Source: Streptomyces sp. CA-278952
GTDB lineage: Bacteria > Actinomycetota > Actinomycetes > Streptomycetales > Streptomycetaceae
DNA: 64,000 nucleotides
Direction of reading: 5' to 3'
Assembly (NCBI RefSeq): GCF_028747205.1
Contig: NZ_CP112880.1
Coordinates: 744,001-808,000, forward strand
Part shown: piece by piece, positions 1 to 64,000 of the stretch
Layout of the letters: the number at the start of each line of letters is the position of its first letter
How positions within the stretch are numbered: the first letter of the stretch is position 1
Notes under the pieces: generated by a model
Seen by the model: the letters and a program-made list of their open reading frames with translations, nothing else
Told to the model about the DNA's origin: nothing
Database searches by the model: none
Position numbers and translations under genes: made by a program

Positions 1-263
1 ACCCGGTCCGGCGGTTGGGCGGAGTCGACCGGCAGGTACGCGGCTCCCGCGGCGAGCACGGCGACGACGGCCACCACCATGTCCGTACCGCGCGGGATCA
101 CGACGGCGACGATGTCGTCCGGCCCGATCCCGCGGTCCCGCAGCCCGCCGGCCGCCGCGGAGGCGCGGGCGTCGAGCTCGGCGTAGGAGAGCGTGCCGTC
201 GGCGGCGGTAACCGCGATCGCCCCCGGGGCCCGGACGACCTGGCGACGGAAAATTGCCATCAT
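1..263 (-). CDS. NRPS, N-terminal part of an adenylation domain (partial)
   Basis: The minus strand reads as the beginning of a nonribosomal peptide synthetase adenylation domain and runs off the window edge after about 87 residues. The visible part has the usual opening of the family: a short amphipathic stretch (IFRRQVVRAPGAIAV), then the LSYAELDARA helix, and the A2-type segment ending VVAVLAAGAAYLPVD. Such domains activate one amino acid as its adenylate. The ATG at 261-263 follows a weak GGGA; a GTG eight codons upstream is an alternative. The gene starts directly at the A domain, so it may be a loading module or a stand-alone A-PCP protein. It diverges from the regulator at 606, and an MbtH partner is encoded at 12968. 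Substrate cannot be predicted because the specificity pocket lies outside the window. Confidence 0.85.
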   Translation of the reverse strand, partial: MMAIFRRQVVRAPGAIAVTAADGTLSYAELDARASAAAGGLRDRGIGPDDIVAVVIPRGTDMVVAVVAVLAAGAAYLPVDSAQPPDR

Positions 264-340
264 CGTCCCGGCCGGTGAGGAATTCACCGTATCTATTCGC
301 GCGTCCACTGCCGTTTCACACTCCGTGAGCCACGGAAATC

Positions 341-372
341 TATGAGAGGGAACGGGGGAACTCTGTCTCATA
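341..372. promoter_or_regulatory. Inverted repeat in the NRPS/regulator divergent region, site 1
   Basis: TATGAGA (341-347) and TCTCATA (366-372) form a perfect 7-base inverted repeat with an 18-base spacer. Its right half, GGGGAACTCTGTCTC (355-369), recurs with 13 of 15 identities at site 2. It lies in the 342-base gap between the divergent NRPS and StrR-type regulator genes, so a transcription-factor binding role is plausible. The binding protein is unknown. The StrR consensus is not evident here. Confidence 0.45.
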
Positions 373-446
373 AAGCAGATCGGTGTCAACGAGGTCGACG
401 ATGCGCTTACTCGACGCTCACCCGACGCACCGACGACAAGGGCAAT

Positions 447-480
447 TATGAGAACTTGCTAAGGGAAACTTTGTCTCGCC
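447..480. promoter_or_regulatory. Related repeat in the NRPS/regulator divergent region, site 2
   Basis: TATGAGA (447-453) is followed by GGGAAACTTTGTCTC (463-477), matching site 1 in the same orientation 108 bases downstream. The inverted right arm is only partly kept (TCTC). The rest of the 264-605 gap shows no coding sequence; the regulator's ribosome site GGAGGAG sits at about 594-600. Confidence 0.4.
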
Positions 481-605
481 GGTCTGTTCGGTGTCATAAC
501 CTGGCCAGTATCTTGTAGCCGCTTCCCGGGATCCGATCGGTCGCGCTCCGTCGAGCGTGACCGCGTCGTGCTCGGAAATGGGTTGGCCCATCTGGAGGAG
601 TTCGG

Positions 606-1619
606 ATGAGCGGGACATCGCTGGATACGCGACCGAGGGACACGCCACCGACGTTCGTGCCGGTCGACCAGGTGACCGAAACATCTCTCGTGCGGGTCGC
701 CGGCTCCCGTCCCGACCACGTCAGCGCGCTCGCGCAGTGCCCGGACGGCCTCCCGCCGATCCTCGTGCACCGGCCGACCATGCAGGTGATCGACGGTGTG
801 CACCGCCTGCGTGCGGCCAAGCTGCGCGGGGACGCCACCATCGGTGTGCGGTTCGTCGACGGCTCGGAGGAGGACGCGTTCGTGCTGGCCGTGAGCGCCA
901 ACGTGACCCAGGGGTTGCCGCTGACGCTGGCCGACCGCACCGCCGCCGCCTCCCGGATCCTGTCGTCGCATCCGCACCTGTCGGACCGTCTGATCGCGTC
1001 GACGGCCGGATTGTCCACCAAGACGGTGGCCGCGATCCGGCAGCGTACAACCGGGGAAATGACTCAGTTGCACACCCGTCTCGGCCGCGACGGGAAAGTG
1101 CGGCCACTCGACGCCTCCCACGGGCGCACAATGGCGAGTCAGGCGATTTTGAACGATCCCGATCTTTCGTTGCGGGCGATCGCCCGCATCGCCGGAATAT
1201 CGGTCGGCACCGCCCGGGATGTCCGGGAAAGAATGCGCCGCGGCGAGGATCCTATTCCGCCGCGGTACCGCCTTTCCGCCGGACACCGCACGGAAAGCGA
1301 AGCGGCGGAAAACAACGCGCCGGGCAACCGCACCGGTGGTGCCAACGGCACCCCCGGTTCCCCCAGCACGCCTCGCGCCGAACGGGACCGGTTCCTGGTC
1401 TCGCTGCGCACCGATCCGTCGTTGCGGTTCTCCGAGATCGGCCGCGCGCTCCTGCGGCTGCTCGACGCCAACACCCTCGACGCCGCGCAGTGGGACCGCC
1501 TCGCCGCCGCCGTCCCCCAGCGCTGGTCACCGGTGGTCGCCGACCTCGCCACGGACTGCGCGGCCGACTGGTGGGCACTCGCCTGCCGGGTCCGCGACCG
1601 GCTCCGCGTCAGCGCGTGA
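606..1619 (+). CDS. StrR/NovG-type ParB-domain pathway regulator
   Basis: This 337-residue protein has a ParB/Srx-like N-terminal domain (about residues 20-100, with the family motif IDGVHRLRAAKLRG). Two helix-turn-helix-like segments follow (about 105-143 and 177-213, the latter with SLRAIARIAGISVGTA). This layout is that of cluster-situated activators such as StrR, NovG and the glycopeptide Bbr/Dbv4 group, which bind inverted repeats upstream of biosynthetic operons. GGAGGAG lies six bases before the ATG. It is divergent from the NRPS and its 3' end overlaps the convergent transporter gene by 93 bases. Inferred role: activator of this natural-product cluster. Family assignment is firm; targets are unknown. 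Confidence 0.85.
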   Translation: MSGTSLDTRPRDTPPTFVPVDQVTETSLVRVAGSRPDHVSALAQCPDGLPPILVHRPTMQVIDGVHRLRAAKLRGDATIGVRFVDGSEEDAFVLAVSANVTQGLPLTLADRTAAASRILSSHPHLSDRLIASTAGLSTKTVAAIRQRTTGEMTQLHTRLGRDGKVRPLDASHGRTMASQAILNDPDLSLRAIARIAGISVGTARDVRERMRRGEDPIPPRYRLSAGHRTESEAAENNAPGNRTGGANGTPGSPSTPRAERDRFLVSLRTDPSLRFSEIGRALLRLLDANTLDAAQWDRLAAAVPQRWSPVVADLATDCAADWWALACRVRDRLRVSA

Positions 1620-2882
1620 GTCCGGCGCGCACGCCACGGCGATCGCCGCCGCCAGCTGGACCACCGCGAACAGCGCGACCACCGGAAGCAGCGACGACGA
1701 GTCGCCGGTGATCGCGACCGCGACCAGCGGCCAGAAGCTGGAGACCGTGACGCCCACCTGGTAGGTCACGGCGATCGCGGAGAACCGCACCATGGTCGGG
1801 AACAGGTCGACCAGGAACGCCGCCAGTCCCCCGTAGATCGCGCCGTGCGCGATGGTCAGCGCGGGGACGAGCACCAGGACGGCCCGTGTCGGATCGCCCG
1901 AGGACAGCCAGGCGCCCGCCGGGATCATCGCCGCCACCGAGACCGCGTAGCCGAAGATCATGACCGGCCGGCGGCCGAACCGATCGGACAGCGCGCCGAA
2001 CACCGGCAGTGTCACGCACTCGCCCAGGGCCGCGATCATCAGCCCGGTCAGCACGGTCGACCGCACCCCCGGCCCGGCCTTCGCCGCGTGCGCCACCAGG
2101 AAGACGGTGAACATCGCGATCACCGAACCGGTGCCGAGCGAGGCGAGAATGCCGATCACCACGCGGCGCGGCCACCGCCGCAGCACCATGATCACCGGCA
2201 CCCGGGCCGGGCGGTTCTCCGCCCGGCCACGCACGAACTCCGGTGTCTCCTCGATCCCCAGCCGGACCCAGATGCCGATGCCGACGAGGACGATCGACCC
2301 CAGGAACGGCAGCCGCCATCCCCAGGTCAGGAAGTCGTCCTCGGGCAGTTTGGAGATCAGCACGAAGGTCAGGTTGCTGCCGAACAACGCCAGCGCGAAG
2401 CCCATCGCGGGCCAGCTGCTGAAGAAGCCGCGGCGCTTGGGCGGCCCGTGTTCGGTGCTGAGCAGCACCGCGCTTCCCCATTCGCCGCCGATGCCGATGC
2501 CCTGCGCGACGCGCAACGTCACCAACAGGACCGGCGCGAGGACGCCCGCCGTCTCATAGGTGGGCAGCAGGCCGACGCCGAACGTGGCGATGCCCATGAT
2601 GAGCAACGTCCACACCATCATCGACTTGCGGCCCACCCGGTCGCCGAAGTGGCCGAACAGCAAGCCGCCCAGCGGGCGTGCGACGAACCCGGCCGCGTAG
2701 GTGGCGAACGACGCGAGCACACCGCCGGCAGCCGACGATCCGGGGAAGAACAGCGGGCCGAACACCAGCGCGGACGCCGTCGCGTAGAGATAGAAGTCGT
2801 ACCACTCGATGGCGGTGCCGATCGTGCTCGCGATCAGCACCCGGCGGACCGAGCGGGGCGCCGGGGTCACCGCTGGTGTCAT
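1527..2882 (-). CDS. MFS transporter, metabolite:H+ symporter (MHS) type
   Basis: A 451-residue polytopic membrane protein with about twelve hydrophobic segments. The opening TIGTAIEWYDFYLYATAS and the loop FGHFGDRVGRKSMMVW are hallmarks of the MHS subfamily (ShiA, ProP and KgtP relatives). These usually import small polar or aromatic acids with protons. The ATG at 2880-2882 overlaps the stop of the upstream hydrolase gene (ATGA), so the two are translationally coupled. In this cluster it could bring in a precursor, or less typically export product; the family alone does not decide. The 3' end overlaps the convergent regulator gene. Confidence 0.85.
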   Translation of the reverse strand: MTPAVTPAPRSVRRVLIASTIGTAIEWYDFYLYATASALVFGPLFFPGSSAAGGVLASFATYAAGFVARPLGGLLFGHFGDRVGRKSMMVWTLLIMGIATFGVGLLPTYETAGVLAPVLLVTLRVAQGIGIGGEWGSAVLLSTEHGPPKRRGFFSSWPAMGFALALFGSNLTFVLISKLPEDDFLTWGWRLPFLGSIVLVGIGIWVRLGIEETPEFVRGRAENRPARVPVIMVLRRWPRRVVIGILASLGTGSVIAMFTVFLVAHAAKAGPGVRSTVLTGLMIAALGECVTLPVFGALSDRFGRRPVMIFGYAVSVAAMIPAGAWLSSGDPTRAVLVLVPALTIAHGAIYGGLAAFLVDLFPTMVRFSAIAVTYQVGVTVSSFWPLVAVAITGDSSSLLPVVALFAVVQLAAAIAVACAPDSRADAEPVADPAGECPPVGRAVRGEVGDHR

Positions 2883-4033
2883 GCGTCCTCGTCGGCCACG
2901 AGAACCCGGCCCCGGAGCTCGTCGGGATCGGCGGCGAGGTCGTAGGCCCACACCTGCCGCCCGTCCGCCTCCCAGATCACCTTCCGTCCGTCCGCCCGCA
3001 CCGCGTGCAGTGCCTTCAGGTCCGGGTAGGCGTCCGAGGCGGCAGCCCGCTCCTGCGGGAAGTACGTCTCCGAGTACGCCTCGCGGGACGCCCCGGTGCC
3101 GCCCGGGAAGAACTCGGTCAGCGAGGCGCCGTCCGACGACACCGGGTCCAGCCCGAGCTGGTCGAGCACCGTCGGCATGATGTCGACGAGCCGCACCTGG
3201 CTGTCCACGCTCATCCCCGCCGGCACCCCGGGGCCGCTGATGACGAGCGGCACGTGCTGGGTCGCGTCGAACAGCAGACAGCCGTGGCCCTCCTCGTACG
3301 GGTGGCCGAGGTCGCCGGCGTGGTCGTTGGGATACCACCCGGCCAGGTCCTCGCCGTGATCGGAGAAGCACACCACCAGCGTCGACTCGATGTCGTGGCC
3401 CATCTCGGCGATGCGGCGCAGCAGGAGCTGGACGTAGTGGTCGGTGTAGGCGATCTCAGCCTCGTACGGGTTCGCCACCTCGACGCCGACGTCCTCCGGC
3501 GGATCGTACGGCCAGTGCGCGTCGAAGAAGTGAGCGAACAGGAAGAACGGGCCGGCGCCGTCCAGTGACCGAAGCCAGCGGGTGGCGCGTTCGACCACCA
3601 GCGGCGCGCGCTTGAGCGCCAGCCCGCGCAGCTTCACGTCGCCGACCGACAGCGGGTCCCGGCCGTCCGGCAGCAACGGGATCTCGTCGTCGTAGAAGTC
3701 GAACCCGCGATCCATCCCGTACCAGTGGTTCAGGCCGGGGCAGGACACCACCGCGCCGGTGGTGTACCCGGCCGCCGACAGGCACTCCGCCAGCGTCGGT
3801 ACCCGATTGTCCAGCGCTTCGCGGAACAGGTGCCTGACCCCGTGGCGGGGCGGCTGGAGCCCGGTGAACACCGTGGCGTGGCTGACCGGTGTCAGGGGGC
3901 ACGACGAGATCGCCTGCGTGAAGCTGACCCCGCTCGCGCGCAGCCGCTCGATGCCGGGGTACTTCCCCGAATAGGCCACGTCGGCGCGCACGGTGTCCAG
4001 GGAGATGAACAGGATGTTCGGCTGTGTGGTCAC
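2879..4033 (-). CDS. Sulfatase-like hydrolase of the alkaline phosphatase superfamily
   Basis: A 384-residue protein starting with GTG. NILFISLDTVRAD supplies the first metal ligand (Asp13), and CFSDHGEDLAG supplies the conserved Asp-His pair. True type I sulfatases carry C/S-x-P-x-R, whose Cys or Ser becomes formylglycine. Here the aligned stretch is PLTPVSHATVFTG, with Thr48 at the nucleophile position, as in phosphotransferase or phosphodiesterase-like members. It is therefore probably not a formylglycine sulfatase. The neighbouring sulfotransferases make a sulfo- or phospho-ester substrate in the pathway plausible, for example removal of a protecting group. It shares an operon with the transporter and diverges from the radical SAM operon across 173 bases. 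Confidence 0.75.
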   Translation of the reverse strand: MTTQPNILFISLDTVRADVAYSGKYPGIERLRASGVSFTQAISSCPLTPVSHATVFTGLQPPRHGVRHLFREALDNRVPTLAECLSAAGYTTGAVVSCPGLNHWYGMDRGFDFYDDEIPLLPDGRDPLSVGDVKLRGLALKRAPLVVERATRWLRSLDGAGPFFLFAHFFDAHWPYDPPEDVGVEVANPYEAEIAYTDHYVQLLLRRIAEMGHDIESTLVVCFSDHGEDLAGWYPNDHAGDLGHPYEEGHGCLLFDATQHVPLVISGPGVPAGMSVDSQVRLVDIMPTVLDQLGLDPVSSDGASLTEFFPGGTGASREAYSETYFPQERAAASDAYPDLKALHAVRADGRKVIWEADGRQVWAYDLAADPDELRGRVLVADEDA

Positions 4034-4206
4034 CGGGATACCTCGGTATTCCTCTGTCGACTCCAGCGGCCCCGAAAGGTAACAACGGGCTCCCGGCGTA
4101 CGACAACGACGAGTCGTGCGACCTGAACACCCGTGCTGAACAGCGCGACCCGCTCCTACAGTTACGCGGCGGAGACTCCACGACCGTGAAGCGAGGGAGC
4201 ATTCAC

Positions 4207-5871
4207 ATGGCGCGCAAGTTGTCCCTGGCCCTGGAGCTGTATGCCGACGCGAACGGCACCGTCGACCAGCGCTACATCGATCAGATGCGCGACCAGGACG
4301 CCGAACCGGTGCCGGTCGATCACACGTTGCCGAGGTTCACCCTCGTCGTCGGGCCCTCGCCGTTCACCATGCCGCGCGGCTGGGAGTTCTTCCTCACCTC
4401 CCCCTACGAGGGTGCGACGTACATCTCGACCGTGCTGCACAACGCCGGATATCCGGTGCGCATCGTCGACGTCCGCTACACCCCGAACCCCCTTCAGGCG
4501 GCGTACGAGCAGATCAACGAAGGCACCGACGTGCTCGGCATGTGCACGTTCGAGGACAACTTCCCTTTCTGCCGGGCGCTGATGGCGATGGTCCGCGCAT
4601 CGCACCCGGACATACCGATCATCTGCGGCGGCTCGCTGGTCACTTCCGCGCCGGCGGTCTTCATGTCGGACACCGCCTGCGACATCGCGGTGATCAGCGA
4701 GGGTGAGATCACCATCCTGGAGCTGATGGAGAGTTACGCCCGCGGCTCGTGGAAGCAGGACCTCCCGACCGTCAAGGGCATCTGCTACCGGGACGAGAAG
4801 GGAAACGCCCGCCGCACGCCGCCGCGTGGCCAGATGATGGATCTCGACGCGCTGCCCAGGATGCGGCTCGACCTGTGGCCCCAGTCGCGGTCGCCGCTCG
4901 GCATGCAGCCGCAGGTGATCTCGTCCTACAGCCGCGGCTGCAAGATGGACTGCTCCTTCTGCTACCGCACCACCCCGCAGGTGCGGGCGAAGTCGCCGGA
5001 GAAGATGGACCGCGACCTCGACTGGCTGAAGACCCGGTACGGCGTGGAGTTCTGCTTCTTCGTCGACCTCACGTTCAGCTCGCACCGCGGTCAGACCATC
5101 GAGATGTGCGACGTGATCTCCCAGCACGATCTGCGGTGGACCTGTCTGACCCGGTGCGCCGACATGGACGTACCGCGCATCGACGCGATGCGGGAGGCGG
5201 GAGCGGACATCATCCTGTACGGCGTCGAGTCGCTGGGCCGCGAGGTGTTGCGCGAGGCCCGCAAGGGCAGCAGCGAGAACCTGACCGTCCGCGCGATGCG
5301 CACCACGTTCGAGGGCGGCGTGCGGTTCGGCTCGCTGCTCATCGTCGGTCTGCCGAACGAGACCGAGGAGTCCCTGTCGGACATGGTGCAGTTCGCCGAG
5401 CAGTACAACCACGTGACCCGGGTGAAGTATCTGTCGGCCATGCCCGGCACGACGGTGTACCAGGACGCGGTGCGGAACAAGGTGATCCGCACCGAGATCG
5501 ACCACCTGAACTGGCTGTCGGTCGAACAGGCGCTGCACGAGGACGAGTTCCTGAACGTGAGCGGGCTGCCCGAGCAGGTCTGCCGGGACGCGTACAAGCG
5601 TGTGTACGACGCCTATCAGCCCGGCCCGGTGATGGACTTCCAGCACTGGCCCGAGCACTTCCAGTACTTCCACCCGCAGCCGGCCGACGGCACCGAGCGG
5701 TCGACGTCGTACGCCGGGTCCGGCTGGCGCGCGGAGTGGAGTTCCGCCGCCGCGCCCCTGGTCCCCGGTTCCGAGCGGTACACCTTGGACAAGGTGGCCG
5801 ACCCGGAGGTGGCCGCGGTCGGGAGCACGCTGATGGACTGCGGCGCGAAGCAGCTCGCGGTGGGGGGCTGA
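4207..5871 (+). CDS. B12-binding-domain radical SAM enzyme 1
   Basis: A 554-residue enzyme. The N-terminal third resembles a cobalamin-binding Rossmann domain (VLHNAGYPVRIVDVRY, then ICGGSLVTSAP). The core has the radical SAM motif RGCKMDCSFCY with Cys245, Cys249 and Cys252 for the 4Fe-4S cluster. LIVGLPNETEESLSDM is a typical late-barrel motif of this class. Members catalyse methylation at unactivated carbon or phosphorus, or other radical rearrangements. The B12-binding DxHxxG signature is not obvious, so actual cobalamin use is uncertain. It is the first gene of an overlapping operon running to 12190; AGGGAG precedes the ATG. The substrate is presumably an amino acid or the NRPS peptide. 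Confidence 0.85.
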   Translation: MARKLSLALELYADANGTVDQRYIDQMRDQDAEPVPVDHTLPRFTLVVGPSPFTMPRGWEFFLTSPYEGATYISTVLHNAGYPVRIVDVRYTPNPLQAAYEQINEGTDVLGMCTFEDNFPFCRALMAMVRASHPDIPIICGGSLVTSAPAVFMSDTACDIAVISEGEITILELMESYARGSWKQDLPTVKGICYRDEKGNARRTPPRGQMMDLDALPRMRLDLWPQSRSPLGMQPQVISSYSRGCKMDCSFCYRTTPQVRAKSPEKMDRDLDWLKTRYGVEFCFFVDLTFSSHRGQTIEMCDVISQHDLRWTCLTRCADMDVPRIDAMREAGADIILYGVESLGREVLREARKGSSENLTVRAMRTTFEGGVRFGSLLIVGLPNETEESLSDMVQFAEQYNHVTRVKYLSAMPGTTVYQDAVRNKVIRTEIDHLNWLSVEQALHEDEFLNVSGLPEQVCRDAYKRVYDAYQPGPVMDFQHWPEHFQYFHPQPADGTERSTSYAGSGWRAEWSSAAAPLVPGSERYTLDKVADPEVAAVGSTLMDCGAKQLAVGG

Positions 5872-5874
5872 CCG

Positions 5875-6894
5875 GTGTCCACCCAGGACGGCCCGATCCT
5901 GATCATCGGGACCGAACGCTCCGGGTCGAACCTGCTGCGGCTGGTGCTCGACGCGCACGCGCGGATCGCGGTCCCGCACCCGCCGCACTTCATGCGGTAC
6001 CTGTCCGGCATCCCGTACGACGGTGATGTCGACGCGATGGTGGGCGACGCGATGCGGTTGCTGCGCGACCACATCCACCCGTGGCCGCACGTGATCGACC
6101 GGGCCGCGGTGACCGAGGCGGCCGGCCCGTCGCTGTTCGGGGTGGTGTCGGCCATCTACGACCAGTACCGCGTCGCGGAGGGCGCGGCCCGGTGGGGGTG
6201 CAAGAGCACGTTCATGGTCGAGCACGTCGACGAGGTGCTCGCCGGGCTCCCGGACGCGCGGTTCCTCTGGCTGGTGCGTGATCCCCGCGATGTGGCCGCG
6301 TCGGCGAAGCGGGCGGTGTTCGGCCACTGCCACCCGTACCGGATGGCCCTGCGGTGGACGGCCGAACAGGAGCTCGCCCGCGCGGCCCTGGAGCGATGGG
6401 GGCCGGGGGTGGTGCACCTGGTGCGGTACGAGGACCTGGTGTCCGCGCCCGACCGGGAGATCCGGGCGATCTGCGACTTCATCGGTGAGGCGTTCGAGCC
6501 CGCGATGCTGGCGCACCACCTCGGTGGCAACGCCCGGGTGACCGCGTCCCTGTCGGCGTCCTGGCGCACGGCGGGCGACCCGATCACCACGGCCCGGATC
6601 GGCGCCCACCGGCGGGGGCTGTCCGACCGGGAGCGGCGGCAGGTGGAGAGCGTGACCGCGCGGGTGATGGAGACGCTGCGCTACCCGTTCGACCGGGCCT
6701 CGCTGGACGAACCGGCTCCCGGTCCGCTCGGCGTCGCGCTGCGCGGGTTCGCGGTCCGGATGGCCGTGGAGGCGCGATCGCTGCGCACCGACCGCAACCA
6801 CTTCCGGCGCTGGCGGCGCGACGCCACCGTCCGCCGGCTGCGCCACCGCGCGAAGCCGGGCCGCGCCCTTGTTCCGGCAGGAGAGAGCAGATGA
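5875..6894 (+). CDS. Sulfotransferase 1
   Basis: A 339-residue protein that opens with ILIIGTERSGSNLLRLVLD, the 5'-phosphosulfate-binding loop of PAPS-dependent sulfotransferases (Sulfotransfer_3 type). FLWLVRDPRDVAAS is the following strand-helix with the conserved Arg-Asp-Pro, and VRYEDLVSAPD matches the later conserved segment. It would transfer sulfate from PAPS to a hydroxyl or amine of the pathway intermediate. The GTG start lies three bases after the stop of the radical SAM gene, with its G-rich ribosome site inside that gene; the 3' end overlaps the methyltransferase by ATGA. No PAPS-synthesis genes are visible in the window. Confidence 0.85.
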   Translation: MSTQDGPILIIGTERSGSNLLRLVLDAHARIAVPHPPHFMRYLSGIPYDGDVDAMVGDAMRLLRDHIHPWPHVIDRAAVTEAAGPSLFGVVSAIYDQYRVAEGAARWGCKSTFMVEHVDEVLAGLPDARFLWLVRDPRDVAASAKRAVFGHCHPYRMALRWTAEQELARAALERWGPGVVHLVRYEDLVSAPDREIRAICDFIGEAFEPAMLAHHLGGNARVTASLSASWRTAGDPITTARIGAHRRGLSDRERRQVESVTARVMETLRYPFDRASLDEPAPGPLGVALRGFAVRMAVEARSLRTDRNHFRRWRRDATVRRLRHRAKPGRALVPAGESR

Positions 6895-7634
6895 ACGGAA
6901 CGGGAAGCGTCCGCACGCACTTCGCCGACCGGGCGAGCACCTACGACCGGTCCAGTTCGTGGTGCACCGACGACGCGCTCGGCGAGCTGATGCTGTCCAC
7001 GGCCGCGCCCCGGCCGGGCGACGCGGTCCTGGACGTGGCGTGCGGCACCGGACTGGTGTCGAGGCTGTTCGCCGGGCGGGTGCGGCGGCTGGCCGGCGTG
7101 GACATCACGCCGGAGATGGCCGAGCAGGCGCGCGACGTGCTCGACGAGCTGGTGATCGCCCCGGCGGAGGAGCTGCCGTTCGATGACGCCACGTTCGACG
7201 TCGTGGTGTGCCGTCAGGGGATCCAGTTCATGACGCTGCCGGACGCGGTGCGGGAGATGGTGCGGGTGACCCGGCCGGGCGGGCGGGTCGTCCTGGCCCA
7301 CCTCTGCGCCTACGGGGACGACGACCGCGACGAGTACGCCGAGATCCTGCGGCTGCGCAACCCGGCCCGGCGGCACTTCTTCCGGCCCGGCGATGTCGAG
7401 GCGCTGCTCGCCGGCGCGGGGTGCGACCCGGTGCGGTCGCAGCGGTACGTGTCGGTGGAGGACGTGGACGTGTGGTCGGACAACGGTGCGATCGGCGAAG
7501 ACGCGCGGGAGGCCATCCGGGACCGCTACAGGAGGGCGTCACCCGCGTTCCGCGCACGGCACGCGGTGGCGGAGGCGGACGGGCGGATCACCGACCGGAT
7601 GCTGTTCGTCGTCGCCTCGGGAACGAGGGTCTGA
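6891..7634 (+). CDS. Class I SAM-dependent methyltransferase
   Basis: A 247-residue UbiE/Methyltransf_11-type enzyme. Motif I is VLDVACGTGLVSRLF, the acidic loop is LAGVDITPEMAEQA, and motif IV/V reads FDVVVCRQGIQFM. It resembles the methyltransferase half of the fusion protein at 8085 in motif wording (LTPEMAALA there) and order, so the two are probably paralogues within one pathway. The start overlaps the sulfotransferase stop (ATGA), and the next gene starts one base after its stop. The methylated atom cannot be inferred. Confidence 0.85.
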   Translation: MNGTGSVRTHFADRASTYDRSSSWCTDDALGELMLSTAAPRPGDAVLDVACGTGLVSRLFAGRVRRLAGVDITPEMAEQARDVLDELVIAPAEELPFDDATFDVVVCRQGIQFMTLPDAVREMVRVTRPGGRVVLAHLCAYGDDDRDEYAEILRLRNPARRHFFRPGDVEALLAGAGCDPVRSQRYVSVEDVDVWSDNGAIGEDAREAIRDRYRRASPAFRARHAVAEADGRITDRMLFVVASGTRV

Positions 7635-7635
7635 C

Positions 7636-8088
7636 ATGGAACCGGACCAGTCCCCCGCCGACGGTGTGCGCGCAGCGTTCCTCGCCGAGGCGGCCACCGC
7701 GGCGCGGTACACCTACTGCGCACAGGTCGCCGAGATCGAGGGTCACCCCGAGGCGGCCAGGGTGTTCGGCGAGCTCGCCGAGAGCGTGACCTGCGCCGCC
7801 CACGGCCACCTGGATCTGCTGCGCGGCCTGCTGGGCGGCGACGATCCGGGCCCCGGCAGCGCGCTCGGCGACACCCGCCGCAACCTCGCCGCGGCGATCA
7901 GCGGCGACCTCGGGGAGGCCACCGAACGCTACCCCGGCCTGGCGGCGCGGGCCCACATGGACGGCGTGGCCGATCTGGCGAGCTGGCTGGAGACGCTGTG
8001 CACGTTGAAGAAGACGCACGTGGACCGGCTGGAGCAGGCCCTCACCGGGCTGGACGAGCCGCGGTCCGCCGGGAACGGAGCGCCATGA
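7636..8088 (+). CDS. Rubrerythrin/ferritin-like helical protein with altered ligands
   Basis: A 150-residue all-helical protein. EAATAARYTYCAQVAEIEGHPEAA matches, in pieces, the first helix pair of rubrerythrin-family diiron proteins (Glu..Arg-Tyr..Ala.., then Gly-x-Pro-Glu). The second ligand helix reads LAESVTCAAHGHLDLL. The usual ExxH ligand pair (as in AEAEEEHA) is here replaced by V-T-C-A, so a classical diiron site is doubtful. It could be a repurposed ferritin-like enzyme or a structural partner. Both ends are coupled to neighbours: one base after the methyltransferase stop, and ATGA overlap with the fusion gene. Confidence 0.65.
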   Translation: MEPDQSPADGVRAAFLAEAATAARYTYCAQVAEIEGHPEAARVFGELAESVTCAAHGHLDLLRGLLGGDDPGPGSALGDTRRNLAAAISGDLGEATERYPGLAARAHMDGVADLASWLETLCTLKKTHVDRLEQALTGLDEPRSAGNGAP

Positions 8089-10016
8089 CCACCGATTACG
8101 ACGCCGAGGCGATCACCGTCCACTCCGGTCTTGAGGCGGTGCGCCGCAACCCGTCGATGTACGTCGGGTCGACCGGCTCGGACGGCGCCCATCACCTGGT
8201 GCTCGAACTGGTCGACAACGCCGTGGACGAGGCCGCCGCCGGGCACTGCGGCGCGATCTCGGTGGAGCTGCACGGCGACGGCTCCTGCTCGGTCACCGAC
8301 GACGGCCGGGGCATCCCCACCGCCCCGCACCCGGAGGCCGGGATCCCGGCGTGCGAGCTCGTGCTCACCACGCTGCACTCGGGGGGCAAGTTCGACCACT
8401 CCTCCTACGCGACCTCGGCCGGGCTGCACGGTGTCGGCCTGGCCTGCGTGAACGCGCTGTCCCAGTGGTTGCGGCTGGACGTGTGGCGCGACGGCGCGCA
8501 CCACAGCGAGTCGTTCGCCCGGGGCGCGGTCGAGACCCCGCTCAAACGGGTCGGCGACAGCGGCCGCCGCGGCACCCGCGTGTGGTTCCGCCCGGACCCG
8601 GAGATCTTCTCCTCCTGCGCACTCGACGCGGAGCTGCTGCACGCCCGGCTGCTCGACATCGCGTATCTGCACCCGGGCCTGCGGGTCGGTCTCATCGACC
8701 ACCGCACCGGGCGGGACGAGTCGCTGTACGAGATGACCGGGGTGCGGGGCCTGCTCGCGTACCGCGCCCGCGACGCCGAGAAGGTGCATGCCGAGCCGAC
8801 CACCATCTCCTGGGCGGGGGACGGGTGCGTGATCGACGCCGCCGTCCAGTGGACCGAGGGGTACGCGGAGCAGATCTTCGCTTACGTCAACACCATCCGC
8901 ACCGACCTGGGCGGGTCGCATGTGGACGCCCTGCGCGGCGCGCTGGCAGGGGTGGTGGCCGAACATCTCGGCCCGGCCGCGGACAGGATGACCGCGGTCG
9001 ACATCCTGGAGGGGCTGACCGCGGTGATCGCGATCCGGATCCCGGACGCGCGGTTCGACGGCCAGACCAAACGCACCCTGCGCAACGACGAGGCGGGCGC
9101 CCGCGTGTTCGACGTCGTCACCGAGCAGGCGCGGCGGGCGCTGGCGGCCGACCCGGAGCTGGCCCGCCGCATCGCCGAACGGGCCGTCGACGCGAGCCGG
9201 GCCCGGCTCGCCGCGCGGCTGGCCGGGCGGACGGCCCGCTCCCGGACCCGGGCCGCCGAGGTCGACTACGCGGTCTACCAGCGGCAGTTCGGGATCCGCT
9301 CGAAGGACTGGCACGACTCGTGCGCCTGGCTCACCGACGAGGACCTGCTCGGCAAGCACGCGGAGCTGTGCGCGGTGCCGCCGGACGCGCGGATGCTGGA
9401 CGTGTGCTGCGGCAGCGGTGTCGTCGGCGGCGCGTTCCGCGGCCGGGTCGGCGAGATGGTCGGGCTGGACCTCACCCCGGAGATGGCCGCGCTCGCCGCC
9501 ACCCGGCTGGACGTGGTGCACCAGGGCACCGTCTACGACCTGCCGTTCCCCGACGCCAGTTTCGACCTCGTGGTCACCCGGGAGGTGCTGCATCTGCTGC
9601 CTCGTCCGGAGCGGCCGGTGTCGGAGATCTTCCGTGTGCTGCGGCCGGGCGGGCAGTTCATCGTCGGGCAGATCGTGCCGTACGCGGACGTGGACGCATT
9701 CTGGATGTTCCGCGTCTTCAAGAAGAAGCAGCCACTGCTGTGCCAGATGTTCCGCGAGGAGGACTTCCGGGCGTTGCTCACCGGCGGCGGGTTCACCGAC
9801 GTACGGATGGAGGAGCACTTCCTGTGGGAGTCGATCGACCGGTGGATCGACACGCACGAGACGACACCGGCGAGCCGGCAGGAGATCTACCGCCTCTATG
9901 ACGACGCGCCGCGCGAGGTGCGCGACGTACACCCCTTCGAGGTACTGCCGGACGGCTCGGTGCTCGACCGGTGGCGGTGGTGCGTGTACTCGGTGCGGAA
10001 ACCCGACCATGCCTAG
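8085..10016 (+). CDS. GyrB-type GHKL ATPase/transducer fused to a SAM methyltransferase
   Basis: A 643-residue fusion. Residues 1 to about 385 correspond to the 43-kDa ATPase fragment of DNA gyrase B. Visible motifs are the base Glu41 and Asn45 (LELVDNAVDEA), the ATP-binding DDGRGIP (72-78), the lid AGLHGVGLACVNALS, and the transducer lysine in GQTKRTLRN (Lys329). The TOPRIM half (EGDSA, PLRGK) is missing. After a charged linker, a class I methyltransferase starts at about residue 410 with motif I LDVCCGSG (438-445) and LDLTPEMAALAA; it resembles the stand-alone enzyme at 6891. All key ATPase residues are kept, so it should bind and perhaps hydrolyse ATP. The role is unknown: a gyrase-inhibitor decoy or an ATP-gated biosynthetic enzyme are possibilities. 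It overlaps both neighbours. Confidence 0.9.
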   Translation: MTTDYDAEAITVHSGLEAVRRNPSMYVGSTGSDGAHHLVLELVDNAVDEAAAGHCGAISVELHGDGSCSVTDDGRGIPTAPHPEAGIPACELVLTTLHSGGKFDHSSYATSAGLHGVGLACVNALSQWLRLDVWRDGAHHSESFARGAVETPLKRVGDSGRRGTRVWFRPDPEIFSSCALDAELLHARLLDIAYLHPGLRVGLIDHRTGRDESLYEMTGVRGLLAYRARDAEKVHAEPTTISWAGDGCVIDAAVQWTEGYAEQIFAYVNTIRTDLGGSHVDALRGALAGVVAEHLGPAADRMTAVDILEGLTAVIAIRIPDARFDGQTKRTLRNDEAGARVFDVVTEQARRALAADPELARRIAERAVDASRARLAARLAGRTARSRTRAAEVDYAVYQRQFGIRSKDWHDSCAWLTDEDLLGKHAELCAVPPDARMLDVCCGSGVVGGAFRGRVGEMVGLDLTPEMAALAATRLDVVHQGTVYDLPFPDASFDLVVTREVLHLLPRPERPVSEIFRVLRPGGQFIVGQIVPYADVDAFWMFRVFKKKQPLLCQMFREEDFRALLTGGGFTDVRMEEHFLWESIDRWIDTHETTPASRQEIYRLYDDAPREVRDVHPFEVLPDGSVLDRWRWCVYSVRKPDHA

Positions 10017-11262
10017 CCGCGCCGTGGATCACCCGGCCGCCGAGGTCGTGCGCGGGCTGGAGGTGCTACGGCCGCTGCGCGGCACGCCGGTGGAGCACTT
10101 CTGCGCGAAGGTGCGCGATCTCGTCGTCGTCGCGTCGAGCTCGCGGGGCGGGTCGAGCATGCTCGCCGAGCTGCTGCGGACCTCGCGGCACCTTCTGCAC
10201 CTGCGCGGTGAGCTGAATCCGCTGCTGCGGCTGGCCGGCCTCGACCACCCGCGCAGCGGCACCGGATCCGACGTGCTGGAGGCGGCGCACTGGCACGGGC
10301 TTCCGCGGCAATCCCGGGCGTTGTTCGAGGCGGAACTGGCACTGGACGCGGGCTCTCCCGGCACCGGCGTGGAGAACCTGGCGGTGGACGGGGCGTGGCG
10401 GCTGGTCGTGCAGTGGCCGGGGCGGGGCCTCGATCCCGTCGACCTGGTGCGGACCGCCGAGGCGGTACTGGACCGTGATCTCCCCCGGTTCGCACGGGCG
10501 TTGATCGGCAGGGCCGGTGTGAACCCGTGGTACTACGACCTTCCCGGCCGGTCACCGGGACCACGACCGGCCGGGCCGCCCGGTGACGTGCTGCTCGAAG
10601 AGCCGCCCTTCGTCCTCCCCCGTCCGTGGCGGCCGGCGGGCGAAGACGATCTCGCCACGAAGCCACTGGTGATCAAGACGCCGGGCAACGCCTACCGGCT
10701 CGGGTTCCTGCGGGCCGTCTTCCCCAACGCGCGCCTGCGGGTGCTGCACCTGACCAGGAACCCGGCCGCGTCGGTCAACGGCCTGGTCGACGGTTGGCTG
10801 CACCACGGGTTCCACGCGTACCGGCTGGACGAACCACTGCGGATCGCCGGGTACGCCGACGTGCGGCCGGCAGACCGGCACTGGTGGAAGTTCGACCTGC
10901 CCCCCGGCTGGTCCGCGTACACCGCCGCCGCCCTGCCCCGGGTCTGCGCCCACCAGTGGTGGTCGAGTCACCGTGCGGTACTCGCCCACGGGGCGGACCA
11001 CACGGTGCGCTTCGAGGACCTGATCAGCGGTCCGCACGGCCGCGCGGACGCCGTCGAGCGGATCGCCGACTGGCTGGGGGTGCCGTTCGACGGGCCGCTG
11101 AAGCGGGCCGCCACCGACGGCATCGCCGCCACCGTGTCCACCGCCGCACCACGCCCCGGCAGGTGGCTGGCGCGGGAAGAGGAAGTCCGATCGGCGCTGA
11201 GCGCCGACGTGCTCGCGATGGCGGAGAGGCTCGGTTATGCCCGTGACGACCACTGGATCTGA
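10009..11262 (+). CDS. Sulfotransferase 2
   Basis: A 417-residue protein. LVVVASSSRGGSSMLAELL is a PAPS-binding loop of the Sulfotransfer family. Later come FPNARLRVLHLTRNPAASVNG (strand-turn with Arg) and HTVRFEDLISGPHG, matching the conserved C-terminal segments of sulfotransferase 1 in order. It is longer than that enzyme because of an insert at about residues 110-200. The ATG at 10009 lies inside the end of the fusion gene, and the 3' end overlaps the next gene by 26 bases, so it is part of the same coupled operon. Two sulfotransferases imply two sulfation sites or different acceptors. Confidence 0.8.
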   Translation: MPSRAVDHPAAEVVRGLEVLRPLRGTPVEHFCAKVRDLVVVASSSRGGSSMLAELLRTSRHLLHLRGELNPLLRLAGLDHPRSGTGSDVLEAAHWHGLPRQSRALFEAELALDAGSPGTGVENLAVDGAWRLVVQWPGRGLDPVDLVRTAEAVLDRDLPRFARALIGRAGVNPWYYDLPGRSPGPRPAGPPGDVLLEEPPFVLPRPWRPAGEDDLATKPLVIKTPGNAYRLGFLRAVFPNARLRVLHLTRNPAASVNGLVDGWLHHGFHAYRLDEPLRIAGYADVRPADRHWWKFDLPPGWSAYTAAALPRVCAHQWWSSHRAVLAHGADHTVRFEDLISGPHGRADAVERIADWLGVPFDGPLKRAATDGIAATVSTAAPRPGRWLAREEEVRSALSADVLAMAERLGYARDDHWI

Positions 11263-12190
11263 GCCGAGCACCCACGGCGGCCCGGGGTGGGTTCCCCGCG
11301 TGGCGTCGCACGTGGACGAAGTCGCGGCCGGGAGCGTGTGGGCGCCGTGCGGGTACCGGTCGGAGACGGCCGCGCTGCGGTCGGTGCTGCTGGTCCGCCC
11401 GCCGGACAGCATCGCCGCGGTGCGCCGGCCCGGGGCCTCGCTCATGCTCGGGCCGGTGGATCCGGCGGCGATGCGGGCGCAGTGCGACGCGCTGGCGGAC
11501 CGCCTGCGCGGCCACGGGGTCGAGGTACACCTGGCCTCCCCCGCGGCGACGCCGAACGTGGTGTTCGCGCGGGACCTGTTCTGGATGACCCCGGCCGGGG
11601 CGGTGGTGGCGCGGATGGCGTCGGCGCAGCGGGCCGGCGAGGAACGGCATGCCGCGCTCGCGCTGGCCGAGGCAGGGTTCCCGATTCTGCGCACGGTGTC
11701 CGGCACCGCCGTGTTCGAGGGCGCCGACGCGCTGTGGATCGACCCGTCGACGGTGATCGTCGGCACCGGGTTCCGCACGAACGACGCCGGCGCGGCCGAG
11801 GTCGCCTCGGCGGTCGCGGGACTGGGGGCGCGGGTGGTGACGGTGCGCTTGGCGCCGGGCGTGCAGCATCTGCTGGGGACGGTGGTGTTCCTCGGCCCGT
11901 CCACGGCCGTCATCCATCGGGCGGCGAGCCCACCGGAGTTGACGATACTGCTCCGCGAGTACGGCTATCGGGTGATCGCGCTGGAGCCGGACGAGGAGCT
12001 GCTGGTGCGGCGCGGGATGAACCTGCTGGTGCTCGCGCCGGGGCGGGTGCTGATGCCCGCGGGCTGCCCGGGGATCCGGCGGACGCTGGAGCGGGCGGGC
12101 GTGGCCGTCGACGAGATCGACGTCGGGGAGTATCTGCGGGCGGCCGGCGGGATCGGCTGCGTGACCGGGGTGGTGCGCCGTGAGCACTGA
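11237..12190 (+). CDS. Guanidine-modifying enzyme (DDAH/arginine deiminase/amidinotransferase-like)
   Basis: A 317-residue protein of the pentein fold. NVVFARDLFWMT gives the substrate Asp region, FEGADALWIDP matches the Glu/Asp guanidinium-binding strand, GVQHLLGTVVFL has the catalytic His (211), and GGIGCVTGVV near the end has the catalytic Cys (308). Family members hydrolyse or transfer the guanidino group of arginine derivatives, giving citrulline or amidinated products. In an NRPS cluster it likely makes or modifies an arginine-derived unit. GGAGAGG precedes the ATG within the overlapping sulfotransferase gene. It is the last gene of the coupled operon. Confidence 0.8.
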   Translation: MPVTTTGSEPSTHGGPGWVPRVASHVDEVAAGSVWAPCGYRSETAALRSVLLVRPPDSIAAVRRPGASLMLGPVDPAAMRAQCDALADRLRGHGVEVHLASPAATPNVVFARDLFWMTPAGAVVARMASAQRAGEERHAALALAEAGFPILRTVSGTAVFEGADALWIDPSTVIVGTGFRTNDAGAAEVASAVAGLGARVVTVRLAPGVQHLLGTVVFLGPSTAVIHRAASPPELTILLREYGYRVIALEPDEELLVRRGMNLLVLAPGRVLMPAGCPGIRRTLERAGVAVDEIDVGEYLRAAGGIGCVTGVVRREH

Positions 12191-12220
12191 GAGCGGTCAC
12201 TGGGCCGATCACTGGGACAT

Positions 12221-12631
12221 TCACTGGGCCGGGTACACCGTGGGGTCGTCCAGCGGCACCTTCAGCCAGGAGATCATCTGCCGGAGCTGGTGGTACGCCG
12301 CCAGCCGCTGCTCGTCGGAGTCGGCCTCCTCCGCTGCCGCGATCGGCTCCCACAGGCGCGGCACCATCACCGGCCCGACTTCGAGCAGGCCGCCGCTGCC
12401 GCCGGTGGCCCACTTCGCCAGCACGTACCGGACGATCGCGCCGACCGGGATGTCCAGGTTCCGGGACATGCCGCGCACGGTCTCCAGCGGATCGAGGAGC
12501 CCGTAATCGACCACCTCGGCCTTGAAGTTGGCGTGCGGGTCCTCCGGTGGCCAGCACCGTTCCCACTGGCGCAGCCGGACCGTCGGCGTACCGGTCGCGT
12601 CGTAGGCCAGGTCATCCATGTCGCCATCCAT
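12221..12631 (-). CDS. DUF6027-family protein
   Basis: A 136-residue acidic protein read on the opposite strand to its neighbours. The sequence (YGLLDPLETVRGMSRNLD, then VRYVLAKWATGGSGGLLE and QLRQMISWLKVPLDDP) matches, by recollection, a family common in Streptomyces genomes and known as DUF6027. No enzymatic motif is visible. It is convergent with the guanidine-modifying gene and divergent from the small peptide gene. Whether it belongs to the cluster is unclear; homologues also occur outside such clusters. Confidence 0.75.
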   Translation of the reverse strand: MDGDMDDLAYDATGTPTVRLRQWERCWPPEDPHANFKAEVVDYGLLDPLETVRGMSRNLDIPVGAIVRYVLAKWATGGSGGLLEVGPVMVPRLWEPIAAAEEADSDEQRLAAYHQLRQMISWLKVPLDDPTVYPAQ

Positions 12632-12705
12632 ACCGCCACCCTAGGGCGGCACCGAGCTTGTCCGACCGGGCAGGGATGAACACCGAAGTAAGGAAAGGAG
12701 AACCA

Positions 12706-12837
12706 GTGAACGAGAACCTTCGTGAGGAACGAGTCGCCCTCGTTGCGACCGACTCGGGCGCCGCGACCAGCGGCACCGCCACGGCCGACGACGAGGCGAT
12801 CCGTCAGCAGCTGCGCAGCCTCGGCTACCGCATCTGA
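12706..12837 (+). CDS. Small 43-residue peptide, candidate precursor or accessory peptide
   Basis: A GTG start at 12706 is preceded by a strong GGAAAGGAG. An upstream in-frame ATG at 12676 would place that ribosome site inside the gene, so GTG is preferred. The product is hydrophilic: [12 protein letters not shown], then a Ser/Thr/Ala/Gly-rich middle ([14 protein letters not shown]), then a basic amphipathic end ([12 protein letters not shown]). There is no Cys and no membrane segment. A strong hairpin follows at once, and the next gene has its own promoter, so it seems separately and strongly expressed. In a cluster with two radical SAM enzymes it could be a ribosomal precursor peptide, but no precursor family is recognised. 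Confidence 0.6.
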
Positions 12838-12841
12838 CCGA

Positions 12842-12880
12842 ACACCGCCCCGGTCCTCCCGCACGGGCGGGCCGGGGTGT
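12842..12880 (+). terminator. Hairpin terminator after the small peptide gene
   Basis: ACACC-GC-CCCGG (from 12842) pairs with CCGGGGTGT (to 12880), with an inner CCCG/CGGG stem; it starts five bases after the stop codon. No U-tract follows, which is common in Streptomyces. Confidence 0.6.
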
Positions 12881-12920
12881 CCCCGCGTGTCGGGGGTCAC
12901 CGTGCTGGAGGGCGGGAGTG

Positions 12921-12948
12921 TTGACCACCCGACGGCGCGTTGTAGCGT
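12921..12948 (+). promoter_or_regulatory. Candidate housekeeping promoter for mbtH/radical SAM operon
   Basis: TTGACC (12921-12926) and TAGCGT (12943-12948) are spaced by 16 bases and fit a HrdB-type promoter. A start about seven bases downstream would leave a short leader holding the CTGGAGG ribosome site of the MbtH gene. Confidence 0.5.
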
Positions 12949-12967
12949 GCGGCGACCTGGAGGCGGC

Positions 12968-13195
12968 ATGGCTGAGACGACCAACCCGTTCGACGACGAC
13001 AACGCACCGTTCTGGGTGCTGCGCAACGACGAGGACCAGCACTCGCTGTGGCCGGAGTTCGCTCCGGTGCCCGCCGGGTGGCACGTGGTACACGGCCCGG
13101 ACGGCCGGGCGGCGTGCCTGGCCTACGTCGAGGAGCACTGGACCGACCTGCGTCCGGCCTCCCTGCGTCGCGCCATGGACGACGCGACCGGGTGA
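12968..13195 (+). CDS. MbtH-like NRPS accessory protein
   Basis: A 75-residue protein with the complete MbtH pattern: [13 protein letters not shown] at the start, then [19 protein letters not shown] with the conserved Trp residues, and [15 protein letters not shown] at the end. MbtH proteins bind and activate NRPS adenylation domains, so this is a direct functional link to the NRPS at the left edge. The start follows GGAGG. It has its own promoter and precedes the second radical SAM gene by about 107 bases. Confidence 0.95.
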
Positions 13196-13301
13196 ACTAC
13201 CGGATGCATACGCGGTCTTCACGGTGGCGGCGGCGGTGGACCGCTTCGTCACCCGCATCGCCCGGGGGAACCTGGCGGCATGGCGGCATGGGGGCGAAAC
13301 A

Positions 13302-15248
13302 GTGAGTCAGTCCACACTTCCGTTTCCACGGCCACGGCCACGGCCACGGCCACGACCACGTTCACGGGAGAAGCGCGGACGCGCGCTGATCGTGCAACAG
13401 GGCGCCTGGGACATGCCCAAGGAGTCGATGCCGCTCGCCGCCGGCTATCTGACAGCCGCAGCACGGGCCGATCCCGTGGTGGGACCCGAGTTCGACGTGG
13501 GGATACAGAACTTCCGCGGTGGACAATCGCTGGGCTCGATGGCGCGCACGATCTTCTCCGGGGTGGTGCCGGACGTGCTGGCGTTCTCGGTCCTCGGCTG
13601 GAACCTCGACCAGTTCGGCGCGCTCGCCGAGACCTACAAGTCGGTGCGCCCGGACGGCTGGGTCGTCTTCGGCGGAACGCACGTCGCCCACCAGGCGGAA
13701 CGCGTCTTCCGACGCTTCCCCGAGGTCGACGTCGTCGCCAACGGCGAGGGCGAGTTCACCTTCCGGGACCTGCTGCTCGCCGTCCTCGAGGAGAAGTCGC
13801 CGCACGATCTCGCGCAGGTGCCGGGGATCTCCTACCGCGACGAGGAAGGGACGATCCACACCACTGCCGAGGCGCCGCGCATCGACGACCTGGACATCAT
13901 TCCGTCGCCCTTTCTGACCGGGGCCATACCGCTGCTCGACCACCAGGGCCGGTTCCCCTACGACGTCGCGCTGATGGAGACCAACCGCGGCTGTCCGTAC
14001 AAGTGCTCGTTCTGTTACTGGGGCGGCGCGGTCGGCCAACGGATGCGCGACTTCTCCCGCGAGCGGCTGCGCGCGGAGCTCGACGTCTTCGGCTACCACC
14101 GGATTCCGACGGTGGTGCTGTGCGACTCCAACTTCGGCATGCGCCGGCCGGACGCGGAGTTCGTCGAGGACCTCGTCAGGACGCGCGAGAAGTACGGGTT
14201 CCCGAAGTCGTTGGAGACGTCGTGGGCGAAGAACAAGTCCAAGACGTTCCGCGACATCATCCGCCGGATGAAGGCCGAGGGGTTCCAGAGCTCGTTCACC
14301 GTGGCGCTGCAGACACTGGACGACACGGCGTTGCGTGACATGGGCAGAAGCAACATGCGGCTCAACGAGTGGAAGGAGCTGGCGGCATGGCTCGCGGCGG
14401 AGGGTCTCGACGCCTACGCGGAACTGATCTGGGGCGCGCCGGGTGAGACGGTCGACTCCTTCCTGACGGGTTACGACCGGTTGTCCCAACACGTGTCCCG
14501 CATCGCCGTCTACCCCCTGTTGCTGCTGCCCAACACCACCTACACGGAGAACCGCGAGGAGCACGGCTTCGTCACCGTGCGCGGCGACAACGACGACTTC
14601 GAGTACGTACTCGCCAACCGCACCGTCACCGTCGCGGAGAACACGACGATGCAGCGGTTCATGTTCTGGGCCCGGATGATGAGCGAGAACATGTACTTCC
14701 GGCACATCTGGGCGCCGCTGCGGGAGCTCGCCGGGCTCACCCAGAGCGCCGTACTGCTGATCCTCTCGGAGTGGTTCCAGGACTCGACCGATCCCGCCGT
14801 CGCCGAGTTGCTCGGCCACGGCCGCGAGTTCACCGACTCCGGCCTGGTCGTCGAGTCGCTGCACAAACTCTACGCCGACCCGCGGTTCGCGCCGGGCTTC
14901 CAGCGGTGGTGGGACGAGGCGATCCTGCCGAAGGTGCCCGAGCGGCACAGGCCGCTGCTCAACGAGATCTTCCGCTACGACAACGCGACCCGCCCGATCT
15001 ACTCCGGCGCTGGTGCCGAGGACGCCGAGCTGCGCAGCATCGACGGCCTGCCGCACTACGTCCGCAGCGGCCTGCGGTTCAACTACCCGATGCCGCACGT
15101 TCTCGACGCCATCCGCGCGAGCCGACCGTTCGACGAGGAACCCTCGCCGGTCGAACTGACGCTCGCCTACCGCGTCGGATTCGACGACTACCTCGACAAC
15201 CACGAACTCGCGACGTACTACGCCGGTCGCTGTCTCGAGATCCGGTAG
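13302..15248 (+). CDS. B12-binding-domain radical SAM enzyme 2
   Basis: A 648-residue enzyme. After an unusual Pro-Arg repeat, residues about 30-190 look like a cobalamin-binding domain (KESMPLAAGYLTAAA, VVFGGTHVAHQAERVF). The radical SAM core begins at NRGCPYKCSFCYWGG with Cys231, Cys235 and Cys238. ELIWGAPGETVDSF is the late-barrel motif, and a long C-terminal domain of about 200 residues follows. This is the large class of B12-dependent radical methylases and related enzymes; no DxHxxG motif was seen. GTG at 13302 is chosen because it follows GGGGGCGAAACA; earlier in-frame GTG codons at 13224 and 13233 are possible. Substrate unknown. Confidence 0.85.
   Translation: MSQSTLPFPRPRPRPRPRPRSREKRGRALIVQQGAWDMPKESMPLAAGYLTAAARADPVVGPEFDVGIQNFRGGQSLGSMARTIFSGVVPDVLAFSVLGWNLDQFGALAETYKSVRPDGWVVFGGTHVAHQAERVFRRFPEVDVVANGEGEFTFRDLLLAVLEEKSPHDLAQVPGISYRDEEGTIHTTAEAPRIDDLDIIPSPFLTGAIPLLDHQGRFPYDVALMETNRGCPYKCSFCYWGGAVGQRMRDFSRERLRAELDVFGYHRIPTVVLCDSNFGMRRPDAEFVEDLVRTREKYGFPKSLETSWAKNKSKTFRDIIRRMKAEGFQSSFTVALQTLDDTALRDMGRSNMRLNEWKELAAWLAAEGLDAYAELIWGAPGETVDSFLTGYDRLSQHVSRIAVYPLLLLPNTTYTENREEHGFVTVRGDNDDFEYVLANRTVTVAENTTMQRFMFWARMMSENMYFRHIWAPLRELAGLTQSAVLLILSEWFQDSTDPAVAELLGHGREFTDSGLVVESLHKLYADPRFAPGFQRWWDEAILPKVPERHRPLLNEIFRYDNATRPIYSGAGAEDAELRSIDGLPHYVRSGLRFNYPMPHVLDAIRASRPFDEEPSPVELTLAYRVGFDDYLDNHELATYYAGRCLEIR
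13326..13360 (+). repeat. Hexanucleotide tandem repeat encoding Pro-Arg
   Basis: About five to six copies of CCACGG, partly degenerate at the right end, encode (Pro-Arg)n near the N-terminus of radical SAM enzyme 2. Such a tract can expand or contract in whole codon pairs without changing frame. Confidence 0.8.
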
Positions 15249-15312
15249 CTGACAGCGCAACGGACGAACGCGGCGTACGGCAACGTAACCACCGACGAGC
15301 GAGGGCTTGTTC

Positions 15313-15330
15313 CGGCTCCCGACGGAGCCG
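15313..15330 (+). terminator. Short hairpin after the cluster
   Basis: CGGCTCC (15313-15319) and GGAGCCG (15324-15330) form a perfect 7-base stem with a 4-base loop, 65 bases after the radical SAM stop. It may terminate the cluster transcript. Confidence 0.35.
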
Positions 15331-15399
15331 ACGGCCACCGAGGGTCACGCGGCTGCGAGGTGTCGGGCGAGCAGCTCCCGCGGCGGCTCGAGTCTCCGG

Positions 15400-15703
15400 T
15401 CAGGACTCGACCTCGAATGCGAGTTTGTCGTAGCGGCGCTCCGCGATCTGCTCCCGAGACCCCGAGACGAGGGTGATGCAGTCCCCGCCGAAGACCGGGC
15501 ACGACCACGCCCTCCGGCAGATGCGCGGGCCCGCCTGCCCGAGCGGCCGGAGCGGCGTTCTTCCGCACCTCTTCCGGCAGTTGCTCGTAGCGGCAGAGGT
15601 AGACGCAGGGGCGCAGGGGGCGGACGAAGACCTCGGTCACCGGCTCGGGTACGCCAAGGGCCCGCCCGGCATCGCGAATGGTTTCACGTGCGGTCGCAGT
15701 CAT
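15400..15703 (-). pseudogene. Frameshifted small gene of unknown function
   Basis: From an ATG at 15701-15703 the minus strand encodes MTATARETIRDAGRALG, then VRPLRPCVYLCRYEQLPEE, then GGPAHLPEGVVVP in one frame. A natural ending, GGDCITLVSGSREQIAERR and then YDKLAFEVES-stop, continues only in another frame from about 15488. A single-base shift therefore breaks an otherwise plausible gene of about 100 residues. The GGPAHLPEG stretch recalls YwqG/DUF1963-like proteins, but this is weak. It could be a real decay event or a sequence error. Confidence 0.5.
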
Positions 15704-16018
15704 GGACGTCACCGTGCCATGCCCCACTGACACGGCCCTGTGGTGCCCGGCCGCAGGGAGCGACCGCCTCGACTCCGCCTGGCACCGGGACCGGGACCGC
15801 AGCCGAGCCGGACAGAGACCCCGCACCGACGACCGGATAAGGAGCCCAAGCCCGGCGACAGATGACCGGCGGGTGGTTCCTACCGGTCCCCCGAATGCCT
15901 CTCTGGGATGGTCGCGGCCTCACGAGAGACCCAGCATGTCGACTAAAGCACCGGTATGCGCTCATTCGCGAGCGCCCCGCTTCCGGGCAGCCGGTCTCGA
16001 CTCTCAGCTGGAGTACGC
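15704..16018. other. Intergenic stretch without a recognised gene
   Basis: No coding frame here shows family similarity or a good ribosome site. It must hold the promoter of the CHRD gene, whose GGAG lies at about 16011, but no clear -35/-10 pair was identified. Confidence 0.5.
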
Positions 16019-16783
16019 ATGAAGAAGAAGACGGCCACCTCTGTGACCGCCCTGGCAGCGATAGCTTCCGGGATGGTCCTGGCTCCTGTGGCGTTCGCGG
16101 GTGACGCTTCGCACAACGGGGAACTGCACGCGGCACTCTCACCGATCCCCACGAGCAAGGTGACCGGCTCGGGTACGGCCATGGTGCACCTCAAGGGGAA
16201 CCAGGCCACCGTGACGATCAAGACGCAGGGCCTGCTCGCCGACGCGCCGCACGCCCAGCACTTCCACATCGGGGCCAAGGGCCAGTGCCCGCCTGCCTCC
16301 GCGGCCAAGCAGCACAACGGACAGCTCAGCCTCAACACCACGGACGGCCTGCCCTTCTACGGCAAGATCGGCGCCTCGCTCACCACCACCGGCGACACCG
16401 GAGCCGACCACTCGGCCCTCGCGGTCGACCGCTTCCCCAAGGGCGCCGCGTACACCTACCACCGCACCATCACCGTCGACGACGAAACCGCCAAGAGCCT
16501 CCGCGCGGAGAACGCCGTGGTCGTCGTCCACGGCATCGACTTCAACGGCAACGGCACGTACGACAACGTCCTCGGCGCCAGCGACCTCGACCCCAGCCTG
16601 CCCTCCGAGGCCACCAACCCCGCCCTGTGCGGCCCGCTCAAGATGGCCCCCGCAGGAGCGGTCGCCGGCGGGATGGGCGGAACACAGGACAGTGACACGG
16701 TGGCGCTGACCGCAGCCGGCGGCCTGCTCACCGCCGCCGCGGGCACGCTCTACCTGCGCCGCCGCGGCAGCCGCCAGAGCTGA
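16019..16783 (+). CDS. Secreted CHRD-domain protein with a sorting-like C-terminus
   Basis: A 254-residue protein. The N-terminus MKKKTATSVTALAAIASG... is a Sec signal peptide ending near AFA-GDA. The body (VTGSGTAMVHLKGNQATVTI, then HAQHFHIGAKGQCP) is a CHRD domain with the His-x-His pattern typical of copper-binding-like CHRD proteins. The C-terminus has a glycine-rich linker, a hydrophobic segment (ALTAAGGLLTAAAGTLYL) and a basic tail RRRGSRQS. This is the layout of a cell-wall sorting signal, but no LPxTG is visible. The sortase gene starts ten bases downstream, which suggests a dedicated pair. GGAG precedes the ATG. Confidence 0.85.
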   Translation: MKKKTATSVTALAAIASGMVLAPVAFAGDASHNGELHAALSPIPTSKVTGSGTAMVHLKGNQATVTIKTQGLLADAPHAQHFHIGAKGQCPPASAAKQHNGQLSLNTTDGLPFYGKIGASLTTTGDTGADHSALAVDRFPKGAAYTYHRTITVDDETAKSLRAENAVVVVHGIDFNGNGTYDNVLGASDLDPSLPSEATNPALCGPLKMAPAGAVAGGMGGTQDSDTVALTAAGGLLTAAAGTLYLRRRGSRQS

Positions 16784-16792
16784 CCGGCACGC

Positions 16793-17443
16793 ATGACCGG
16801 CTTCCGGCCCCGTGGCCGCCGCGGTGTATGCACCGCGGCGGCCACCGCCTTCACCGCCAGCGCACTCGTCCTCCTGGCCACCACCGTCACCGGCCCCCAA
16901 CCGCCGCCGACCCCACCCGACACCGCCCGCGCCGCACCCGTCGGCGAGCCCAACGCCCCGGTACCGCGCAGCGCGCCCCTGCCCCGCTCGGAACCCCGCG
17001 GCATCCGCATCCCCACCATCGGCATGCGAGCACAGATCGACAAGGTCACCAGGGCGACGGACGGCTCCGTGGACATGCCCCCGGACCCGGACCACGCCGG
17101 CTGGTACACCGGCTCGGCCACCCCGGGCGAGAACGGCAACGCCATCGTGGTCGGCCACCTCGACTCACGCTCCGGCCCCGCCGCCTTCTACGGCCTGGGC
17201 GCCCTGCGCAAGGGATCCCCGATCATGATCACCCGCCGCGACGGGAGCACCGCCCACTTCAGCGTCACCGCGATGAACGTTTGGACCAAGGACGACTTCC
17301 CCTCCAGTAGCGTCTACGGCCCGGCCATGACCCCCGTACTGACGTTGATCACCTGCGCCGGGTGGGACGACGAACGCCACACCTACCGTTCCAACCTCGT
17401 GCTGACCGCAGAACCCACCACGCCATCTCCTGGCAGAAGCTGA
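16793..17443 (+). CDS. Class F sortase
   Basis: A 216-residue protein with an N-terminal membrane anchor (TAFTASALVLLATTV) and a sortase domain. RIPTIGMRAQI is the usual opening strand; NAIVVGHLDS carries the catalytic His, and LTLITCAGWDDERHTYRSNL carries the catalytic Cys and Arg. The short TCAG and the RIPTIG start fit the actinobacterial class F group. Sortases cleave a C-terminal signal and attach the protein covalently. The likely client is the CHRD protein just upstream in the same operon. Confidence 0.88.
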   Translation: MTGFRPRGRRGVCTAAATAFTASALVLLATTVTGPQPPPTPPDTARAAPVGEPNAPVPRSAPLPRSEPRGIRIPTIGMRAQIDKVTRATDGSVDMPPDPDHAGWYTGSATPGENGNAIVVGHLDSRSGPAAFYGLGALRKGSPIMITRRDGSTAHFSVTAMNVWTKDDFPSSSVYGPAMTPVLTLITCAGWDDERHTYRSNLVLTAEPTTPSPGRS

Positions 17444-17944
17444 CCTCGACAGCCGGAAAGGCGCGAGGAACGGTGGGCTCTTGCCGGGGCCAGGCGGGAA
17501 TCGGTGAGCCGCTGGATTCCGTGCAGGACGGTGGCAGCCAGAAAGACCCGGACGCCATGGCCGGCGATCCGGGTGTAGCCGGCCGGGACCAGTGGGTGGT
17601 GCGCGACGGCGCCGCTGACGAGTCCCGCGCCGACGCAGTATCCGACGTAGCCGAGGGGGCGCATTGCCTGGGCTCGGGGGTTGTCGAAGACACGCAGCAC
17701 GAGGCCGATGACCGATGACCGGCTTGGTACCGAAGGAGGTGGACTTGGGGGGCAACAGGGCCCCCGCACCGGCCGGCTCCCGCCCGCTTCTCTCGGTCAT
17801 CGAGGGCAACAAGAGGGCTGTTCCGCGAGGGCCCCGTGCACGCCTCGACTTGGCGGGACGCGGCCTGAGGTCAGCCTCGCGCACTGCATCACCGCGCGGG
17901 AGGCTCTCCCGAGGATCGTGGTCGGACTCGTTCCGCCGGGACGC
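17444..17944 (-). pseudogene. Decayed membrane-protein remnant in a 500-base gap
   Basis: No intact gene is visible. On the minus strand at about 17500-17720 one frame reads RAQAMRPLGYVGYCVGAGLV, SGAVAHHPLVPAGYTRIAG and HGVRVFLAATVL. This looks like two transmembrane helices of a small integral membrane protein, but it lacks a proper start and runs into unrelated sequence. It is best seen as a remnant; the parent family was not identified. Confidence 0.35.
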
Positions 17945-18934
17945 TCAGACTGCCGCCGGCGTCTTTTCGGGCTCCGTGACCGCTTCGGCGTCGGTGAGGG
18001 CCGCGAGGTAGCGCTCGGCGTCCAGGGCTGCCGCGCAGCCGGAGCCCGCGGCGGTGATCGCCTGGCGGTAGGTGTGGTCGACCACGTCTCCCGCGCCGAA
18101 CACGCCGGGGATGTTCGTGCGGGTCGAGGGTGCCTCGACCTTCAGGTATCCCTCGTCGTCCAGGTCCAGCTGGCCGGCGAAGAGCTCCGTGCGCGGGTCG
18201 TGGCCGATCGCGACGAACAGGCCGGTGGCGGCTAGGTCGCGCGTCCGGCCGCTGAACGTATCGCGCAGGACGAGGCCGGACACGGCGCCACCCTCCTCCT
18301 TGATCTCCGCGATCTCACTGTCGAAGGCGAAGGAGATCTTGTCGTCGGCGAACGCGCGGCTCTGCATGACCTGGGAGGCCCGCAGCGCGCTCCGGCGGTG
18401 GACGACCGTGACGGAGCGGGCGAACCGGGTGAGGAAGGTGGCCTCCTCCATCGCGGTGTCGCCGCCGCCGACGACCACGATGTCGCGGTCGCGGAAGAAG
18501 AAGCCGTCACAGGTCGCGCAGTAGGAGACCCCGCGTCCCGAGAGTTCGTCCTCGCGCTCCAGGTTCAGCTTGCGGTGCTGCGATCCGGTGGTCACGATCA
18601 CGGCGCGGGCCCGGTGGACTGCTCCGCTGCTGTCCGTGACCGTCTTGATGTCACCCGTGAGGTCGACGGCGACGATGTCGTCCGGGACCAGCTCGGCGCC
18701 GAACCGCGTCGCCTGGGCCCGCATGTTGTCCATGAGGTCAGGACCGACGACGCCCTCGGGGAAGCCGGGGAAGTTCTCGACCTCCGTGGTGTTCATGAGC
18801 GCGCCGCCCGCGGTCACCGAGCCTTCGAAAACCAGCGGCTCGAGGTCGGCACGCGCCGTGTAGAGCGCGGCGGTGTATCCGGCGGGGCCGGAGCCGATGA
18901 CGATGACGTTCCGGACGTCCGTGTCGGCACTCAC
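17945..18934 (-). CDS. trxB: Thioredoxin reductase linked to arsenic resistance (ArsT-like)
   Basis: A 329-residue flavoprotein. [20 protein letters not shown] is the FAD loop, [13 protein letters not shown] has the redox-active CxxC pair, [16 protein letters not shown] is the NADPH loop, and [16 protein letters not shown] is the C-terminal FAD motif. It reduces thioredoxin-type partners with NADPH. Its start overlaps the stop of arsC (ATGA), so it probably recycles the thiol donor for arsenate reduction. Confidence 0.92.
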
Positions 18935-19344
18935 TTGGACGCCTCCGGCGCGATCTCCTCGATCAGGCCCTCGACCATGACCTTGATCTCGTCGCGGATC
19001 GGGCGAACCGCCGCCACGCCCTGGCCGGCCGGGTCTTCGAGCTTCCAGTCGAGGTAACGCTTGCCGGGGAAGACGGGGCAGGTGTCGCCGCAGCCCATGG
19101 TGATGCAGACGTCCGACTCCTTGACCGCGTCGACCGTGAGGATCTTCGGGGTCTCGGCGGAGATGTCGATGCCGACCTCGGCCATCGCCTCGACAGCGGC
19201 CGGGTTCACGGTGTCGCCCGGGTTGGACCCGGCGGAGCGGACCTCGACGCGGTCCCCGGCGAGGTGGGTCAGCCAGGCGGCGGCCATCTGGGAGCGGCCG
19301 GCGTTGTGGACACAGACGAACAGAACAGAGGGCTTCTGGGACAT
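18931..19344 (-). CDS. arsC: Arsenate reductase, low-molecular-weight phosphatase type
   Basis: A 137-residue protein. [18 protein letters not shown] contains the Cx5R phosphatase loop (CVHNAGR); later [21 protein letters not shown] holds the resolving cysteines and the aspartate region of thioredoxin- or mycothiol-linked arsenate reductases. It reduces arsenate to arsenite for export by ACR3. It is transcribed away from arsR across a 92-base gap with a candidate ArsR operator. Confidence 0.93.
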
Positions 19345-19386
19345 CAGGAGGTCTCTCTCGTCACACGGTCGAATCAGGCACCCATG

Positions 19387-19422
19387 ACATCAGCACCCGG
19401 TGGCGTCAGTAGCCACTGATGT
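19387..19422. promoter_or_regulatory. Candidate ArsR operator between arsC and arsR
   Basis: ACATCAG (19387-19393) and CTGATGT (19416-19422) are perfect inverted arms in the divergent arsC/arsR promoter region. The spacing is wider than in many ArsR/SmtB operators, so exact boundaries are uncertain. An autoregulated, arsenite-inducible divergent promoter is the expected arrangement. Confidence 0.5.
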
Positions 19423-19436
19423 GAGAGTATCAGCCC

Positions 19437-19745
19437 ATGATGACGTCAGTCGACACTGAACTGATCCGCGTGCTGGGCGATCCGCTCCGGCTCCGGATCG
19501 TGACGCTGCTCGCCCGCGAGACGCTGTGCACCAGCCACCTGGTGGAGGAGACCGGCGCGAAGCAGACCAACCTCTCCAACCACCTGAGGGTCCTGCGCGA
19601 GGCCGGGGTCGTGGAGACCGAACCGTGCGGGCGCTTCACCTACTACAAGCTCCGCCCGGACGTCATCGCCCGGCTCGCCGGCCAGTTCGCCGACCTGGCC
19701 GACTCCGCCCGTACCGCCGCCGAGAACAAGAGGGCCTGTCCGTGA
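19437..19745 (+). CDS. arsR: ArsR-family arsenite-responsive repressor 1
   Basis: A 102-residue winged-helix protein. LGDPLRLRIVTLLARETLCTS, then VEETGAKQTNLSNHLRVLREAGVVETE, is the ArsR DNA-binding fold, and FTYYKLRPD closes the wing. A cysteine in the ETLCTS helix and another in EPCGRF may bind As(III); the classical ELCVCDL motif is absent. It overlaps the permease gene by four bases (GTGA). Two adjacent ATG codons (19437, 19440) could serve as start. Confidence 0.9.
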   Translation: MMTSVDTELIRVLGDPLRLRIVTLLARETLCTSHLVEETGAKQTNLSNHLRVLREAGVVETEPCGRFTYYKLRPDVIARLAGQFADLADSARTAAENKRACP

Positions 19746-20851
19746 CCCCCACGCAAGCACCCGAGACGACGACCGAGGACTCCTCCGTCGTCCAGAAGCT
19801 GTCCACCCTGGACCGCTTCCTCGCCGTCTGGATCCTCCTGGCCATGGCCCTCGGCCTCGGCCTCGGCCGCATGATCCCCGGCCTGAACGACGCACTGGCG
19901 AAGGTGGAGATCGGCGGCATCTCCCTGCCCATCGCCGTCGGCCTGTTGATCATGATGTACCCGGTCCTGGCGAAGGTCCGCTACGACAAGCTCGACGCGG
20001 TCACCGGGGACCGCAAGCTGCTGGTCTCCTCGCTGGTCATCAACTGGATCATCGGACCGGCCGTCATGTTTGCCCTGGCCTGGATCTTTTTGCCGGACCT
20101 GCCCGAGTACCGCACCGGTCTGATCATCGTCGGCCTGGCGCGCTGTATCGCCATGGTGATCATCTGGAACGACCTGGCGTGCGGCGACCGCGAGGCCGCC
20201 GCCGTGCTCGTGGCCCTGAACTCCGTGTTCCAGGTCGTCGCGTTCGGCCTGCTCGGCTGGCTCTACCTCGACCTCCTGCCGGGCTGGCTCGGCCTGGGCG
20301 AAGGCGAGACGCTCGACATCTCCATGTGGAAGATCGCTCTCAACGTCGTCATCTTCCTCGGCGTGCCCCTGCTCGCCGGCTTCCTCACCCGCCGCCTGGG
20401 CGAGAAGAAGATGGGCCGCGAGTCCTACGAGGCGAAGTTCCTGCCGAAGATCGGCCCCTGGGCCCTCTACGGCCTGCTCTTCACGATCATCATCCTCTTC
20501 GCCCTCCAGGGGAAGACGATCACCTCGCAGCCGCTGGACGTCGTCCGCATCGCGCTTCCGCTCCTGGTGTACTTCGCGATCATGTTCTTCGGCAGCTTCC
20601 TGATCGGCAAGGCCATCGGCCTGGCCTACGACCGCACCACGACGCTGGCCTTCACGGCAGCCGGCAACAACTTCGAACTGGCCATCGCCGTGGCCATCGC
20701 CACGTTCGGAGTCACCTCGGGCCAGGCGCTCTCCGGCGTCGTCGGCCCGCTCATCGAGGTCCCGGTCCTGATCGCCCTGGTGTACGTGGCCCTGGCCTGG
20801 CGCAAGAAGTTCGACCCGTCCGCGATCACCACCAGCACCACGCAGCGCTGA
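19742..20851 (+). CDS. acr3: ACR3-family arsenite exporter
   Basis: A 369-residue membrane protein with about ten transmembrane segments. The signature VGLARCIAMVIIWNDLACGD, with its conserved Cys and the Asn-Asp-Leu, identifies the ACR3 family rather than ArsB. AAGNNFELAIAVAIATFG is the second conserved half-helix. It expels arsenite using the proton motive force. It starts with GTG inside the arsR stop, so repressor and pump are co-translated. Confidence 0.94.
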   Translation: MTPTQAPETTTEDSSVVQKLSTLDRFLAVWILLAMALGLGLGRMIPGLNDALAKVEIGGISLPIAVGLLIMMYPVLAKVRYDKLDAVTGDRKLLVSSLVINWIIGPAVMFALAWIFLPDLPEYRTGLIIVGLARCIAMVIIWNDLACGDREAAAVLVALNSVFQVVAFGLLGWLYLDLLPGWLGLGEGETLDISMWKIALNVVIFLGVPLLAGFLTRRLGEKKMGRESYEAKFLPKIGPWALYGLLFTIIILFALQGKTITSQPLDVVRIALPLLVYFAIMFFGSFLIGKAIGLAYDRTTTLAFTAAGNNFELAIAVAIATFGVTSGQALSGVVGPLIEVPVLIALVYVALAWRKKFDPSAITTSTTQR

Positions 20852-20987
20852 TGTACCGCCTCGGCTCCCGCCCGCATGCGGCCCTCCGCGCCCCGGCTCG
20901 CCTCACCGTCCGCCCGCTGGCGGAAGCGGCACCGCGCAGAGGGGAAGCGGAAGCCGGGGCGCCTTGCGCCGCCAGGGAGGTGACCTG

Positions 20988-21980
20988 ATGACACGCGCGG
21001 TGGATGTGGTGGTGCTCGGCGGCGGCCAAGCGGGACTCGCCATCGGCTACTACCTGCGCCGCCAGAACCTCGACTTCGTCATCCTCGACGCCCAGCCCTC
21101 ACCGGGCGGCGCGTGGCAGCACACATGGGACTCGCTCCGCCTGTTCTCCCCGGCGGCGTACTCCTCCCTGCCGGGCCGGCTGATGCCCGCCCAAGACGGA
21201 GCGGAGTACCCGGACGCGCGCCACGTCGTCCAGTACCTGACCGCGTACGAGGAACGCTACGCCCTGCCGGTCCAGCGGCCGGTCCGGGTGAAGGCCGTAC
21301 ACCGTGACGGTGACCGGTTGCGGGTGGAGACGGACGCGGGTGTCTGGTCCGCCCGTGCGGTCGTCTCGGCGACCGGAACATGGTGGCGGCCCTTCCTTCC
21401 CGCCGCACCCGGCCGCGAGACCTTCACCGGCCGTCAGCTCCACACCGTGCAGTACAGCAACCCTGACGAGTTCGCGGGCCGACGGGTCATCGTGGTCGGA
21501 GGGGGCAACTCCGGAGCCCAGATCGCCGCCGACCTCGCCCCGCACACCGACCTGACCTGGGTCACCCAACGCCCCGCACGCTTCCTGGCCGACGACGTCG
21601 ACGGCCGCGCACTCTTCGACGCCGCCACCGCCCGCCGTCGCGCCCTGGACACAGGGAACACCGACACGGGAGGCGTCGCCTCACTCGGCGACATCGTCGC
21701 CGTCGCGCCGGTCCGCGCCGCACGGGATGCCGGCCTCCTCAAAGCCCAGCCGATGTTCGCCCGTCTCACCAAGAACGGTGCGGAGTGGGCGGACGGAACC
21801 AGAGCGGAAGCCGCAGCAATCATCTGGTGCACCGGCTTCCGCCCCGCCCTCTCCCACCTCGCCCCGCTGGGCCTGCGCGGCGAACGCGGCCACATCCCCA
21901 CCCACGGCACCCGGGCCGTCGAGAAACCCCGCCTGCACCTCCTCGGCTACGGCGACTGGGACCCGCCTCGGCCACCCTGA
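20988..21980 (+). CDS. arsO: ArsO-like flavin monooxygenase, frameshifted near its C-terminus
   Basis: A flavoprotein with FAD loop VVVLGGGQAGLAIGYYLRR, the FMO-like FSPAAYSSLPGRL segment and NADPH loop VIVVGGGNSGAQIAADL. It follows acr3 behind a very good AGGGAGGTGA, and ArsO-type genes are frequent in ars operons. The frame reads GYGDWDPPRPP-stop at 21980. In another frame the expected ending continues (GPASATLIGVGRPARDA, then VREIATLLR) to a stop at 22039. A small indel near 21955-21965 has therefore replaced about the last 25 residues. The core folds are intact, so partial function is possible. Confidence 0.8.
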   Translation: MTRAVDVVVLGGGQAGLAIGYYLRRQNLDFVILDAQPSPGGAWQHTWDSLRLFSPAAYSSLPGRLMPAQDGAEYPDARHVVQYLTAYEERYALPVQRPVRVKAVHRDGDRLRVETDAGVWSARAVVSATGTWWRPFLPAAPGRETFTGRQLHTVQYSNPDEFAGRRVIVVGGGNSGAQIAADLAPHTDLTWVTQRPARFLADDVDGRALFDAATARRRALDTGNTDTGGVASLGDIVAVAPVRAARDAGLLKAQPMFARLTKNGAEWADGTRAEAAAIIWCTGFRPALSHLAPLGLRGERGHIPTHGTRAVEKPRLHLLGYGDWDPPRPP

Positions 21981-22056
21981 TCGGCGTGGGCCGCCCCGCC
22001 CGGGACGCCGTCCGCGAGATCGCCACCCTGCTGCGCTGACGCCTCCCCGGCCGGGC

Positions 22057-22581
22057 TCAGGGTGCATCGAGGGCTGCGCTGTCCACCCAGCGCGCCAAGA
22101 CGCTGAAGGCCTCAAGGTGTTCCAGGGCCTCGTGCTCCGGCAGCTCCGGCCGCCCGCCCTCATCGCTGTTGGGGTTCCGGATGCCCGCGAAACAGCCCTC
22201 GGGGAAGGACATCGCGCCCCGGTGCACACTGCGGAAGGTGTCGCTGTTGTCGTCCGCCATCAGGCGAAGACGAGGCTGGCCGGGCTTGGCCGCGTCCTTG
22301 GAGAACACGCTCTGGAACAGGGCGGTTTCGCTCACGTCGCGGCGGCCGACCTTGTTCTGGGTCTCGACGTCGACCTTCCGGGCTGCGGCGGTGACCGCCT
22401 CGCGGAAGTGCCCGCTGCGCCACAGGGACCGGGCCCCGTCCCACACCCACCGGTGCATGGCCGCCGCGCTGAGCTGGGGCGCGTCGTCCCCGAGCCGCTC
22501 ACGAACCTCCGCGTCCCGCAGCAGGACGGCGTCGGCGCGCTGGGCGGCTTCGCGGTGCCGGCACCAGCGGTCATGGGACAT
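22057..22581 (-). CDS. TIGR02391-family (Ymh-like) protein, possibly truncated
   Basis: A protein of about 175 residues. The C-terminal part (WDGARSLWRSGHFREAVTAA, then KVGRRDVSETALFQSVFSKD, then GAMSFPEGCFAGIRNPNSDE) follows the pattern of the TIGR02391/Ymh domain, an all-helical unit often at the C-terminus of longer proteins. The N-terminal region is shorter than in usual members, so the gene may have lost its 5' part. ATG at 22579-22581 or the TTG before it could start translation. The function of the family is unknown; it sits inside the arsenic locus without an obvious link. Confidence 0.65.
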   Translation of the reverse strand: MSHDRWCRHREAAQRADAVLLRDAEVRERLGDDAPQLSAAAMHRWVWDGARSLWRSGHFREAVTAAARKVDVETQNKVGRRDVSETALFQSVFSKDAAKPGQPRLRLMADDNSDTFRSVHRGAMSFPEGCFAGIRNPNSDEGGRPELPEHEALEHLEAFSVLARWVDSAALDAP

Positions 22582-22663
22582 CAATGCTCATCAGAGCATC
22601 ATCCATGCGGCCACTGACACCGCACAGGTGCTTTCCCAGCAAGGGCGACGACCGCTGAGAGGG

Positions 22664-23020
22664 TCAGGCGGCGGCAGACAACAGCTTGCCCATGGCCGCG
22701 AGTACGGAGGGCTCCACGCGGTAGTAGACCCACGTCCCGCGCCGCTCGGAGCTGAGGAGGCCCGCCTCCCGCAGTTTCTTCAGATGATGGGAGACCGTCG
22801 GCTGAGACACGCCCACGTCGGAGATGTCGCAGACGCACGCCTCTCCGCCCTCGTGCGAGGCGACAGCCGAGAAAAGACGCAGGCGGACAGGGTCACCGAG
22901 CGCCTTGAACATCTTCGCGGCCCGCTCGGCTTCCTCCGCACTCAACGGCCGTTGGGTCAGCGGCGGGCAGCACGGCACGACGTCCGGCTCCAGCACGGGC
23001 AACGACCTGATTTTCGACAT
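22664..23020 (-). CDS. arsR: ArsR-family repressor 2 with a CVCD metal site
   Basis: A 118-residue winged-helix protein. LGDPVRLRLFSAVASHEGGEA, then CVCDISDVGVSQPTVSHHLKKL, carries the classical Cys-Val-Cys As(III)/Sb(III) site directly before the recognition helix, unlike repressor 1. A further Cys pair (VVPCCPPL) near the start may join the site. ATG at 23018-23020 follows AGGTG; an ATG 18 bases upstream is possible. Palindrome-bearing sequence lies immediately upstream. Confidence 0.88.
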   Translation of the reverse strand: MSKIRSLPVLEPDVVPCCPPLTQRPLSAEEAERAAKMFKALGDPVRLRLFSAVASHEGGEACVCDISDVGVSQPTVSHHLKKLREAGLLSSERRGTWVYYRVEPSVLAAMGKLLSAAA

Positions 23021-23049
23021 ACACCTATGTTGACACACATCGAATCAAC
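23013..23049. promoter_or_regulatory. Candidate operator for ArsR repressor 2, copy A
   Basis: GTTGA (23029-23033) and TCAAC (23045-23049) are inverted arms. The stretch 23013-23034, beginning TTCGAC and ending CTATGTTGAC, matches copy B at 23637-23658 at 17 of 22 positions. It overlaps the start of the repressor gene, as expected for autoregulation. Confidence 0.5.
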
Positions 23050-23149
23050 GGGTGAAAGGCTAACAACCCGCGCGCCTACGGATGGCCCGAAGGCGGGCGG
23101 AGCAGGGCCGCCTCGCCCCGTCCCGCCCGCATCCCGGCGCACCGATCAC

Positions 23150-23613
23150 TCAGAGCCCGGCGACGATCGGCGCCTCGCGGACATGGGCAGCCAGGGGCGG
23201 AACGACGTATGCGGCGTCGCGACCCACGCCACGCAGGGTGTTGGAGGCGAAGGACCGCTGGAATTCCAAGCCCAGGTAGACCAGACCGGGATGGGTCAAG
23301 GACAGTCCGCCGCTGTGCAGCGGCATGCCGTCGGCGGCTCGACCCCCAGGCAGTCCGCGTAACGGCGAAGGTGCTCGACCACCTCGTCCCGATGAGGGTA
23401 GCGGTCTCCGTCCCCGCCGAACGGTAGACCGGGCAGGGCACTGAACCGGGCAGGGGAAAACAGCGTGAGGCTGTCGTAATACCGCGGCCACGAGCCCCCC
23501 GCATGATCGGAGGCTTCCAGGACCACGGGCCGAAGACTCTCCCGCACAAGAGCTTCAGCGGCGGCAAGGCCGGCCTGACCACCACCGATCACCACAACAT
23601 CGAGTTGCTCCAT
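23150..23613 (-). pseudogene. ArsO-like flavoprotein with its middle deleted
   Basis: The N-terminal third is intact: LDVVVIGGGQAGLAAAEAL and SPARFSALPGLPFGGDGDRY, ending near VEHLRRYADCLGVE. It then runs into a few unrelated codons and stops near 23296. The natural C-terminal end of the same family (HSGGLSLTHPGLVYLGLEFQ, then SFASNTLRGVGRDAAYVV) follows at once in a different frame to a stop at 23150. About half of the protein, including the NADPH site, is missing. It is a deletion pseudogene related to the enzyme at 20988. Confidence 0.75.
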
Positions 23614-23636
23614 CGCTCACTCACACCCACTTCAGA

Positions 23637-23658
23637 TTCGACGTATGTCTAAGTTGAC
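23637..23658. promoter_or_regulatory. Candidate operator for ArsR repressor 2, copy B
   Basis: The sequence begins TTCGACGTATG and ends CTAAGTTGAC, matching copy A in the same orientation. It lies between the deleted flavoprotein and the flavoprotein gene at 23730, so both were probably in the regulon of repressor 2. Confidence 0.5.
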
Positions 23659-23729
23659 GACTATCAATACAGGTGTCATCCTGGCTGCGCAAGCCATCGA
23701 CAGCCGTCGAACCAATCTGGGGAGTCACC

Positions 23730-25127
23730 GTGAACACGCCCACCACCGCCCTGCCCACCGTGGTGATCGGAGCCGGCCCCGCCGGCCTGGCTGCCGCCGC
23801 CCACCTCACCGGACGCGGCATGGAAACCCTGGTCCTGGAAACCGGCCCCGCAGCGGGCAGCGCGGTACGCGAGTGGGGGCACGTACGACTGTTCTCAACA
23901 TGGTCCGAGCTCGTGGACCCGGCCGCCGAGAAACTCCTGTCCCCGACCGGCTGGACCGCGCCCGACGGCGGCACCTACCCCTCCGGCGCGGACTGGGCGG
24001 AGAAGTACCTCCAGCCGCTCGCCGACGTCCTCGGTGACAAGGTCCGCTACGGCACCACCGTCACCGGGGTCTCCCGCCTCGGCCGCGACCGCATCGTCGA
24101 CGCGGACCGTGAGCAGCAGCCCTTCACCGTCCGCACCAGGAGCGCGGACGGCACAGAGGCGCGCGTCCTCGCCCGGGCCGTGATCGACGCCTCCGGCACC
24201 TGGTCCACGCCCAGCCCCATCGGCGCCGACGGGCTTCCCGCCCTCGGTGAGCACGCCGCCTCGGCCCGCATCTCCTACCGCATCCCCGATCTCAAGGACC
24301 CCGCCGTGCGCACCCGGTACGCCGGCAAGCGCACCGCCGTCATCGGCTCCGGCGCCTCCGCGTTCACCGCGCTCGCCTCGCTCGCCGACGTGGCCAAGGA
24401 CGAGCCCGGCACCCACTCCGTCTGGATCCTGCGCCGTGGAATCAGCGGTTCCACCTTCGGCGGGGGCGCCGCCGACCAGCTCCCCGCCCGCGGCGCCCTG
24501 GGCCTGGCGGCGAAGGCCGCCGTCGATGCCGGGCACGCCGATGCCGTCACCGGCTTCCGCACGGAAGTCATCGAACCCGGTACCGACGACCGCCTGACCC
24601 TGGTGGCCGAGGACGGACGCCGCCTCGACCCGGTGGACGAAGTGATCGTCCTGACCGGCCTGCGCCCCGACCTGTCCTTCCTGTCCGAGCTCCGCCTCGG
24701 CCTGGACGAGCGCCTCCAGGCACCCACCGAGCTGGCCCCGCTCATCGACCCGAACCAGCACTCCTGCGGCTCCGTCTACCCGCACGGCCATCGCGAGCTG
24801 TCCCACCCCGAGCAGGGCGTGTACCTCGTCGGCATGAAGTCCTACGGCCGCGCTCCCACCTTCCTCGCCATGACCGGCTACGAGCAGGTCCGCTCCGTGA
24901 CCGCCGCTCTCGCGGGTGACACCGAGTCCGCCGACCGCGTCGAACTCACCCTCCCCGAGACCGGAGTCTGCGGCGGCGCCGGACTCTTCGACGCCCCTGC
25001 CACCCCAGAGACGGACGGCGGAGGCTGCTGCGCCCCTGAGCCCTCCGTGGTCCAGATCGGTGCTGCCGCGCCCGCCGGAACCGCGGCCGCCGAGAAGCCC
25101 ACACCGGCCGGTGGCTGCTGCGCGTGA
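23730..25127 (+). CDS. Arsenic-linked FAD oxidoreductase with a Cys-pair tail
   Basis: A 465-residue flavoprotein. TVVIGAGPAGLAAAAHLTGRG is the FAD loop, and GKRTAVIGSGASAFTALASL the NAD(P) loop. SYGRAPTFLAMTGYEQVRSV is a conserved C-terminal stretch. The last 60 residues are low-complexity and carry separate cysteine motifs: GVCGGAG, GGGCCAPEP and a terminal GGCCA. Vicinal cysteines can chelate As(III), so the tail may sense or deliver arsenite; this is inference. GTG at 23730 follows GGGGAG. The 3' end overlaps the start of a broken transporter gene by four bases, so an efflux partner was probably once co-translated. Confidence 0.8.
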   Translation: MNTPTTALPTVVIGAGPAGLAAAAHLTGRGMETLVLETGPAAGSAVREWGHVRLFSTWSELVDPAAEKLLSPTGWTAPDGGTYPSGADWAEKYLQPLADVLGDKVRYGTTVTGVSRLGRDRIVDADREQQPFTVRTRSADGTEARVLARAVIDASGTWSTPSPIGADGLPALGEHAASARISYRIPDLKDPAVRTRYAGKRTAVIGSGASAFTALASLADVAKDEPGTHSVWILRRGISGSTFGGGAADQLPARGALGLAAKAAVDAGHADAVTGFRTEVIEPGTDDRLTLVAEDGRRLDPVDEVIVLTGLRPDLSFLSELRLGLDERLQAPTELAPLIDPNQHSCGSVYPHGHRELSHPEQGVYLVGMKSYGRAPTFLAMTGYEQVRSVTAALAGDTESADRVELTLPETGVCGGAGLFDAPATPETDGGGCCAPEPSVVQIGAAAPAGTAAAEKPTPAGGCCA

Positions 25128-25250
25128 CCGAGACCGACGCCCGCGGGGCCGCGACCGGAACAGGGGACCGGTCGCGGCCCCGCGCCGTACTCCCAGCCCT
25201 GTGTGCCACGCAGATCACCAGCTGGGGCATCGCCTTCTACGCTTTTCCTG
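25124..25250 (+). pseudogene. 5' stub of an MFS transporter gene
   Basis: GTG at 25124 overlaps the flavoprotein stop. The reading PRAVLPALCATQITSWGIAF, then YAFPV, is the first transmembrane helix of an MFS transporter of the kind that follows this flavoprotein. It breaks off near 25250 and continues directly into integrase sequence in the same frame. The rest of the transporter is absent. Confidence 0.65.
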
Positions 25251-25600
25251 TCCGCCGGCCCCGATCCGGACGCCGCCCGTTCACCGGCCCGCGAGGCGGA
25301 CGTATCTCCACCGCAGCCCTGCGCGACGCCACACACTGGGACGACGTGGTCACCAAGCTCGGCTACGAACCTCTGCGCCGCCACGACCTCCGGCACACCG
25401 GACTGACCTGGTTCGCCGACGCCGGGGTCCACGTACACGTCCTCCGCAGGATCGCCGGCCACGGTTCACTGACCACCACCAGCGCTACCTGCACCCGGAC
25501 GTCCACGATCACGGCCACCGGGGCGGCGCTCTCGGCCGTCCACTTCAACGAGCTGCGCGCACCACGCTCGCTGCCGAGCCCCATCGTCATGACCCGCTGC
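25251..25600 (+). pseudogene. 3' part of a tyrosine recombinase (integrase)
   Basis: FTGPRGGRISTAALRDATHW, then LGYEPLRRHDLRHTGLTWFA and VLRRIAGHGSLTTT, is the catalytic C-terminus of a Streptomyces phage/ICE integrase, with the RHxLRHT and HxS boxes. The catalytic Tyr segment (QRYLHPDVHDH) is present but in another frame because a base is missing near 25480. The N-terminal two thirds are absent. It ends about 110 bases from tRNA-Pro, the usual position of an integrase beside its att site. Confidence 0.8.
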
Positions 25601-25655
25601 CCCGGCCAAGGACGCCGGACCCCGACTGGCCCCAGACTGGCCCCAGAAATGATCA

Positions 25656-25689
25656 AGGGCCGGTTTCGGATTGCCCCGAAACCGGCCCT
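25656..25689. terminator. Strong hairpin between integrase remnant and tRNA-Pro
   Basis: AGGGCCGGTTTCGG (25656-25669) and CCGAAACCGGCCCT (25676-25689) are perfect 14-base arms with a 6-base loop. It can terminate transcription from either side, including the tRNA transcript. Confidence 0.7.
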
Positions 25690-25708
25690 GATCTACGACT
25701 GTCTCCAG

Positions 25709-25782
<74 letters not shown>

Positions 25783-25871
25783 CTGCCCGTCTGACCTGGG
25801 GTTTCCCCTGGCTGAACGCGCATGAGAACAATACCGCACTCCGGCAGGTGCTCACCAACACCATTCCGCGC

Positions 25872-25900
25872 TTGACCTCAACCGCGGTTGATGTTGAACG
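25872..25900 (+). promoter_or_regulatory. Promoter-overlapping palindrome before the transketolase genes
   Basis: TTGACC (25872-25877) could be a -35 box. It is followed immediately by the perfect palindrome CAACCGCGGTTG (25879-25890). The arrangement is like a MerR-family operator lying between the promoter boxes, but no regulator gene is adjacent. No Shine-Dalgarno is seen before the ATG at 25910, so the transcript may be leaderless or nearly so. Confidence 0.45.
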
Positions 25901-25909
25901 CTCGGTGTC

Positions 25910-26620
25910 ATGACGAACACGACCGCCGCGACGGTACGCGGCCCCCGCGCATTCCATGACCTCGACCGCCTGATCGCCCTGATGACCGGCGCCGAGAAGC
26001 ACGCCCCCGCCGCCCATTCCACGCTCGACGCCCTGTGGGTGCTCTACGACAGGGTGCTCCGCGTCACACCGGACACGGCCGACGCCCCCGGGCGGGACCG
26101 CTTCCTGCTGTCCAAGGGGCACGGGCCGATGGCGTACTACGCCGTCCTCGCCGCGCACGGCTTCTTCGACGAGGAGCTGCTGCCCGGCTTCGGAGCGTAC
26201 GACTCGCCGCTCGGCCACCATCCGGACCGGCTGCTGGTGCCGGGGGCGGAGATCGGCAGCGGGTCCCTGGGGCACGGGCTGCCGCTCGCCGTCGGAACGG
26301 TGCTCGGGCTGCGCGCCCAGGGCCTCACCGACCCCCGGGTATGGGTCCTGATCGGCGACGCCGAGCTGGACGAGGGCAGCAACCACGAGGCCATCGCCCA
26401 CGCGGGCCCGGCCGGGCTCGAACAACTCCACACACTGGTGATCGACAACGCGTCCGCCACCCACGGCTGGCCCGGCGGGATCGCTTCCCGCTTCGCGTCC
26501 GCCGGGTGGGCGGCGGTGACCGTTGACGGTCGCGACCACGAAGACCTGTACACGGCGTTCACCACACCCCACCCGGGCAGACCGCTGGCCGTCGTCGCCC
26601 GCGTCGAACCCAAGAGCTGA
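25910..26620 (+). CDS. Transketolase, N-terminal (ThDP-binding) subunit
   Basis: A 236-residue protein corresponding to the N-terminal third of transketolase. FLLSKGHGPMAYYAVLAAHG and GSLGHGLPLAVGTVLG are family motifs; VWVLIGDAELDEGSNHEAIA with the GDAELDEG..N box binds thiamine diphosphate and metal. It works with the separate C-terminal subunit encoded next. Split transketolases move two-carbon units in the pentose phosphate pathway or in specialised sugar routes. Confidence 0.9.
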   Translation: MTNTTAATVRGPRAFHDLDRLIALMTGAEKHAPAAHSTLDALWVLYDRVLRVTPDTADAPGRDRFLLSKGHGPMAYYAVLAAHGFFDEELLPGFGAYDSPLGHHPDRLLVPGAEIGSGSLGHGLPLAVGTVLGLRAQGLTDPRVWVLIGDAELDEGSNHEAIAHAGPAGLEQLHTLVIDNASATHGWPGGIASRFASAGWAAVTVDGRDHEDLYTAFTTPHPGRPLAVVARVEPKS

Positions 26621-26700
26621 CCGCACCGACCGACCCCGTACGACCACCACCGCACCACCACCGCCGCTTCGCACAGCGGAGCCCCCGGGAGGACCCCTTC

Positions 26701-27603
26701 ATGGACACCATGCGTGACCGATTCATCAGCACCGCTTCGCGACTCCTGGACGAGGAGCCCCGGCTGGCCGTCGTGCTCGCCGACATCAGCGCCGACGGCT
26801 TCGCCCCGGCCCGGCGCGCCCACCCGGACCGGGTGATCAACGTCGGAATCCGGGAGCAACTGCTGGTCGGGGCCGGTGCGGGGATGGCGCTGACGGGAAT
26901 GCGGCCGATCGTGCACACCTTCGCCAGCTTCCTGGTCGAGCGACCGTTCGAGCAGGTCAAGCTGGACTTCGGGCACCAGGGGGTGGGCGGGATCCTGGTG
27001 AGCGCCGGCGGCTCGTACGACTGGCCCGCCGGGGGCTTCACGCACATGTCCCCCGGTGACGTGGCCCTCCTGGACACGCTCGACGGCTGGACCGTGCATG
27101 TGCCGGGCCACCCGGACGAGGCCGAGGCTCTGCTGCGGGGGTCCGTCGCCGGCGACGACCGGGTGTACGTACGCCTCTCGCTCCAGGCGAACCGGGAGGC
27201 ACTGCCCGTGAGCGGCACGGCCGGGTTCACCGTGGTCCGCGAAGGGCGGCGCGGGACCGTGATCGCGGTCGGCCCCATGCTCGACAACGTCCTCGCCGCC
27301 ACCGAGGGGCTGGACGTCACCGTGCTGTACGCGACGACCGTGCGGCCGTTCGACGCGGCGGGGGTGCGCCGGGCCGCCGGTGCGGCCACGACCGCGGACG
27401 TGGTGATCGTGGAGCCGTATCTGGCGGGCACCTCCGCCACCGCGGCGGGCGAAGCGCTGATCGACCTGCCCCACCGGGTGCTCGGGCTGGGGGTGGGCCG
27501 CGCCGAGCTGCGTCGGTACGGGCAGCTGGAGGAGCACCTCGCGGCGCACGGCCTGGACCCGCAGGGCCTGCGGAAGCGGATCACCGGATTCCTGCACCCC
27601 TGA
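26701..27603 (+). CDS. Transketolase, C-terminal (pyrimidine-binding) subunit
   Basis: A 300-residue protein that completes the split transketolase. VINVGIREQLLVGAGAGMAL has the catalytic Glu for the ThDP pyrimidine ring; PIVHTFASFLVERPFEQVK and the transketolase C-terminal domain with EPYLAGTSATAAGEAL follow. GGGAGGA precedes the ATG 80 bases after the N-terminal subunit, so the pair forms an operon. The following 230 bases are C-rich and show no gene. Confidence 0.9.
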   Translation: MDTMRDRFISTASRLLDEEPRLAVVLADISADGFAPARRAHPDRVINVGIREQLLVGAGAGMALTGMRPIVHTFASFLVERPFEQVKLDFGHQGVGGILVSAGGSYDWPAGGFTHMSPGDVALLDTLDGWTVHVPGHPDEAEALLRGSVAGDDRVYVRLSLQANREALPVSGTAGFTVVREGRRGTVIAVGPMLDNVLAATEGLDVTVLYATTVRPFDAAGVRRAAGAATTADVVIVEPYLAGTSATAAGEALIDLPHRVLGLGVGRAELRRYGQLEEHLAAHGLDPQGLRKRITGFLHP

Positions 27604-27834
27604 TCCGCACGGCCTGGACCCGCAGGGCCCACCCACCCGACCCGCTGGCCCCGCCCGCCCCGTCGGCCCGGCCAAGGCAGACACGCCCACGCGATCCGCG
27701 CACCCCGTCACCCCGGCCGGCAGGCAAGCCCACCCCATCGGCCCGCCCCGCGCCCCCGCCCCGCCGGCCCGGCCCACGCCACCGACGCGGCCCGCACACC
27801 CCCGGCCGCACCCGCTACCGGCCGCCCGCCGCGC

Positions 27835-28245
27835 TCACCCCTCCCCCGCACCCTCGCGCTCCCCCGCCTTCCCATCCCCCGACACGTCCAGCTCCGGGTG
27901 CGCCGTCACCAGTCGGCGCGGGGCGACCTGCCGCCAGGAGTCGGCGAGGATGGCGGCCAGCTCTTCCGTGCCCTCCAGGGCGGACAGCCGGACGCGCATC
28001 CAGGCGTAGTGGTCGTCGTGCCCCTCACGGATGAAGAACTTCTCCGGCTCGGCGGCGATCAGCTCGGCACGGTCCTCCCGGGGGCACTTCACGCCCATCG
28101 CGGTCTCGTCGTCGCCGAGCGAGGCGAAGATTTTGCCCCCCACCCGGAAGGTGGGCTGCCCCCAGGCGAGCTTCTCCGTGGTGCCGGGCAGGGTGAGCGC
28201 GGCCGAGCGGACATCGGCGGCGGTGATCGCGGCGTCGGCGGTCAT
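27835..28245 (-). CDS. MmcQ/YjbR family protein
   Basis: A 136-residue protein. LPGTTEKLAWGQPTFRVGGK, then FASLGDDETAMGVKC and HYAWMRVRLS, is the YjbR/MmcQ fold, a CyaY-like DNA-binding-type domain of unclear role. The ATG is preceded by GGAGGT. The C-terminal tail is charged and low-complexity. Monocistronic. Confidence 0.85.
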   Translation of the reverse strand: MTADAAITAADVRSAALTLPGTTEKLAWGQPTFRVGGKIFASLGDDETAMGVKCPREDRAELIAAEPEKFFIREGHDDHYAWMRVRLSALEGTEELAAILADSWRQVAPRRLVTAHPELDVSGDGKAGEREGAGEG

Positions 28246-28413
28246 CCCGGACCTCCGTTTCGAGGGGCCCGGCGGCTTGTCGCCGGGATTCGACCGTATC
28301 GCCCGGCACCGACATCCACGCGCGACCGGGCCCCACGCCCCGCCCGGCACGGTGGGCCACGCAGACCCATTGACCCCGTCGGAGAGCGGAACCTACTCTG
28401 AACGGCGTACTTC

Positions 28414-28427
28414 AGAAAGCGCTTTCT
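28414..28427. promoter_or_regulatory. LacI-type operator before the ThuA/PQQ gene
   Basis: AGAAAGCGCTTTCT is a perfect 14-base palindrome, identical to the one at 36336-36349 before the LacI regulator and ABC importer. The central CG and the AAAGCGCTTT core fit LacI/CcpA-family operators. Confidence 0.75.
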
Positions 28428-28469
28428 AACCCACCCCACAGTCGGCATCTACCGCACAGGGAGCGCCTC

Positions 28470-31400
28470 ATGAGACACCGTTCGTTACGCCGGGCCGGAC
28501 GCGTCGGCCGATCCCCCGGCGGCCCCTCCCCCCTCATCGCCGTCACCTCGCTCCTGGCGCTGGTCCTCGCCCTGCTGGTGGCGTCGCCGCCCAGCGCACA
28601 GGCTGCCGCTTCGTACCGGGTGCTCGTCTACTCCGAGGTCACCAACTCCGACCACCCCTCGATCCCCGCCGGGATCGAGGCGGTGCGGAAGCTCGGAGCC
28701 GAGCACGGCTTCGAGGTGGAGGCCACGGCCGACTCCTCGGTCTTCAACGACGCCGACCTCGGCCGGTTCCAGGCGGTCGTCTTCAACAACACCAACTCCA
28801 CCCCGGAGACGGGTGACTTGCTCGACGCCGAGGAGCGGGCCGCTCTCCAGCGGTACATCCGGGCGGGCGGCGGCTGGGTCGGCCTGCACTCCGCGTCCGC
28901 CAGCGAACGCGACTGGGAGTGGTACGAAGGGCTGGTCGGCGCGATCTTCGACAAGCACCCCGTCCCCCAGACCGGCCGGATCAAGGTCCTCGACCACACG
29001 CACCCCTCGACGCAACACCTTCCCGACCTCTGGGAGCGCCAGGAGGAGTGGTACAACTGGCGCGCCAACCCCACGTCCAAGGTGCACACCCTCGCCCAGA
29101 TCAAGGTCCGCGACGGGATCGACGGGCTGGACGAGGGCGTGGACCACCCGTTCTCCTGGTGCCAGAACTACGACGGGGGCCGCTCGTGGTTCACGGCGGG
29201 CGGACACGACAAGGCGTCCTTCGAGGAGGAGGGGTTCGTCCAGCACCTCCTCGGCGGCATCCAGTGGGCGGCCGGCGCGGCGGAGGGCGACTGCACCGCG
29301 ACGCGCACGGGTTCGTTCCAGCGGACCCCACTCGCCACGAGTGATCTGGCCGACCCGTTCGAGCTGGCCGTAGCCCCCGACCGCCGCGTCTTCTTCGCGC
29401 AGCGGACGGGGAAGCTGAAGGTGATCGACCAGGAGACGATGAAGGTCTCCACCGCACTGGACTTCGCGTACACGCCGGAGATGACCAGCCAGTCGGACGG
29501 CCTGCTGGGGCTGACGCTCGACCCCGGCTTCGCGGAGAACAACTGGCTCTATCTGCTGTACTCCGACAAGGTCGAGAAGCGGCTGAACCTGTCCCGTTTC
29601 ACCGCGGACGGCAACACCGTCGACCCGGCGTCCGAGAAGCGGCTGCTGACCGTGCCGACGCTGCGCGGCGAGGGCCGGGCCAACTCGCACATGGCCGGTT
29701 CCCTCGCCTTCGACAAGGACGGCAACCTTTACGCGGCGACCGGCGACAACACCGACCCGTTCGCCTCGGACGGTTTCACCCCGATCGACGAGGGCGAGGG
29801 CCGCCGCGCCTGGGACGCGCAGATGACCGCGGGCAACACCAACGACCTGCGCGGCAAGATCCTGCGGATCACTCCCGAGGACGACGGGACGTACTCCGTC
29901 CCCGAGGGGAACCTCTTCGCCCCGGGAAGGGAGAAGACACGGTCCGAGATCTACGCCATGGGCATGCGCAACCCGTTCCGGATCACCACCGATCCGCTGA
30001 GCGGGGCCCTGATGGTCGCGGACTACGGACCCGACGCCCGCGAGGCGAAGGCGGACCGGGGCCCGGAGGGCACGGTCGAGTACACCCGTATCACCAAGGC
30101 GGGGAACTTCGGCTGGCCGTACTGCGTCGGGAACAACACCCCGTTCAACGACTACGACTTCGCGACGAAAACGTCCGGTCCGAAGTTCGACTGCGGGGCG
30201 CTGGTGAACGACTCGCCGAACAACACCGGGCTGCGAGAACTGCCGCCGGCCCAGCCCGCCACGGTCTGGTACGCCTACTCGGCCTCGGCCGAGTTCCCGG
30301 AGGTGGGCACCGGCGGGGGTGGCCCGATGGGCGGCCCGGTCTACGACTACGACCCGGACAACGCCTACCGCACCAAATTCCCGGAGTACTTCGAAGGGAA
30401 GGCATTCACCTACGAGCTGACCCGGCGCTGGTTCAAGACGTTCTCGTTCCAGAGCGAGGACCAGACCTTCGCCGATCCCCGGTTCGCCCCCGTGAAGGCG
30501 GGGGACCTCCAGTCGATCAACGGCATCTTCGAGGACATGGAGTGGAACCAGCCCTTCGACGCGGACTTCGGTCCTGACGGAGCGATGTACGTCATCGACT
30601 TCGGCCTCGGCAGCGGCACCGGCCGGGGCGGCAGCAACGAGGGCGCGGGCATCTACCGGATCGACTACGTCGGCGACGGCCGGCTGCCCGACGCCAAGAT
30701 CTCCGTCGACCGGGACAGCGGAACGGACCCGCTGACCGTGACGTTCTCCAGCGCGGGCTCGGGCCTGCCCGGCGATCAACCGGTCCGTTATGCCTGGGAC
30801 TTCGACGGTGACGGCACCACGGACTCGACCGAGGCCGACCCCACGCACACGTACACCGCCAAGGGGCTGCACACCGCGCGGCTGACGGTGACCGGCCCCG
30901 ACGAGCTGACAGCACTCGCGGTGCGGGACATCACGGTGGGCAACACCCGGCCGGAGGTGACGATCCAACAGCCTCCGGACGGAGGGATGTTCGGCTTCGG
31001 GGACACGATCCCGTTCACGGTGAAGGTGACCGACGAGGAGGACGGCCGGAGCGGCGGGATCGACTGCTCGCGGGTCGTGGTGCAGTCGCAGCTCGGCCAT
31101 GACACCCATCTGCATCCGCTGGACAACTACACCGGCTGCACGGGCGAGATCATCACGGACGCCGGGGACAGCCACGGTCCGGGACAGAACCTCTACTACG
31201 GGATCACCGCCCAGTACGAGGACGAGGGCGCTCCCGACGCCCCGGCGCTGACCGGATCCGCCTCGCTGACCCTGCGGACCTCCTTCCGCGAGGCCGAGCA
31301 CCGTACGGCGACGGGTGGCGCGAACGGCGGTGCGGACATCGGCAGTCGGGCCGACGCGTCCGGCGGGAAGCGGCTGACCGAGATCGAGAACGGCGACTGG

Positions 31401-31970
31401 ATCGCCTTTGAACCGGTGAACCTCACGGGCGTCGGCTCCGTGACGGTCGGCGCGTCCTCCGGCGGGCTCGGTGGCACGGTGGAGTTCCGGGCCGGCTCCC
31501 CCACCGGCGCGTTGCTGGGCTCGGTGAAGATCCCGAACACCGGCGGCTACGAGAAGCTGATCTCTCCGACGGCGAAGCTCAAGAACCCGGGCGGCACGAC
31601 CACGCTGTACGCCGTGTTCACCAACCCTGACTGGGGTCCCGGCACGGCCGATCTGCTCTCGGTCGACTGGCTGCACTTCAACGGTCCGGGCGTGGAGAAG
31701 AAGGCCGGGACCAAAGTGACGGTGAAGGCCGGGCCCGCGTCCGGCACCGCTCCCCTCGCCGTGTCGCTGAGCAGCACGGTCAAGCCCGCTCAGGGCCGCA
31801 CGATCGCCTCGTACCACTGGGACTTCGGCGACAACGCGAAGCCGTCCGGACCCGAGGGCGCGACGGCGAAGCACACCTACGACCGCAAGGGCGCCTACAC
31901 CGCGCGTCTGACGGTCACCGACGACAAGGGCGACACGAGCACCGGCGCCGTCCGCATCGACGTGAAGTGA
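28470..31970 (+). CDS. Secreted multidomain ThuA / PQQ-type sugar dehydrogenase / PKD / CBM6 protein
   Basis: An 1166-residue exported protein with a signal peptide ending near residue 46 (SAQAAA). Domains in order: ThuA-like (about 50-270, with ragGGWVGLHSAS-type glycine loop and GGHDKASF), a sorbosone/glucose-dehydrogenase-like beta-propeller (about 290-735, with DGLLGLTLDPGF and YAMGMRNPFRITTD), a PKD domain (about 740-825), an Ig-like stretch, a CBM6 carbohydrate-binding module (about 945-1070) and a final PKD domain. Such proteins act on sugars or polysaccharides outside the cell. The LacI palindrome 43 bases upstream places it in the regulon with the importer. The isomerase gene follows eight bases later. 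Confidence 0.88.
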   Translation: MRHRSLRRAGRVGRSPGGPSPLIAVTSLLALVLALLVASPPSAQAAASYRVLVYSEVTNSDHPSIPAGIEAVRKLGAEHGFEVEATADSSVFNDADLGRFQAVVFNNTNSTPETGDLLDAEERAALQRYIRAGGGWVGLHSASASERDWEWYEGLVGAIFDKHPVPQTGRIKVLDHTHPSTQHLPDLWERQEEWYNWRANPTSKVHTLAQIKVRDGIDGLDEGVDHPFSWCQNYDGGRSWFTAGGHDKASFEEEGFVQHLLGGIQWAAGAAEGDCTATRTGSFQRTPLATSDLADPFELAVAPDRRVFFAQRTGKLKVIDQETMKVSTALDFAYTPEMTSQSDGLLGLTLDPGFAENNWLYLLYSDKVEKRLNLSRFTADGNTVDPASEKRLLTVPTLRGEGRANSHMAGSLAFDKDGNLYAATGDNTDPFASDGFTPIDEGEGRRAWDAQMTAGNTNDLRGKILRITPEDDGTYSVPEGNLFAPGREKTRSEIYAMGMRNPFRITTDPLSGALMVADYGPDAREAKADRGPEGTVEYTRITKAGNFGWPYCVGNNTPFNDYDFATKTSGPKFDCGALVNDSPNNTGLRELPPAQPATVWYAYSASAEFPEVGTGGGGPMGGPVYDYDPDNAYRTKFPEYFEGKAFTYELTRRWFKTFSFQSEDQTFADPRFAPVKAGDLQSINGIFEDMEWNQPFDADFGPDGAMYVIDFGLGSGTGRGGSNEGAGIYRIDYVGDGRLPDAKISVDRDSGTDPLTVTFSSAGSGLPGDQPVRYAWDFDGDGTTDSTEADPTHTYTAKGLHTARLTVTGPDELTALAVRDITVGNTRPEVTIQQPPDGGMFGFGDTIPFTVKVTDEEDGRSGGIDCSRVVVQSQLGHDTHLHPLDNYTGCTGEIITDAGDSHGPGQNLYYGITAQYEDEGAPDAPALTGSASLTLRTSFREAEHRTATGGANGGADIGSRADASGGKRLTEIENGDWIAFEPVNLTGVGSVTVGASSGGLGGTVEFRAGSPTGALLGSVKIPNTGGYEKLISPTAKLKNPGGTTTLYAVFTNPDWGPGTADLLSVDWLHFNGPGVEKKAGTKVTVKAGPASGTAPLAVSLSSTVKPAQGRTIASYHWDFGDNAKPSGPEGATAKHTYDRKGAYTARLTVTDDKGDTSTGAVRIDVK

Positions 31971-31978
31971 GGAGTCCC

Positions 31979-32851
31979 ATGGGAACGCAGCACGCGAACG
32001 GAGCCCGAAGAGCCTTTCTCGGTACGGCGTTGGGGGCGGCGGCCGCCGTCGGGCTCGGCGCGGCCCCGGCCGCCGCGACCGGCCGACGGGGCTGCCGGCG
32101 CATCCCCCCGTCGGGGATCGGGATGCATCTGTACACCATGCGGACGCCACTCGCGGCCGACTTCGCGGGGACGCTGGAGCAGCTCGCGGAGATCGGGTAC
32201 GCGACGGTCGGCGTCAGCGGCCGACACGGCAACTCCCCCGCCGCGATACGGCAGATGCTGGACCGCACCCGGCTCAAGGCCGTGCTGGAGCACGTCGGCT
32301 ACGACATCGTGACCGGCTCCGGGCTGCCGCAGGCGCTGGAGGACGTCCATACGCTGGGCGGCAAGTGGATCGTGGTGCCGAGCCTGCCGGGTGCGCTGCA
32401 CTCGCCGGACGGATACCGGGAGGTGGCACGGCAGTTCAACCGGGCGGGTCGTACCGCCCGGGAGTCCGGGCTGAAGCTGCTGTACCACAATCACGGCGGC
32501 GATCATGAGGTGGTGGACGGCGTCAGCCTGTACGACATCCTGCTGGACGAGACCGATCCGGAGCTGGTCGGCTTCGAGCTGGACGTGTACTGGGCGGCCA
32601 AGGGCGGCTCATCCGACCCGGAGGAACTGTTCGTCCGGCACCGGGGCCGCTTCCCCGCCCTCCATGTGAAGGACATGGCTCCGAACGGGGACTTCGCTGA
32701 CGTCGGGTCGGGGGTCCTGGACTTCCCGGCCATGTTCGACACCGCGCGGCAGGGCGGGGTCAAGCAGTGGCTGGTGGAGCACGACGCCCCGGCCGACCCG
32801 TTCGCCTCGGCGCGGGCCAGTTACCGGTATCTGTCCCGGCTGCGCTACTGA
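31979..32851 (+). CDS. Exported sugar phosphate isomerase/epimerase (TIM barrel)
   Basis: A 290-residue protein with a Tat-type leader (GARRAFLGTALGAAAAVG). The AP-endonuclease-2-like barrel follows: GIGMHLYTMRTPLAADFAGT, LLYHNHGGDHEVVDGV, FELDVYWAAKGG and HVKDMAPNGDFADVGSG hold the metal-binding Glu, His and Asp residues typical of xylose-isomerase-like proteins. It is co-transcribed with the ThuA/PQQ protein, so both probably act on the same carbohydrate outside the membrane. Confidence 0.88.
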   Translation: MGTQHANGARRAFLGTALGAAAAVGLGAAPAAATGRRGCRRIPPSGIGMHLYTMRTPLAADFAGTLEQLAEIGYATVGVSGRHGNSPAAIRQMLDRTRLKAVLEHVGYDIVTGSGLPQALEDVHTLGGKWIVVPSLPGALHSPDGYREVARQFNRAGRTARESGLKLLYHNHGGDHEVVDGVSLYDILLDETDPELVGFELDVYWAAKGGSSDPEELFVRHRGRFPALHVKDMAPNGDFADVGSGVLDFPAMFDTARQGGVKQWLVEHDAPADPFASARASYRYLSRLRY

Positions 32852-32870
32852 GCGACGGTACGGGAGGTCC

Positions 32871-32904
32871 GGCCCCGGGGGCGCGGTTCGGCGCACCCGG
32901 GGCC
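32871..32904 (+). terminator. Hairpin after the isomerase gene
   Basis: GGCCCCGGG (32871-32879) and CCCGGGGCC (32896-32904) are perfect 9-base arms starting 20 bases after the stop codon. Confidence 0.6.
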
Positions 32905-32985
32905 GCGTTGTGGGTCCGGCACCACGAGCGACCATACTGAGCCTCCTCGACGGAACGGAGTCCCTTTACCGGGAGGGGTGCCGAT

Positions 32986-33399
32986 ATGGACATCGCCACG
33001 GTCGTGTGGTCGGCCGCCTGTGACACCTGCGGGGCGGATCTGCGCTGTTCGGGTACGCAGGCCGTGATGGACGACCGCCTGTGGTGGGACGAGGAGCACC
33101 AGTGCTCCCGCTGCGACTCGACGGTGCTGGTGTGCGACGGCGAACTTCCCGACCACCTGCGTGCCCGCATGCTCGCCGAGCACGGCGCAGCCCGATTGGT
33201 CCTTGCGGAAGCCCCTGTCCGCCGCCTGCCGGTCCTCCGCGCACTGCGGGCCGACGGCGGGCGGACGCTCCCCCAGGCGCGGGCGCTGCTGGAGCTGATA
33301 CTCGACGGCGGCCACCACGGCACCGGGCCCGAGATGGAACTGCTGGCGCAGAGACTCCGCGCGGCGGGCATCGCGGCCGAAGCGGTGCGGCAGCCGTAG
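32986..33399 (+). CDS. Small zinc-ribbon-like protein of unknown function
   Basis: A 137-residue protein. CDTCGADLRC and CSRCDSTVLVC provide two Cys-x-x-Cys knuckles about 35 residues apart, consistent with a zinc ribbon. The C-terminal half is helical and ends with LAQRLRAAGIAAEAV, which recalls ribosomal L7/L12-like helices found in similar actinobacterial proteins. GGGAGGGG precedes the ATG. Not recognised further. Confidence 0.75.
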   Translation: MDIATVVWSAACDTCGADLRCSGTQAVMDDRLWWDEEHQCSRCDSTVLVCDGELPDHLRARMLAEHGAARLVLAEAPVRRLPVLRALRADGGRTLPQARALLELILDGGHHGTGPEMELLAQRLRAAGIAAEAVRQP

Positions 33400-33445
33400 G
33401 GCGTGTCCGGAGGGAGCGACGCACCCCGGCACCCGTGACGCGGCC

Positions 33446-33472
33446 GTGCCGGGCAGGAGGCCTGCCCGGCAC
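33446..33472. terminator. Bidirectional hairpin terminator
   Basis: GTGCCGGGCAGG (33446-33457), loop AGG, and CCTGCCCGGCAC (33461-33472) are perfect 12-base arms between two convergent genes. Confidence 0.8.
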
Positions 33473-33511
33473 GTACCGTTCTCCCGCCTTCTGCCGCCCC
33501 TCGGGCTGCCC

Positions 33512-34342
33512 TCAGTCCTGTGCGGACACCGCGCCCAGCAGATCCCGGATGTGCGCCGCCGCGGCGCGGAACTCCGGGCGGCCCAACGTCTCGCTGTAGT
33601 CGCGCTCGGCGGGCAGGCCCACCTCGATGATCTCCGTGACGGTGCCGGGGCGCGGGCTCATCACCACGACCCGGTCGGCCAGGTAGACGGCCTCCGAGAT
33701 GGAGTGGGTGACCAGCAGGACCGTGGTGCCGGTGGTCCGCCAGATCCGGTTCAGCTCGGTGTTCATCTGCTCGCGGGTGAGGGCGTCGAGCGCGCCGAAC
33801 GGCTCGTCCATCAGGAGGACCGGCGGTTCGTGGAGCAACGCCCGGCAGAGAGCGACGCGTTGCTGCATACCGCCGGAGAGTTCGTGCGGATAGGCGTCCT
33901 CGAATCCGGTCAGTCCGGTCATCCGGATCAGGTCGTCCGCCCTGCCGCGCGCCACCGCCGGCTCCATGTGGCGGATCTCCGCCTGGAGCAGGATGTTGCG
34001 CAGCGCCGAGCGCCATTCCAGCAGGGCCGCCCGCTGGAAGACGTAACCGATGTCGTGCCGGGGCCCGGTGACGCGCTCGCCGCCGAGGAGGACCTCCCCC
34101 GAGGAGGCGGTGAGCAGGCCGGCCACCAGCTTGAGGAGGGTGGACTTGCCGCACCCGGACGGCCCCACGATGGCGACGAACTCCCCCGGCGCCACGTCCA
34201 GCGACACATCGCCGATCGCGGTGACGTCGCGCTTCTTGCCGCGGAAGCGGACCGACACGTCCGCGAGCCGGACCGCCGCCGCCGGGCCCGCCCCGCCGGC
34301 CGACCCGGCGCGAGGCGTCGTCTGCTGCTTCTGCATCGTCAT
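33512..34342 (-). CDS. ABC importer ATPase (nitrate/sulfonate/thiamine-precursor type)
   Basis: A 276-residue ATP-binding protein. GPSGCGKSTLLKLVAG is Walker A, LSGGMQQRVALCRALL the signature, PPVLLMDEPFGALDALTRE Walker B, and VTHSISEAVYLADRV the switch His. The EAVYLADRV ending is typical of SsuB/TauB/ThiZ-like ATPases. It overlaps the binding-protein gene by four bases and is the last gene of the operon. Confidence 0.92.
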   Translation of the reverse strand: MTMQKQQTTPRAGSAGGAGPAAAVRLADVSVRFRGKKRDVTAIGDVSLDVAPGEFVAIVGPSGCGKSTLLKLVAGLLTASSGEVLLGGERVTGPRHDIGYVFQRAALLEWRSALRNILLQAEIRHMEPAVARGRADDLIRMTGLTGFEDAYPHELSGGMQQRVALCRALLHEPPVLLMDEPFGALDALTREQMNTELNRIWRTTGTTVLLVTHSISEAVYLADRVVVMSPRPGTVTEIIEVGLPAERDYSETLGRPEFRAAAAHIRDLLGAVSAQD

Positions 34343-35361
34343 CCCTTCAGCGCCTTATCGGTGTCCCAGTACTCCGCCACGGTCTTCGGCTTCGTGACCA
34401 TGCCGGCCTCGGCGAACACGTCGATGGTCTGCTGCCAGTCCGCCTCGGTGTTGACGCCCGGCGCCTTGCCCTCGGTGGCCGCCGTGTGGAGCAGGGTCAA
34501 CGTCGTCGCGAACTGCTCGGACAGCACGGCCTTCGGCGGCAGTTGCTCGGAGGCTCCTTCCATCGCCGCCACGGCCGGCTCGGGCGCCTTCTCGGCAGCC
34601 GCCCACGCCTCGCTGACCGCCTCCACCATGCGCTCCGCCACCTCCGGCTTCGAGGTGAGGAGCTTCTGCCCGGCGAGCAGCCCGTTGGAGTAGAAGTTGA
34701 GCCCGTGCTCGGAGAACCGGATGTAGGAGACCGGCTTCTTGGCCTTGTCCTGCATGATCGGGCCCTGGTCGCTCGCGTAGCCGAGCAGCCCGTCGGTCTT
34801 CCCCGAGATCACCGCGGCGATCTTGCCCGCCGGGTCGGTGTTCTGGACGGTGACGTCCGATTCCCCCAGGCCGTTCTTCTTCAGGAAGATCGGGAAGGTC
34901 TTGGACAGCGCGTCCCCGGCCGTCCCGGCGATCGTCCGCCCCTTCAGGTCGGCCGGCCCGCCGATGCCCTTGGCGTCGAAGGACTGCACGGAGGCGGGGG
35001 TGGTCTGGAGGAAGACGCCGAGGCTCTTCACCTGGACGCCCTGGTCGACGCCCGCGAGCAGGGCCGGGGTGTCGGCCCAGCCGAAGTCACTCTGCCCGGC
35101 GGCCGTCGCCTGGACCGTCTTCTGGGAGCCCTGGCCCGCCCGGATGTCCAGGTCGATGCCGTGCTTCTCGAAGATCTTCTGCTGCTTGCCGTAGTAGAAC
35201 GGCGCGTGTTCGCCGTACGGATACCAGTTCAGGGTCAGCGTGACCTTGTCCAGCTTCTTGCCGGAGTCACTGGTACTGGTCGACGCGTCATCGCCGCCGC
35301 AGGCGGTGGCGGCCACCAGGGCGAGGGGTACGACACCGATCAGGAGTCTGCGCGCATGCAT
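34339..35361 (-). CDS. ABC importer substrate-binding lipoprotein (NMT1/THI5-like)
   Basis: A 340-residue lipoprotein: signal peptide and lipobox ATAC-GG at about residue 21. The mature part (LTLNWYPYGEHAPFYYGKQQ, then GQGSQKTVQATAAGQSDFGW) is the NMT1/SsuA-like periplasmic-binding fold, whose members carry thiamine pyrimidine precursors, sulfonates or nitrate. The NWYPYGEHAPFY start is close to pyrimidine-binding ThiY-like proteins, but LacI control and the sugar genes in the same regulon make another ligand possible. Confidence 0.88.
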   Translation of the reverse strand: MHARRLLIGVVPLALVAATACGGDDASTSTSDSGKKLDKVTLTLNWYPYGEHAPFYYGKQQKIFEKHGIDLDIRAGQGSQKTVQATAAGQSDFGWADTPALLAGVDQGVQVKSLGVFLQTTPASVQSFDAKGIGGPADLKGRTIAGTAGDALSKTFPIFLKKNGLGESDVTVQNTDPAGKIAAVISGKTDGLLGYASDQGPIMQDKAKKPVSYIRFSEHGLNFYSNGLLAGQKLLTSKPEVAERMVEAVSEAWAAAEKAPEPAVAAMEGASEQLPPKAVLSEQFATTLTLLHTAATEGKAPGVNTEADWQQTIDVFAEAGMVTKPKTVAEYWDTDKALKG

Positions 35362-35387
35362 GGGCTGGCCCTTCTCGCGACGGGGAT

Positions 35388-36251
35388 TCAGAACGAGGTG
35401 GTGGCCGAGGACTCACGCCGGCTGGCGTGCCACGGCAGGAGCAGCTTCTCGGCGATCTCGACGATGACGAACAGCACGACGCCGATCAGCGACATCACCA
35501 GCAGCCCCGCGAAGAGCATCGGGGTGTCGAGGTTGCCGTTGGCCTGGAGGATGACGTAACCGAGCCCTTCGTTCGCCCCGACGAACTCGCCGACGACCGC
35601 ACCGGTCACCGCGAGGGTGACGGCCACCTTGAGTCCGGAGAACAGGTGGGGCAGGGAGGCCGGGAACCGGATCTTCACGAAGGTCTGCCAGGGCTTCGCC
35701 CCCATGGTGGCGGACAGTTGGAGCATCTCGGGGTCGACCGCCTTGAGTCCGGTGACCATCGAGATCACCACGGGGAAGAAGGCGATGAGGACGGCGATGA
35801 GGATCTTGGGGGCGATGCCGAACCCGAGCCACACCACGAACAGCGGCGCGATGGCGATCTTCGGCACAACCTGGGCGAAGAGCAGGATCGGGTAGAGCGT
35901 GCGCTCCACCGTCGAGGAGTAGACCATCACCACCGCGGCGAGCACACCGACGGCGACCGCGATGACGAAGCCGAGGAGCGTCTCGTACGTCGTCACCCAG
36001 GTGTGCTGCCAGAGGTACCCGGTCTTCGAGGTCAGGACGTCGAGCGTGGCGCCGGGCGACGGCACGAGATAGGGCTCGATCAGCTCGGCCGCCGCGATCG
36101 CCCACCAGACCACCAGGGCGGCCAGCAGCAGGGTGAGAGGCCGCCAGCTCTGCTCCGCCGCTCGGGCGAGCCGTTCCCCGGTCGTGGGGCCGTCCCTGCG
36201 GGCGACCCCCGCCACATCGGCGGGGCGCTTGGCCAATGCGCTCTGGCTCAC
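35388..36251 (-). CDS. ABC importer permease
   Basis: A 287-residue inner-membrane protein with six predicted segments of the SsuC/TauC type. The EAA loop is SATMGAKPWQTFVKIRFPAS, and GAVVGEFVGANEGLGYVI is the conserved next helix. GTG at 36249-36251 follows GGGAG and is preferred over the longer frame, which has no ribosome site. First gene of the importer operon; the LacI palindromes lie about 70-100 bases upstream. Confidence 0.9.
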   Translation of the reverse strand: MSQSALAKRPADVAGVARRDGPTTGERLARAAEQSWRPLTLLLAALVVWWAIAAAELIEPYLVPSPGATLDVLTSKTGYLWQHTWVTTYETLLGFVIAVAVGVLAAVVMVYSSTVERTLYPILLFAQVVPKIAIAPLFVVWLGFGIAPKILIAVLIAFFPVVISMVTGLKAVDPEMLQLSATMGAKPWQTFVKIRFPASLPHLFSGLKVAVTLAVTGAVVGEFVGANEGLGYVILQANGNLDTPMLFAGLLVMSLIGVVLFVIVEIAEKLLLPWHASRRESSATTSF

Positions 36252-36322
36252 GATGAACTCCCTGGACTTCGGGGGCAGTTGTGGAGACCTGTGCAAGGGT
36301 GCGATGCTGCGGGCCCATCCCG

Positions 36323-36349
36323 TGAAGGCGCTTTCAGAAAGCGCTTTCT
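36323..36349. promoter_or_regulatory. Double LacI-type operator between importer and regulator
   Basis: The perfect palindrome AGAAAGCGCTTTCT (36336-36349) is directly preceded by an imperfect copy, GAAGGCGCTTTC (36323-36335 region). It lies in the divergent promoter region of the importer operon and the LacI gene, and equals the site at 28414. Confidence 0.8.
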
Positions 36350-36369
36350 GGTAGGGTGCCGCCACGCTA

Positions 36370-37530
36370 ATGACTGCTCCCTCGCACGGTCAAGAGGTCG
36401 TCCCGAAGTTTCGGGGCCCTGCCACCACCGCACCCCTGGGGGTCGAGTTGAGTGAACGGGAAACACCGGTCCACCCCGATACGCGACGCCGGGCCCCCGC
36501 CGCCCATGTGACGCTCGACGCGGTGGCGCGCGAGGCGGGCGTCTCGCTCGCCACCGCGTCCCGGGCGCTGAACGGCACCACCCGGGTCCGCGACGACCTG
36601 CGGGAGCGGGTCCGCGCGGCGGCCGATCTCCTCGGCTACATCCCCAACGCCCACGCCCAGGCCCTCGCCAGCCCCGAGGGCAACCGTACGGTTGGGCTGA
36701 TCTGCCACGACGTCGGCGACCCCTACTTCGCGGGCATCGCCAGTGGAGTGATGCGCGCGGCCGCCGATCAGGACCTGCTGGTGATGCTGGCCTCCACCTT
36801 CCGCGAACCCGCCCGGGAGATCGCGTACGTCTCGATGCTGCGCGCCCAGCGGGCCCGGGCCATCCTGCTGATCGGCTCCGGCTTCCAGGACCGGGCCTGG
36901 GAGCGGGCGATGGACGCGGAGCTGGAGCCGTACGTCCGGGCGGGCGGGCGGGTCGCGGTGGTCAGCCGGCACCGGAGCTTGCGGGTGGACACCGTGCAGC
37001 CGGAGAACCGGGCCGGGGCGGCGGCGCTCGCGGCCTCGCTGGTGGCGCTGGGGCACCGGGAGTTCGCGGTGCTGAGCGGGCCTGGCGAACTGACCACGGT
37101 GGCCGACCGGTTGGCAGGGTTTCGCGAGGGGCTCGCGAGGGCGGGCATCACCCTGGAGCGGGTGGTGCGGGGCGCGTTCACCCGGGAGGGCGGACACGCG
37201 GCGGCACGACAGCTGCTGGCCTCCGGGGGCTCGCGGCCGACCTGCGTGTTCGCGGTGACCGACGTGATGGCCGTCGGCGCGCTCGCCGCGCTGCGGGAGG
37301 CCGGCGTACGCGTCCCGGAGGACATGTCGCTCGCGGGGTTCGACGACATCCCCGTCGTACGCGAGGTGTCGCCGCCGCTGACCACGGTGGCGCTGCCGCT
37401 CACGGAGATGGGCGAGCAGGTGATCGCCCTCGCGTTGCGGACACCGTCGGCGACGGGGCGTTCCCGGGTGCTGCGGATCGAGGGGAACGTGGTCCTGCGG
37501 GGCAGCACCGGCGCTCCGCCCGGGAGTTGA
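36370..37530 (+). CDS. LacI-family transcriptional regulator
   Basis: A 386-residue regulator. VTLDAVAREAGVSLATASRA, then LNGTTRVRDDLRERV, is the LacI HTH and YIPNAHAQALAS the hinge. The sugar-binding core contains VGLICHDVGDPYFAGIASGV and the C-terminal SLAGFDDIPVVREVSPPLTT. The ATG at 36370 lacks a ribosome site; an in-frame TTG at 36448 after GGGGGTCGAG would remove a 26-residue tail and is an attractive alternative. It probably represses itself, the importer and the ThuA/PQQ-isomerase operon through the shared palindrome. Confidence 0.9.
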   Translation: MTAPSHGQEVVPKFRGPATTAPLGVELSERETPVHPDTRRRAPAAHVTLDAVAREAGVSLATASRALNGTTRVRDDLRERVRAAADLLGYIPNAHAQALASPEGNRTVGLICHDVGDPYFAGIASGVMRAAADQDLLVMLASTFREPAREIAYVSMLRAQRARAILLIGSGFQDRAWERAMDAELEPYVRAGGRVAVVSRHRSLRVDTVQPENRAGAAALAASLVALGHREFAVLSGPGELTTVADRLAGFREGLARAGITLERVVRGAFTREGGHAAARQLLASGGSRPTCVFAVTDVMAVGALAALREAGVRVPEDMSLAGFDDIPVVREVSPPLTTVALPLTEMGEQVIALALRTPSATGRSRVLRIEGNVVLRGSTGAPPGS

Positions 37531-37554
37531 GCACGGCACCACCTGCGGGGCGGG

Positions 37555-38139
37555 TCAGAGGGGGTGGTGGCCCTCCCGGTCGTCGATCTGGCGGACGAGT
37601 TCATGGGCGAGCGACTTGATGGTGTCGAGCCCGGCCCGGCCCCAGGGGCGCGGCACGGTGTCGACGGCACAGACGGTGCCCAGCGCGATGCCGGTGCGGT
37701 CGATCAGCGGCGCCCCGAGGTAGGAGCGGATGCCTATGTCGTCCACCACCGGATTGCCCGCGAAGCGCGGGTAGTCGCAGACGTCGTCCAGGACGAGGGC
37801 CTTGCGCCGGACGAGGACGTGCGGGCAGTAGCCGTGGTCGCGGGCCAGGTACCGGCTGCTGCGGTTGCTGCCCGCCGCCGCCGAACCGAGGTCCTGGCCG
37901 CCCCGGTTGCCCGCCGGGGTGTGCAGCCCCGCGAAGAACTGCCGGTTCTCGTCGATGAAGTTGACCATCGAGAAGGGGGTGGCGGTGACTTCGGCCACCT
38001 TGTCGGCGAAGGCGTCGAAGTTGTCGTAGGAGGCGTCGGGGCGTTCGCCGAGATCCAGCTTGCGCAGCCGCTGCGCACGGGCCGGGCCGTGCCGGTCGGT
38101 GGGTGTCAGGAGCATCCGGCCGGTGGCGAAGGATGTCAC
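37555..38139 (-). CDS. GAF-domain protein of the conservon operon
   Basis: A 194-residue protein with a single GAF domain (about residues 45-185): FSMVNFIDENRQFFAGLHTP, then YCPHVLVRRKALVLDDVCDY and YLGAPLIDRTGIALGTVCAV. GAF domains bind small ligands or tetrapyrroles. GTG at 38137-38139 overlaps the CvnD stop, so it is the fifth gene of this conservon and may feed a signal into it. Confidence 0.85.
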   Translation of the reverse strand: MTSFATGRMLLTPTDRHGPARAQRLRKLDLGERPDASYDNFDAFADKVAEVTATPFSMVNFIDENRQFFAGLHTPAGNRGGQDLGSAAAGSNRSSRYLARDHGYCPHVLVRRKALVLDDVCDYPRFAGNPVVDDIGIRSYLGAPLIDRTGIALGTVCAVDTVPRPWGRAGLDTIKSLAHELVRQIDDREGHHPL

Positions 38140-38759
38140 GGGTGGGCTCCGAAGGTCTGCAGTGGGGCGGGCGCCGTGGTGGCGTTGATGAGGTGTTGTA
38201 CGAGGGTGACGAGGGCGCCCGTGCCGGAGCTGCCGATCCGGGCGTCGCACAGGACGACGGGCACCTCGGGCCCGAGGTCGAGCGCGGCGCGGACCTCGTC
38301 CGGCTCGTAGCGGTAGGCGCCGTCGAACTCGTTGACGGCGACGATGAAACCGATGCCGCGCCGTTCGAAGAAGTCCACGGCGGCGAAGCATTCGGCCAGG
38401 CGCCGGGTGTCGGCCAGCACCACGGCCCCGAGCGCGCCCTGGGAGAGTTCGTCCCACATGAACCAGAAACGTTCCTGGCCCGGTGTGCCGAACAGGTAGA
38501 GCACGTGCTGCTCGGAGAGGGTGATGCGGCCGAAGTCCATGGCGACGGTGGTGGCCGTCTTGGACTCGACGCCCTCCAGATCGTCCGTCCCCACGCTGAC
38601 CTGGGTCAGCAGTTCCTCGGTGGACAGCGGGGCGATCTCGCTGACCGCGCCCACGAACGTCGTTTTGCCGACCCCGAATCCACCGGCGACCAGGACTTTC
38701 AGTGCCACGGGGAAGAAATCGGAGGTTCGGGTGCGGTCAGAGCTGTCGTCGTAAACCAT
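38136..38759 (-). CDS. cvnD: Conservon GTPase CvnD
   Basis: A 207-residue Ras-like GTPase. VLVAGGFGVGKTTFVGAVSE is the P-loop, FGTPGQERFWFMWDEL the switch II, and VAVNEFDGAYRY replaces the usual NKxD. It belongs to the ATP/GTP-binding protein of Streptomyces conservons, which acts with the CvnA-C membrane-associated complex in a G-protein-like switch. ATG at 38757-38759 lies inside the end of cvnC. Confidence 0.92.
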   Translation of the reverse strand: MVYDDSSDRTRTSDFFPVALKVLVAGGFGVGKTTFVGAVSEIAPLSTEELLTQVSVGTDDLEGVESKTATTVAMDFGRITLSEQHVLYLFGTPGQERFWFMWDELSQGALGAVVLADTRRLAECFAAVDFFERRGIGFIVAVNEFDGAYRYEPDEVRAALDLGPEVPVVLCDARIGSSGTGALVTLVQHLINATTAPAPLQTFGAHP

Positions 38760-39108
38760 CGAGCACTGCCTCCAGCAGGGATCGGTCGGTGGGCATGTCA
38801 TGGAAGGCGGGAGCGTGCGCGGTGACCGCGCCGCAGGCGACCAGGTCGGAGAGGATGACCTTGGCGACGACCGCGGGCAGCCGGAGGTGTGCGGCGATCT
38901 CGGCGACGGACATCGGCCCTTCGCACATGCCGAGGGCCACGGTGTGCTCCGGGCCGAGCGGAATGTCCGGCTCGATGCCCGTGGCCATGATCAGGGACAG
39001 CAGGTCGAACGCGGTGGACGGCCGGGTGCGGCCGTTGCTGATCGTGTACGGGCGGATCAGCCGGCCGGCCGCGTCGTCGAGCAGGGGCCCGTCCTGCGGG
39101 GCCGGCAT
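38737..39108 (-). CDS. cvnC: Conservon DUF742 protein CvnC
   Basis: A 123-residue protein with the DUF742 pattern: RLIRPYTISNGRTRPSTAFD at the start, and a winged-helix-like middle (MSVAEIAAHLRLPAVVAKVI, then LSDLVACGAV). In conservons it bridges CvnB and the GTPase. It starts two bases after the cvnB stop and overlaps cvnD by 23 bases. Confidence 0.92.
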   Translation of the reverse strand: MPAPQDGPLLDDAAGRLIRPYTISNGRTRPSTAFDLLSLIMATGIEPDIPLGPEHTVALGMCEGPMSVAEIAAHLRLPAVVAKVILSDLVACGAVTAHAPAFHDMPTDRSLLEAVLDGLRRQL

Positions 39109-39110
39109 CC

Positions 39111-39545
39111 TCAGTGCCCCGGGGTGAACGGCGACCCGGTCGGCTGCCGGGGCGGGGTCGTCAGATAGGGGCGGACGCTCTTGACCAGCATCGCCATCTC
39201 GTAGCCGAGCACCGCGGCGTCCGCCTCGCGTCCCGAGAGGACGGCGAGACAGGTGCCGGATCCGGCGGTGGAGACGAACAGGAGCGTGGAGTCCAGCTCG
39301 ACGACCACCTGCCGTACGTCCCCGTTGTCGCCGAAGCGGGCCCCGGCACTGCGGCCCAGCGAGTAGAGGCCGGCGGCCAGGGCCGCCATGTGGTCGGCGC
39401 TGTCGGGGTCCATGCCGTGCACGGATTTCACCAGCCCGTCGGCGGAGAGCAGGACCGCGCTGCGTGTGTAGGGCACGCGTTGGACCAGTCCGCTCAGCAG
39501 CCAGTCCAGGTCCGAGACCTGACCGGACGGCATTTCGGTCGTCAT
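39111..39545 (-). CDS. cvnB: Conservon roadblock/LC7 protein CvnB
   Basis: A 144-residue roadblock-fold protein: DLDWLLSGLVQRVPYTRSAV, then LLSADGLVKSVHGMD and HMAALAAGLYSLGRSAGARF. Roadblock proteins of conservons interact with the GTPase and the kinase-like CvnA. ATG at 39543-39545 overlaps the cvnA stop. Confidence 0.93.
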   Translation of the reverse strand: MTTEMPSGQVSDLDWLLSGLVQRVPYTRSAVLLSADGLVKSVHGMDPDSADHMAALAAGLYSLGRSAGARFGDNGDVRQVVVELDSTLLFVSTAGSGTCLAVLSGREADAAVLGYEMAMLVKSVRPYLTTPPRQPTGSPFTPGH

Positions 39546-41722
39546 GGTGTCTGCTCCTTGAAGGTGGCGTCTTTCCGGGGTTCCGGGACAACCCGGCCCG
39601 GCAGGAAGGGGTCGGCCGCGAACGCTCCGGGCTCGCCCGGCCCGCGGTCGTGGGCGCTCCCGGCGTGGGTGCCGCGCCGGTACGCGGGGCCGTCGTGCGG
39701 GTACGCGTCGGGCGGGTAGCTGTCCGGCACGGGCAGGCCGGCCGCGGGCAGTACGTGGTCCGGCCGCGACGCCCCGGCCGGGCCCGGGAGGTCGGTCGGG
39801 GCGGAGAGGTCGGTCGGGGCGGGGGCTCCGCGTACGGGAAGGGGCGAGAGGGACTCCAGCGGGGCGTCGAGGGCGGTCTGCCCCCCGGTCCCCGTGCCGC
39901 CGGGGCCCCCGTATCCGCCGTCGGAGCTCTCTTCCTGGGCGGTCCGGGCCTCGGCGAGATCGACGCCGCGCCGGAAGGCCGCCATGAGACCCGGGTCGTG
40001 CGTGGCGTGCTCGTCCTCGACGCGCGGGGCGGGTGGTTCGCGCAACTGCGGGACGAGGGACTCCTGGTTCGTCCGCTTGGGCAGTTCGGGCCGGGAGCGG
40101 GACGGAGCCGGACGGTCGTCGCGCTCCTGGGCGGCCGCCGGGGCGGGCCGGCCGTCGTGCTCGGGCGGGGAGGCGTGCTCGGGCGGGGAGGCGTGCGGAG
40201 TGGGGCGGTCGACGCGTTCGGCGCGCAGCGGGAGGGGTGGGGCGTCGCCCTCGGGCCGTTGCGGGCGGCCGTTCTGCGGGGGATCGCCCGCCGACGACCG
40301 CGGGCTGCCGTTGTGGCCTTGGCCGGGCCTCTGGTGCGACCCGCCCGTGGACGTCCGGGCCGGATGCGAAGGCCGGGCCGTACCGCTCTGCGGTGGGGCG
40401 GCTGCGGGAGCCTGGGCCTCGACCGGCGGCCGGTGCACGGCGCCGGGGGGCGGTACGGGCACGGCGTCGGGCGACCGGGGGGCGTCGGGGTCGGTCCCGA
40501 GCAGCGACTGCGGGAGTACCAGCACCGCCTGCGTACCGCCGTAGATGTTGCTCTGGAGGCGGACGGCGATGCCGTGGCGGCGGGCCAGGGCCGAGACGAC
40601 GAACAGGCCGATCCGGCCGTCCTGGAGCAGGTGGGCGACGTTGACCTGGTCGGGGTCGGAGAGCAGGGCGTTCATCCGCTTCTGCTCGTGGTCCGGCATT
40701 CCCAGGCCGCGGTCCTCCACCTCCAGGGCGAGGCCGGCCGTGACGTGCTGGACGCGCAGCAGGACCTGGGTGTGCGGGGCGGAGAACACCGTGGCGTTCT
40801 CGACCAGCTCGGCCAGTAGGTGGATCACGTCGGCGACGGCGTGGCCGCGCAGGGTGCCCTCCATCGGCGGGACCAGCTTGACCCGGGGGTAATGCTCGAC
40901 CTCGGCGATGGCCGAGCGGAGCACCTCGGTCATGGTGACCGGGTTGCTCCACTGCCGCCGGGAGACGGCCCCGCCGAGCACGGCGAGGTTCTCCGCGTGG
41001 CGGCGGATCCGGGTGGCGAGATGGTCGACGTGGAAGAGGCCCTTGAGGAGGTCGGGGTCCTCGACCTCGTGCTCCAGCTCGTCGAGGATCTGGATCTCGC
41101 GGTGGACGAGGGATTGCAGCCGTCGCGCGAGGTTGACGAAGACCTCGACTTTCTGGTCGTTGCCGGTGCTGCTGAAGAGCTGGGACGCCTGGACGACGGC
41201 GGCGAGGGCGGCTTCCTGGGCCCGCGCCATCTCCTGTCCGAGCAGGTCGAAGGCGTCGGCTCCGGGAGCGGGGGGCTGCGCGGGTGGCCGGGCGGCGACG
41301 GCTTCCCCGTTGCGGAGCTGCTCCATCACCCGTCGCAGCTCGGCCTGGCCCTGGGCGCTGGCGCGCCGGAGCGCGAGGGCCCGGTCGAGCACCTGGCCCG
41401 CGACGCGGTTGGCGCCGAGGTAGGCGGCCGCGACGGCGGCGACGGCGAGCGCGCCGGATCCGCCGAGCGCCGCCCAGAGGCTGGGCGAGGCGTCGACGGC
41501 TCCGGCCCGGACGGTGAAGATGACGGCCGCGGCGCCGCTGAGCACGGCGGCGATGGCGGGGAGCAGTGCGGTCCGCAGCAGCTGGGACCGTATGCGGGCG
41601 TCGGGGGGAGGCCCTGCGGCGCGCGGCCGGGCCGTGGCCGAGTGGGCGCGCGTGCCGGCGCGGCCGTGCCGCCCGCCTTCACGGCGGTCCGGTCGCGCGT
41701 CGGGTGCGCGAAGTTGAGACAT
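39542..41722 (-). CDS. cvnA: Conservon sensor-kinase-like membrane protein CvnA
   Basis: A 726-residue protein. Two transmembrane segments near the N-terminus (LLPAIAAVLSGAAAVIFTV and LGGSGALAVAAVAAAYLG) are followed by a helical dimerisation region. The GHKL ATPase core follows, with the N-box LLAELVENATVFSAPHTQV and G-box LEVEDRGLGMPD, without a clear phospho-acceptor His. The C-terminal 250 residues are a long Pro/Arg/Asp-rich disordered tail. It is the first gene of the conservon; GAGGAAGC precedes the ATG. Confidence 0.92.
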   Translation of the reverse strand: MSQLRAPDARPDRREGGRHGRAGTRAHSATARPRAAGPPPDARIRSQLLRTALLPAIAAVLSGAAAVIFTVRAGAVDASPSLWAALGGSGALAVAAVAAAYLGANRVAGQVLDRALALRRASAQGQAELRRVMEQLRNGEAVAARPPAQPPAPGADAFDLLGQEMARAQEAALAAVVQASQLFSSTGNDQKVEVFVNLARRLQSLVHREIQILDELEHEVEDPDLLKGLFHVDHLATRIRRHAENLAVLGGAVSRRQWSNPVTMTEVLRSAIAEVEHYPRVKLVPPMEGTLRGHAVADVIHLLAELVENATVFSAPHTQVLLRVQHVTAGLALEVEDRGLGMPDHEQKRMNALLSDPDQVNVAHLLQDGRIGLFVVSALARRHGIAVRLQSNIYGGTQAVLVLPQSLLGTDPDAPRSPDAVPVPPPGAVHRPPVEAQAPAAAPPQSGTARPSHPARTSTGGSHQRPGQGHNGSPRSSAGDPPQNGRPQRPEGDAPPLPLRAERVDRPTPHASPPEHASPPEHDGRPAPAAAQERDDRPAPSRSRPELPKRTNQESLVPQLREPPAPRVEDEHATHDPGLMAAFRRGVDLAEARTAQEESSDGGYGGPGGTGTGGQTALDAPLESLSPLPVRGAPAPTDLSAPTDLPGPAGASRPDHVLPAAGLPVPDSYPPDAYPHDGPAYRRGTHAGSAHDRGPGEPGAFAADPFLPGRVVPEPRKDATFKEQTP

Positions 41723-42145
41723 CAGCTTCCTCGGTACAGGGGGCACCGGGGGTCGGCGGTCGTGCCGGCGTCCATGCGGTGGCCCCTACGGTGGTCGGTC
41801 AGGCGCGGGTCATCGGTCGGGCGGGCCCGAACGTTATGAGCCCACCGTTGATCACCGGGCACACACGGTAGTCGTCAATGACGTATGCGCGACGGGCAGT
41901 TGTCGAACTTGCCCGCCATCCGTCCCACTCTGGTATGACCTCTCGCACGCACGCCCGATTGCGCCACCTTGACCCCGATTCGCACCGGAGCACCGACAGG
42001 CTGCCCACATGCTGGACACTTCAGGCCTGCCAGGGCCGTCCGACGGATGCCCGCGCGGGGTTCACCCGCAGGTAGGGGACCACTCGACGGGGCGAGAACG
42101 CGGCCGGTTACCATATGAGCGCCGCCTAGCTCGAAAGATAAACTT
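41723..42145. other. Divergent intergenic region between conservon and GAPDH
   Basis: This 423-base gap must hold the promoters of cvnA and the GAPDH gene. No coding frame with family similarity or a good ribosome site was found. An A/T-richer patch (CTCGAAAGATAAACTT) precedes the GAPDH start. No repeat was recognised. Confidence 0.5.
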
Positions 42146-43591
42146 GTGACTGTCAATGACGACTCGTTCACCAACTGGATGCACCGCGAGGAGATCGCGG
42201 AGTCGATGATCCCGATCATCGGGAAGCTGCACCGCGAGCAGGACGTCAACGTCCTGCTGCACAGCCGCTCCCTGGTGAACAAGTCGGTGGTCAGCATCCT
42301 CAAGACGCACCGCTTCGCCCGGCAGATCGCGGGCGAGGAGCTCTCGGTCACCGAGACGATGCCGTTCCTGCGGGCCCTGACGACGCTCGACCTCGGCCCC
42401 TCCCAGATCGACATAGGCATGCTGGCCGCGACCTACCGGGCCGACGGGCGCGGACTCTCCGTCGAGGAGTTCACCGCCGAGGCCGTCGCCGGGGCGACGG
42501 GCGACAACAAGATCGAGCGCCGTGCTTCGCGTGACGTCGTGCTCTACGGCTTCGGCCGCATCGGCCGGCTCCTGGCCCGCCTGCTCATCGAGAAGGCCGG
42601 CTCGGGCAACGGCCTGCGGCTGCGGGCCATCGTCGTCCGCAAGGGCTCCGGCCAGGACATCGTCAAGCGCGCCTCGCTGCTGCGACGCGACTCGATCCAC
42701 GGCCAGTTCCAGGGCACGATCACCGTCGACGAGGCGAACAGCAAGATCATCGCCAACGGCAACGAGATCCAGGTGATCTACTCCGACGACCCGACGACGG
42801 TCGACTACACGGCGTACGGCATCAAGGACGCCATCCTGATCGACAACACCGGCCGGTGGCGCGACCGCGAGGGCCTCTCCAAGCACCTCCGGGCGGGCAT
42901 CGCCAAGGTCGTTCTGACCGCACCGGGCAAGGGCGACGTCCCGAACATCGTGCACGGCGTCAACCACGACACGATCAAGCCGGACGAGCGGATCCTGTCC
43001 TGCGCGTCCTGCACGACCAACGCGATCGTGCCGCCGCTGAAGGCGATGGCGGACGAGTACGGCGTGCTGCGCGGGCACGTGGAGACCGTCCACTCGTACA
43101 CCAACGACCAGAACCTGCTGGACAATTACCACAGCTCGGACCGCCGTGGCCGTTCGGCGGCGCTCAACATGGTCATCACCGAGACCGGTGCCGCCTCGGC
43201 CGTGGCGAAGGCGCTGCCCGACCTCGACGCCCCGATCACCGGCAGCTCCATCCGCGTCCCGGTGCCGGACGTCTCGATCGCGATCCTCAGCCTGCGGCTG
43301 GAGCGCGAGACCACCCGTGAAGAGGTCCTCGACTACCTCCGCAACGTGTCGCTGGCCTCACCGCTCAAGCGCCAGATCGACTTCATCAGCGCGCCCGACG
43401 CGGTCTCCAGCGACTTCATCGGCTCGCGCCACGCCTCGATCGTCGACGCGGGCGCCACCAAGGTCGACGGCGACAACGCGATCCTCTACCTCTGGTACGA
43501 CAACGAGTTCGGCTACTCGTGCCAGGTCATCCGGGTCGTCCAGCACGTCTCCGGAGTGGAGTACCCGACGTACCCGGCGCCGGCGGTCTGA
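42146..43591 (+). CDS. gap: Glyceraldehyde-3-phosphate dehydrogenase, long form
   Basis: A 481-residue enzyme. About 130 N-terminal residues (EEIAESMIPIIGKLHREQDV, then HSRSLVNKSVVSILKTHRFA) precede the normal catalytic chain. RDVVLYGFGRIGRLLARLLI is the NAD-binding loop, and ILSCASCTTNAIVPPLKAMA contains the catalytic Cys; SYTNDQNLLDNYH and WYDNEFGYSCQVIRVVQHV follow. The extended form is known in Streptomyces as a second GAPDH beside the glycolytic one. GTG start. Single gene, closed by a strong hairpin. Confidence 0.94.
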   Translation: MTVNDDSFTNWMHREEIAESMIPIIGKLHREQDVNVLLHSRSLVNKSVVSILKTHRFARQIAGEELSVTETMPFLRALTTLDLGPSQIDIGMLAATYRADGRGLSVEEFTAEAVAGATGDNKIERRASRDVVLYGFGRIGRLLARLLIEKAGSGNGLRLRAIVVRKGSGQDIVKRASLLRRDSIHGQFQGTITVDEANSKIIANGNEIQVIYSDDPTTVDYTAYGIKDAILIDNTGRWRDREGLSKHLRAGIAKVVLTAPGKGDVPNIVHGVNHDTIKPDERILSCASCTTNAIVPPLKAMADEYGVLRGHVETVHSYTNDQNLLDNYHSSDRRGRSAALNMVITETGAASAVAKALPDLDAPITGSSIRVPVPDVSIAILSLRLERETTREEVLDYLRNVSLASPLKRQIDFISAPDAVSSDFIGSRHASIVDAGATKVDGDNAILYLWYDNEFGYSCQVIRVVQHVSGVEYPTYPAPAV

Positions 43592-43620
43592 CCCCCGGCC
43601 CGCTCTTGCGCGCGTACGGC

Positions 43621-43655
43621 CCCGGTGCCCGGCAGGCCTCCTGCCGGGCACCGGG
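43621..43655. terminator. Bidirectional hairpin terminator after GAPDH
   Basis: CCCGGTGCCCGGCAGG (43621-43636), loop CCT, and its perfect 16-base complement (43640-43655) lie between convergent genes. It is a close relative of the hairpin at 33446. Confidence 0.85.
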
Positions 43656-43684
43656 CAGGTGAGCGGTGCGGGCGGACGGTCGCC

Positions 43685-44176
43685 TCAGCGCGGGGCGGCC
43701 GGCTCCAGCCGTTCGGTCGGGCCCCCGAAGTCGAGGAACGTGGCCCGCTCGGCGAGGAGCCACCGTCCGTCGACCTTCCGGAAGGTGTCCTCGTAGTGTC
43801 CGACCTGGACGGGAAGGCGCGGCGGGAGCATCCCGCCGGCATGACCGTCCACGCGGTACGTCGTGAAGTACGTGCTCGCGCTCGCCGATGTCGCGGACGT
43901 CAGGTTCACCAGGATGTTGGTGCACAGGCGGCGGGAGAGCCGGTCGGCGGGACGGCCGCCGAAGTAGGCGCGCAGAGCGTCCCGGCCCTCGATCCGCCGG
44001 TCCCCCTCGGCCCATTCCCAGACCCCGTCGGGGGTGAACAGCTCTGCCACGTCGCCGGGTTCACCCAGATCGAGCGTGCGGGCGAACTCGACGACCAGCC
44101 GCTCACAGGCTCGCTCGGCGATCAGACGGTCCAGGGGATCCAGGGGCTCCGGAGGATTCAGCGCATCGGCTTCCAT
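43685..44176 (-). CDS. SnoaL-like (NTF2-fold) protein
   Basis: A 163-residue protein of the NTF2/SnoaL_4 fold: EFARTLDLGEPGDVAELFTP, then DGVWEWAEGDRRIEGRDALR and VGHYEDTFRKVDGRWLLAER. Members are small enzymes such as dehydratases, cyclases or ring-hydroxylating subunits. It is divergent from the SDR gene at 44336, a frequent functional partner, so a shared small-molecule step is plausible. Confidence 0.88.
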   Translation of the reverse strand: MEADALNPPEPLDPLDRLIAERACERLVVEFARTLDLGEPGDVAELFTPDGVWEWAEGDRRIEGRDALRAYFGGRPADRLSRRLCTNILVNLTSATSASASTYFTTYRVDGHAGGMLPPRLPVQVGHYEDTFRKVDGRWLLAERATFLDFGGPTERLEPAAPR

Positions 44177-44335
44177 AACCCCTTCCTACCAACGCCCCCC
44201 GAGGAAACACGACTTGTTTTCGGCGGCCCCGGAAAGCGTCACGCGGCCCCGTCAGCGGCCAGGCGTAGCGCGCTCCGGACACATCGGGTTCGAAACGGCT
44301 TGCGTAGGGGCCGACGCGTCCCCGACGCTCGAGGA

Positions 44336-45115
44336 ATGATCGATACACGTCTCGCCGAACACATCGTGCTCGTGACCGGGGGAAGTGGAGGAATCGGCAG
44401 AGCGATCAGTCGCGCCTTCGCCGCCGAGGGCGCCCGCGTGGCCGTGCACCACTACGTCCCGGAGCAGGCACCTCCTCCGGGAAGGCGCTGGGAGCACGCG
44501 CTTCCACCGGCCGAGGAGGCGGTGGATCTCGTACGGGAGCTGGGCGACGCCATCACCGTCGCGGCCGACCTTTCCGCCCCGGACGCCGCGGATCGCCTGT
44601 TCGACGAGGTCGAAGGCCGGCTCGGGCCCGTTGACGTGCTGGTCAACAACGCCGCCCACTGCGAAAGTCCGGACACCGTCGACGCGCTGACCGCGGCCGG
44701 TCTGGAGCGCCACTACCGGGTCAATGTCGCCGCTCCGGCGCTGCTCACGGCCGCGCTCGCCCACCGTGCCCGCGCCGACCGGTCACCCTGCGTGGTGAAC
44801 ATCTCCACCGATGCTGCGCGCGCCTTCCCCGGGCAGATCGGCTATGGCACGTCCAAGGCGGCACTGGAGGCGTTCACCAGGGCTGCCGCACTCGACCTCG
44901 GACGGTCAGGGATCAGGGTCAACGCCGTGGCGCCCGGGCCCGTGCAGACCGGCTGGATGGACGCGGCGCTGATCGACCGGGCCCGGCAGGCCATCCCCCT
45001 GGGGCGGGCGGGCGAGCCGGAGGACATCGCCGACGCCGTCGTGTTCCTCGCCTCCCACCAAGCGCGGTGGATCACCGGGCAGGTGCTGCAAGTAGCCGGC
45101 GGGCACGCCCTGTGA
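44336..45115 (+). CDS. Short-chain dehydrogenase/reductase
   Basis: A 259-residue SDR. IVLVTGGSGGIGRAISRAFA is the NAD(P) loop, VDVLVNNAAHCESPDT the NNA motif, VVNISTDAARAFPGQIGYGT, then SKAA, gives the catalytic Ser/Tyr/Lys (Tyr-x-x-x-Lys as YGTSK), and VNAVAPGPVQTGWM the PG motif. The ATG follows GAGGA. The acceptor is unknown; family members act on 3-oxo groups or alcohols. Confidence 0.9.
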   Translation: MIDTRLAEHIVLVTGGSGGIGRAISRAFAAEGARVAVHHYVPEQAPPPGRRWEHALPPAEEAVDLVRELGDAITVAADLSAPDAADRLFDEVEGRLGPVDVLVNNAAHCESPDTVDALTAAGLERHYRVNVAAPALLTAALAHRARADRSPCVVNISTDAARAFPGQIGYGTSKAALEAFTRAAALDLGRSGIRVNAVAPGPVQTGWMDAALIDRARQAIPLGRAGEPEDIADAVVFLASHQARWITGQVLQVAGGHAL

Positions 45116-45205
45116 AATCGGCGCCGGCGAACGCGAGTAGGTACCGAAGGTGCGTCCGGGCGAGGCCGGCGGGAGAACCCGCCGCGCGGGCCGCACGGCC
45201 GAGGC

Positions 45206-45634
45206 TCAGACCTGGCCGAGGTCCGAACTGACCCAGCGCTCGGGGCGCAAGGTGATCACCACCTGCTCGCCGTGGTTCTCCCAGGCGAAGTCCACGTAAC
45301 CGGCGACCTTCTCGGCCGCGAGGTAGCGCGCCGACACCTCCTCCAGGTCCGCGCGCGTGGCGGGGCGGGTGTCGACGACGGGCCCCTCGACCGAGACGTA
45401 GCGGATGGTCGGCTCCAGCCGGTCGACCAGGAGCGTGAACCGGCCCGCCGCGTCGATCAGTTCGGCCTTGCGGGAGGTGCGGCCGGTGAGGATGCGCACG
45501 TCGCCACCCGGCTCGTACTGGTACCAGATGGGAACGCTGAGCGGGGCCCGGTCGCTGTCCCGCGACGCGACGGCCAGGGCGGCGACATGGGGTTCGGCGA
45601 GGAACTGTTCGCGCTCTTCACGGGTGAGTGCCAC
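45206..45634 (-). CDS. PPOX/F420-type split-barrel protein
   Basis: A 142-residue pyridoxamine-5'-phosphate-oxidase-like split barrel: EPHVAALAVASRDSDRAPLS, VPIWYQYEPGGDVRILTGRT and LVDRLEPTIRYVSVEGPVVD. In actinobacteria such small proteins commonly bind F420 or flavin and reduce small substrates. Monocistronic, tail to tail with the SDR gene. Confidence 0.85.
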   Translation of the reverse strand: MALTREEREQFLAEPHVAALAVASRDSDRAPLSVPIWYQYEPGGDVRILTGRTSRKAELIDAAGRFTLLVDRLEPTIRYVSVEGPVVDTRPATRADLEEVSARYLAAEKVAGYVDFAWENHGEQVVITLRPERWVSSDLGQV

Positions 45635-45775
45635 TGCACGCTCCTTCGTACGGGGATGGGGGGCTGCCCCAGTGTGCCCCGCGCGCCGGGCGTGTCTCCC
45701 GTCACCGGCGCCGGAGCGCGCGGCGTGTCGTACGGGGCGCCCCGCGGCCCGCCGCGAGACACCTCGTGGCGGACC

Positions 45776-46270
45776 CTAGGAGACGCCGGGAGCGTCCTGG
45801 GACCGTCGTACGACAGCCGCTCCACGCAGGGCGACGGCGCACCAGACGGCCACCAGGAGCAGCGCGACCGCGGCCAGGCCCGCGACTTCGAGGGGCTCCG
45901 GCCGCCAGCCCAGGGACAGCCGGGTGCCGATCATGACGGTGCCGAGGAGGACCTCCGACGGGGAGTAGACCGGCACCTTGGCCGCCACGAACCGCAGGAT
46001 GGCGCCCAGCACCAGGCCGATCACGGCCCAGGCGAGCAGATAGCGCCAGAGCGCTCCCGGAGCGGCGGGCGGCAGGCCGTACTCCTCCGGGCCGATGCGG
46101 AACAGGGCGCCCAGCCACCCCAGCGTCACTCCGGCGGCGGTGACGAGCGCCGCCCACAGCGCATGACGCCACAGCGGGCCGGACCGCACGCGCTCGTCCT
46201 CGTGCTCGTCCTGGGGGTCGACGGGGCTCGTGGTCTCGGGAAGATCCATCACACCCGATGAGACGCTCAT
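45776..46270 (-). CDS. Small membrane protein of unknown function
   Basis: A 164-residue protein with four hydrophobic segments (ALWAALVTAAGVTLGWLGAL, YLLAWAVIGLVLGAILRFVA, PSEVLLGTVMIGTRLSLGW and VAGLAAVALLLVAVWCAVAL) after an acidic N-terminal tail. No family was recognised. ATG at 46268-46270 has only a weak GGCGG; an ATG at 46247-46249 is an alternative. Confidence 0.75.
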   Translation of the reverse strand: MSVSSGVMDLPETTSPVDPQDEHEDERVRSGPLWRHALWAALVTAAGVTLGWLGALFRIGPEEYGLPPAAPGALWRYLLAWAVIGLVLGAILRFVAAKVPVYSPSEVLLGTVMIGTRLSLGWRPEPLEVAGLAAVALLLVAVWCAVALRGAAVVRRSQDAPGVS

Positions 46271-46669
46271 CGGCCGCCGATCGTTGCACCGAGGGCGGTG
46301 TCGGGTTCATGCCGAGATCGCCGCTGCCCGCCCCGAGGACCGTAGCCCGGCGGCGACCGGCCCGGCATGACCCGAACGGGACAGCCCTTGGACGCTGCGA
46401 CCGCAGAGTCGGGGAGCACTTCTCAGGTGCATCGCTGCGTCGGATCGCACGTGCATGTCCGCATGGGACGGCGGTTGTGGAGAGGCTACCCAGTAAGGGG
46501 CTGAACGTTGATGGCAGCGGGCAGTCGCCAGTCAGCATCGGAATACCCGTAACCCCAACAGCCTTCCGATTGATCGAGGAAGATCGTCTCAGCGGGGGTC
46601 GCCCGGCGCCCACCCGCAGCGTTGCCCAACCGCAGCCGCAGGGGGAGGAACTCCACTACGGAGTCGAGG
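46271..46669. other. 399-base gap without a recognised gene
   Basis: The plus-strand frame across 46300-46660 is open but has no ribosome site and no family resemblance. No repeat or clear hairpin was recognised. It may hold the promoter of the membrane gene at 45776. Confidence 0.45.
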
Positions 46670-47110
46670 TCAGCCGGAGAACCACACAGTTCTGGCGATC
46701 CAGGCTATAGCCAACAAGCACGCCATGCCCGCCGCCAGAAGCACCGGGACCGCCACCGTCATATAGATGGCGTTGGGAATGAGTGCGCGAACCGGCCAGA
46801 CCCCCGCTACCTTCGGGTTCTGCGGCAGGTAGACGACCTCTACCTTGCTGCCCTTTCCCGGCAGAACGCCCTCCCACCCACTGGCAACCATGCGATTCGT
46901 CATGCCAGAGACGTCCGCAAACGTAACAACGACACCATTGCCATAACGGCCGCTCGTATATCCGACACACGTCCCTCGGGTGCGCACCCCTTGTCCACTG
47001 AGTCGTACCTTCTCGATGAAAATACCCAACAGCGCCCGGAGGGCTACGTACGCGAAGAAGGAAAGCCCAAAAAGTGCCACGATGGCCGCGAATGCTAAAG
47101 CGTGCACCAT
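46670..47110 (-). CDS. DUF3592-type membrane protein
   Basis: A 146-residue protein with a transmembrane segment at each end (HALAFAAIVALFGLSFFAYV and MTVAVPVLLAAGMACLLAIA). The middle region (GQGVRTRGTCVGYTSGRYG, then VTFADVSG and KGSKVEVVYLPQNPKVAGVW) has the DUF3592 pattern with the V.Y.P..P motif. GGGAGG precedes ATG 47108-47110. Function unknown. Confidence 0.82.
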   Translation of the reverse strand: MVHALAFAAIVALFGLSFFAYVALRALLGIFIEKVRLSGQGVRTRGTCVGYTSGRYGNGVVVTFADVSGMTNRMVASGWEGVLPGKGSKVEVVYLPQNPKVAGVWPVRALIPNAIYMTVAVPVLLAAGMACLLAIAWIARTVWFSG

Positions 47111-47182
47111 GTCGAAGCCTCCCGAGGCGTGGATGACCGCTCGCAGTGGGCGGGAAGCAGCTCTGGCCCGCACCGGTAGAGC

Positions 47183-47750
47183 ATGTTGAGGGCCTTGTCG
47201 GCGGGATGGGGAAGAAGGAAGCACGCTTCCAAGAAGAAGCGTATCGGGTCCTGTCCTCGCGTCCGTGTCCAGGACGACAGCCGACAGGTCGCCTCCCAGG
47301 CCGGGGCGGTCCTGCTCGTCGAAACGGTCCGCAAGATCGGCCTTGACCAGGCCATATCCCAGGCTCTCGCTCCGTGACGCAAACCGCGGGCCGTCCGCGC
47401 CGACGACGTCCTGGACGGCCGGCCCAAGGGCATGCGGCTGGTTGTCAGAAACGAACGACCGCACCCCGGGGCCCAGTTGCGGCTTACCGACGCGGACGGC
47501 ATGCGGCTGACGTGTTGTGCCACCAACACCTCGGGGCGGCCGATCGCCGAACTCGAACTCCGTCACCGGCTGCGGGCCCGGGCCGAGGACCGGATCCGAA
47601 ACGCCCGCGCCACCGGCCTGCGCAACCTGCCCCTGCACCGCACCGCCCGGAACCGGAACCGGCCGGAGATCGTCCAGATCGCCCTCGACCTGCTGGCCTG
47701 GATGCCGATGCTCGCCCTGACCGACACCGGAGCAGTGGAACCCTGCGCCT
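47183..47750 (+). mobile_element. Decayed IS1380-family transposase
   Basis: RVQDDSRQVASQAGAVLLVE, then TVRKIGLDQAISQAL, is the start of an IS1380-type transposase. After a large internal deletion the C-terminal part appears in another frame: NERPHPGAQLRLTDADGMRL, RHRLRARAEDRIRNARATGL and IVQIALDLLAWMPMLALT. The catalytic middle is gone and no terminal inverted repeats were found. It is a dead remnant. Confidence 0.75.
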
Positions 47751-47852
47751 CCCCGAGACGGCACGCGGGTTCTCCACCTGCCCACAGCGTGAGAACGGTC
47801 CACCGACTCCGTCGGCGGACCGTCATGAAACTTCGAGGTTAGGCTCCCGCGC

Positions 47853-48350
47853 ATGAGCAAGGACCATGACGACGAGCCGATATTCGTCCGCTCGAACTGG
47901 GGAACAAGTCGCTATGTCTACAACCCGCACCATCCGATCGGCGTGGCCCTCATCATCGGGTCCCTGCTGTTCGCGGCCGGGGGCATGTACTACCTCTTCT
48001 CGAGTTCTTCGTGGAGCGAGGGCGAGTTGCGCGACGCCGTGCACACGGCCGTCCGGGACCTGGAGTCGGAGCGGCACACCTTCAGCACCTGGACCGGCGG
48101 TTACGACCGTCTGATCCGCGACGCGCTGGAGGAGAGCGGCGAGGCCCCCTCGACCGGCGGCAGCGTGTACGTCGACGAAGCGAACGATCCCTACGACGAG
48201 GACGCGGACCCGTCCGTCGACCTGTTCGAGGTCACGGCGAAGGACGTGGACGCCACGTTCTGTCTGGGCGTGTCGCCGCCGGAGCCCGAGTCCGCGCTGG
48301 AGAACATCACGGTGAGCCTCTCCATCACCGTCGAGGAGGGCCGGTGCTGA
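47853..48350 (+). CDS. Single-pass membrane protein of unknown function
   Basis: A 165-residue protein. The N-terminus SKDHDDEPIFVRSNWGTSRY, then YNPHHPIG, is followed by one transmembrane segment (VALIIGSLLFAAGGMYYLF) and an acidic extracytoplasmic domain with Ser/Glu-rich helices. Small actinobacterial proteins with this start are common, but no function is known to me. Confidence 0.75.
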   Translation: MSKDHDDEPIFVRSNWGTSRYVYNPHHPIGVALIIGSLLFAAGGMYYLFSSSSWSEGELRDAVHTAVRDLESERHTFSTWTGGYDRLIRDALEESGEAPSTGGSVYVDEANDPYDEDADPSVDLFEVTAKDVDATFCLGVSPPEPESALENITVSLSITVEEGRC

Positions 48351-48495
48351 AACCGGCCGCCACGCCCCGGTGGGCCGGTCTTCCGACCGGCGCGGACGCA
48401 AGCTTGCAGTTGCCGCAGCGGCAGCTTCTACGGTCATGACCAGGGCCGGAGGAACCGGCCCCGTGAGGCGCTCGTTAGGGAGTGAGGACGTGGCG

Positions 48496-49257
48496 ATGGA
48501 CTGGCCGATCTCCGAGGTCGCCCGGATGTCGGGGGTGACCGCCCGGACCCTGCGGCACTACGACGAGATCGGTCTGCTGCCACCGGCCAGGATCGGCTCC
48601 AACGGCCACCGCTACTACGAGGAGCACCAGCTCCTGCTGCTGCAGCAGATCCTCGTGCTGCGGGCGTTGGACGTCGGACTGCCGGAGATCGGCAGGGTCC
48701 TCGCCGACCAGGTGGACACGGTGGAGGCCCTGCGCGGACACCGTCGACGGCTGCTCACCGAACGGGACCGGCTGGACAGCCTGGCCGCGACCGTCTCCCG
48801 CACGATCGCCGAGCTGGAACAGTCCAGAAAGGACGGTACCGCCATGACCGCCATCAACCGGCCGGAGAACCTGTTCGAGGGCGTTCAGCCCTCCCGGTAC
48901 GAGGAGAACCTGCGCGACTTTCCCGGCCTCGCCGAGGAGGCCGGCCGACGGGCCGCCACCATGACCCCGGCGGAGACCGAGGCCGGGCAGCGCGAGCGCA
49001 CGGCGCTGATGATCCGGCTGGCCGAGCACATGGCCGCCGGCGCCCCGGCCGACGCCGAGCCCGTACAGACCGAGATCGAAGGTCAGTACCGGGCACTCAC
49101 GGCACTGCACCCGGTGTCCGCCGACGAGTTCCGCGCGATCGGGCGCTCCTGCGTGGACAACGAGCAGTGGCGCGCCGCGTACGAGGCCATCGCCCCGGGC
49201 CTGGCCGCATATCAGCGGGCCGCCATCGAGGCGTACGCCGCTTCCCGGCTCGCCTGA
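48496..49257 (+). CDS. MerR-family regulator with a TipAS domain
   Basis: A 253-residue TipA-type regulator. WPISEVARMSGVTARTLRHY, then DEIGLLPPARI, is the MerR DNA-binding start; a coiled coil follows at about residues 75-115. The C-terminal TipAS antibiotic-recognition domain (LFEGVQPSRYEENLRDFPGL, then ALMIRLAEHMAAG and FRAIGRSCVDNEQWRAAYEA) is complete. TipAS proteins bind thiopeptides and other ligands and activate multidrug genes. ATG at 48496 follows GAGG; a GTG six bases earlier is possible. A hairpin terminates it. Confidence 0.9.
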   Translation: MDWPISEVARMSGVTARTLRHYDEIGLLPPARIGSNGHRYYEEHQLLLLQQILVLRALDVGLPEIGRVLADQVDTVEALRGHRRRLLTERDRLDSLAATVSRTIAELEQSRKDGTAMTAINRPENLFEGVQPSRYEENLRDFPGLAEEAGRRAATMTPAETEAGQRERTALMIRLAEHMAAGAPADAEPVQTEIEGQYRALTALHPVSADEFRAIGRSCVDNEQWRAAYEAIAPGLAAYQRAAIEAYAASRLA

Positions 49258-49261
49258 CCAC

Positions 49262-49298
49262 GAGGGGGCCGCCGCAGGACGAGCCGGCGGCGGCCCTC
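49262..49298 (+). terminator. Hairpin after the MerR/TipAS gene
   Basis: GAGGGGGCCGCCG (from 49262) pairs with CGGCGGCCCTC (49288-49298) apart from one or two extra G bases; it starts five bases after the stop codon. Confidence 0.65.
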
Positions 49299-49447
49299 AC
49301 CCATCAGCGGCGCGGACGGAGGCGTCCGCACCGCGCGTGGTCAGCGCTCCCCGGCCAAACCGAGACCGCTCCGCGCCGCCGTTGCGGGCTCGAGGCCGGG
49401 CCGACCGGCTCCCCGACCTCGACGGCACTGCTGGGGAGCGCAACAGG

Positions 49448-49912
49448 TCACGGGTGCATCGTCCTGGTGTGCTGCCGACAGAGGTAGAACAGCTCGGGGT
49501 CCCCCTCATCGAGTCCGTGGAGAAGGCCGACGGGGCTCCATCCGTTTCGTTGGAGCAGCCGCTGCATCGGCTGGTTGGATACGTTGGTCGAGGTGAACAG
49601 CTTCGGTGTGGTGCATGAGGCTGCCGCGGCGTTCAGCAACCGATGGCCAACGCCTCTGCCACGGGCGGAGGGCGTCACCATCAGCATCGTCACGAAGCCC
49701 TGTTCGAAAAACGTGTACTCAACCACGCAATAGCCGAGCGGTCCATACGCATCCTCCGCTACGACCGCCAGGCCCTGCCGGCACCACCTTCGGATACTCG
49801 CCTGCCGTTCGCCGTTACCTTCGACCGCGATCGTGTCGATCCCGATCAGCGTGTCCGCCTCCGACTCACTCGCGCGGCGCACACCGAACTCGCCCGGATC
49901 CACTGCACTCAT
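49448..49912 (-). CDS. GNAT-family N-acetyltransferase
   Basis: A 154-residue acetyltransferase. FVTMLMVTPSARGRGVGHRL, then LNAAAAS, contains the acetyl-CoA loop (RGRGVG), and NQPMQRLLQRNGWSPVGLLH is the usual C-terminal segment with Asn and the NGW turn. The acceptor is unknown. It marks the last intact gene before the mosaic island. Confidence 0.88.
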   Translation of the reverse strand: MSAVDPGEFGVRRASESEADTLIGIDTIAVEGNGERQASIRRWCRQGLAVVAEDAYGPLGYCVVEYTFFEQGFVTMLMVTPSARGRGVGHRLLNAAAASCTTPKLFTSTNVSNQPMQRLLQRNGWSPVGLLHGLDEGDPELFYLCRQHTRTMHP

Positions 49913-50151
49913 GTGGCCATGCTGTCAGCTCACAGAGGTCCGCCCTGCATCCGATCGTCCATCACGGACCAGGTAGCAGTCGTGATCAAGGAGCAGGCCC
50001 TATGAGGTCCTTGGGAGGTACGTGGTGCCGCGTCAGGCAACGTCCGCCTCTCTGTCGGAGCACGAAGAAGCACATCGGGAGAGTGGTGCGGGGGAATCTG
50101 CCACGATCTCCGGATGGGGCGTCTCTCCCCGCTCGTCCGCGACCGGCGCCA

Positions 50152-50496
50152 CCGCTCACCCGCGAGGTCCATGTCACCCCTGCTCGTCTCGGTTACGCTC
50201 TCCGCGCCCCGCGGACGCCGCCACGGGTGCGCGATCGGCTGGGACACCGCGCGCCACCAGGCCGCGGTCGGCAGCTTCCCCGCCGGCTCGAACGGTTTGC
50301 CCGGACGGGGGAACGCCACCGACTGCCCGGCCTCTTCGCCGGCGTCCTTCGTCCACTCGCCCGGTTCCGCCCAGGCGTGCGGGGCCAGATTGAAGGTGCC
50401 CCAGTGGATCGGCAGCAGTACGCCGTGCGGGCGGCCGCCCTGGAGGTCCAGGTGGGCGCGCATGCCTTCGGCGGGGGTCATGTGGATGTCCGGCCA
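50152..50496 (-). pseudogene. 3' fragment of an MBL-fold hydrolase, direct copy of 61826-62164
   Basis: The minus strand encodes WPDIHMTPAEGMRAHLDLQG, LLPIHWGTFNLAPHAWAEPG and DMDLAGER, the last 112 or so residues of the MBL-fold enzyme at 61820. It ends abruptly at the codon for WPD. The two copies are nearly identical in the middle and diverge toward the gene end, where this copy lacks the stop codon. It is the left direct repeat of the island. Confidence 0.85.
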
Positions 50497-50529
50497 GAAG
50501 TCATTCTTGACTCTCTCAGTCCACAGCGG

Positions 50530-50760
50530 CTTATTTTCGGGCGACTTCCTCCTCGTTGCCGCGTTCTTGAGGGTCCTCATCTCGTGGATCGTGGGGTGAT
50601 CGCCGTCGTCCTCGCTGCGGTCTCCTTGGCCTTCTGCGCGCTCACGCTCAGCGCTGCCATCAGGTCGACAACCCTTCCCGGATGCTGGCCACTCTCCTCG
50701 GCAGGCTCCGGTGGCTGCTTGCCCTGCACCTTCGCGTCGATGGGTTCTCGGGGCCTCGCG
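50530..50760 (-). pseudogene. C-terminal remnant of a Ku DNA-end-binding protein
   Basis: The minus strand reads EPIDAKVQGKQPPEP, GRVVDLMAALSVSAQKAKE, then after a shift of frame DDGDHPTIHEMRTLKNAATR. The IDAKV-GK, VVDLMAAL and C-terminal HEM..KKAA-type basic tail are characteristic of Streptomyces Ku homologues, which join DNA ends. The core domain is absent and at least one frameshift is present. The flanking 50.76-50.94 kb shows no gene. Confidence 0.65.
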
Positions 50761-50942
50761 CCACTGGGCCCGGTGCCGCTGGTGTCCTCGGCCGGCCATC
50801 GAGCCCATCCGCTTTACGGCCCGCTCTATCAGCGCCCTCGTCGACATCAGCAGGGGTCGAGGCGAGCTCGACTGGCGAGCTCCCCTCGACCGGGCACCGC
50901 ATGGCCGCAAGGTTGGCGTGCCCACGCTCTCACCTCTCCCAG

Positions 50943-51389
50943 TCAGTCCGTCCTCCTCGGCCGGGACCGTTGCTGGACCACTAACGAGATTGATGGCACA
51001 TCCGGCGGGAGGGACCATTCGGTGAGGTGCAGGCCCGCCAGCTCGATCAGTTCCTCCGGGATTCCCAGCAGGTGCAGTGGAGTCCGGCCGTGGCTGGTCA
51101 GCCAGGCCCTGCGCCGTTGCTGTTCAGCCGAGTCGAGCTGCGCCCACACATCGACCATCACCCCGGGCGGCACGCTGGGGACGGGTCGGGTGCGCCGCCG
51201 CACGTAGGGCAGGTTGGCCACGTCGCTGGCAAGCGCGATAAGACACCAAGCAACTTCGTAGGACAGTGTGTGGCCATGGGCGGCCCGCAGCCGGCGGGTG
51301 CGCCACTGCCAGCGCGGTGCCAGCAACCAACGGACCGTCGTCAGCGATACGGCCCGCTCCCGTTCGGTTCTCTCTCTGCCGCTGCTCAT
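50943..51389 (-). CDS. Unrecognised protein coupled to a SLATT-type gene
   Basis: A 148-residue basic protein with no family recognised. It contains VRWLLAPRWQWRTRRLRAAH and SYEVAWCLIALASDVANLPY, a mildly hydrophobic helix, and a C-terminal VDVWAQLDSAEQQRRRAW segment. Its ATG overlaps the stop of the membrane protein gene upstream (ATGA), so the two form one unit. Confidence 0.6.
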   Translation of the reverse strand: MSSGRERTERERAVSLTTVRWLLAPRWQWRTRRLRAAHGHTLSYEVAWCLIALASDVANLPYVRRRTRPVPSVPPGVMVDVWAQLDSAEQQRRRAWLTSHGRTPLHLLGIPEELIELAGLHLTEWSLPPDVPSISLVVQQRSRPRRTD

Positions 51390-52180
51390 TGCGCTGATCG
51401 CTCGTCGTGTGAAGTGCTCTGCTCCAGCTGCACTTCGCGTTTACGCTGCTCCTCTTTGATCCTTTCGACCGTTCCGGCATAGAGGACGAGCCGAGGATCC
51501 TCCTCCAGTCCTTGGTAGTCACCGAGCTGGAACCCGCTGGCGTTGTAATTCTTCTCGATGTCGTCTGCTGTCGACTGCGAGGTGGTGCCACGCTCTCGAA
51601 ATTTGAAGTATCCGGTGACTCCGGCAGAGATTCCGACCAGTGCACTCAAGGATGAGGTGAATACTGATAGGACTGCGTTGGACCCTTCGTTCATCGCCGT
51701 GAGAGTGGACACCACAATTGACCCAGTGATAATGATCAGCTGGAATAGGTTGTATACCCGCCTGTTGCGGCTAGCCTGGGCGCGGTAAGAGGCGATGACA
51801 TCGAGCGAGGCCTCCCGGTAGACACGCAGGCCCGAGGTCGTGTCGAGGGGAAGTTGAGCGGCCGCTGTCTGGCGCTTTTGCAGAGCATCACGAAAGGAAC
51901 TCGCTTTTGTAGCCAGGTTTTTGTGATTGTTGTAGAGCCAGTACGAGCATGCAATCCATAAGATGTTGACGATGGCCAGGGAGATCCACCGAGTGACCCC
52001 ATCGTTCGTTTTCCAGAGGCCGACGACTACGGTGTATCCAAGTATTCCCGTCAGGGTTAACGAACCTAACAGGATTAGCCAGCCAATCCTTTGAAGCGCC
52101 TTAGCCGCCCTCAGGTCAGCTTCCTTCAGGCTGAACGCAGCGAACTTTTCTCTATACTCCTCGTGCGGATCAGGCGTCAA
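51386..52180 (-). CDS. SLATT/DUF4231-type membrane protein
   Basis: A 264-residue protein starting with TTG after GGGGGAGAG. Four transmembrane segments lie in two pairs: IGWLILLGSLTLTGILGYTV with ISLAIVNILWIACSYWLY, then LFQLIIITGSIVVSTLTAM with FTSSLSALVGISAGVTGYF. The sequence YRAQASRNRRVYNLFQL between the pairs, the cytoplasmic helix and the long C-terminal tail fit DUF4231/SLATT proteins. SLATT domains are predicted pore-forming effectors in nucleotide-signalled antiviral systems. No cyclase or sensor gene is adjacent, so a defence role is inference. Codon use is less GC-biased than in neighbours, suggesting transfer. Confidence 0.75.
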   Translation of the reverse strand: MTPDPHEEYREKFAAFSLKEADLRAAKALQRIGWLILLGSLTLTGILGYTVVVGLWKTNDGVTRWISLAIVNILWIACSYWLYNNHKNLATKASSFRDALQKRQTAAAQLPLDTTSGLRVYREASLDVIASYRAQASRNRRVYNLFQLIIITGSIVVSTLTAMNEGSNAVLSVFTSSLSALVGISAGVTGYFKFRERGTTSQSTADDIEKNYNASGFQLGDYQGLEEDPRLVLYAGTVERIKEEQRKREVQLEQSTSHDERSAQ

Positions 52181-52646
52181 GAGACTCTCCCCCGGATGAA
52201 TGAACCTCCGAAGCTACGAGGCATGGCGAAGGGAACGCAATGGCGCCTTGTAGCTGGTGAAGTCTTACGAGGCTTGAGTTGCGTAAAGAAACGCATGAGG
52301 TCGATGGAGTTTCGAAAACAGGAGCGATGCCGGCGGGGATGTACGGACTGAAAGCCAGCCGTGGTGGTTCGGCGCTTCTGCACCGCACCCTCGGGTACGC
52401 CCTCCCCGAGCCGCCTGCGAAGCCGGTCGGGCCATAACGCACCTGGCGCCGCCCCCGGTTTCGCAGACAGCTCCGGCACCGCCCCTGCGAGCGCGCGACC
52501 GTCTTCGCTCACCGTGCACCTGGGTGCTACCAATTCTCAACATGGGCTGATCCAATGATCGGCCACGCCCCTTCTGCCCCGGCGCACGCCCGCTGGCCCA
52601 TCTGGTGCGGGAAGCCGAGCTATCGTGTCCGCGTGGGAGCAAGGAC
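52181..52646. other. 466-base gap before the first RES gene
   Basis: No intact gene is visible. Several short open frames exist on both strands but none has a good ribosome site or recognisable family. The region probably carries the divergent promoters of the SLATT and RES genes and possibly old remnants. Confidence 0.45.
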
Positions 52647-53867
52647 GTGTGGCAAGCGCAGACAGACCAGGGGTGGGACTACCAATACGGTTACGTCTGC
52701 GCCGAGTGCGTCGACGATGACTTCCTCGCCGCGAAGATCCAGGCGGATGCCCACAATGAAGATGCCTGCGACTACTGCGAGCGTGTCCCCGCAGCTCCCA
52801 TCGACACTCTTCCGGAGGCCTTCTTCGACGGACTGCGTACCGAATACGCCCTGGCTGGCGATGAGTCCGCTTACTTCGAAGGCGAACTCGTGTCGGCCCA
52901 CGACTGGGACGGCCCCGATCTCGTAGACTGCCACGCGGGGGTCTTGGTCAGCGACGAGCTGCAAGCGACCGTCCGCGAGGCCGCCCGGCGCGACGACGTC
53001 TGGGTGGAGCGAGACTTCATCGCTCCGCGCGAGGACGAGGCCCTGCTCGACGGTTGGCAACGCTTCAGCCACCAGGTGAAGTACCGTACCCGACACGTGT
53101 TCTGGCTGGCACCGCCCGACCGGGGCGAAGACCTTCTCGGTGGCGGCGAGATCCGGGCTGCCGCCGTTCTGGAGACCCTCGGCCAGCTCATTCCGCAAGC
53201 CGGCCTCGTGCGCGACCTCCCATCGGGATACCGGCTGTGGCGCGCACGCGCACATGAGACCGTCGAGGAGCACTGGAGTGCCAGCAAGCTAGGTACCGCG
53301 CTGCCGGAACAAGCCCGTCACCCCAACCGGATGAGCCCGGCTGGCATCCCGCTGTTCTACGGAGCCGACAGCCGCGAGACTGCCGTGCAGGAGGTCACCC
53401 GGCATGCCTCCGACCGCGCCACCTACGTCACCTCTGCCGCGTTCGAAACCACCTTGCCGTTCACGGTGGTCGACTTCACCCGCCTCGAGCCGGCCCCATC
53501 CTTGTTCGACACTGACCGCGCTCACCTGCGAAGAGCAATAAAGTTCCTCCACGAATTCGTGAAGCAGATCAGTGCCGACGCCGAGGGGCGCGAGCACCTC
53601 GACTACGTGCCCACACAGATCGTCACTGAATACCTCCTGAGAGTCTTCAACCCCCAGCATCCTGTCGCCGGACTAGTGTTCATTTCCTCCGCTGCCGGCC
53701 AAGGATCAGTCTGCACGGTTCTCGACACACCTCAGGACCACTGCCTAGACCCTGACGACCCAGTCTCGGGCGAACGGCCCGCACTGCGCGTGGTCCCCGG
53801 AACACTGCACGCCAACCAGCCTCTGCCGCTGCAGCCGGTGCGAACAGCAGCCTCAGCCAGTGACTAG
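52647..53867 (+). CDS. RES-domain protein 1 with N-terminal zinc-knuckle/helical domain
   Basis: A protein of about 406 residues. The N-terminus has YVCAECVDDDF and ACDYCERVP, two Cys-x-x-Cys knuckles, followed by a helical HEPN/RES-N-like domain. The C-terminal half is a RES domain: YRLWRARAHE gives the first Arg, NRMSPAGIPLFYGADSRETA, then VQEV, gives the central Tyr/Glu region, and VVDFTRLEPAPSLFD follows. RES domains of toxin pairs degrade NAD+. Here the domain is in a large protein with no small Xre antitoxin nearby, as in abortive-infection-like systems. GTG at 52647 after GGGAGCAAGGAC is chosen; GTG 52605 is possible. Confidence 0.8.
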   Translation: MWQAQTDQGWDYQYGYVCAECVDDDFLAAKIQADAHNEDACDYCERVPAAPIDTLPEAFFDGLRTEYALAGDESAYFEGELVSAHDWDGPDLVDCHAGVLVSDELQATVREAARRDDVWVERDFIAPREDEALLDGWQRFSHQVKYRTRHVFWLAPPDRGEDLLGGGEIRAAAVLETLGQLIPQAGLVRDLPSGYRLWRARAHETVEEHWSASKLGTALPEQARHPNRMSPAGIPLFYGADSRETAVQEVTRHASDRATYVTSAAFETTLPFTVVDFTRLEPAPSLFDTDRAHLRRAIKFLHEFVKQISADAEGREHLDYVPTQIVTEYLLRVFNPQHPVAGLVFISSAAGQGSVCTVLDTPQDHCLDPDDPVSGERPALRVVPGTLHANQPLPLQPVRTAASASD

Positions 53868-53968
53868 AAGCACCCTTTTGCCGAGCCGTAACTGACGCCC
53901 GCCCCTGGCTTGCCGTTCATCTACTCCTCCGGTGCACGGTTCAACCGCGCCCCGTTCGAACAGGCTGC

Positions 53969-55126
53969 TCACGCTGGCATGGCAGCAGGTCCGGACATGA
54001 ACGTCCCGGGCTCGAGGACGAGCAGATGGTCCTGCGGATGTGCAGGCGGATCGGTACAGTCTTCCGGGCCGACGAAGAGCACACAGTTCACACCTTGCGC
54101 CTGTACGGACTGGAAGCGGATACCTCTGACCAGTGAGGTGTCGTGCCGCAGGTAGTGGGTGAAGATCTGGGTGTATGCATAACCGCTGGCCTCGGCGTCG
54201 TCCGGGTCCAGGGGGCGGCCAACCTGTTCGGCGAAATGGTGCATGAAGTCGTAAAAGGGCCGCAGCTCCCGCTCGCGCCGGTCAAAGATGCTCGGGACGG
54301 GTTCGAGATCGACCAGGTCGAGAATCCAAACGTCACGGAGCAGGGAGAAGCGGCACGTGGCCACGGAAACCTGGCTGCTGCCGGCATGGTGGGCGCTCAC
54401 TTCACACTGGGCGGTCAAGGCGTCCTCCGCGCCGTAGAACATTGAGACACCAGCCCCGCTCATGCGGTTGGCTGCCGCGCGGTCGGACGGCGCGGGCCCT
54501 AATGCCGCAGCAGTGCACTCAATCGGCTCGGCACTGACACGGCTGCGCCACAGAGTGGTGTCCGCTCCCAGCGGGACGATACGGCCCGTCCTGCGTGCTA
54601 CGTGATAGATCACGTCGAGCATCTCGCGCGGGCCGTACTTCCGAAACTCCAGACTCTGCCCGGTAGAGCCTGTCTCAAGCACCGACAGGCCGCTGGCATC
54701 GACGGCCGCGCAAAAATCGTCCCAGCCCTGATACAGGGCATGTTCAGCCGTAGGCCAGGGATAGTCGCGCCGCACCCAGGCGTTACCGTCGTCGTACTCC
54801 TCGGCGACGATAGCCACCCTCGCGGTGACCGCATCTGACTCCCCGAGGATCTCCCTGATGATGTCGGGGAGCGTCATGGTCGGCGCTAGCCAGTCGCCGT
54901 CTTCAAACAAAACCGCCGCATCGGACGCGCGCTCATATGCCCAACGCACAGCCGACATGACCTCCTCAAGAAAATCACCAAAGTCGACAACTCCCTCGCC
55001 AGGCGTACTGCCGCAGAAATCGCATCGGCCAGGATCGCGGTAGCTAGCCAACTCCTGTCGCAGAGAGGCGTCTTGAATCTCGCCCAGACACAGGTACTGC
55101 TTCTCGCCCAACGCCCCTACTTTCAT
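53969..55126 (-). CDS. RES-domain protein 2, paralogue of protein 1
   Basis: A 385-residue protein built like protein 1. A Cys motif (RCDFCGSTPGEG) lies in the N-terminal part, a helical region follows, and the RES domain comes last: TLWRSRVSAEPI, NRMSGAGVSMFYGAEDALTA, then QCEVS, and ILDLVDLEPVPSIFD align segment by segment with protein 1. The two genes are convergent with about 100 bases between stops, so this is not a simple tandem duplication. An inverted repeat touches its start codon. Expected activity is NAD+ cleavage, or regulation of the partner. Confidence 0.8.
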   Translation of the reverse strand: MKVGALGEKQYLCLGEIQDASLRQELASYRDPGRCDFCGSTPGEGVVDFGDFLEEVMSAVRWAYERASDAAVLFEDGDWLAPTMTLPDIIREILGESDAVTARVAIVAEEYDDGNAWVRRDYPWPTAEHALYQGWDDFCAAVDASGLSVLETGSTGQSLEFRKYGPREMLDVIYHVARRTGRIVPLGADTTLWRSRVSAEPIECTAAALGPAPSDRAAANRMSGAGVSMFYGAEDALTAQCEVSAHHAGSSQVSVATCRFSLLRDVWILDLVDLEPVPSIFDRRERELRPFYDFMHHFAEQVGRPLDPDDAEASGYAYTQIFTHYLRHDTSLVRGIRFQSVQAQGVNCVLFVGPEDCTDPPAHPQDHLLVLEPGTFMSGPAAMPA

Positions 55127-55144
55127 ACTCTGGCGACTCAGAGT
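55127..55144. promoter_or_regulatory. Inverted repeat at the start of RES gene 2
   Basis: ACTCTG (55127-55132) and CAGAGT (55139-55144) are perfect inverted arms directly in front of the ATG on the minus strand. It could be an operator or an mRNA hairpin masking the ribosome site, where no clear Shine-Dalgarno is seen. Confidence 0.4.
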
Positions 55145-55280
55145 AGCGCCCAGAACACGCCTTCAGGCTGCACAGCGAATTCCCGCCCCGGCCGGGCAAG
55201 CAGGCTCTGGCTTGCCCGGCCGACTCTGTCCGGGTGCGTGCATACTGAGGCGCACTGGTAACGAGAACAGAGGCGAGAGT

Positions 55281-55865
55281 ATGGCAGAGACGTGGATAGC
55301 CTTGGCCGTCGCGGTCGTCGGCGTGGCCGGCACCCTGGGGGCAGCGCAGCTGACGCAGAGCCGGGCCGACCGTACTAAGCGCCTGGAACTGCAGACACTG
55401 ACCCAGCAGCAGCGGGAGGACCGAGACCACGCTGAACGAGTGCGGCAGGTCGAAGCCGAGGAAGCGCAGCGCCGTGAGCTGACCACCCAGCGTCGCGCCT
55501 GCTACATCACCCTCAATACCGCATCTCGCCAGTACCAAACCGCCGAGATCAATTACATGTACGCCCTGCGTACCGGCATCGATACACAGACCTGCCTGGA
55601 ACAGATGGAAGCGCGCCGTACGGCTCATCGCGACAGCTACGCCGAAGCACAGATGATCGTGCCTTCTGCGGTGCTGGCCGCAGCGAGCGCGGCCAGCCGG
55701 CAGCTCAACCGCGGCTACGGGACGCTCAAGCAGATCGCTGCATCTCGACCGCTGGATGAGGCGGCCCTGGACGAATTCGCGGCAGAGGTGGAAACAGTCT
55801 GGATCTTGCTGTCGCAGATGCGTCATGCCATGCGCCAGGACCTTGGCGTCGACGACGAGATGTGA
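55281..55865 (+). CDS. Membrane-anchored coiled-coil protein of unknown function
   Basis: A 194-residue protein. One N-terminal transmembrane helix (WIALAVAVVGVAGTLGAAQL) is followed by a charged coiled coil (TQQQREDRDHAERVRQVEAE) and a helical domain to the end. Such one-helix coiled-coil proteins are frequent in Streptomyces, often next to mobile or defence genes, but have no known function. GAGGCGAG precedes the ATG. Confidence 0.7.
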   Translation: MAETWIALAVAVVGVAGTLGAAQLTQSRADRTKRLELQTLTQQQREDRDHAERVRQVEAEEAQRRELTTQRRACYITLNTASRQYQTAEINYMYALRTGIDTQTCLEQMEARRTAHRDSYAEAQMIVPSAVLAAASAASRQLNRGYGTLKQIAASRPLDEAALDEFAAEVETVWILLSQMRHAMRQDLGVDDEM

Positions 55866-56243
55866 GCGGAATGCGCGGCGTCTGGAACCGCGCCACATGC
55901 GCGCCTACCTCGACGACAAGGCCGGAGAACTCGACACTATCTGGGACAGATTAGCGACGACCTGGACTCCTTGTGCAGTAGATGCCAATGCCTCCACCAC
56001 CGGCTGGGGCCACCGCCTGGCCAACCTACACAGACCCACCACGCATGAGTGTGCCCGAAGTCGGGTAAACAGGCCTCACTCAGAGGCGATACGGGATGCC
56101 GGGGTCGACGACGCGCTTGAGCTTGACACGCACGCCGCCTTCGAAGTGCCGGTGCTCGGTGCCGGTGCCCAGGGCTTCGAAGAAGTCCTGGGCCCGTAGG
56201 CCGTGCTCCCTGTCCTCGAAAATGGCGAGGATCTGGCGGTATC
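55866..56243 (-). pseudogene. Remnant of a winged-helix-type gene cut by an insertion sequence
   Basis: On the minus strand a frame from 56243 to 56080 reads YRQILAIFEDREHGLRAQDF, then FEALGTGTEHRHFEG and RVKLKRVVDPGIPYRL-stop. This is the C-terminal winged-helix unit (LRA.D...ALG...VKLKRLV) often seen in Streptomyces accessory proteins. The insertion sequence starting at 56246 cuts it upstream. The remainder, 55866-56079, shows no gene. Confidence 0.5.
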
Positions 56244-56285
56244 TAAGGGTTGTCCCGCAACTGTCATCGGCAGTCCGCGTGCGGT

Positions 56286-56486
56286 CTACGGACGGACGCA
56301 CCGCGCCAGCTCGCCGTACTTCATACCGCTGGAGTAGAGAAACCCCTGGTCATTACGCCCCATGAACTTGATGCCTTGCGTGCGCCGCTCCACATGAGTC
56401 AACCGGAGGACTTGGGTGCCCGCCTCGGTCGACAGCTCCAAGAGGTCGCCGGGCTGGAGGTCCTCTGCGAGGACATCGATTGTCAT
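56286..56486 (-). CDS. Small 66-residue protein inside the insertion sequence
   Basis: The product reads MTIDVLAEDLQPGDLLELST, then VLRLTHVERRTQGIKFMG and KYGELARCVRP, a likely small beta-barrel. It is read opposite to the transposase from within the same terminal repeats, so it is either a passenger gene or part of the element. No clear ribosome site. Function unknown. Confidence 0.5.
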   Translation of the reverse strand: MTIDVLAEDLQPGDLLELSTEAGTQVLRLTHVERRTQGIKFMGRNDQGFLYSSGMKYGELARCVRP

Positions 56487-56578
56487 GGCGGGGATGGTAC
56501 GGCTTGATCGTGAGGTGAACCGGCGAAGGGCGACTCGGAGGTGCCTGAGCAGACCGGCCACAGTGGGATGATCTTACT

Positions 56579-57347
56579 GTGGCTGGTGTGATCACGGCGT
56601 CGGAGCCCTCCTGGATAGCCCCGTTCAGCGGACTGAGTCCGCGGCAGTTCGGCAAGCTGGTGACGATGCTTCGGCGCGAGGGTGCGGACGCGGTCCGCAA
56701 AGGCCGGCCGTGGAGCCTTCCGCTGGAAGACCGGGCCCTGCTGGTCGCGGCCTACTGGCGCACGAACCTGACCATGCGCCAACTGGCCCCGCTATTCGGC
56801 GTTCCCAAGTCAGCGGCGGACCGGATCATTGACGACCTCGGGGCCGATGCTCGCCCTGCAGCCCCGCAAACGGTTCGCTAAGGACACCGTGCTCATCGTG
56901 GACGGCACCCTGGTGCCCACCCGCGATCACACCATTGCCGAGCAGTCGAAGAACTACCGCTACTCCACCAACCACCAGGTCGTCATCGACGCCGACACCC
57001 GCCTCGTCGTAGTCGTCGGCCGGCCCCTGCCCGGCAACCGCAACGACTGCAAGGCGTGGAAAGAGTCCGGCGCCAAGGATGCCGTCGGCTCGACCATGAC
57101 CATCGCTGACGGTGGCTACCCGGGCACAGGGCTGGTGATGCCCCACCGGCGCCGCAAGGCCGAGGAGCTGCCGGGCTGGAAACATGCACATAACAGGTCT
57201 CACAAGCAGGTCCGCGCCCGCGTCGAGCATGTCTTTGCCCGCATGAAGACCTGGAAGGTCCTCCGCGATTGCCGCCTCAAAGGCGACGGAGTGCACCACG
57301 CCATGCTCGGCGTCGCACGGATGCACAACCTCGCTCTCGCCGGATAG
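56579..57347 (+). CDS. IS5-family transposase split by a +1 shift
   Basis: Frame one (56579-56881) has the DNA-binding start: SPRQFGKLVTMLRREGADAV, then MRQLAPLFGVPKSAADRIID. Frame two (entered about 56843, ending 57347) has the DDE core: VLIVDGTLVPTRDH, then TIADGGYPGTGLVMPHRRRK and RVEHVFARMKTWKVLRDCRL. Reading continues naturally if one G of the GGGG at 56840-56843 is skipped. This is either programmed +1 shifting or an inactivating G insertion. Confidence 0.8.
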
Positions 57348-57413
57348 GCCACAGCCGAACAGCCGCCCACCATGCCCGAGACCACTCAGAGATCATTTAC
57401 GGGACAGCCCTTA

Positions 57414-58300
57414 CTGATCGTTTCAGAATGAGATCGGTGTGGTGGCTTGGCAGTTGGGAGTTGGGTCGGCAGGATCTGTTGGGTGTCTGCTGATCTTGTG
57501 CCTGATGACCTGTGGGAACGCATAGCCCCGCTGCTGCCGGTTCGACCGCCTCGACGACACCGGTATCCCGGGCGGCTGCCGGCCGATGACCGTGCTGCTC
57601 TGCGGGGCATCGTCTACGTGCTGCGCAAGAGTGTGAGCTGGCGCGACGTTCCCGCAGAGCTGGTGGGCTGCAGCGGCGTGACAGCCTGGCGGCGCCTGCG
57701 GGACTGGACCGAGGCCGGAGTGTGGCCCCGCCTGCATGAGGTTCTTCTGGCGGAACTGCGTAAAGAGGGCCTGCTGGAGATGGACGACGCCGCGATCGAC
57801 GGCTCGCACGTCAGGGCTCTCAAAGGGGGGCTCACACCGGACCTTCGCCGGTCGACCGGGCCCGGCCCGGCAGCAAGCACCACCTGATCGTCGACCGGCA
57901 CGGAACCCCGCTCGCCGTTTCTCTGACCAGCGGAAACCGTCACGATGTTACCCAGCTCATGCCTCTGCTGGACGCCATACCCCGCATCCGCGGCCTGCGG
58001 GGCCGGCCACGCCAGCGGCCCCGGCGACTGTTCGCCGACCGCGGGTACGACTACGACAAGTACCGGCGTCTCGTCCGCGCCCGTGGGATCACACCCAAGA
58101 TCGCCCGACGCGGCACCCCGCACGGCTCGGGACTGGGCAAGACACGCTGGGTCGTCGAGCGGACCTTCGCCTGGCTCCACCAGTTCAAACGACTGCGCAT
58201 CCGCTACGAGATACGAGCCGACCTCCACCTCGCACTACTCCAACTCGCCTGCAGCATCATCTGCTTGAGACGACTCCGTACCTCATTCTGAAACGATCAG
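57414..58300 (+). mobile_element. IS5-family (IS427-like) insertion sequence 2
   Basis: Perfect terminal inverted repeats CTGATCGTTTCAGAATGAG (57414-57432) and its complement (58282-58300) are flanked by direct TTA copies (57411-57413 and 58301-58303). The left TTA includes the last base of insertion sequence 1, so element 2 entered exactly at the right end of element 1. Confidence 0.9.
57483..58291 (+). CDS. IS427-like transposase with a -1 frameshift
   Basis: GTG at 57483 starts SADLVPDDLWERIAPLLPVR, continues through DVPAELVGCSGVTAWRRLRD and MDDAAIDGSHVRALKGG. After a -1 shift at the G-run 57835-57840 it goes on as GAHTGPSPVDRARPGSKHHL, FADRGYDYDKYRRLVRARGI and RTFAWLHQFKRLRIRYEIRA. The DDE residues lie in DGSHV, FADRGYD and VVERTFAW. 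Slippage on a poly-G or A3G6 run is normal for this group, so the enzyme may be active. Confidence 0.85.
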
Positions 58301-58301
58301 T

Positions 58302-59292
58302 TAGGGGACACCGTCACTGCCGACCCACACGTACGGAGCGGTGCGTTCATCGTCGACCCGCATTGCGATCTGTTTATCGAGAGTCTTGAGGTGACTGGCG
58401 GGAGCCGCAGCGTAGATGGTCGCTGTGGCCCGACGGAAGGGATATAGGCGGAAGTTTTCAATCCAGGCAGAGCCGTACTCGTCGAGGAAGGCGCGCTGTG
58501 GCCGTCCTTACCTGCGCGTACCTGCGCCTCATGATCAGAGAGCCCGAGGTCAAAGTACTCCTCGGCGCGGTTTTCGACCGTGGCTTGCACGCTGAAGTAC
58601 GTCAGGCCCTTCGCCTTGTCGTCGCGGCACCTGGCAGAGGGGGTGTTGCCCCTCTTGGGTGTTGCCCCTCTTGAGACTGTGTCCCCGGACGCGGAGCCCT
58701 GTGAAGGCTTCGTCGTACTCCTGCCAGTCACCGATGACGTTCCGATGCAACACGCCCGACTCCTCCTCGACTGCCTGCCGACAGCGGTTCCCCCCACCAA
58801 CCTACCGACACAATTCCCATGACTATCGGTTGCCATGTCCACGCGAGCAGAGCTGAACGGAGCGCTGAACATGTCCGCCGGGCTGGCCGCCCAGGAGTTC
58901 TACCATCTGTCGGTGGCCCGGCACGCGTGGCGGCGTTCGTCCGGCGCGCGTCGTGCCGCCTTCGGGCTCGGGCATGCCTGTGATTAGGGCAACGTTCGAG
59001 TTCCGCCGACTTGCAGGCGGATGCTCGTTGCTTCTTCACCCAGCGGGCCACCGGGGAGCCGCCCTGAATGGCGTTGACGGGCGCGGCGAATGTGCTGGCT
59101 CAAGGTACAGCACAGCGCACACATCGGGGAGTTGGCGGGCAGCCGGGAGCAAGGAGCGGTCTTCCTGAGCAAGCCCATGCCAAAGAATCATGAACGCGAC
59201 GTCATGAGAATGACGTACCGCCGCCTCTCTCTTGTGAACGGCCACTGCGCGTCCTGAGCGCCACCGGCCCATAGTGCACGGGAGGTTGGACG
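58302..59292 (-). pseudogene. Degenerate 990-base stretch with a broken minus-strand gene
   Basis: Across 58304-58750 the minus strand keeps coding character but changes frame: NVIGDWQEYDEAFTGLRVRG, then RDDKAKGLTYFSVQATVENR and AEEYFDLGLSDHEAQVRAGK, then YGSAWIENFRLYPFRRATAT and DKQIAMRVDDERTAPYVWVG. This looks like one decayed gene of unknown family, cut on its 3' side by the insertion sequences. From 58750 to 59292 only short frames without ribosome sites are seen. Confidence 0.45.
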
Positions 59293-59481
59293 GTGGAGCT
59301 CGCTGCCGCACTCTTGTCCGCGGTTGTTCCTCTGGTCCCTGCGGTCAAGCGTTGGCTGGACAGCATGGCGCTTCGCAACCGGTCCTCGGCCCGGGCCGAG
59401 ATAATCCGTGCTCGGTCGGCCCATCAGGGCGCCTCTCGAGGTACGGCCGCGGAACGGAAATCGGAGGAAAGCAATGGCTGA
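59293..59481 (+). CDS. Small 62-residue membrane peptide upstream of the sigma-like gene
   Basis: GTG at 59293 follows GGAGG. The product has one hydrophobic helix (LAAALLSAVVPLVPAVKRWL) and a basic/Ser-rich tail. Its stop overlaps the start of the sigma-like gene by eight bases, so the two are translationally coupled. It may be a membrane-proximal regulator of the next protein, but no family is known. Confidence 0.55.
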   Translation: MELAAALLSAVVPLVPAVKRWLDSMALRNRSSARAEIIRARSAHQGASRGTAAERKSEESNG

Positions 59482-60979
59482 GCGTGAAGTGGAGCCCGCT
59501 GAGGCTCTGGGTACTCTGTACGCTAACTACCGGGTCAGCCTCACAAACACCGCTCAGCAGGCGCTCCTCGCCCACGGCATCCCGGAGTCCGTCGTCTCGG
59601 CCGAGGATCTCGTGCAGAACGCCTTCGCCAAGGTGCTGCGTCATCCGGCGTCTGTCGAGTACCCGGTCAGCTATCTGCGCGTGGTAATCCGCACGGAAGC
59701 GGCCAACCGCGCGCGTCAGCAGGCCCGACACAGTGGGCTGGAAGCACGGCGTGCGGCCGATCCGCTGCGCTTCGACCCCTTGCAGTCCGCGGACATGGCC
59801 GCGCTGGTGGCCAACCGCTGTGCCGTCGAGCAGGCCATGGACGCCCTGACTCCCTCGCAACGCACCGCGGTATGGGCAACGAAGGGACTGGACTGCACCC
59901 AGGCCGAGACCGCAGTCATGATGGAGAAGGCGCCCGGCACTGTCGCCACTCATGTCTCGCGTGGCATGGCACTTCTGCGTGCGAGCCTCGTTGCCGCCGT
60001 GGTCGCCGGCATCGTTTGCGGGGTGGGCCATTTCATCGACGATCCGCTGCAGGACACTCCTCCTGCGAGGGGGCCGAGTAGAGGTTCAGGCCCGCTGTCC
60101 CCACAGTGGTGGCCCGGGAAACCAGCCCTGCTGTCCGCCCTGTACACGCACTGGCCGGTGTTCGTCCCGCCGGCGCTGATGGCCACGTGCGGCGTTGTCT
60201 TCTGGCTGTGGCGGCGATTCGGGGCCCACGGCAGGGCCGAGACACCATTCGGCACCTGCTTGGGCCTCCGGCGGACAGGCCAGGCCTGGCGGAGTTCGAC
60301 CAACCAACTCGGGCTGCCCTTCACCGCTCGCGAAGTCACCCGCGACGCGATCATCTTCGTGGCCCCGAGTGACCTCTCCGCCGATTTCGTGCTGAAGAGT
60401 CTGGAGGCGGTAACCATCCTGATGGAGCGAAAGCTGGGCCGCACCGTTCACCTGGAACTGTTCGGGGGACTCTCGTCGCGGCAGCAGAGTTCTCCTGACA
60501 GCCGACTGCGGGACGCATTCGACCTGACCGGCTGGTCCAGGGGCGAACTCGCCAGAAAAGTGAACCGGCAGGCTGCCACCCTGGGGTACCGGCAGGTCGC
60601 GACAGACACCTTGAGGGTGCGCCGTTGGCTCGACCTGGGGGAGAAGCCACGCGATCCCGTACCGCAACTGCTCGCCGCACTGTTCACCGAGCGTCTCGGT
60701 CGTGTCGTGACCACCGAGGACCTCGGCTTGACCCGTCCCGCAAGCGTGTGGGCACGCCGCAACAGTGCGGAGCAGCAACACCCTGCTGGGCTGCCATGGG
60801 CGCCCGAGCGGACCGCCGTGGTGCTCACGGAATTCGCGGGCATGGACCTCATGCTCAATCGCCGCGGCCTCGTAAGCGAGAACGCCTCGCTCCCAGCCGA
60901 TCGATCGGATTCACTGTCAGGGAACGCCTTGACAAGGACAGTCCCGTCGGACGCCGGGCCGAAAGTATCAGAGACCTGA
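59474..60979 (+). CDS. ECF-sigma-like / two-TM / HTH fusion protein
   Basis: A 501-residue protein. Residues 1-170 are ECF-like: AEDLVQNAFAKVLRHPASVE, then PVSYLRVVIRTEAANRAR for region 2, and ALTPSQRTAVWATKGLDCTQ, then GTVATHVSRGMALLR for region 4. Two transmembrane helices follow (about 173-190 and 226-244). The C-terminal part has LTGWSRGELARKVNRQAATL, then DTLRVRRWLDLGEKPRDPVP and ALFTERLGRVVTTEDLGL, the XRE-like DNA-binding head of Streptomyces TPR regulators, here without the TPR body. GGAGG precedes the ATG. A membrane-tethered sigma factor joined to a second DNA-binding domain is unusual. Sigma activity is unproven. Confidence 0.75.
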   Translation: MAEREVEPAEALGTLYANYRVSLTNTAQQALLAHGIPESVVSAEDLVQNAFAKVLRHPASVEYPVSYLRVVIRTEAANRARQQARHSGLEARRAADPLRFDPLQSADMAALVANRCAVEQAMDALTPSQRTAVWATKGLDCTQAETAVMMEKAPGTVATHVSRGMALLRASLVAAVVAGIVCGVGHFIDDPLQDTPPARGPSRGSGPLSPQWWPGKPALLSALYTHWPVFVPPALMATCGVVFWLWRRFGAHGRAETPFGTCLGLRRTGQAWRSSTNQLGLPFTAREVTRDAIIFVAPSDLSADFVLKSLEAVTILMERKLGRTVHLELFGGLSSRQQSSPDSRLRDAFDLTGWSRGELARKVNRQAATLGYRQVATDTLRVRRWLDLGEKPRDPVPQLLAALFTERLGRVVTTEDLGLTRPASVWARRNSAEQQHPAGLPWAPERTAVVLTEFAGMDLMLNRRGLVSENASLPADRSDSLSGNALTRTVPSDAGPKVSET

Positions 60980-61819
60980 GTTCCAGCTCGCCTCCTGAAC
61001 TTGATCGGGTGGTGTCGGACTGTTTACCAAACAGTGTCAAGGCGGCCTCGGTAGTCCTCGTGCGGTGAGATATTCGCGGGGAGCTTGACCGACGACGAAA
61101 GAGCCACGCGGGAGCAGGTCCGGCGTCAGGCCGCGACTGGCTTCGAGGCTGGCGGGGACCGGGAGTTCCCACGCTGCGGATCTCGGAGCGGTCGGTGGAA
61201 CGTTGGCAACGCAGTGAGGCGAGGGCGGCCCTGCCCGAAGTGGCCTCCAAGGGGTCACCTGGTCGCCCCCGACTATCTGACGCGCAGACGGCTAGGTTGG
61301 AGCGGGGGCTGGAGCGCGGCCCGCTGGCACGGGTGACGCAGAACACCTTAATCCGGGTGAGACCCCTGGGCAGTGGTTTCCCCCGGAGCTCTCCCCTGCG
61401 ATCTCACGGGTACATGAGCCAAAGTGCTGGGCCTGCTCGCCCGCCTCGGGCCTCGCCAGGACTCACACTTTACATATAGACGGCGCTCTTTCCGCGGCAG
61501 ACGGGACGATTCCTGAGAACCGGCACCGCCGGGCCATGGGGACAACGAGGTTTTCCCTTCCTCGTGTAGATCAGTTTGTCCCCGCCAGCCCGGCGCAACG
61601 AACTTCGCCAGCCAACGAAACGCCGCGACTCAGACGATGCGAGTCTTGACCACAATGGGCGATGGGCCCTGCGTAGAGGGCAACGATGTGGACTGTCGCG
61701 GCACAACCGACGGTCCCTCTCGGGAGGGACCTCGATAGCCGCCCCCGTACCGTCCCGCTCCTCGCGCGGCACGTGGCCAAGCAACTGAGCGAGCTGCTCG
61801 AGATCCCCCTCGCTCTCTG
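60980..61819. other. 840-base gap of remnants
   Basis: Apart from the IS630-type fragment listed separately, no gene was recognised. A minus-strand frame at 61470-61823 begins ESEGDLEQLAQLLGHVPREE, which looks like coding character, but has no family match and degenerates quickly. The gap joins the island to the intact MBL-fold gene. Confidence 0.45.
61085..61345 (+). mobile_element. IS630-family transposase N-terminal fragment
   Basis: Across frames the plus strand reads TREQVRRQAATGFEAGGDRE, then RISERSVERWQRSEARAAL, then SKGSPGRPRLSDAQTARLER and GLERGPLA. This matches the helix-turn-helix head of IS630-type transposases (SERSVERWR..., SPGRPRLSDAQ..LE). There is at least one frameshift and the catalytic domain is missing. 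Confidence 0.7.
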
Positions 61820-63016
61820 TCACCGCTCACCCGCAAGGTCGACTTCCTCTCGCTGCACCGGTGGCGTATCCGTCACCTTCGGACGCCGCCACGGGGTCAC
61901 GATCGGCTGGGACACCGGACGCCACCATGGCTCGGTCGGCAGCTTCCCCGCCGGCTCGAACGGCTCGCCCGGCCGGGGGAATGCCACCGCCTGCCCGGCC
62001 TCCTCACCGGCGTCCTTCGTCCACTCGCCCGGTTCCGCCCAGGCGTGCGGGGCCAGATTGAAGGTGCCCCAGTGGATCGGCAGCAGTACGCCGTGCGGGC
62101 GACCGCCCTGGAGGTCCAGGTGGGCGCGCATGCCTTCGGCGGGGGTCATGTGGATGTCCGGCCAGTACTCCGAGTACGCGCCGATCTGGATCATGGTGGC
62201 GTCGAAGGGCCCGTGTCCGGCCCCGATGTCCCGGAAGCCGGGGAAATAGCCGGTGTCCCCACTGTGGTAGATCCGGTGCTCCGGACCCGCGACGGCCCAC
62301 GACGCCCAGAGGGCGTGCTGCTGGTTGCGCAGCCCGCGGCCGCAGAAGTGGCGTGCCGGGGTGGCGGTGAGGCTGATTCCGGCGACGGTCGCGGTCTCGT
62401 TCCAGTCGAGCTCGCGCATCCGGCTCGTGGGGACGCCCCAGCGCTCCAGATGGGCTCCGACACCGAGAGGCACGGCGAAGACCGTGCCGGTGCCGGCCAG
62501 TGCGTGGATCGTCGGCAGGTCGAGGTGGTCGTAGTGGTCGTGGGAGATGACGACCACGTCGACGGGTCCGAGCGCGGCCAGCGACAGCGGAGTGGGGTGC
62601 AGGCGCTTGGGCCCGGCGAAGGGGAACGGGGAACAGCGCTCGCCCCAGACCGGGTCGAACAGGACCCGCCGCCCGTCGATCTCCGCCAGCACGCTGGAAT
62701 GGCCCATCCAGGTCAGCCGGAGCCCGGTGGCGGGGGGTACGGCCAGATCGGCGAGGGTCGTGGCGTGGACGGGCACGTTGCCCATCGGCGTCCTGCGGGC
62801 CCGCTGCTCCTTGTGGAAGTAGATCTTGGCGAACTCGACGGTGGACCCGGAGGGCCTGGTCCGCGCCCCCACCGGGTTCTGGAACACTCCGTCGACGAAA
62901 TGGGGCGAGCGGCGGATGCGCTCCATCCGCGCTCCGGCCGGATCGGCTCCGAAGGACTCGGTGCGCATCGCGCGCAGTCTCGTGCGGAACGGAAGCAAGT
63001 AGTCAGCGCCGGTCAC
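61820..63016 (-). CDS. MBL-fold metallohydrolase (UlaG/NAPE-PLD-like)
   Basis: A 398-residue enzyme. LRLTWMGHSSVLAEIDGRRV, then LFDPVWGERCSPFPFAGPKR, opens the fold; VVISHDHYDHLDLPTI has the metal-binding HxHxDH. The later ligands lie in IYHSGDTGYFPGF and LLPIHWGTFNLAPHAW. This pattern is that of NAPE-PLD/RomA-like lipid or phosphodiester hydrolases. GTG at 63014-63016 follows AGGAG. Its last 113 codons are repeated at 50152-50496. Confidence 0.9.
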   Translation of the reverse strand: MTGADYLLPFRTRLRAMRTESFGADPAGARMERIRRSPHFVDGVFQNPVGARTRPSGSTVEFAKIYFHKEQRARRTPMGNVPVHATTLADLAVPPATGLRLTWMGHSSVLAEIDGRRVLFDPVWGERCSPFPFAGPKRLHPTPLSLAALGPVDVVVISHDHYDHLDLPTIHALAGTGTVFAVPLGVGAHLERWGVPTSRMRELDWNETATVAGISLTATPARHFCGRGLRNQQHALWASWAVAGPEHRIYHSGDTGYFPGFRDIGAGHGPFDATMIQIGAYSEYWPDIHMTPAEGMRAHLDLQGGRPHGVLLPIHWGTFNLAPHAWAEPGEWTKDAGEEAGQAVAFPRPGEPFEPAGKLPTEPWWRPVSQPIVTPWRRPKVTDTPPVQREEVDLAGER

Positions 63017-63120
63017 AACATCTCCTGAGGGAGTCGGTGTCGTCTCATTATGGTCGGCCTGTACGACAGGGCGAGCCCAGAAGATGCTGAACGGGGCAAC
63101 CGGCCCGGCCGGCGGCGACA

Positions 63121-64000
<880 letters not shown>

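Follow-up and report, generated by a model that had tools for sequence, protein, structure and literature searches.

A NucP/AcmP-type fusion of a gyrase B-like ATPase and a methyltransferase in a putative sulfamylation cassette of Streptomyces sp. CA-278952

Background

Nucleocidin and ascamycin are 5'-O-sulfamyl adenosines, as stated in parts of PMC10946740 and PMC9113183. According to portions of PMC10946740, the sulfamylation sub-cluster comprises nine genes; knockouts in Streptomyces calvus showed that nucP, a gene of its nucleocidin cluster, is needed for sulfamylation, and nucG is essential in the same organism. The ascamycin cluster contains acmP, encoding a protein of 658 aa annotated as 'DNA topoisomerase II', together with acmQ (rubrerythrin), acmO, acmN (amidinotransferase), acmL (methyltransferase), acmK (sulfotransferase) and acmJ, following the part of PMC4257720 that lists them. 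No detailed biochemistry had been reported for the ascamycin enzymes as of 2021, according to a section of the review PMC9113183; the alanylation by AcmF, which is a later step, has since been studied (PMC12945691, in part). A literature search for acmP and nucP by name gave PMC10946740 and PMC4257720 besides one unrelated paper, and a search under the words gyrase or GHKL and methyltransferase fusion gave nothing evidently related.

Results and discussion

The fusion protein

The window, i.e. the whole stretch of 64,000 nucleotides of Streptomyces sp. CA-278952 that was analysed, contains an uninterrupted reading frame (nucP in Table 1) whose product is a member of the NucP/AcmP family. The protein is 64.8% identical over 644 columns to NucP of S. 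calvus T3018, and shares length class, domain order and operon neighbours with NucP of the nucleocidin cluster (S. calvus, S. virens). In length, annotation and cluster content it is also comparable to AcmP of the ascamycin/dealanylascamycin cluster of Streptomyces sp. JCM9888. The sequence-only reading held that no fusion of this kind had been described, which is wrong, as NucP is found in the nucleocidin report and acmP in the ascamycin report (parts of PMC10946740 and PMC4257720, respectively). The fusion is already known and belongs to a widespread family; what is new here is a member in a new gene setting.

A Pfam scan assigned residues 1-385 to a GyrB-type ATPase with its transducer, and a class I SAM methyltransferase occupies residues ~398-640, C-terminal to the transducer, where Methyltransf_11 scored 78.7 bits (cut-off 21.2) and Rossmann SAM-binding motifs are present. 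The same scan found neither a TOPRIM domain nor a GyrA/ParC-binding region, and the gyrB equivalog model gave 379 bits, under its cut-off of 882. The proposal of an ATPase/transducer-methyltransferase fusion lacking TOPRIM was thus borne out by the intact 643-residue frame and the Pfam domains. Compared with the 43-kDa ATPase-transducer fragment of DNA gyrase B or ParE, NucP has the methyltransferase in place of TOPRIM, and it falls on the opposite side of the tree described below. The methyltransferase half shares SAM-binding motifs and length with PDB 1vl5 and 1xxl, which we take to be of the UbiE-like class I type, whereas in NucP this domain sits on a gyrase-type ATPase. PDB 3cwv, a truncated stand-alone GyrB of Myxococcus xanthus, is a 369-residue chain with no methyltransferase and 28% identity to NucP; the structural match list from which it comes barely tests the methyltransferase half.

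The GyrB-like half keeps its fold and the marks of a GHKL ATPase, namely the Glu base, the Asn Mg ligand, the glycine lid and the transducer Lys. In gyrase-type ATPases E41 is the general base and K329 the gamma-phosphate lysine, and there are residues of the dimer arm besides. Among the aligned NucP sequences we observed E41 in 57/57, N45 in 57/57, D72 in 58/58, Q327 and K329 each in 59/59, Y5 in 50/53 and I10 in 54/57; the key ATPase residues are kept in these rows. The 21 GyrB/ParE rows compared (a degenerate one, L003, being left out) have the identical letters at E41, N45, D72, Q327, K329 and Y5 in 21/21 and at I10 in 18/21. Columns 73, 218 and 323 have one letter in at least 90% of GyrB/ParE and that letter in less than 30% of NucP; C121 is the single column with the reverse pattern, conserved in NucP and not in GyrB/ParE. 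The methyltransferase half was aligned for 108 sequences that head one hit list, each at least 53% identical to the window protein, and the motifs CCGSGVVG, REVLHLLP, KKKQPL, WIDTHET and HPF vary little or not at all among them. This conservation suggests that both halves of NucP work as enzymes.

The cassette in the window

The genes around nucP were compared one by one with the S. calvus T3018 region (Table 1), whose nuc names were set by family, length and order, not by record annotation. Orthologues of nucJ, K, L, N, O and Q (6/6) lie with nucP in one operon and nucI is also in the window; the nucQ stop overlaps the nucP start (ATGA), and the nucO start overlaps the nucP end. NucL is a paralogue of the methyltransferase half of NucP: S. 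calvus NucP shows 32% identity with NucL over 241 residues, and the window NucP aligns with it as well. From this gene content, the operon is very probably a cassette for assembly of the sulfamyl (O-SO2-NH2) group.

Table 1. Features of the window, with strand and evidence for assignment (percentages are identities)
Feature	Position	Strand	Evidence and remarks
NRPS A-PCP gene, 5' end	1..263	-	continues upstream of the window (G000:C1:742539-744263); start not fixed
Regulator, ParB-like N-terminus	606..1619	+	48.1% to the S. calvus gene adjoining nucJ; Pfam matches only weak; presumably StrR-like
MFS transporter	1527..2870	-	Sugar_tr/MFS_1; 57.3% to a gene near the S. calvus cluster
nucI orthologue, sulfatase-superfamily hydrolase, 384 aa	2879..4033	-	69.7% to a 389-aa S. 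calvus protein, 25% to a 478-aa one
nucJ orthologue, B12-binding radical SAM enzyme	4207..5871	+	B12-binding and Radical_SAM; 78.5% to S. calvus
nucK orthologue, sulfotransferase	5875..6894	+	Sulfotransfer_3 130 bits; 59.6% to S. calvus
nucL orthologue, SAM methyltransferase	6891..7634	+	70.4% to S. calvus NucL
nucQ orthologue, small pseudo-rubrerythrin, 150 aa	7636..8088	+	Pfam Rubrerythrin 30.7 bits, cut-off 22.8; 51.2% over 123 residues to S. calvus
nucP/acmP orthologue, GyrB-type ATPase and transducer fused to SAM methyltransferase, 643 aa	8085..10016	+	64.8% to S. calvus
nucO orthologue, divergent sulfotransferase	10009..11262	+	Sulfotransfer_3 42 bits; 52.4% to S. calvus
nucN orthologue, amidinotransferase/dimethylargininase-like	11237..12190	+	NCBIfam dimethylargininase 83 bits, below cut-off 340; 57.2% to S. 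calvus
DUF6027 protein	12221..12631	-	relatives in 9/61 loci: 8 S. griseus-type and L019
MbtH-like protein	12956..13195	+	Pfam MbtH 95 bits
KedN5-family B12 radical SAM C-methyltransferase	13431..15248	+	NF033712 930 bits, cut-off 700; start not fixed, frame open from 12918

The window sulfatase was considered as nucG and rejected in favour of nucI, the other S. calvus sulfatase (478 aa) fitting the 480 aa of acmG; the name nucI rests on protein lengths matched to the acm table. Formylglycine sulfatases carry the motif C-x-P-S-R. At the corresponding site NucI has CPLTPVSHATVFTG, and because this replaces C-x-P-S-R, its nucleophile may be a threonine and the protein perhaps not a classical sulfatase.

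Distribution and gene neighbourhood

Homologues were found at no fewer than 61 loci. These came from 185 pattern matches in a genome scan with two short patterns, so that 61 is a lower bound; adding the window gives 62 stretches, many of which end at contig ends. With P and L counted from separated NucP and NucL profiles, the 62 stretches contain intact P in 59, Q in 58, J in 46, O in 42, L in 38, N in 37 and K in 36. A fusion created by sequencing error, or homologues split into two proteins, can be rejected on the 59 intact copies. The gene for Q lies directly upstream of that for P, on the same strand, in 56/56 stretches where both were scored, its stop 0-81 bases ahead of the first matched P codon. 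Many loci have a partial cassette in the stretch fetched, and in L039, L046 and L051, for instance, Q and P are alone. In one protein of 900 aa (P0066) NucP is followed by a domain 66% identical to the window NucL over 241 residues.

Protein searches agree with a broad family. Of 8000 proteins scored with the full-length query, 1625 matched at E <=1e-3; plain gyrases are probably among them, and the best 120 of these 1625 all carry ATPase, transducer and methyltransferase labels. The methyltransferase half alone found 435 proteins (90% clusters) at E <=1e-45; the DNA_gyraseB label is on all of the 120 matches listed, among which four shorter proteins (377-517 aa) have no HATPase_c label. In Streptomyces, 5 of 150 sampled genomes, that of the window included, have NucP at E <=1e-60. 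Four pattern matches in a viral collection yielded no confirmed relative.

Ten phylum labels occur over the 57 of 62 stretches that are labelled (the window and four loci being unlabelled): Actinomycetota 19, Pseudomonadota 14, Myxococcota 12, Elusimicrobiota 5, Bdellovibrionota 2 and five others with 1 each, labels that include single metagenome bins, which may be misassigned. Three bins titled Klebsiella pneumoniae or Bifidobacterium breve (L047, L048, L062) have NucP placed among Myxococcota/proteobacterial rows, and their titles are very likely wrong; they are counted in the totals under their given labels. The breadth of the cassette suggests that sulfamyl products are still to be discovered outside actinomycetes.

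Sulfate-activation (CysD-like) genes are present in only 5/62 stretches (L013, L017, L020, L029, L036), which, like the many partial cassettes, counts against the reading as sulfamyl assembly. An APS kinase accompanies them in L020, L029 and L036, and CysN in L029 and L036. The last two are Elusimicrobia loci in which the CysN, CysD and APS-kinase genes adjoin the cassette, and L036 has two TauE-type sulfite exporters besides. In another Elusimicrobia bin the transducer of NucP has one in-frame TAG (L033:9734-9736), which is either an error or the sign of a decaying gene.

Relationship to gyrase

In a tree of the gyrase halves, a branch with 100/99 support, recovered in each of the 200 bootstrap trees, separates the 59 NucP rows (the window plus 58 loci) from 22 GyrB/ParE-type rows of 13 genomes, L003 being one of the 22. 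Being unrooted, the tree leaves unset which side is derived; six end branches are long (L003 and five NucP), nine rows are of odd composition, and three non-NucP matches stand outside it. Judged from these comparisons, the NucP fusions are one old family. A recent local duplication of the host gyrB was rejected, given the 100/99 branch and the GyrB- and ParE-like genes of usual length that exist besides.

The genome of the window has, outside the window, a third GyrB-like protein that is stand-alone and truncated (L003; G000:C1:2016653-2017162), with E41 changed to Q, N45 to W, G116 to R, Q327 to A and K329 to R. Because these catalytic residues are lost, it is likely a pseudo-ATPase.

Possible role of NucP

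We tentatively suggest, as the best available though somewhat doubtful mechanism and in line with one of the two roles named in the sequence-only reading, that two NucP chains form an ATP-gated clamp whose methyltransferase acts with NucL and NucQ on a transient intermediate. ATP binding would close the gyrase-type clamp and hydrolysis would reopen it, and the methyltransferase, which follows the transducer helix in the place that TOPRIM takes in gyrase, would thereby be opened and closed on its target. NucP would act with its paralogue NucL and with NucQ as carrier or partner (no clear carrier residue emerged from the aligned NucQ residues), the intermediate would be methylated and afterwards demethylated or consumed, and DNA would take no part. 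What speaks most for this model is that the ATP residues of gyrase are kept, that NucP is always paired with NucQ, that NucL is a paralogue and in one case a fusion partner, and that the DNA-cleaving half is lost. To our knowledge, the known end products have no methyl group on the sulfamyl unit, so methylation would be transient or the methyltransferase does something else; the methyl group is the weakest point of the clamp. If the mechanism is right, small-molecule chemistry has taken over a gyrase-type ATP clamp whose catalytic residues are kept in distantly related bacteria.

The missing methyl group would also suit a NucP whose methyltransferase half binds SAM or a partner without methylating, the catalysis being left to NucL or NucJ and NucP serving as a chaperone-like organiser. 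NucL is a full-length paralogue, and P0066 joins NucP and NucL in one chain. We consider this unlikely: CCGSGVVG, REVLHLLP, KKKQP and WIDTHE are near-invariant among the 108 sequences, beyond what one would expect of a scaffold, although these are close relatives (at least 53% identity) from the top of one hit list.

It is improbable that the pocket of the gyrase-like half, instead of serving an ATP clamp, accepts adenosine as the acceptor or the product as a mimic of AMP. Such binding would fit a fold that accommodates adenine nucleotides and the 5'-O-sulfamyl adenosine nature of nucleocidin and ascamycin; against it, mere binding of a nucleoside would not call for E41, K329 and the residues of the dimer arm, all of which are kept, and the genes scanned in the window-type cluster include an NRPS but none for a nucleoside. 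We find it highly improbable that the ATPase half is a kinase that activates a sulfamate or guanidino intermediate: the GHKL superfamily does include kinases, but the lid and the transducer lysine of QTK match those with which gyrase hydrolyses ATP, and the Pfam scan of NucP found no kinase-type phospho-acceptor domain.

The other role named in the sequence-only reading, self-resistance in which the GyrB-like half would bind or sequester a gyrase inhibitor made by the cluster, is very unlikely and can be dismissed because the S. calvus orthologue serves sulfamylation and is needed for biosynthesis (PMC10946740, in part) and the window gene sits in the sulfamylation cassette, with nucI, J, K, L, Q, O and N orthologues around it. 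The kept GyrB fold speaks for it, as does an arginine at position 135 in 56/59 NucP, which we take to correspond to the aminocoumarin contact Arg136 of E. coli; a decoy, however, would not need its catalytic residues kept, and NucP without TOPRIM cannot replace a sensitive GyrB. Moreover, at most of the loci, which are spread over ten phylum labels, parts of the sulfamylation cassette are present, and no aminocoumarin gene is among the window cluster genes scanned, by family and not by name.

The nonribosomal peptide setting

Unlike the nucleocidin cluster, the window cassette adjoins NRPS, MbtH and KedN5-type radical SAM genes, and the genome has no nucG orthologue; the sole match in the whole genome is one stretch of 33% identity (E 6e-4). 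Nor was nucG found in the stretches of the eight S. griseus-type sister loci. Relatives of the 478-aa S. calvus sulfatase (NucG) at E <=1e-15 occur in 6/62 stretches with 47-100% identity; the six, of which S. calvus is one, are without exception actinobacterial, and elsewhere nucG could sit outside the stretch.

Upstream of the window are the remainder of the A-PCP gene (start near window position 263), an FAD monooxygenase that comes closest to VioC in NCBIfam but stays under the cut-off, a DUF6875 protein, an NRPS of 2481 aa with condensation, adenylation and carrier domains (1903 residues scanned), an O-methyltransferase and a P450. The A-PCP gene adjoins 8/8 S. griseus-type loci, with 87-92% identity over the 314-347 residues compared. 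One cluster of this type is from Sinosporangium siamense (Streptosporangiaceae; L034), and its methyltransferase half is 97% identical; because this host belongs to another family, a recent transfer of the unit between families is suggested.

Because the genome has no nucG and the cassette adjoins the NRPS, we predict that the product is not a nucleoside but a peptide, either sulfamylated or derived from a sulfamate, a prediction to which we give an even chance. Since nucG, essential in S. calvus, has no orthologue here, the product need not be a sulfamate, and the NRPS genes, on the opposite strand, could belong to a neighbouring cluster. The NRPS-linked cassette points to a product type, sulfamate plus nonribosomal peptide, that was not found in a literature search at the level of titles. 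The most far-reaching model would have NucJKLNOPQ as a widespread seven-protein system building O-SO2-NH2 on or with NucQ, the NucP clamp, together with NucL, gripping NucQ for a transient methylation on which the pathway depends, and the clade of the window serving a nonribosomal peptide, an undescribed class of sulfamyl peptides; taken as a whole, it is distinctly unlikely.

Farther along the window, at 17945-25127, we observed by inspection genes resembling those of arsenic resistance, presumably encoding a thioredoxin reductase-like protein, an ArsC-like phosphatase, an Acr3-like exporter, flavin monooxygenases and an ArsR-like regulator.
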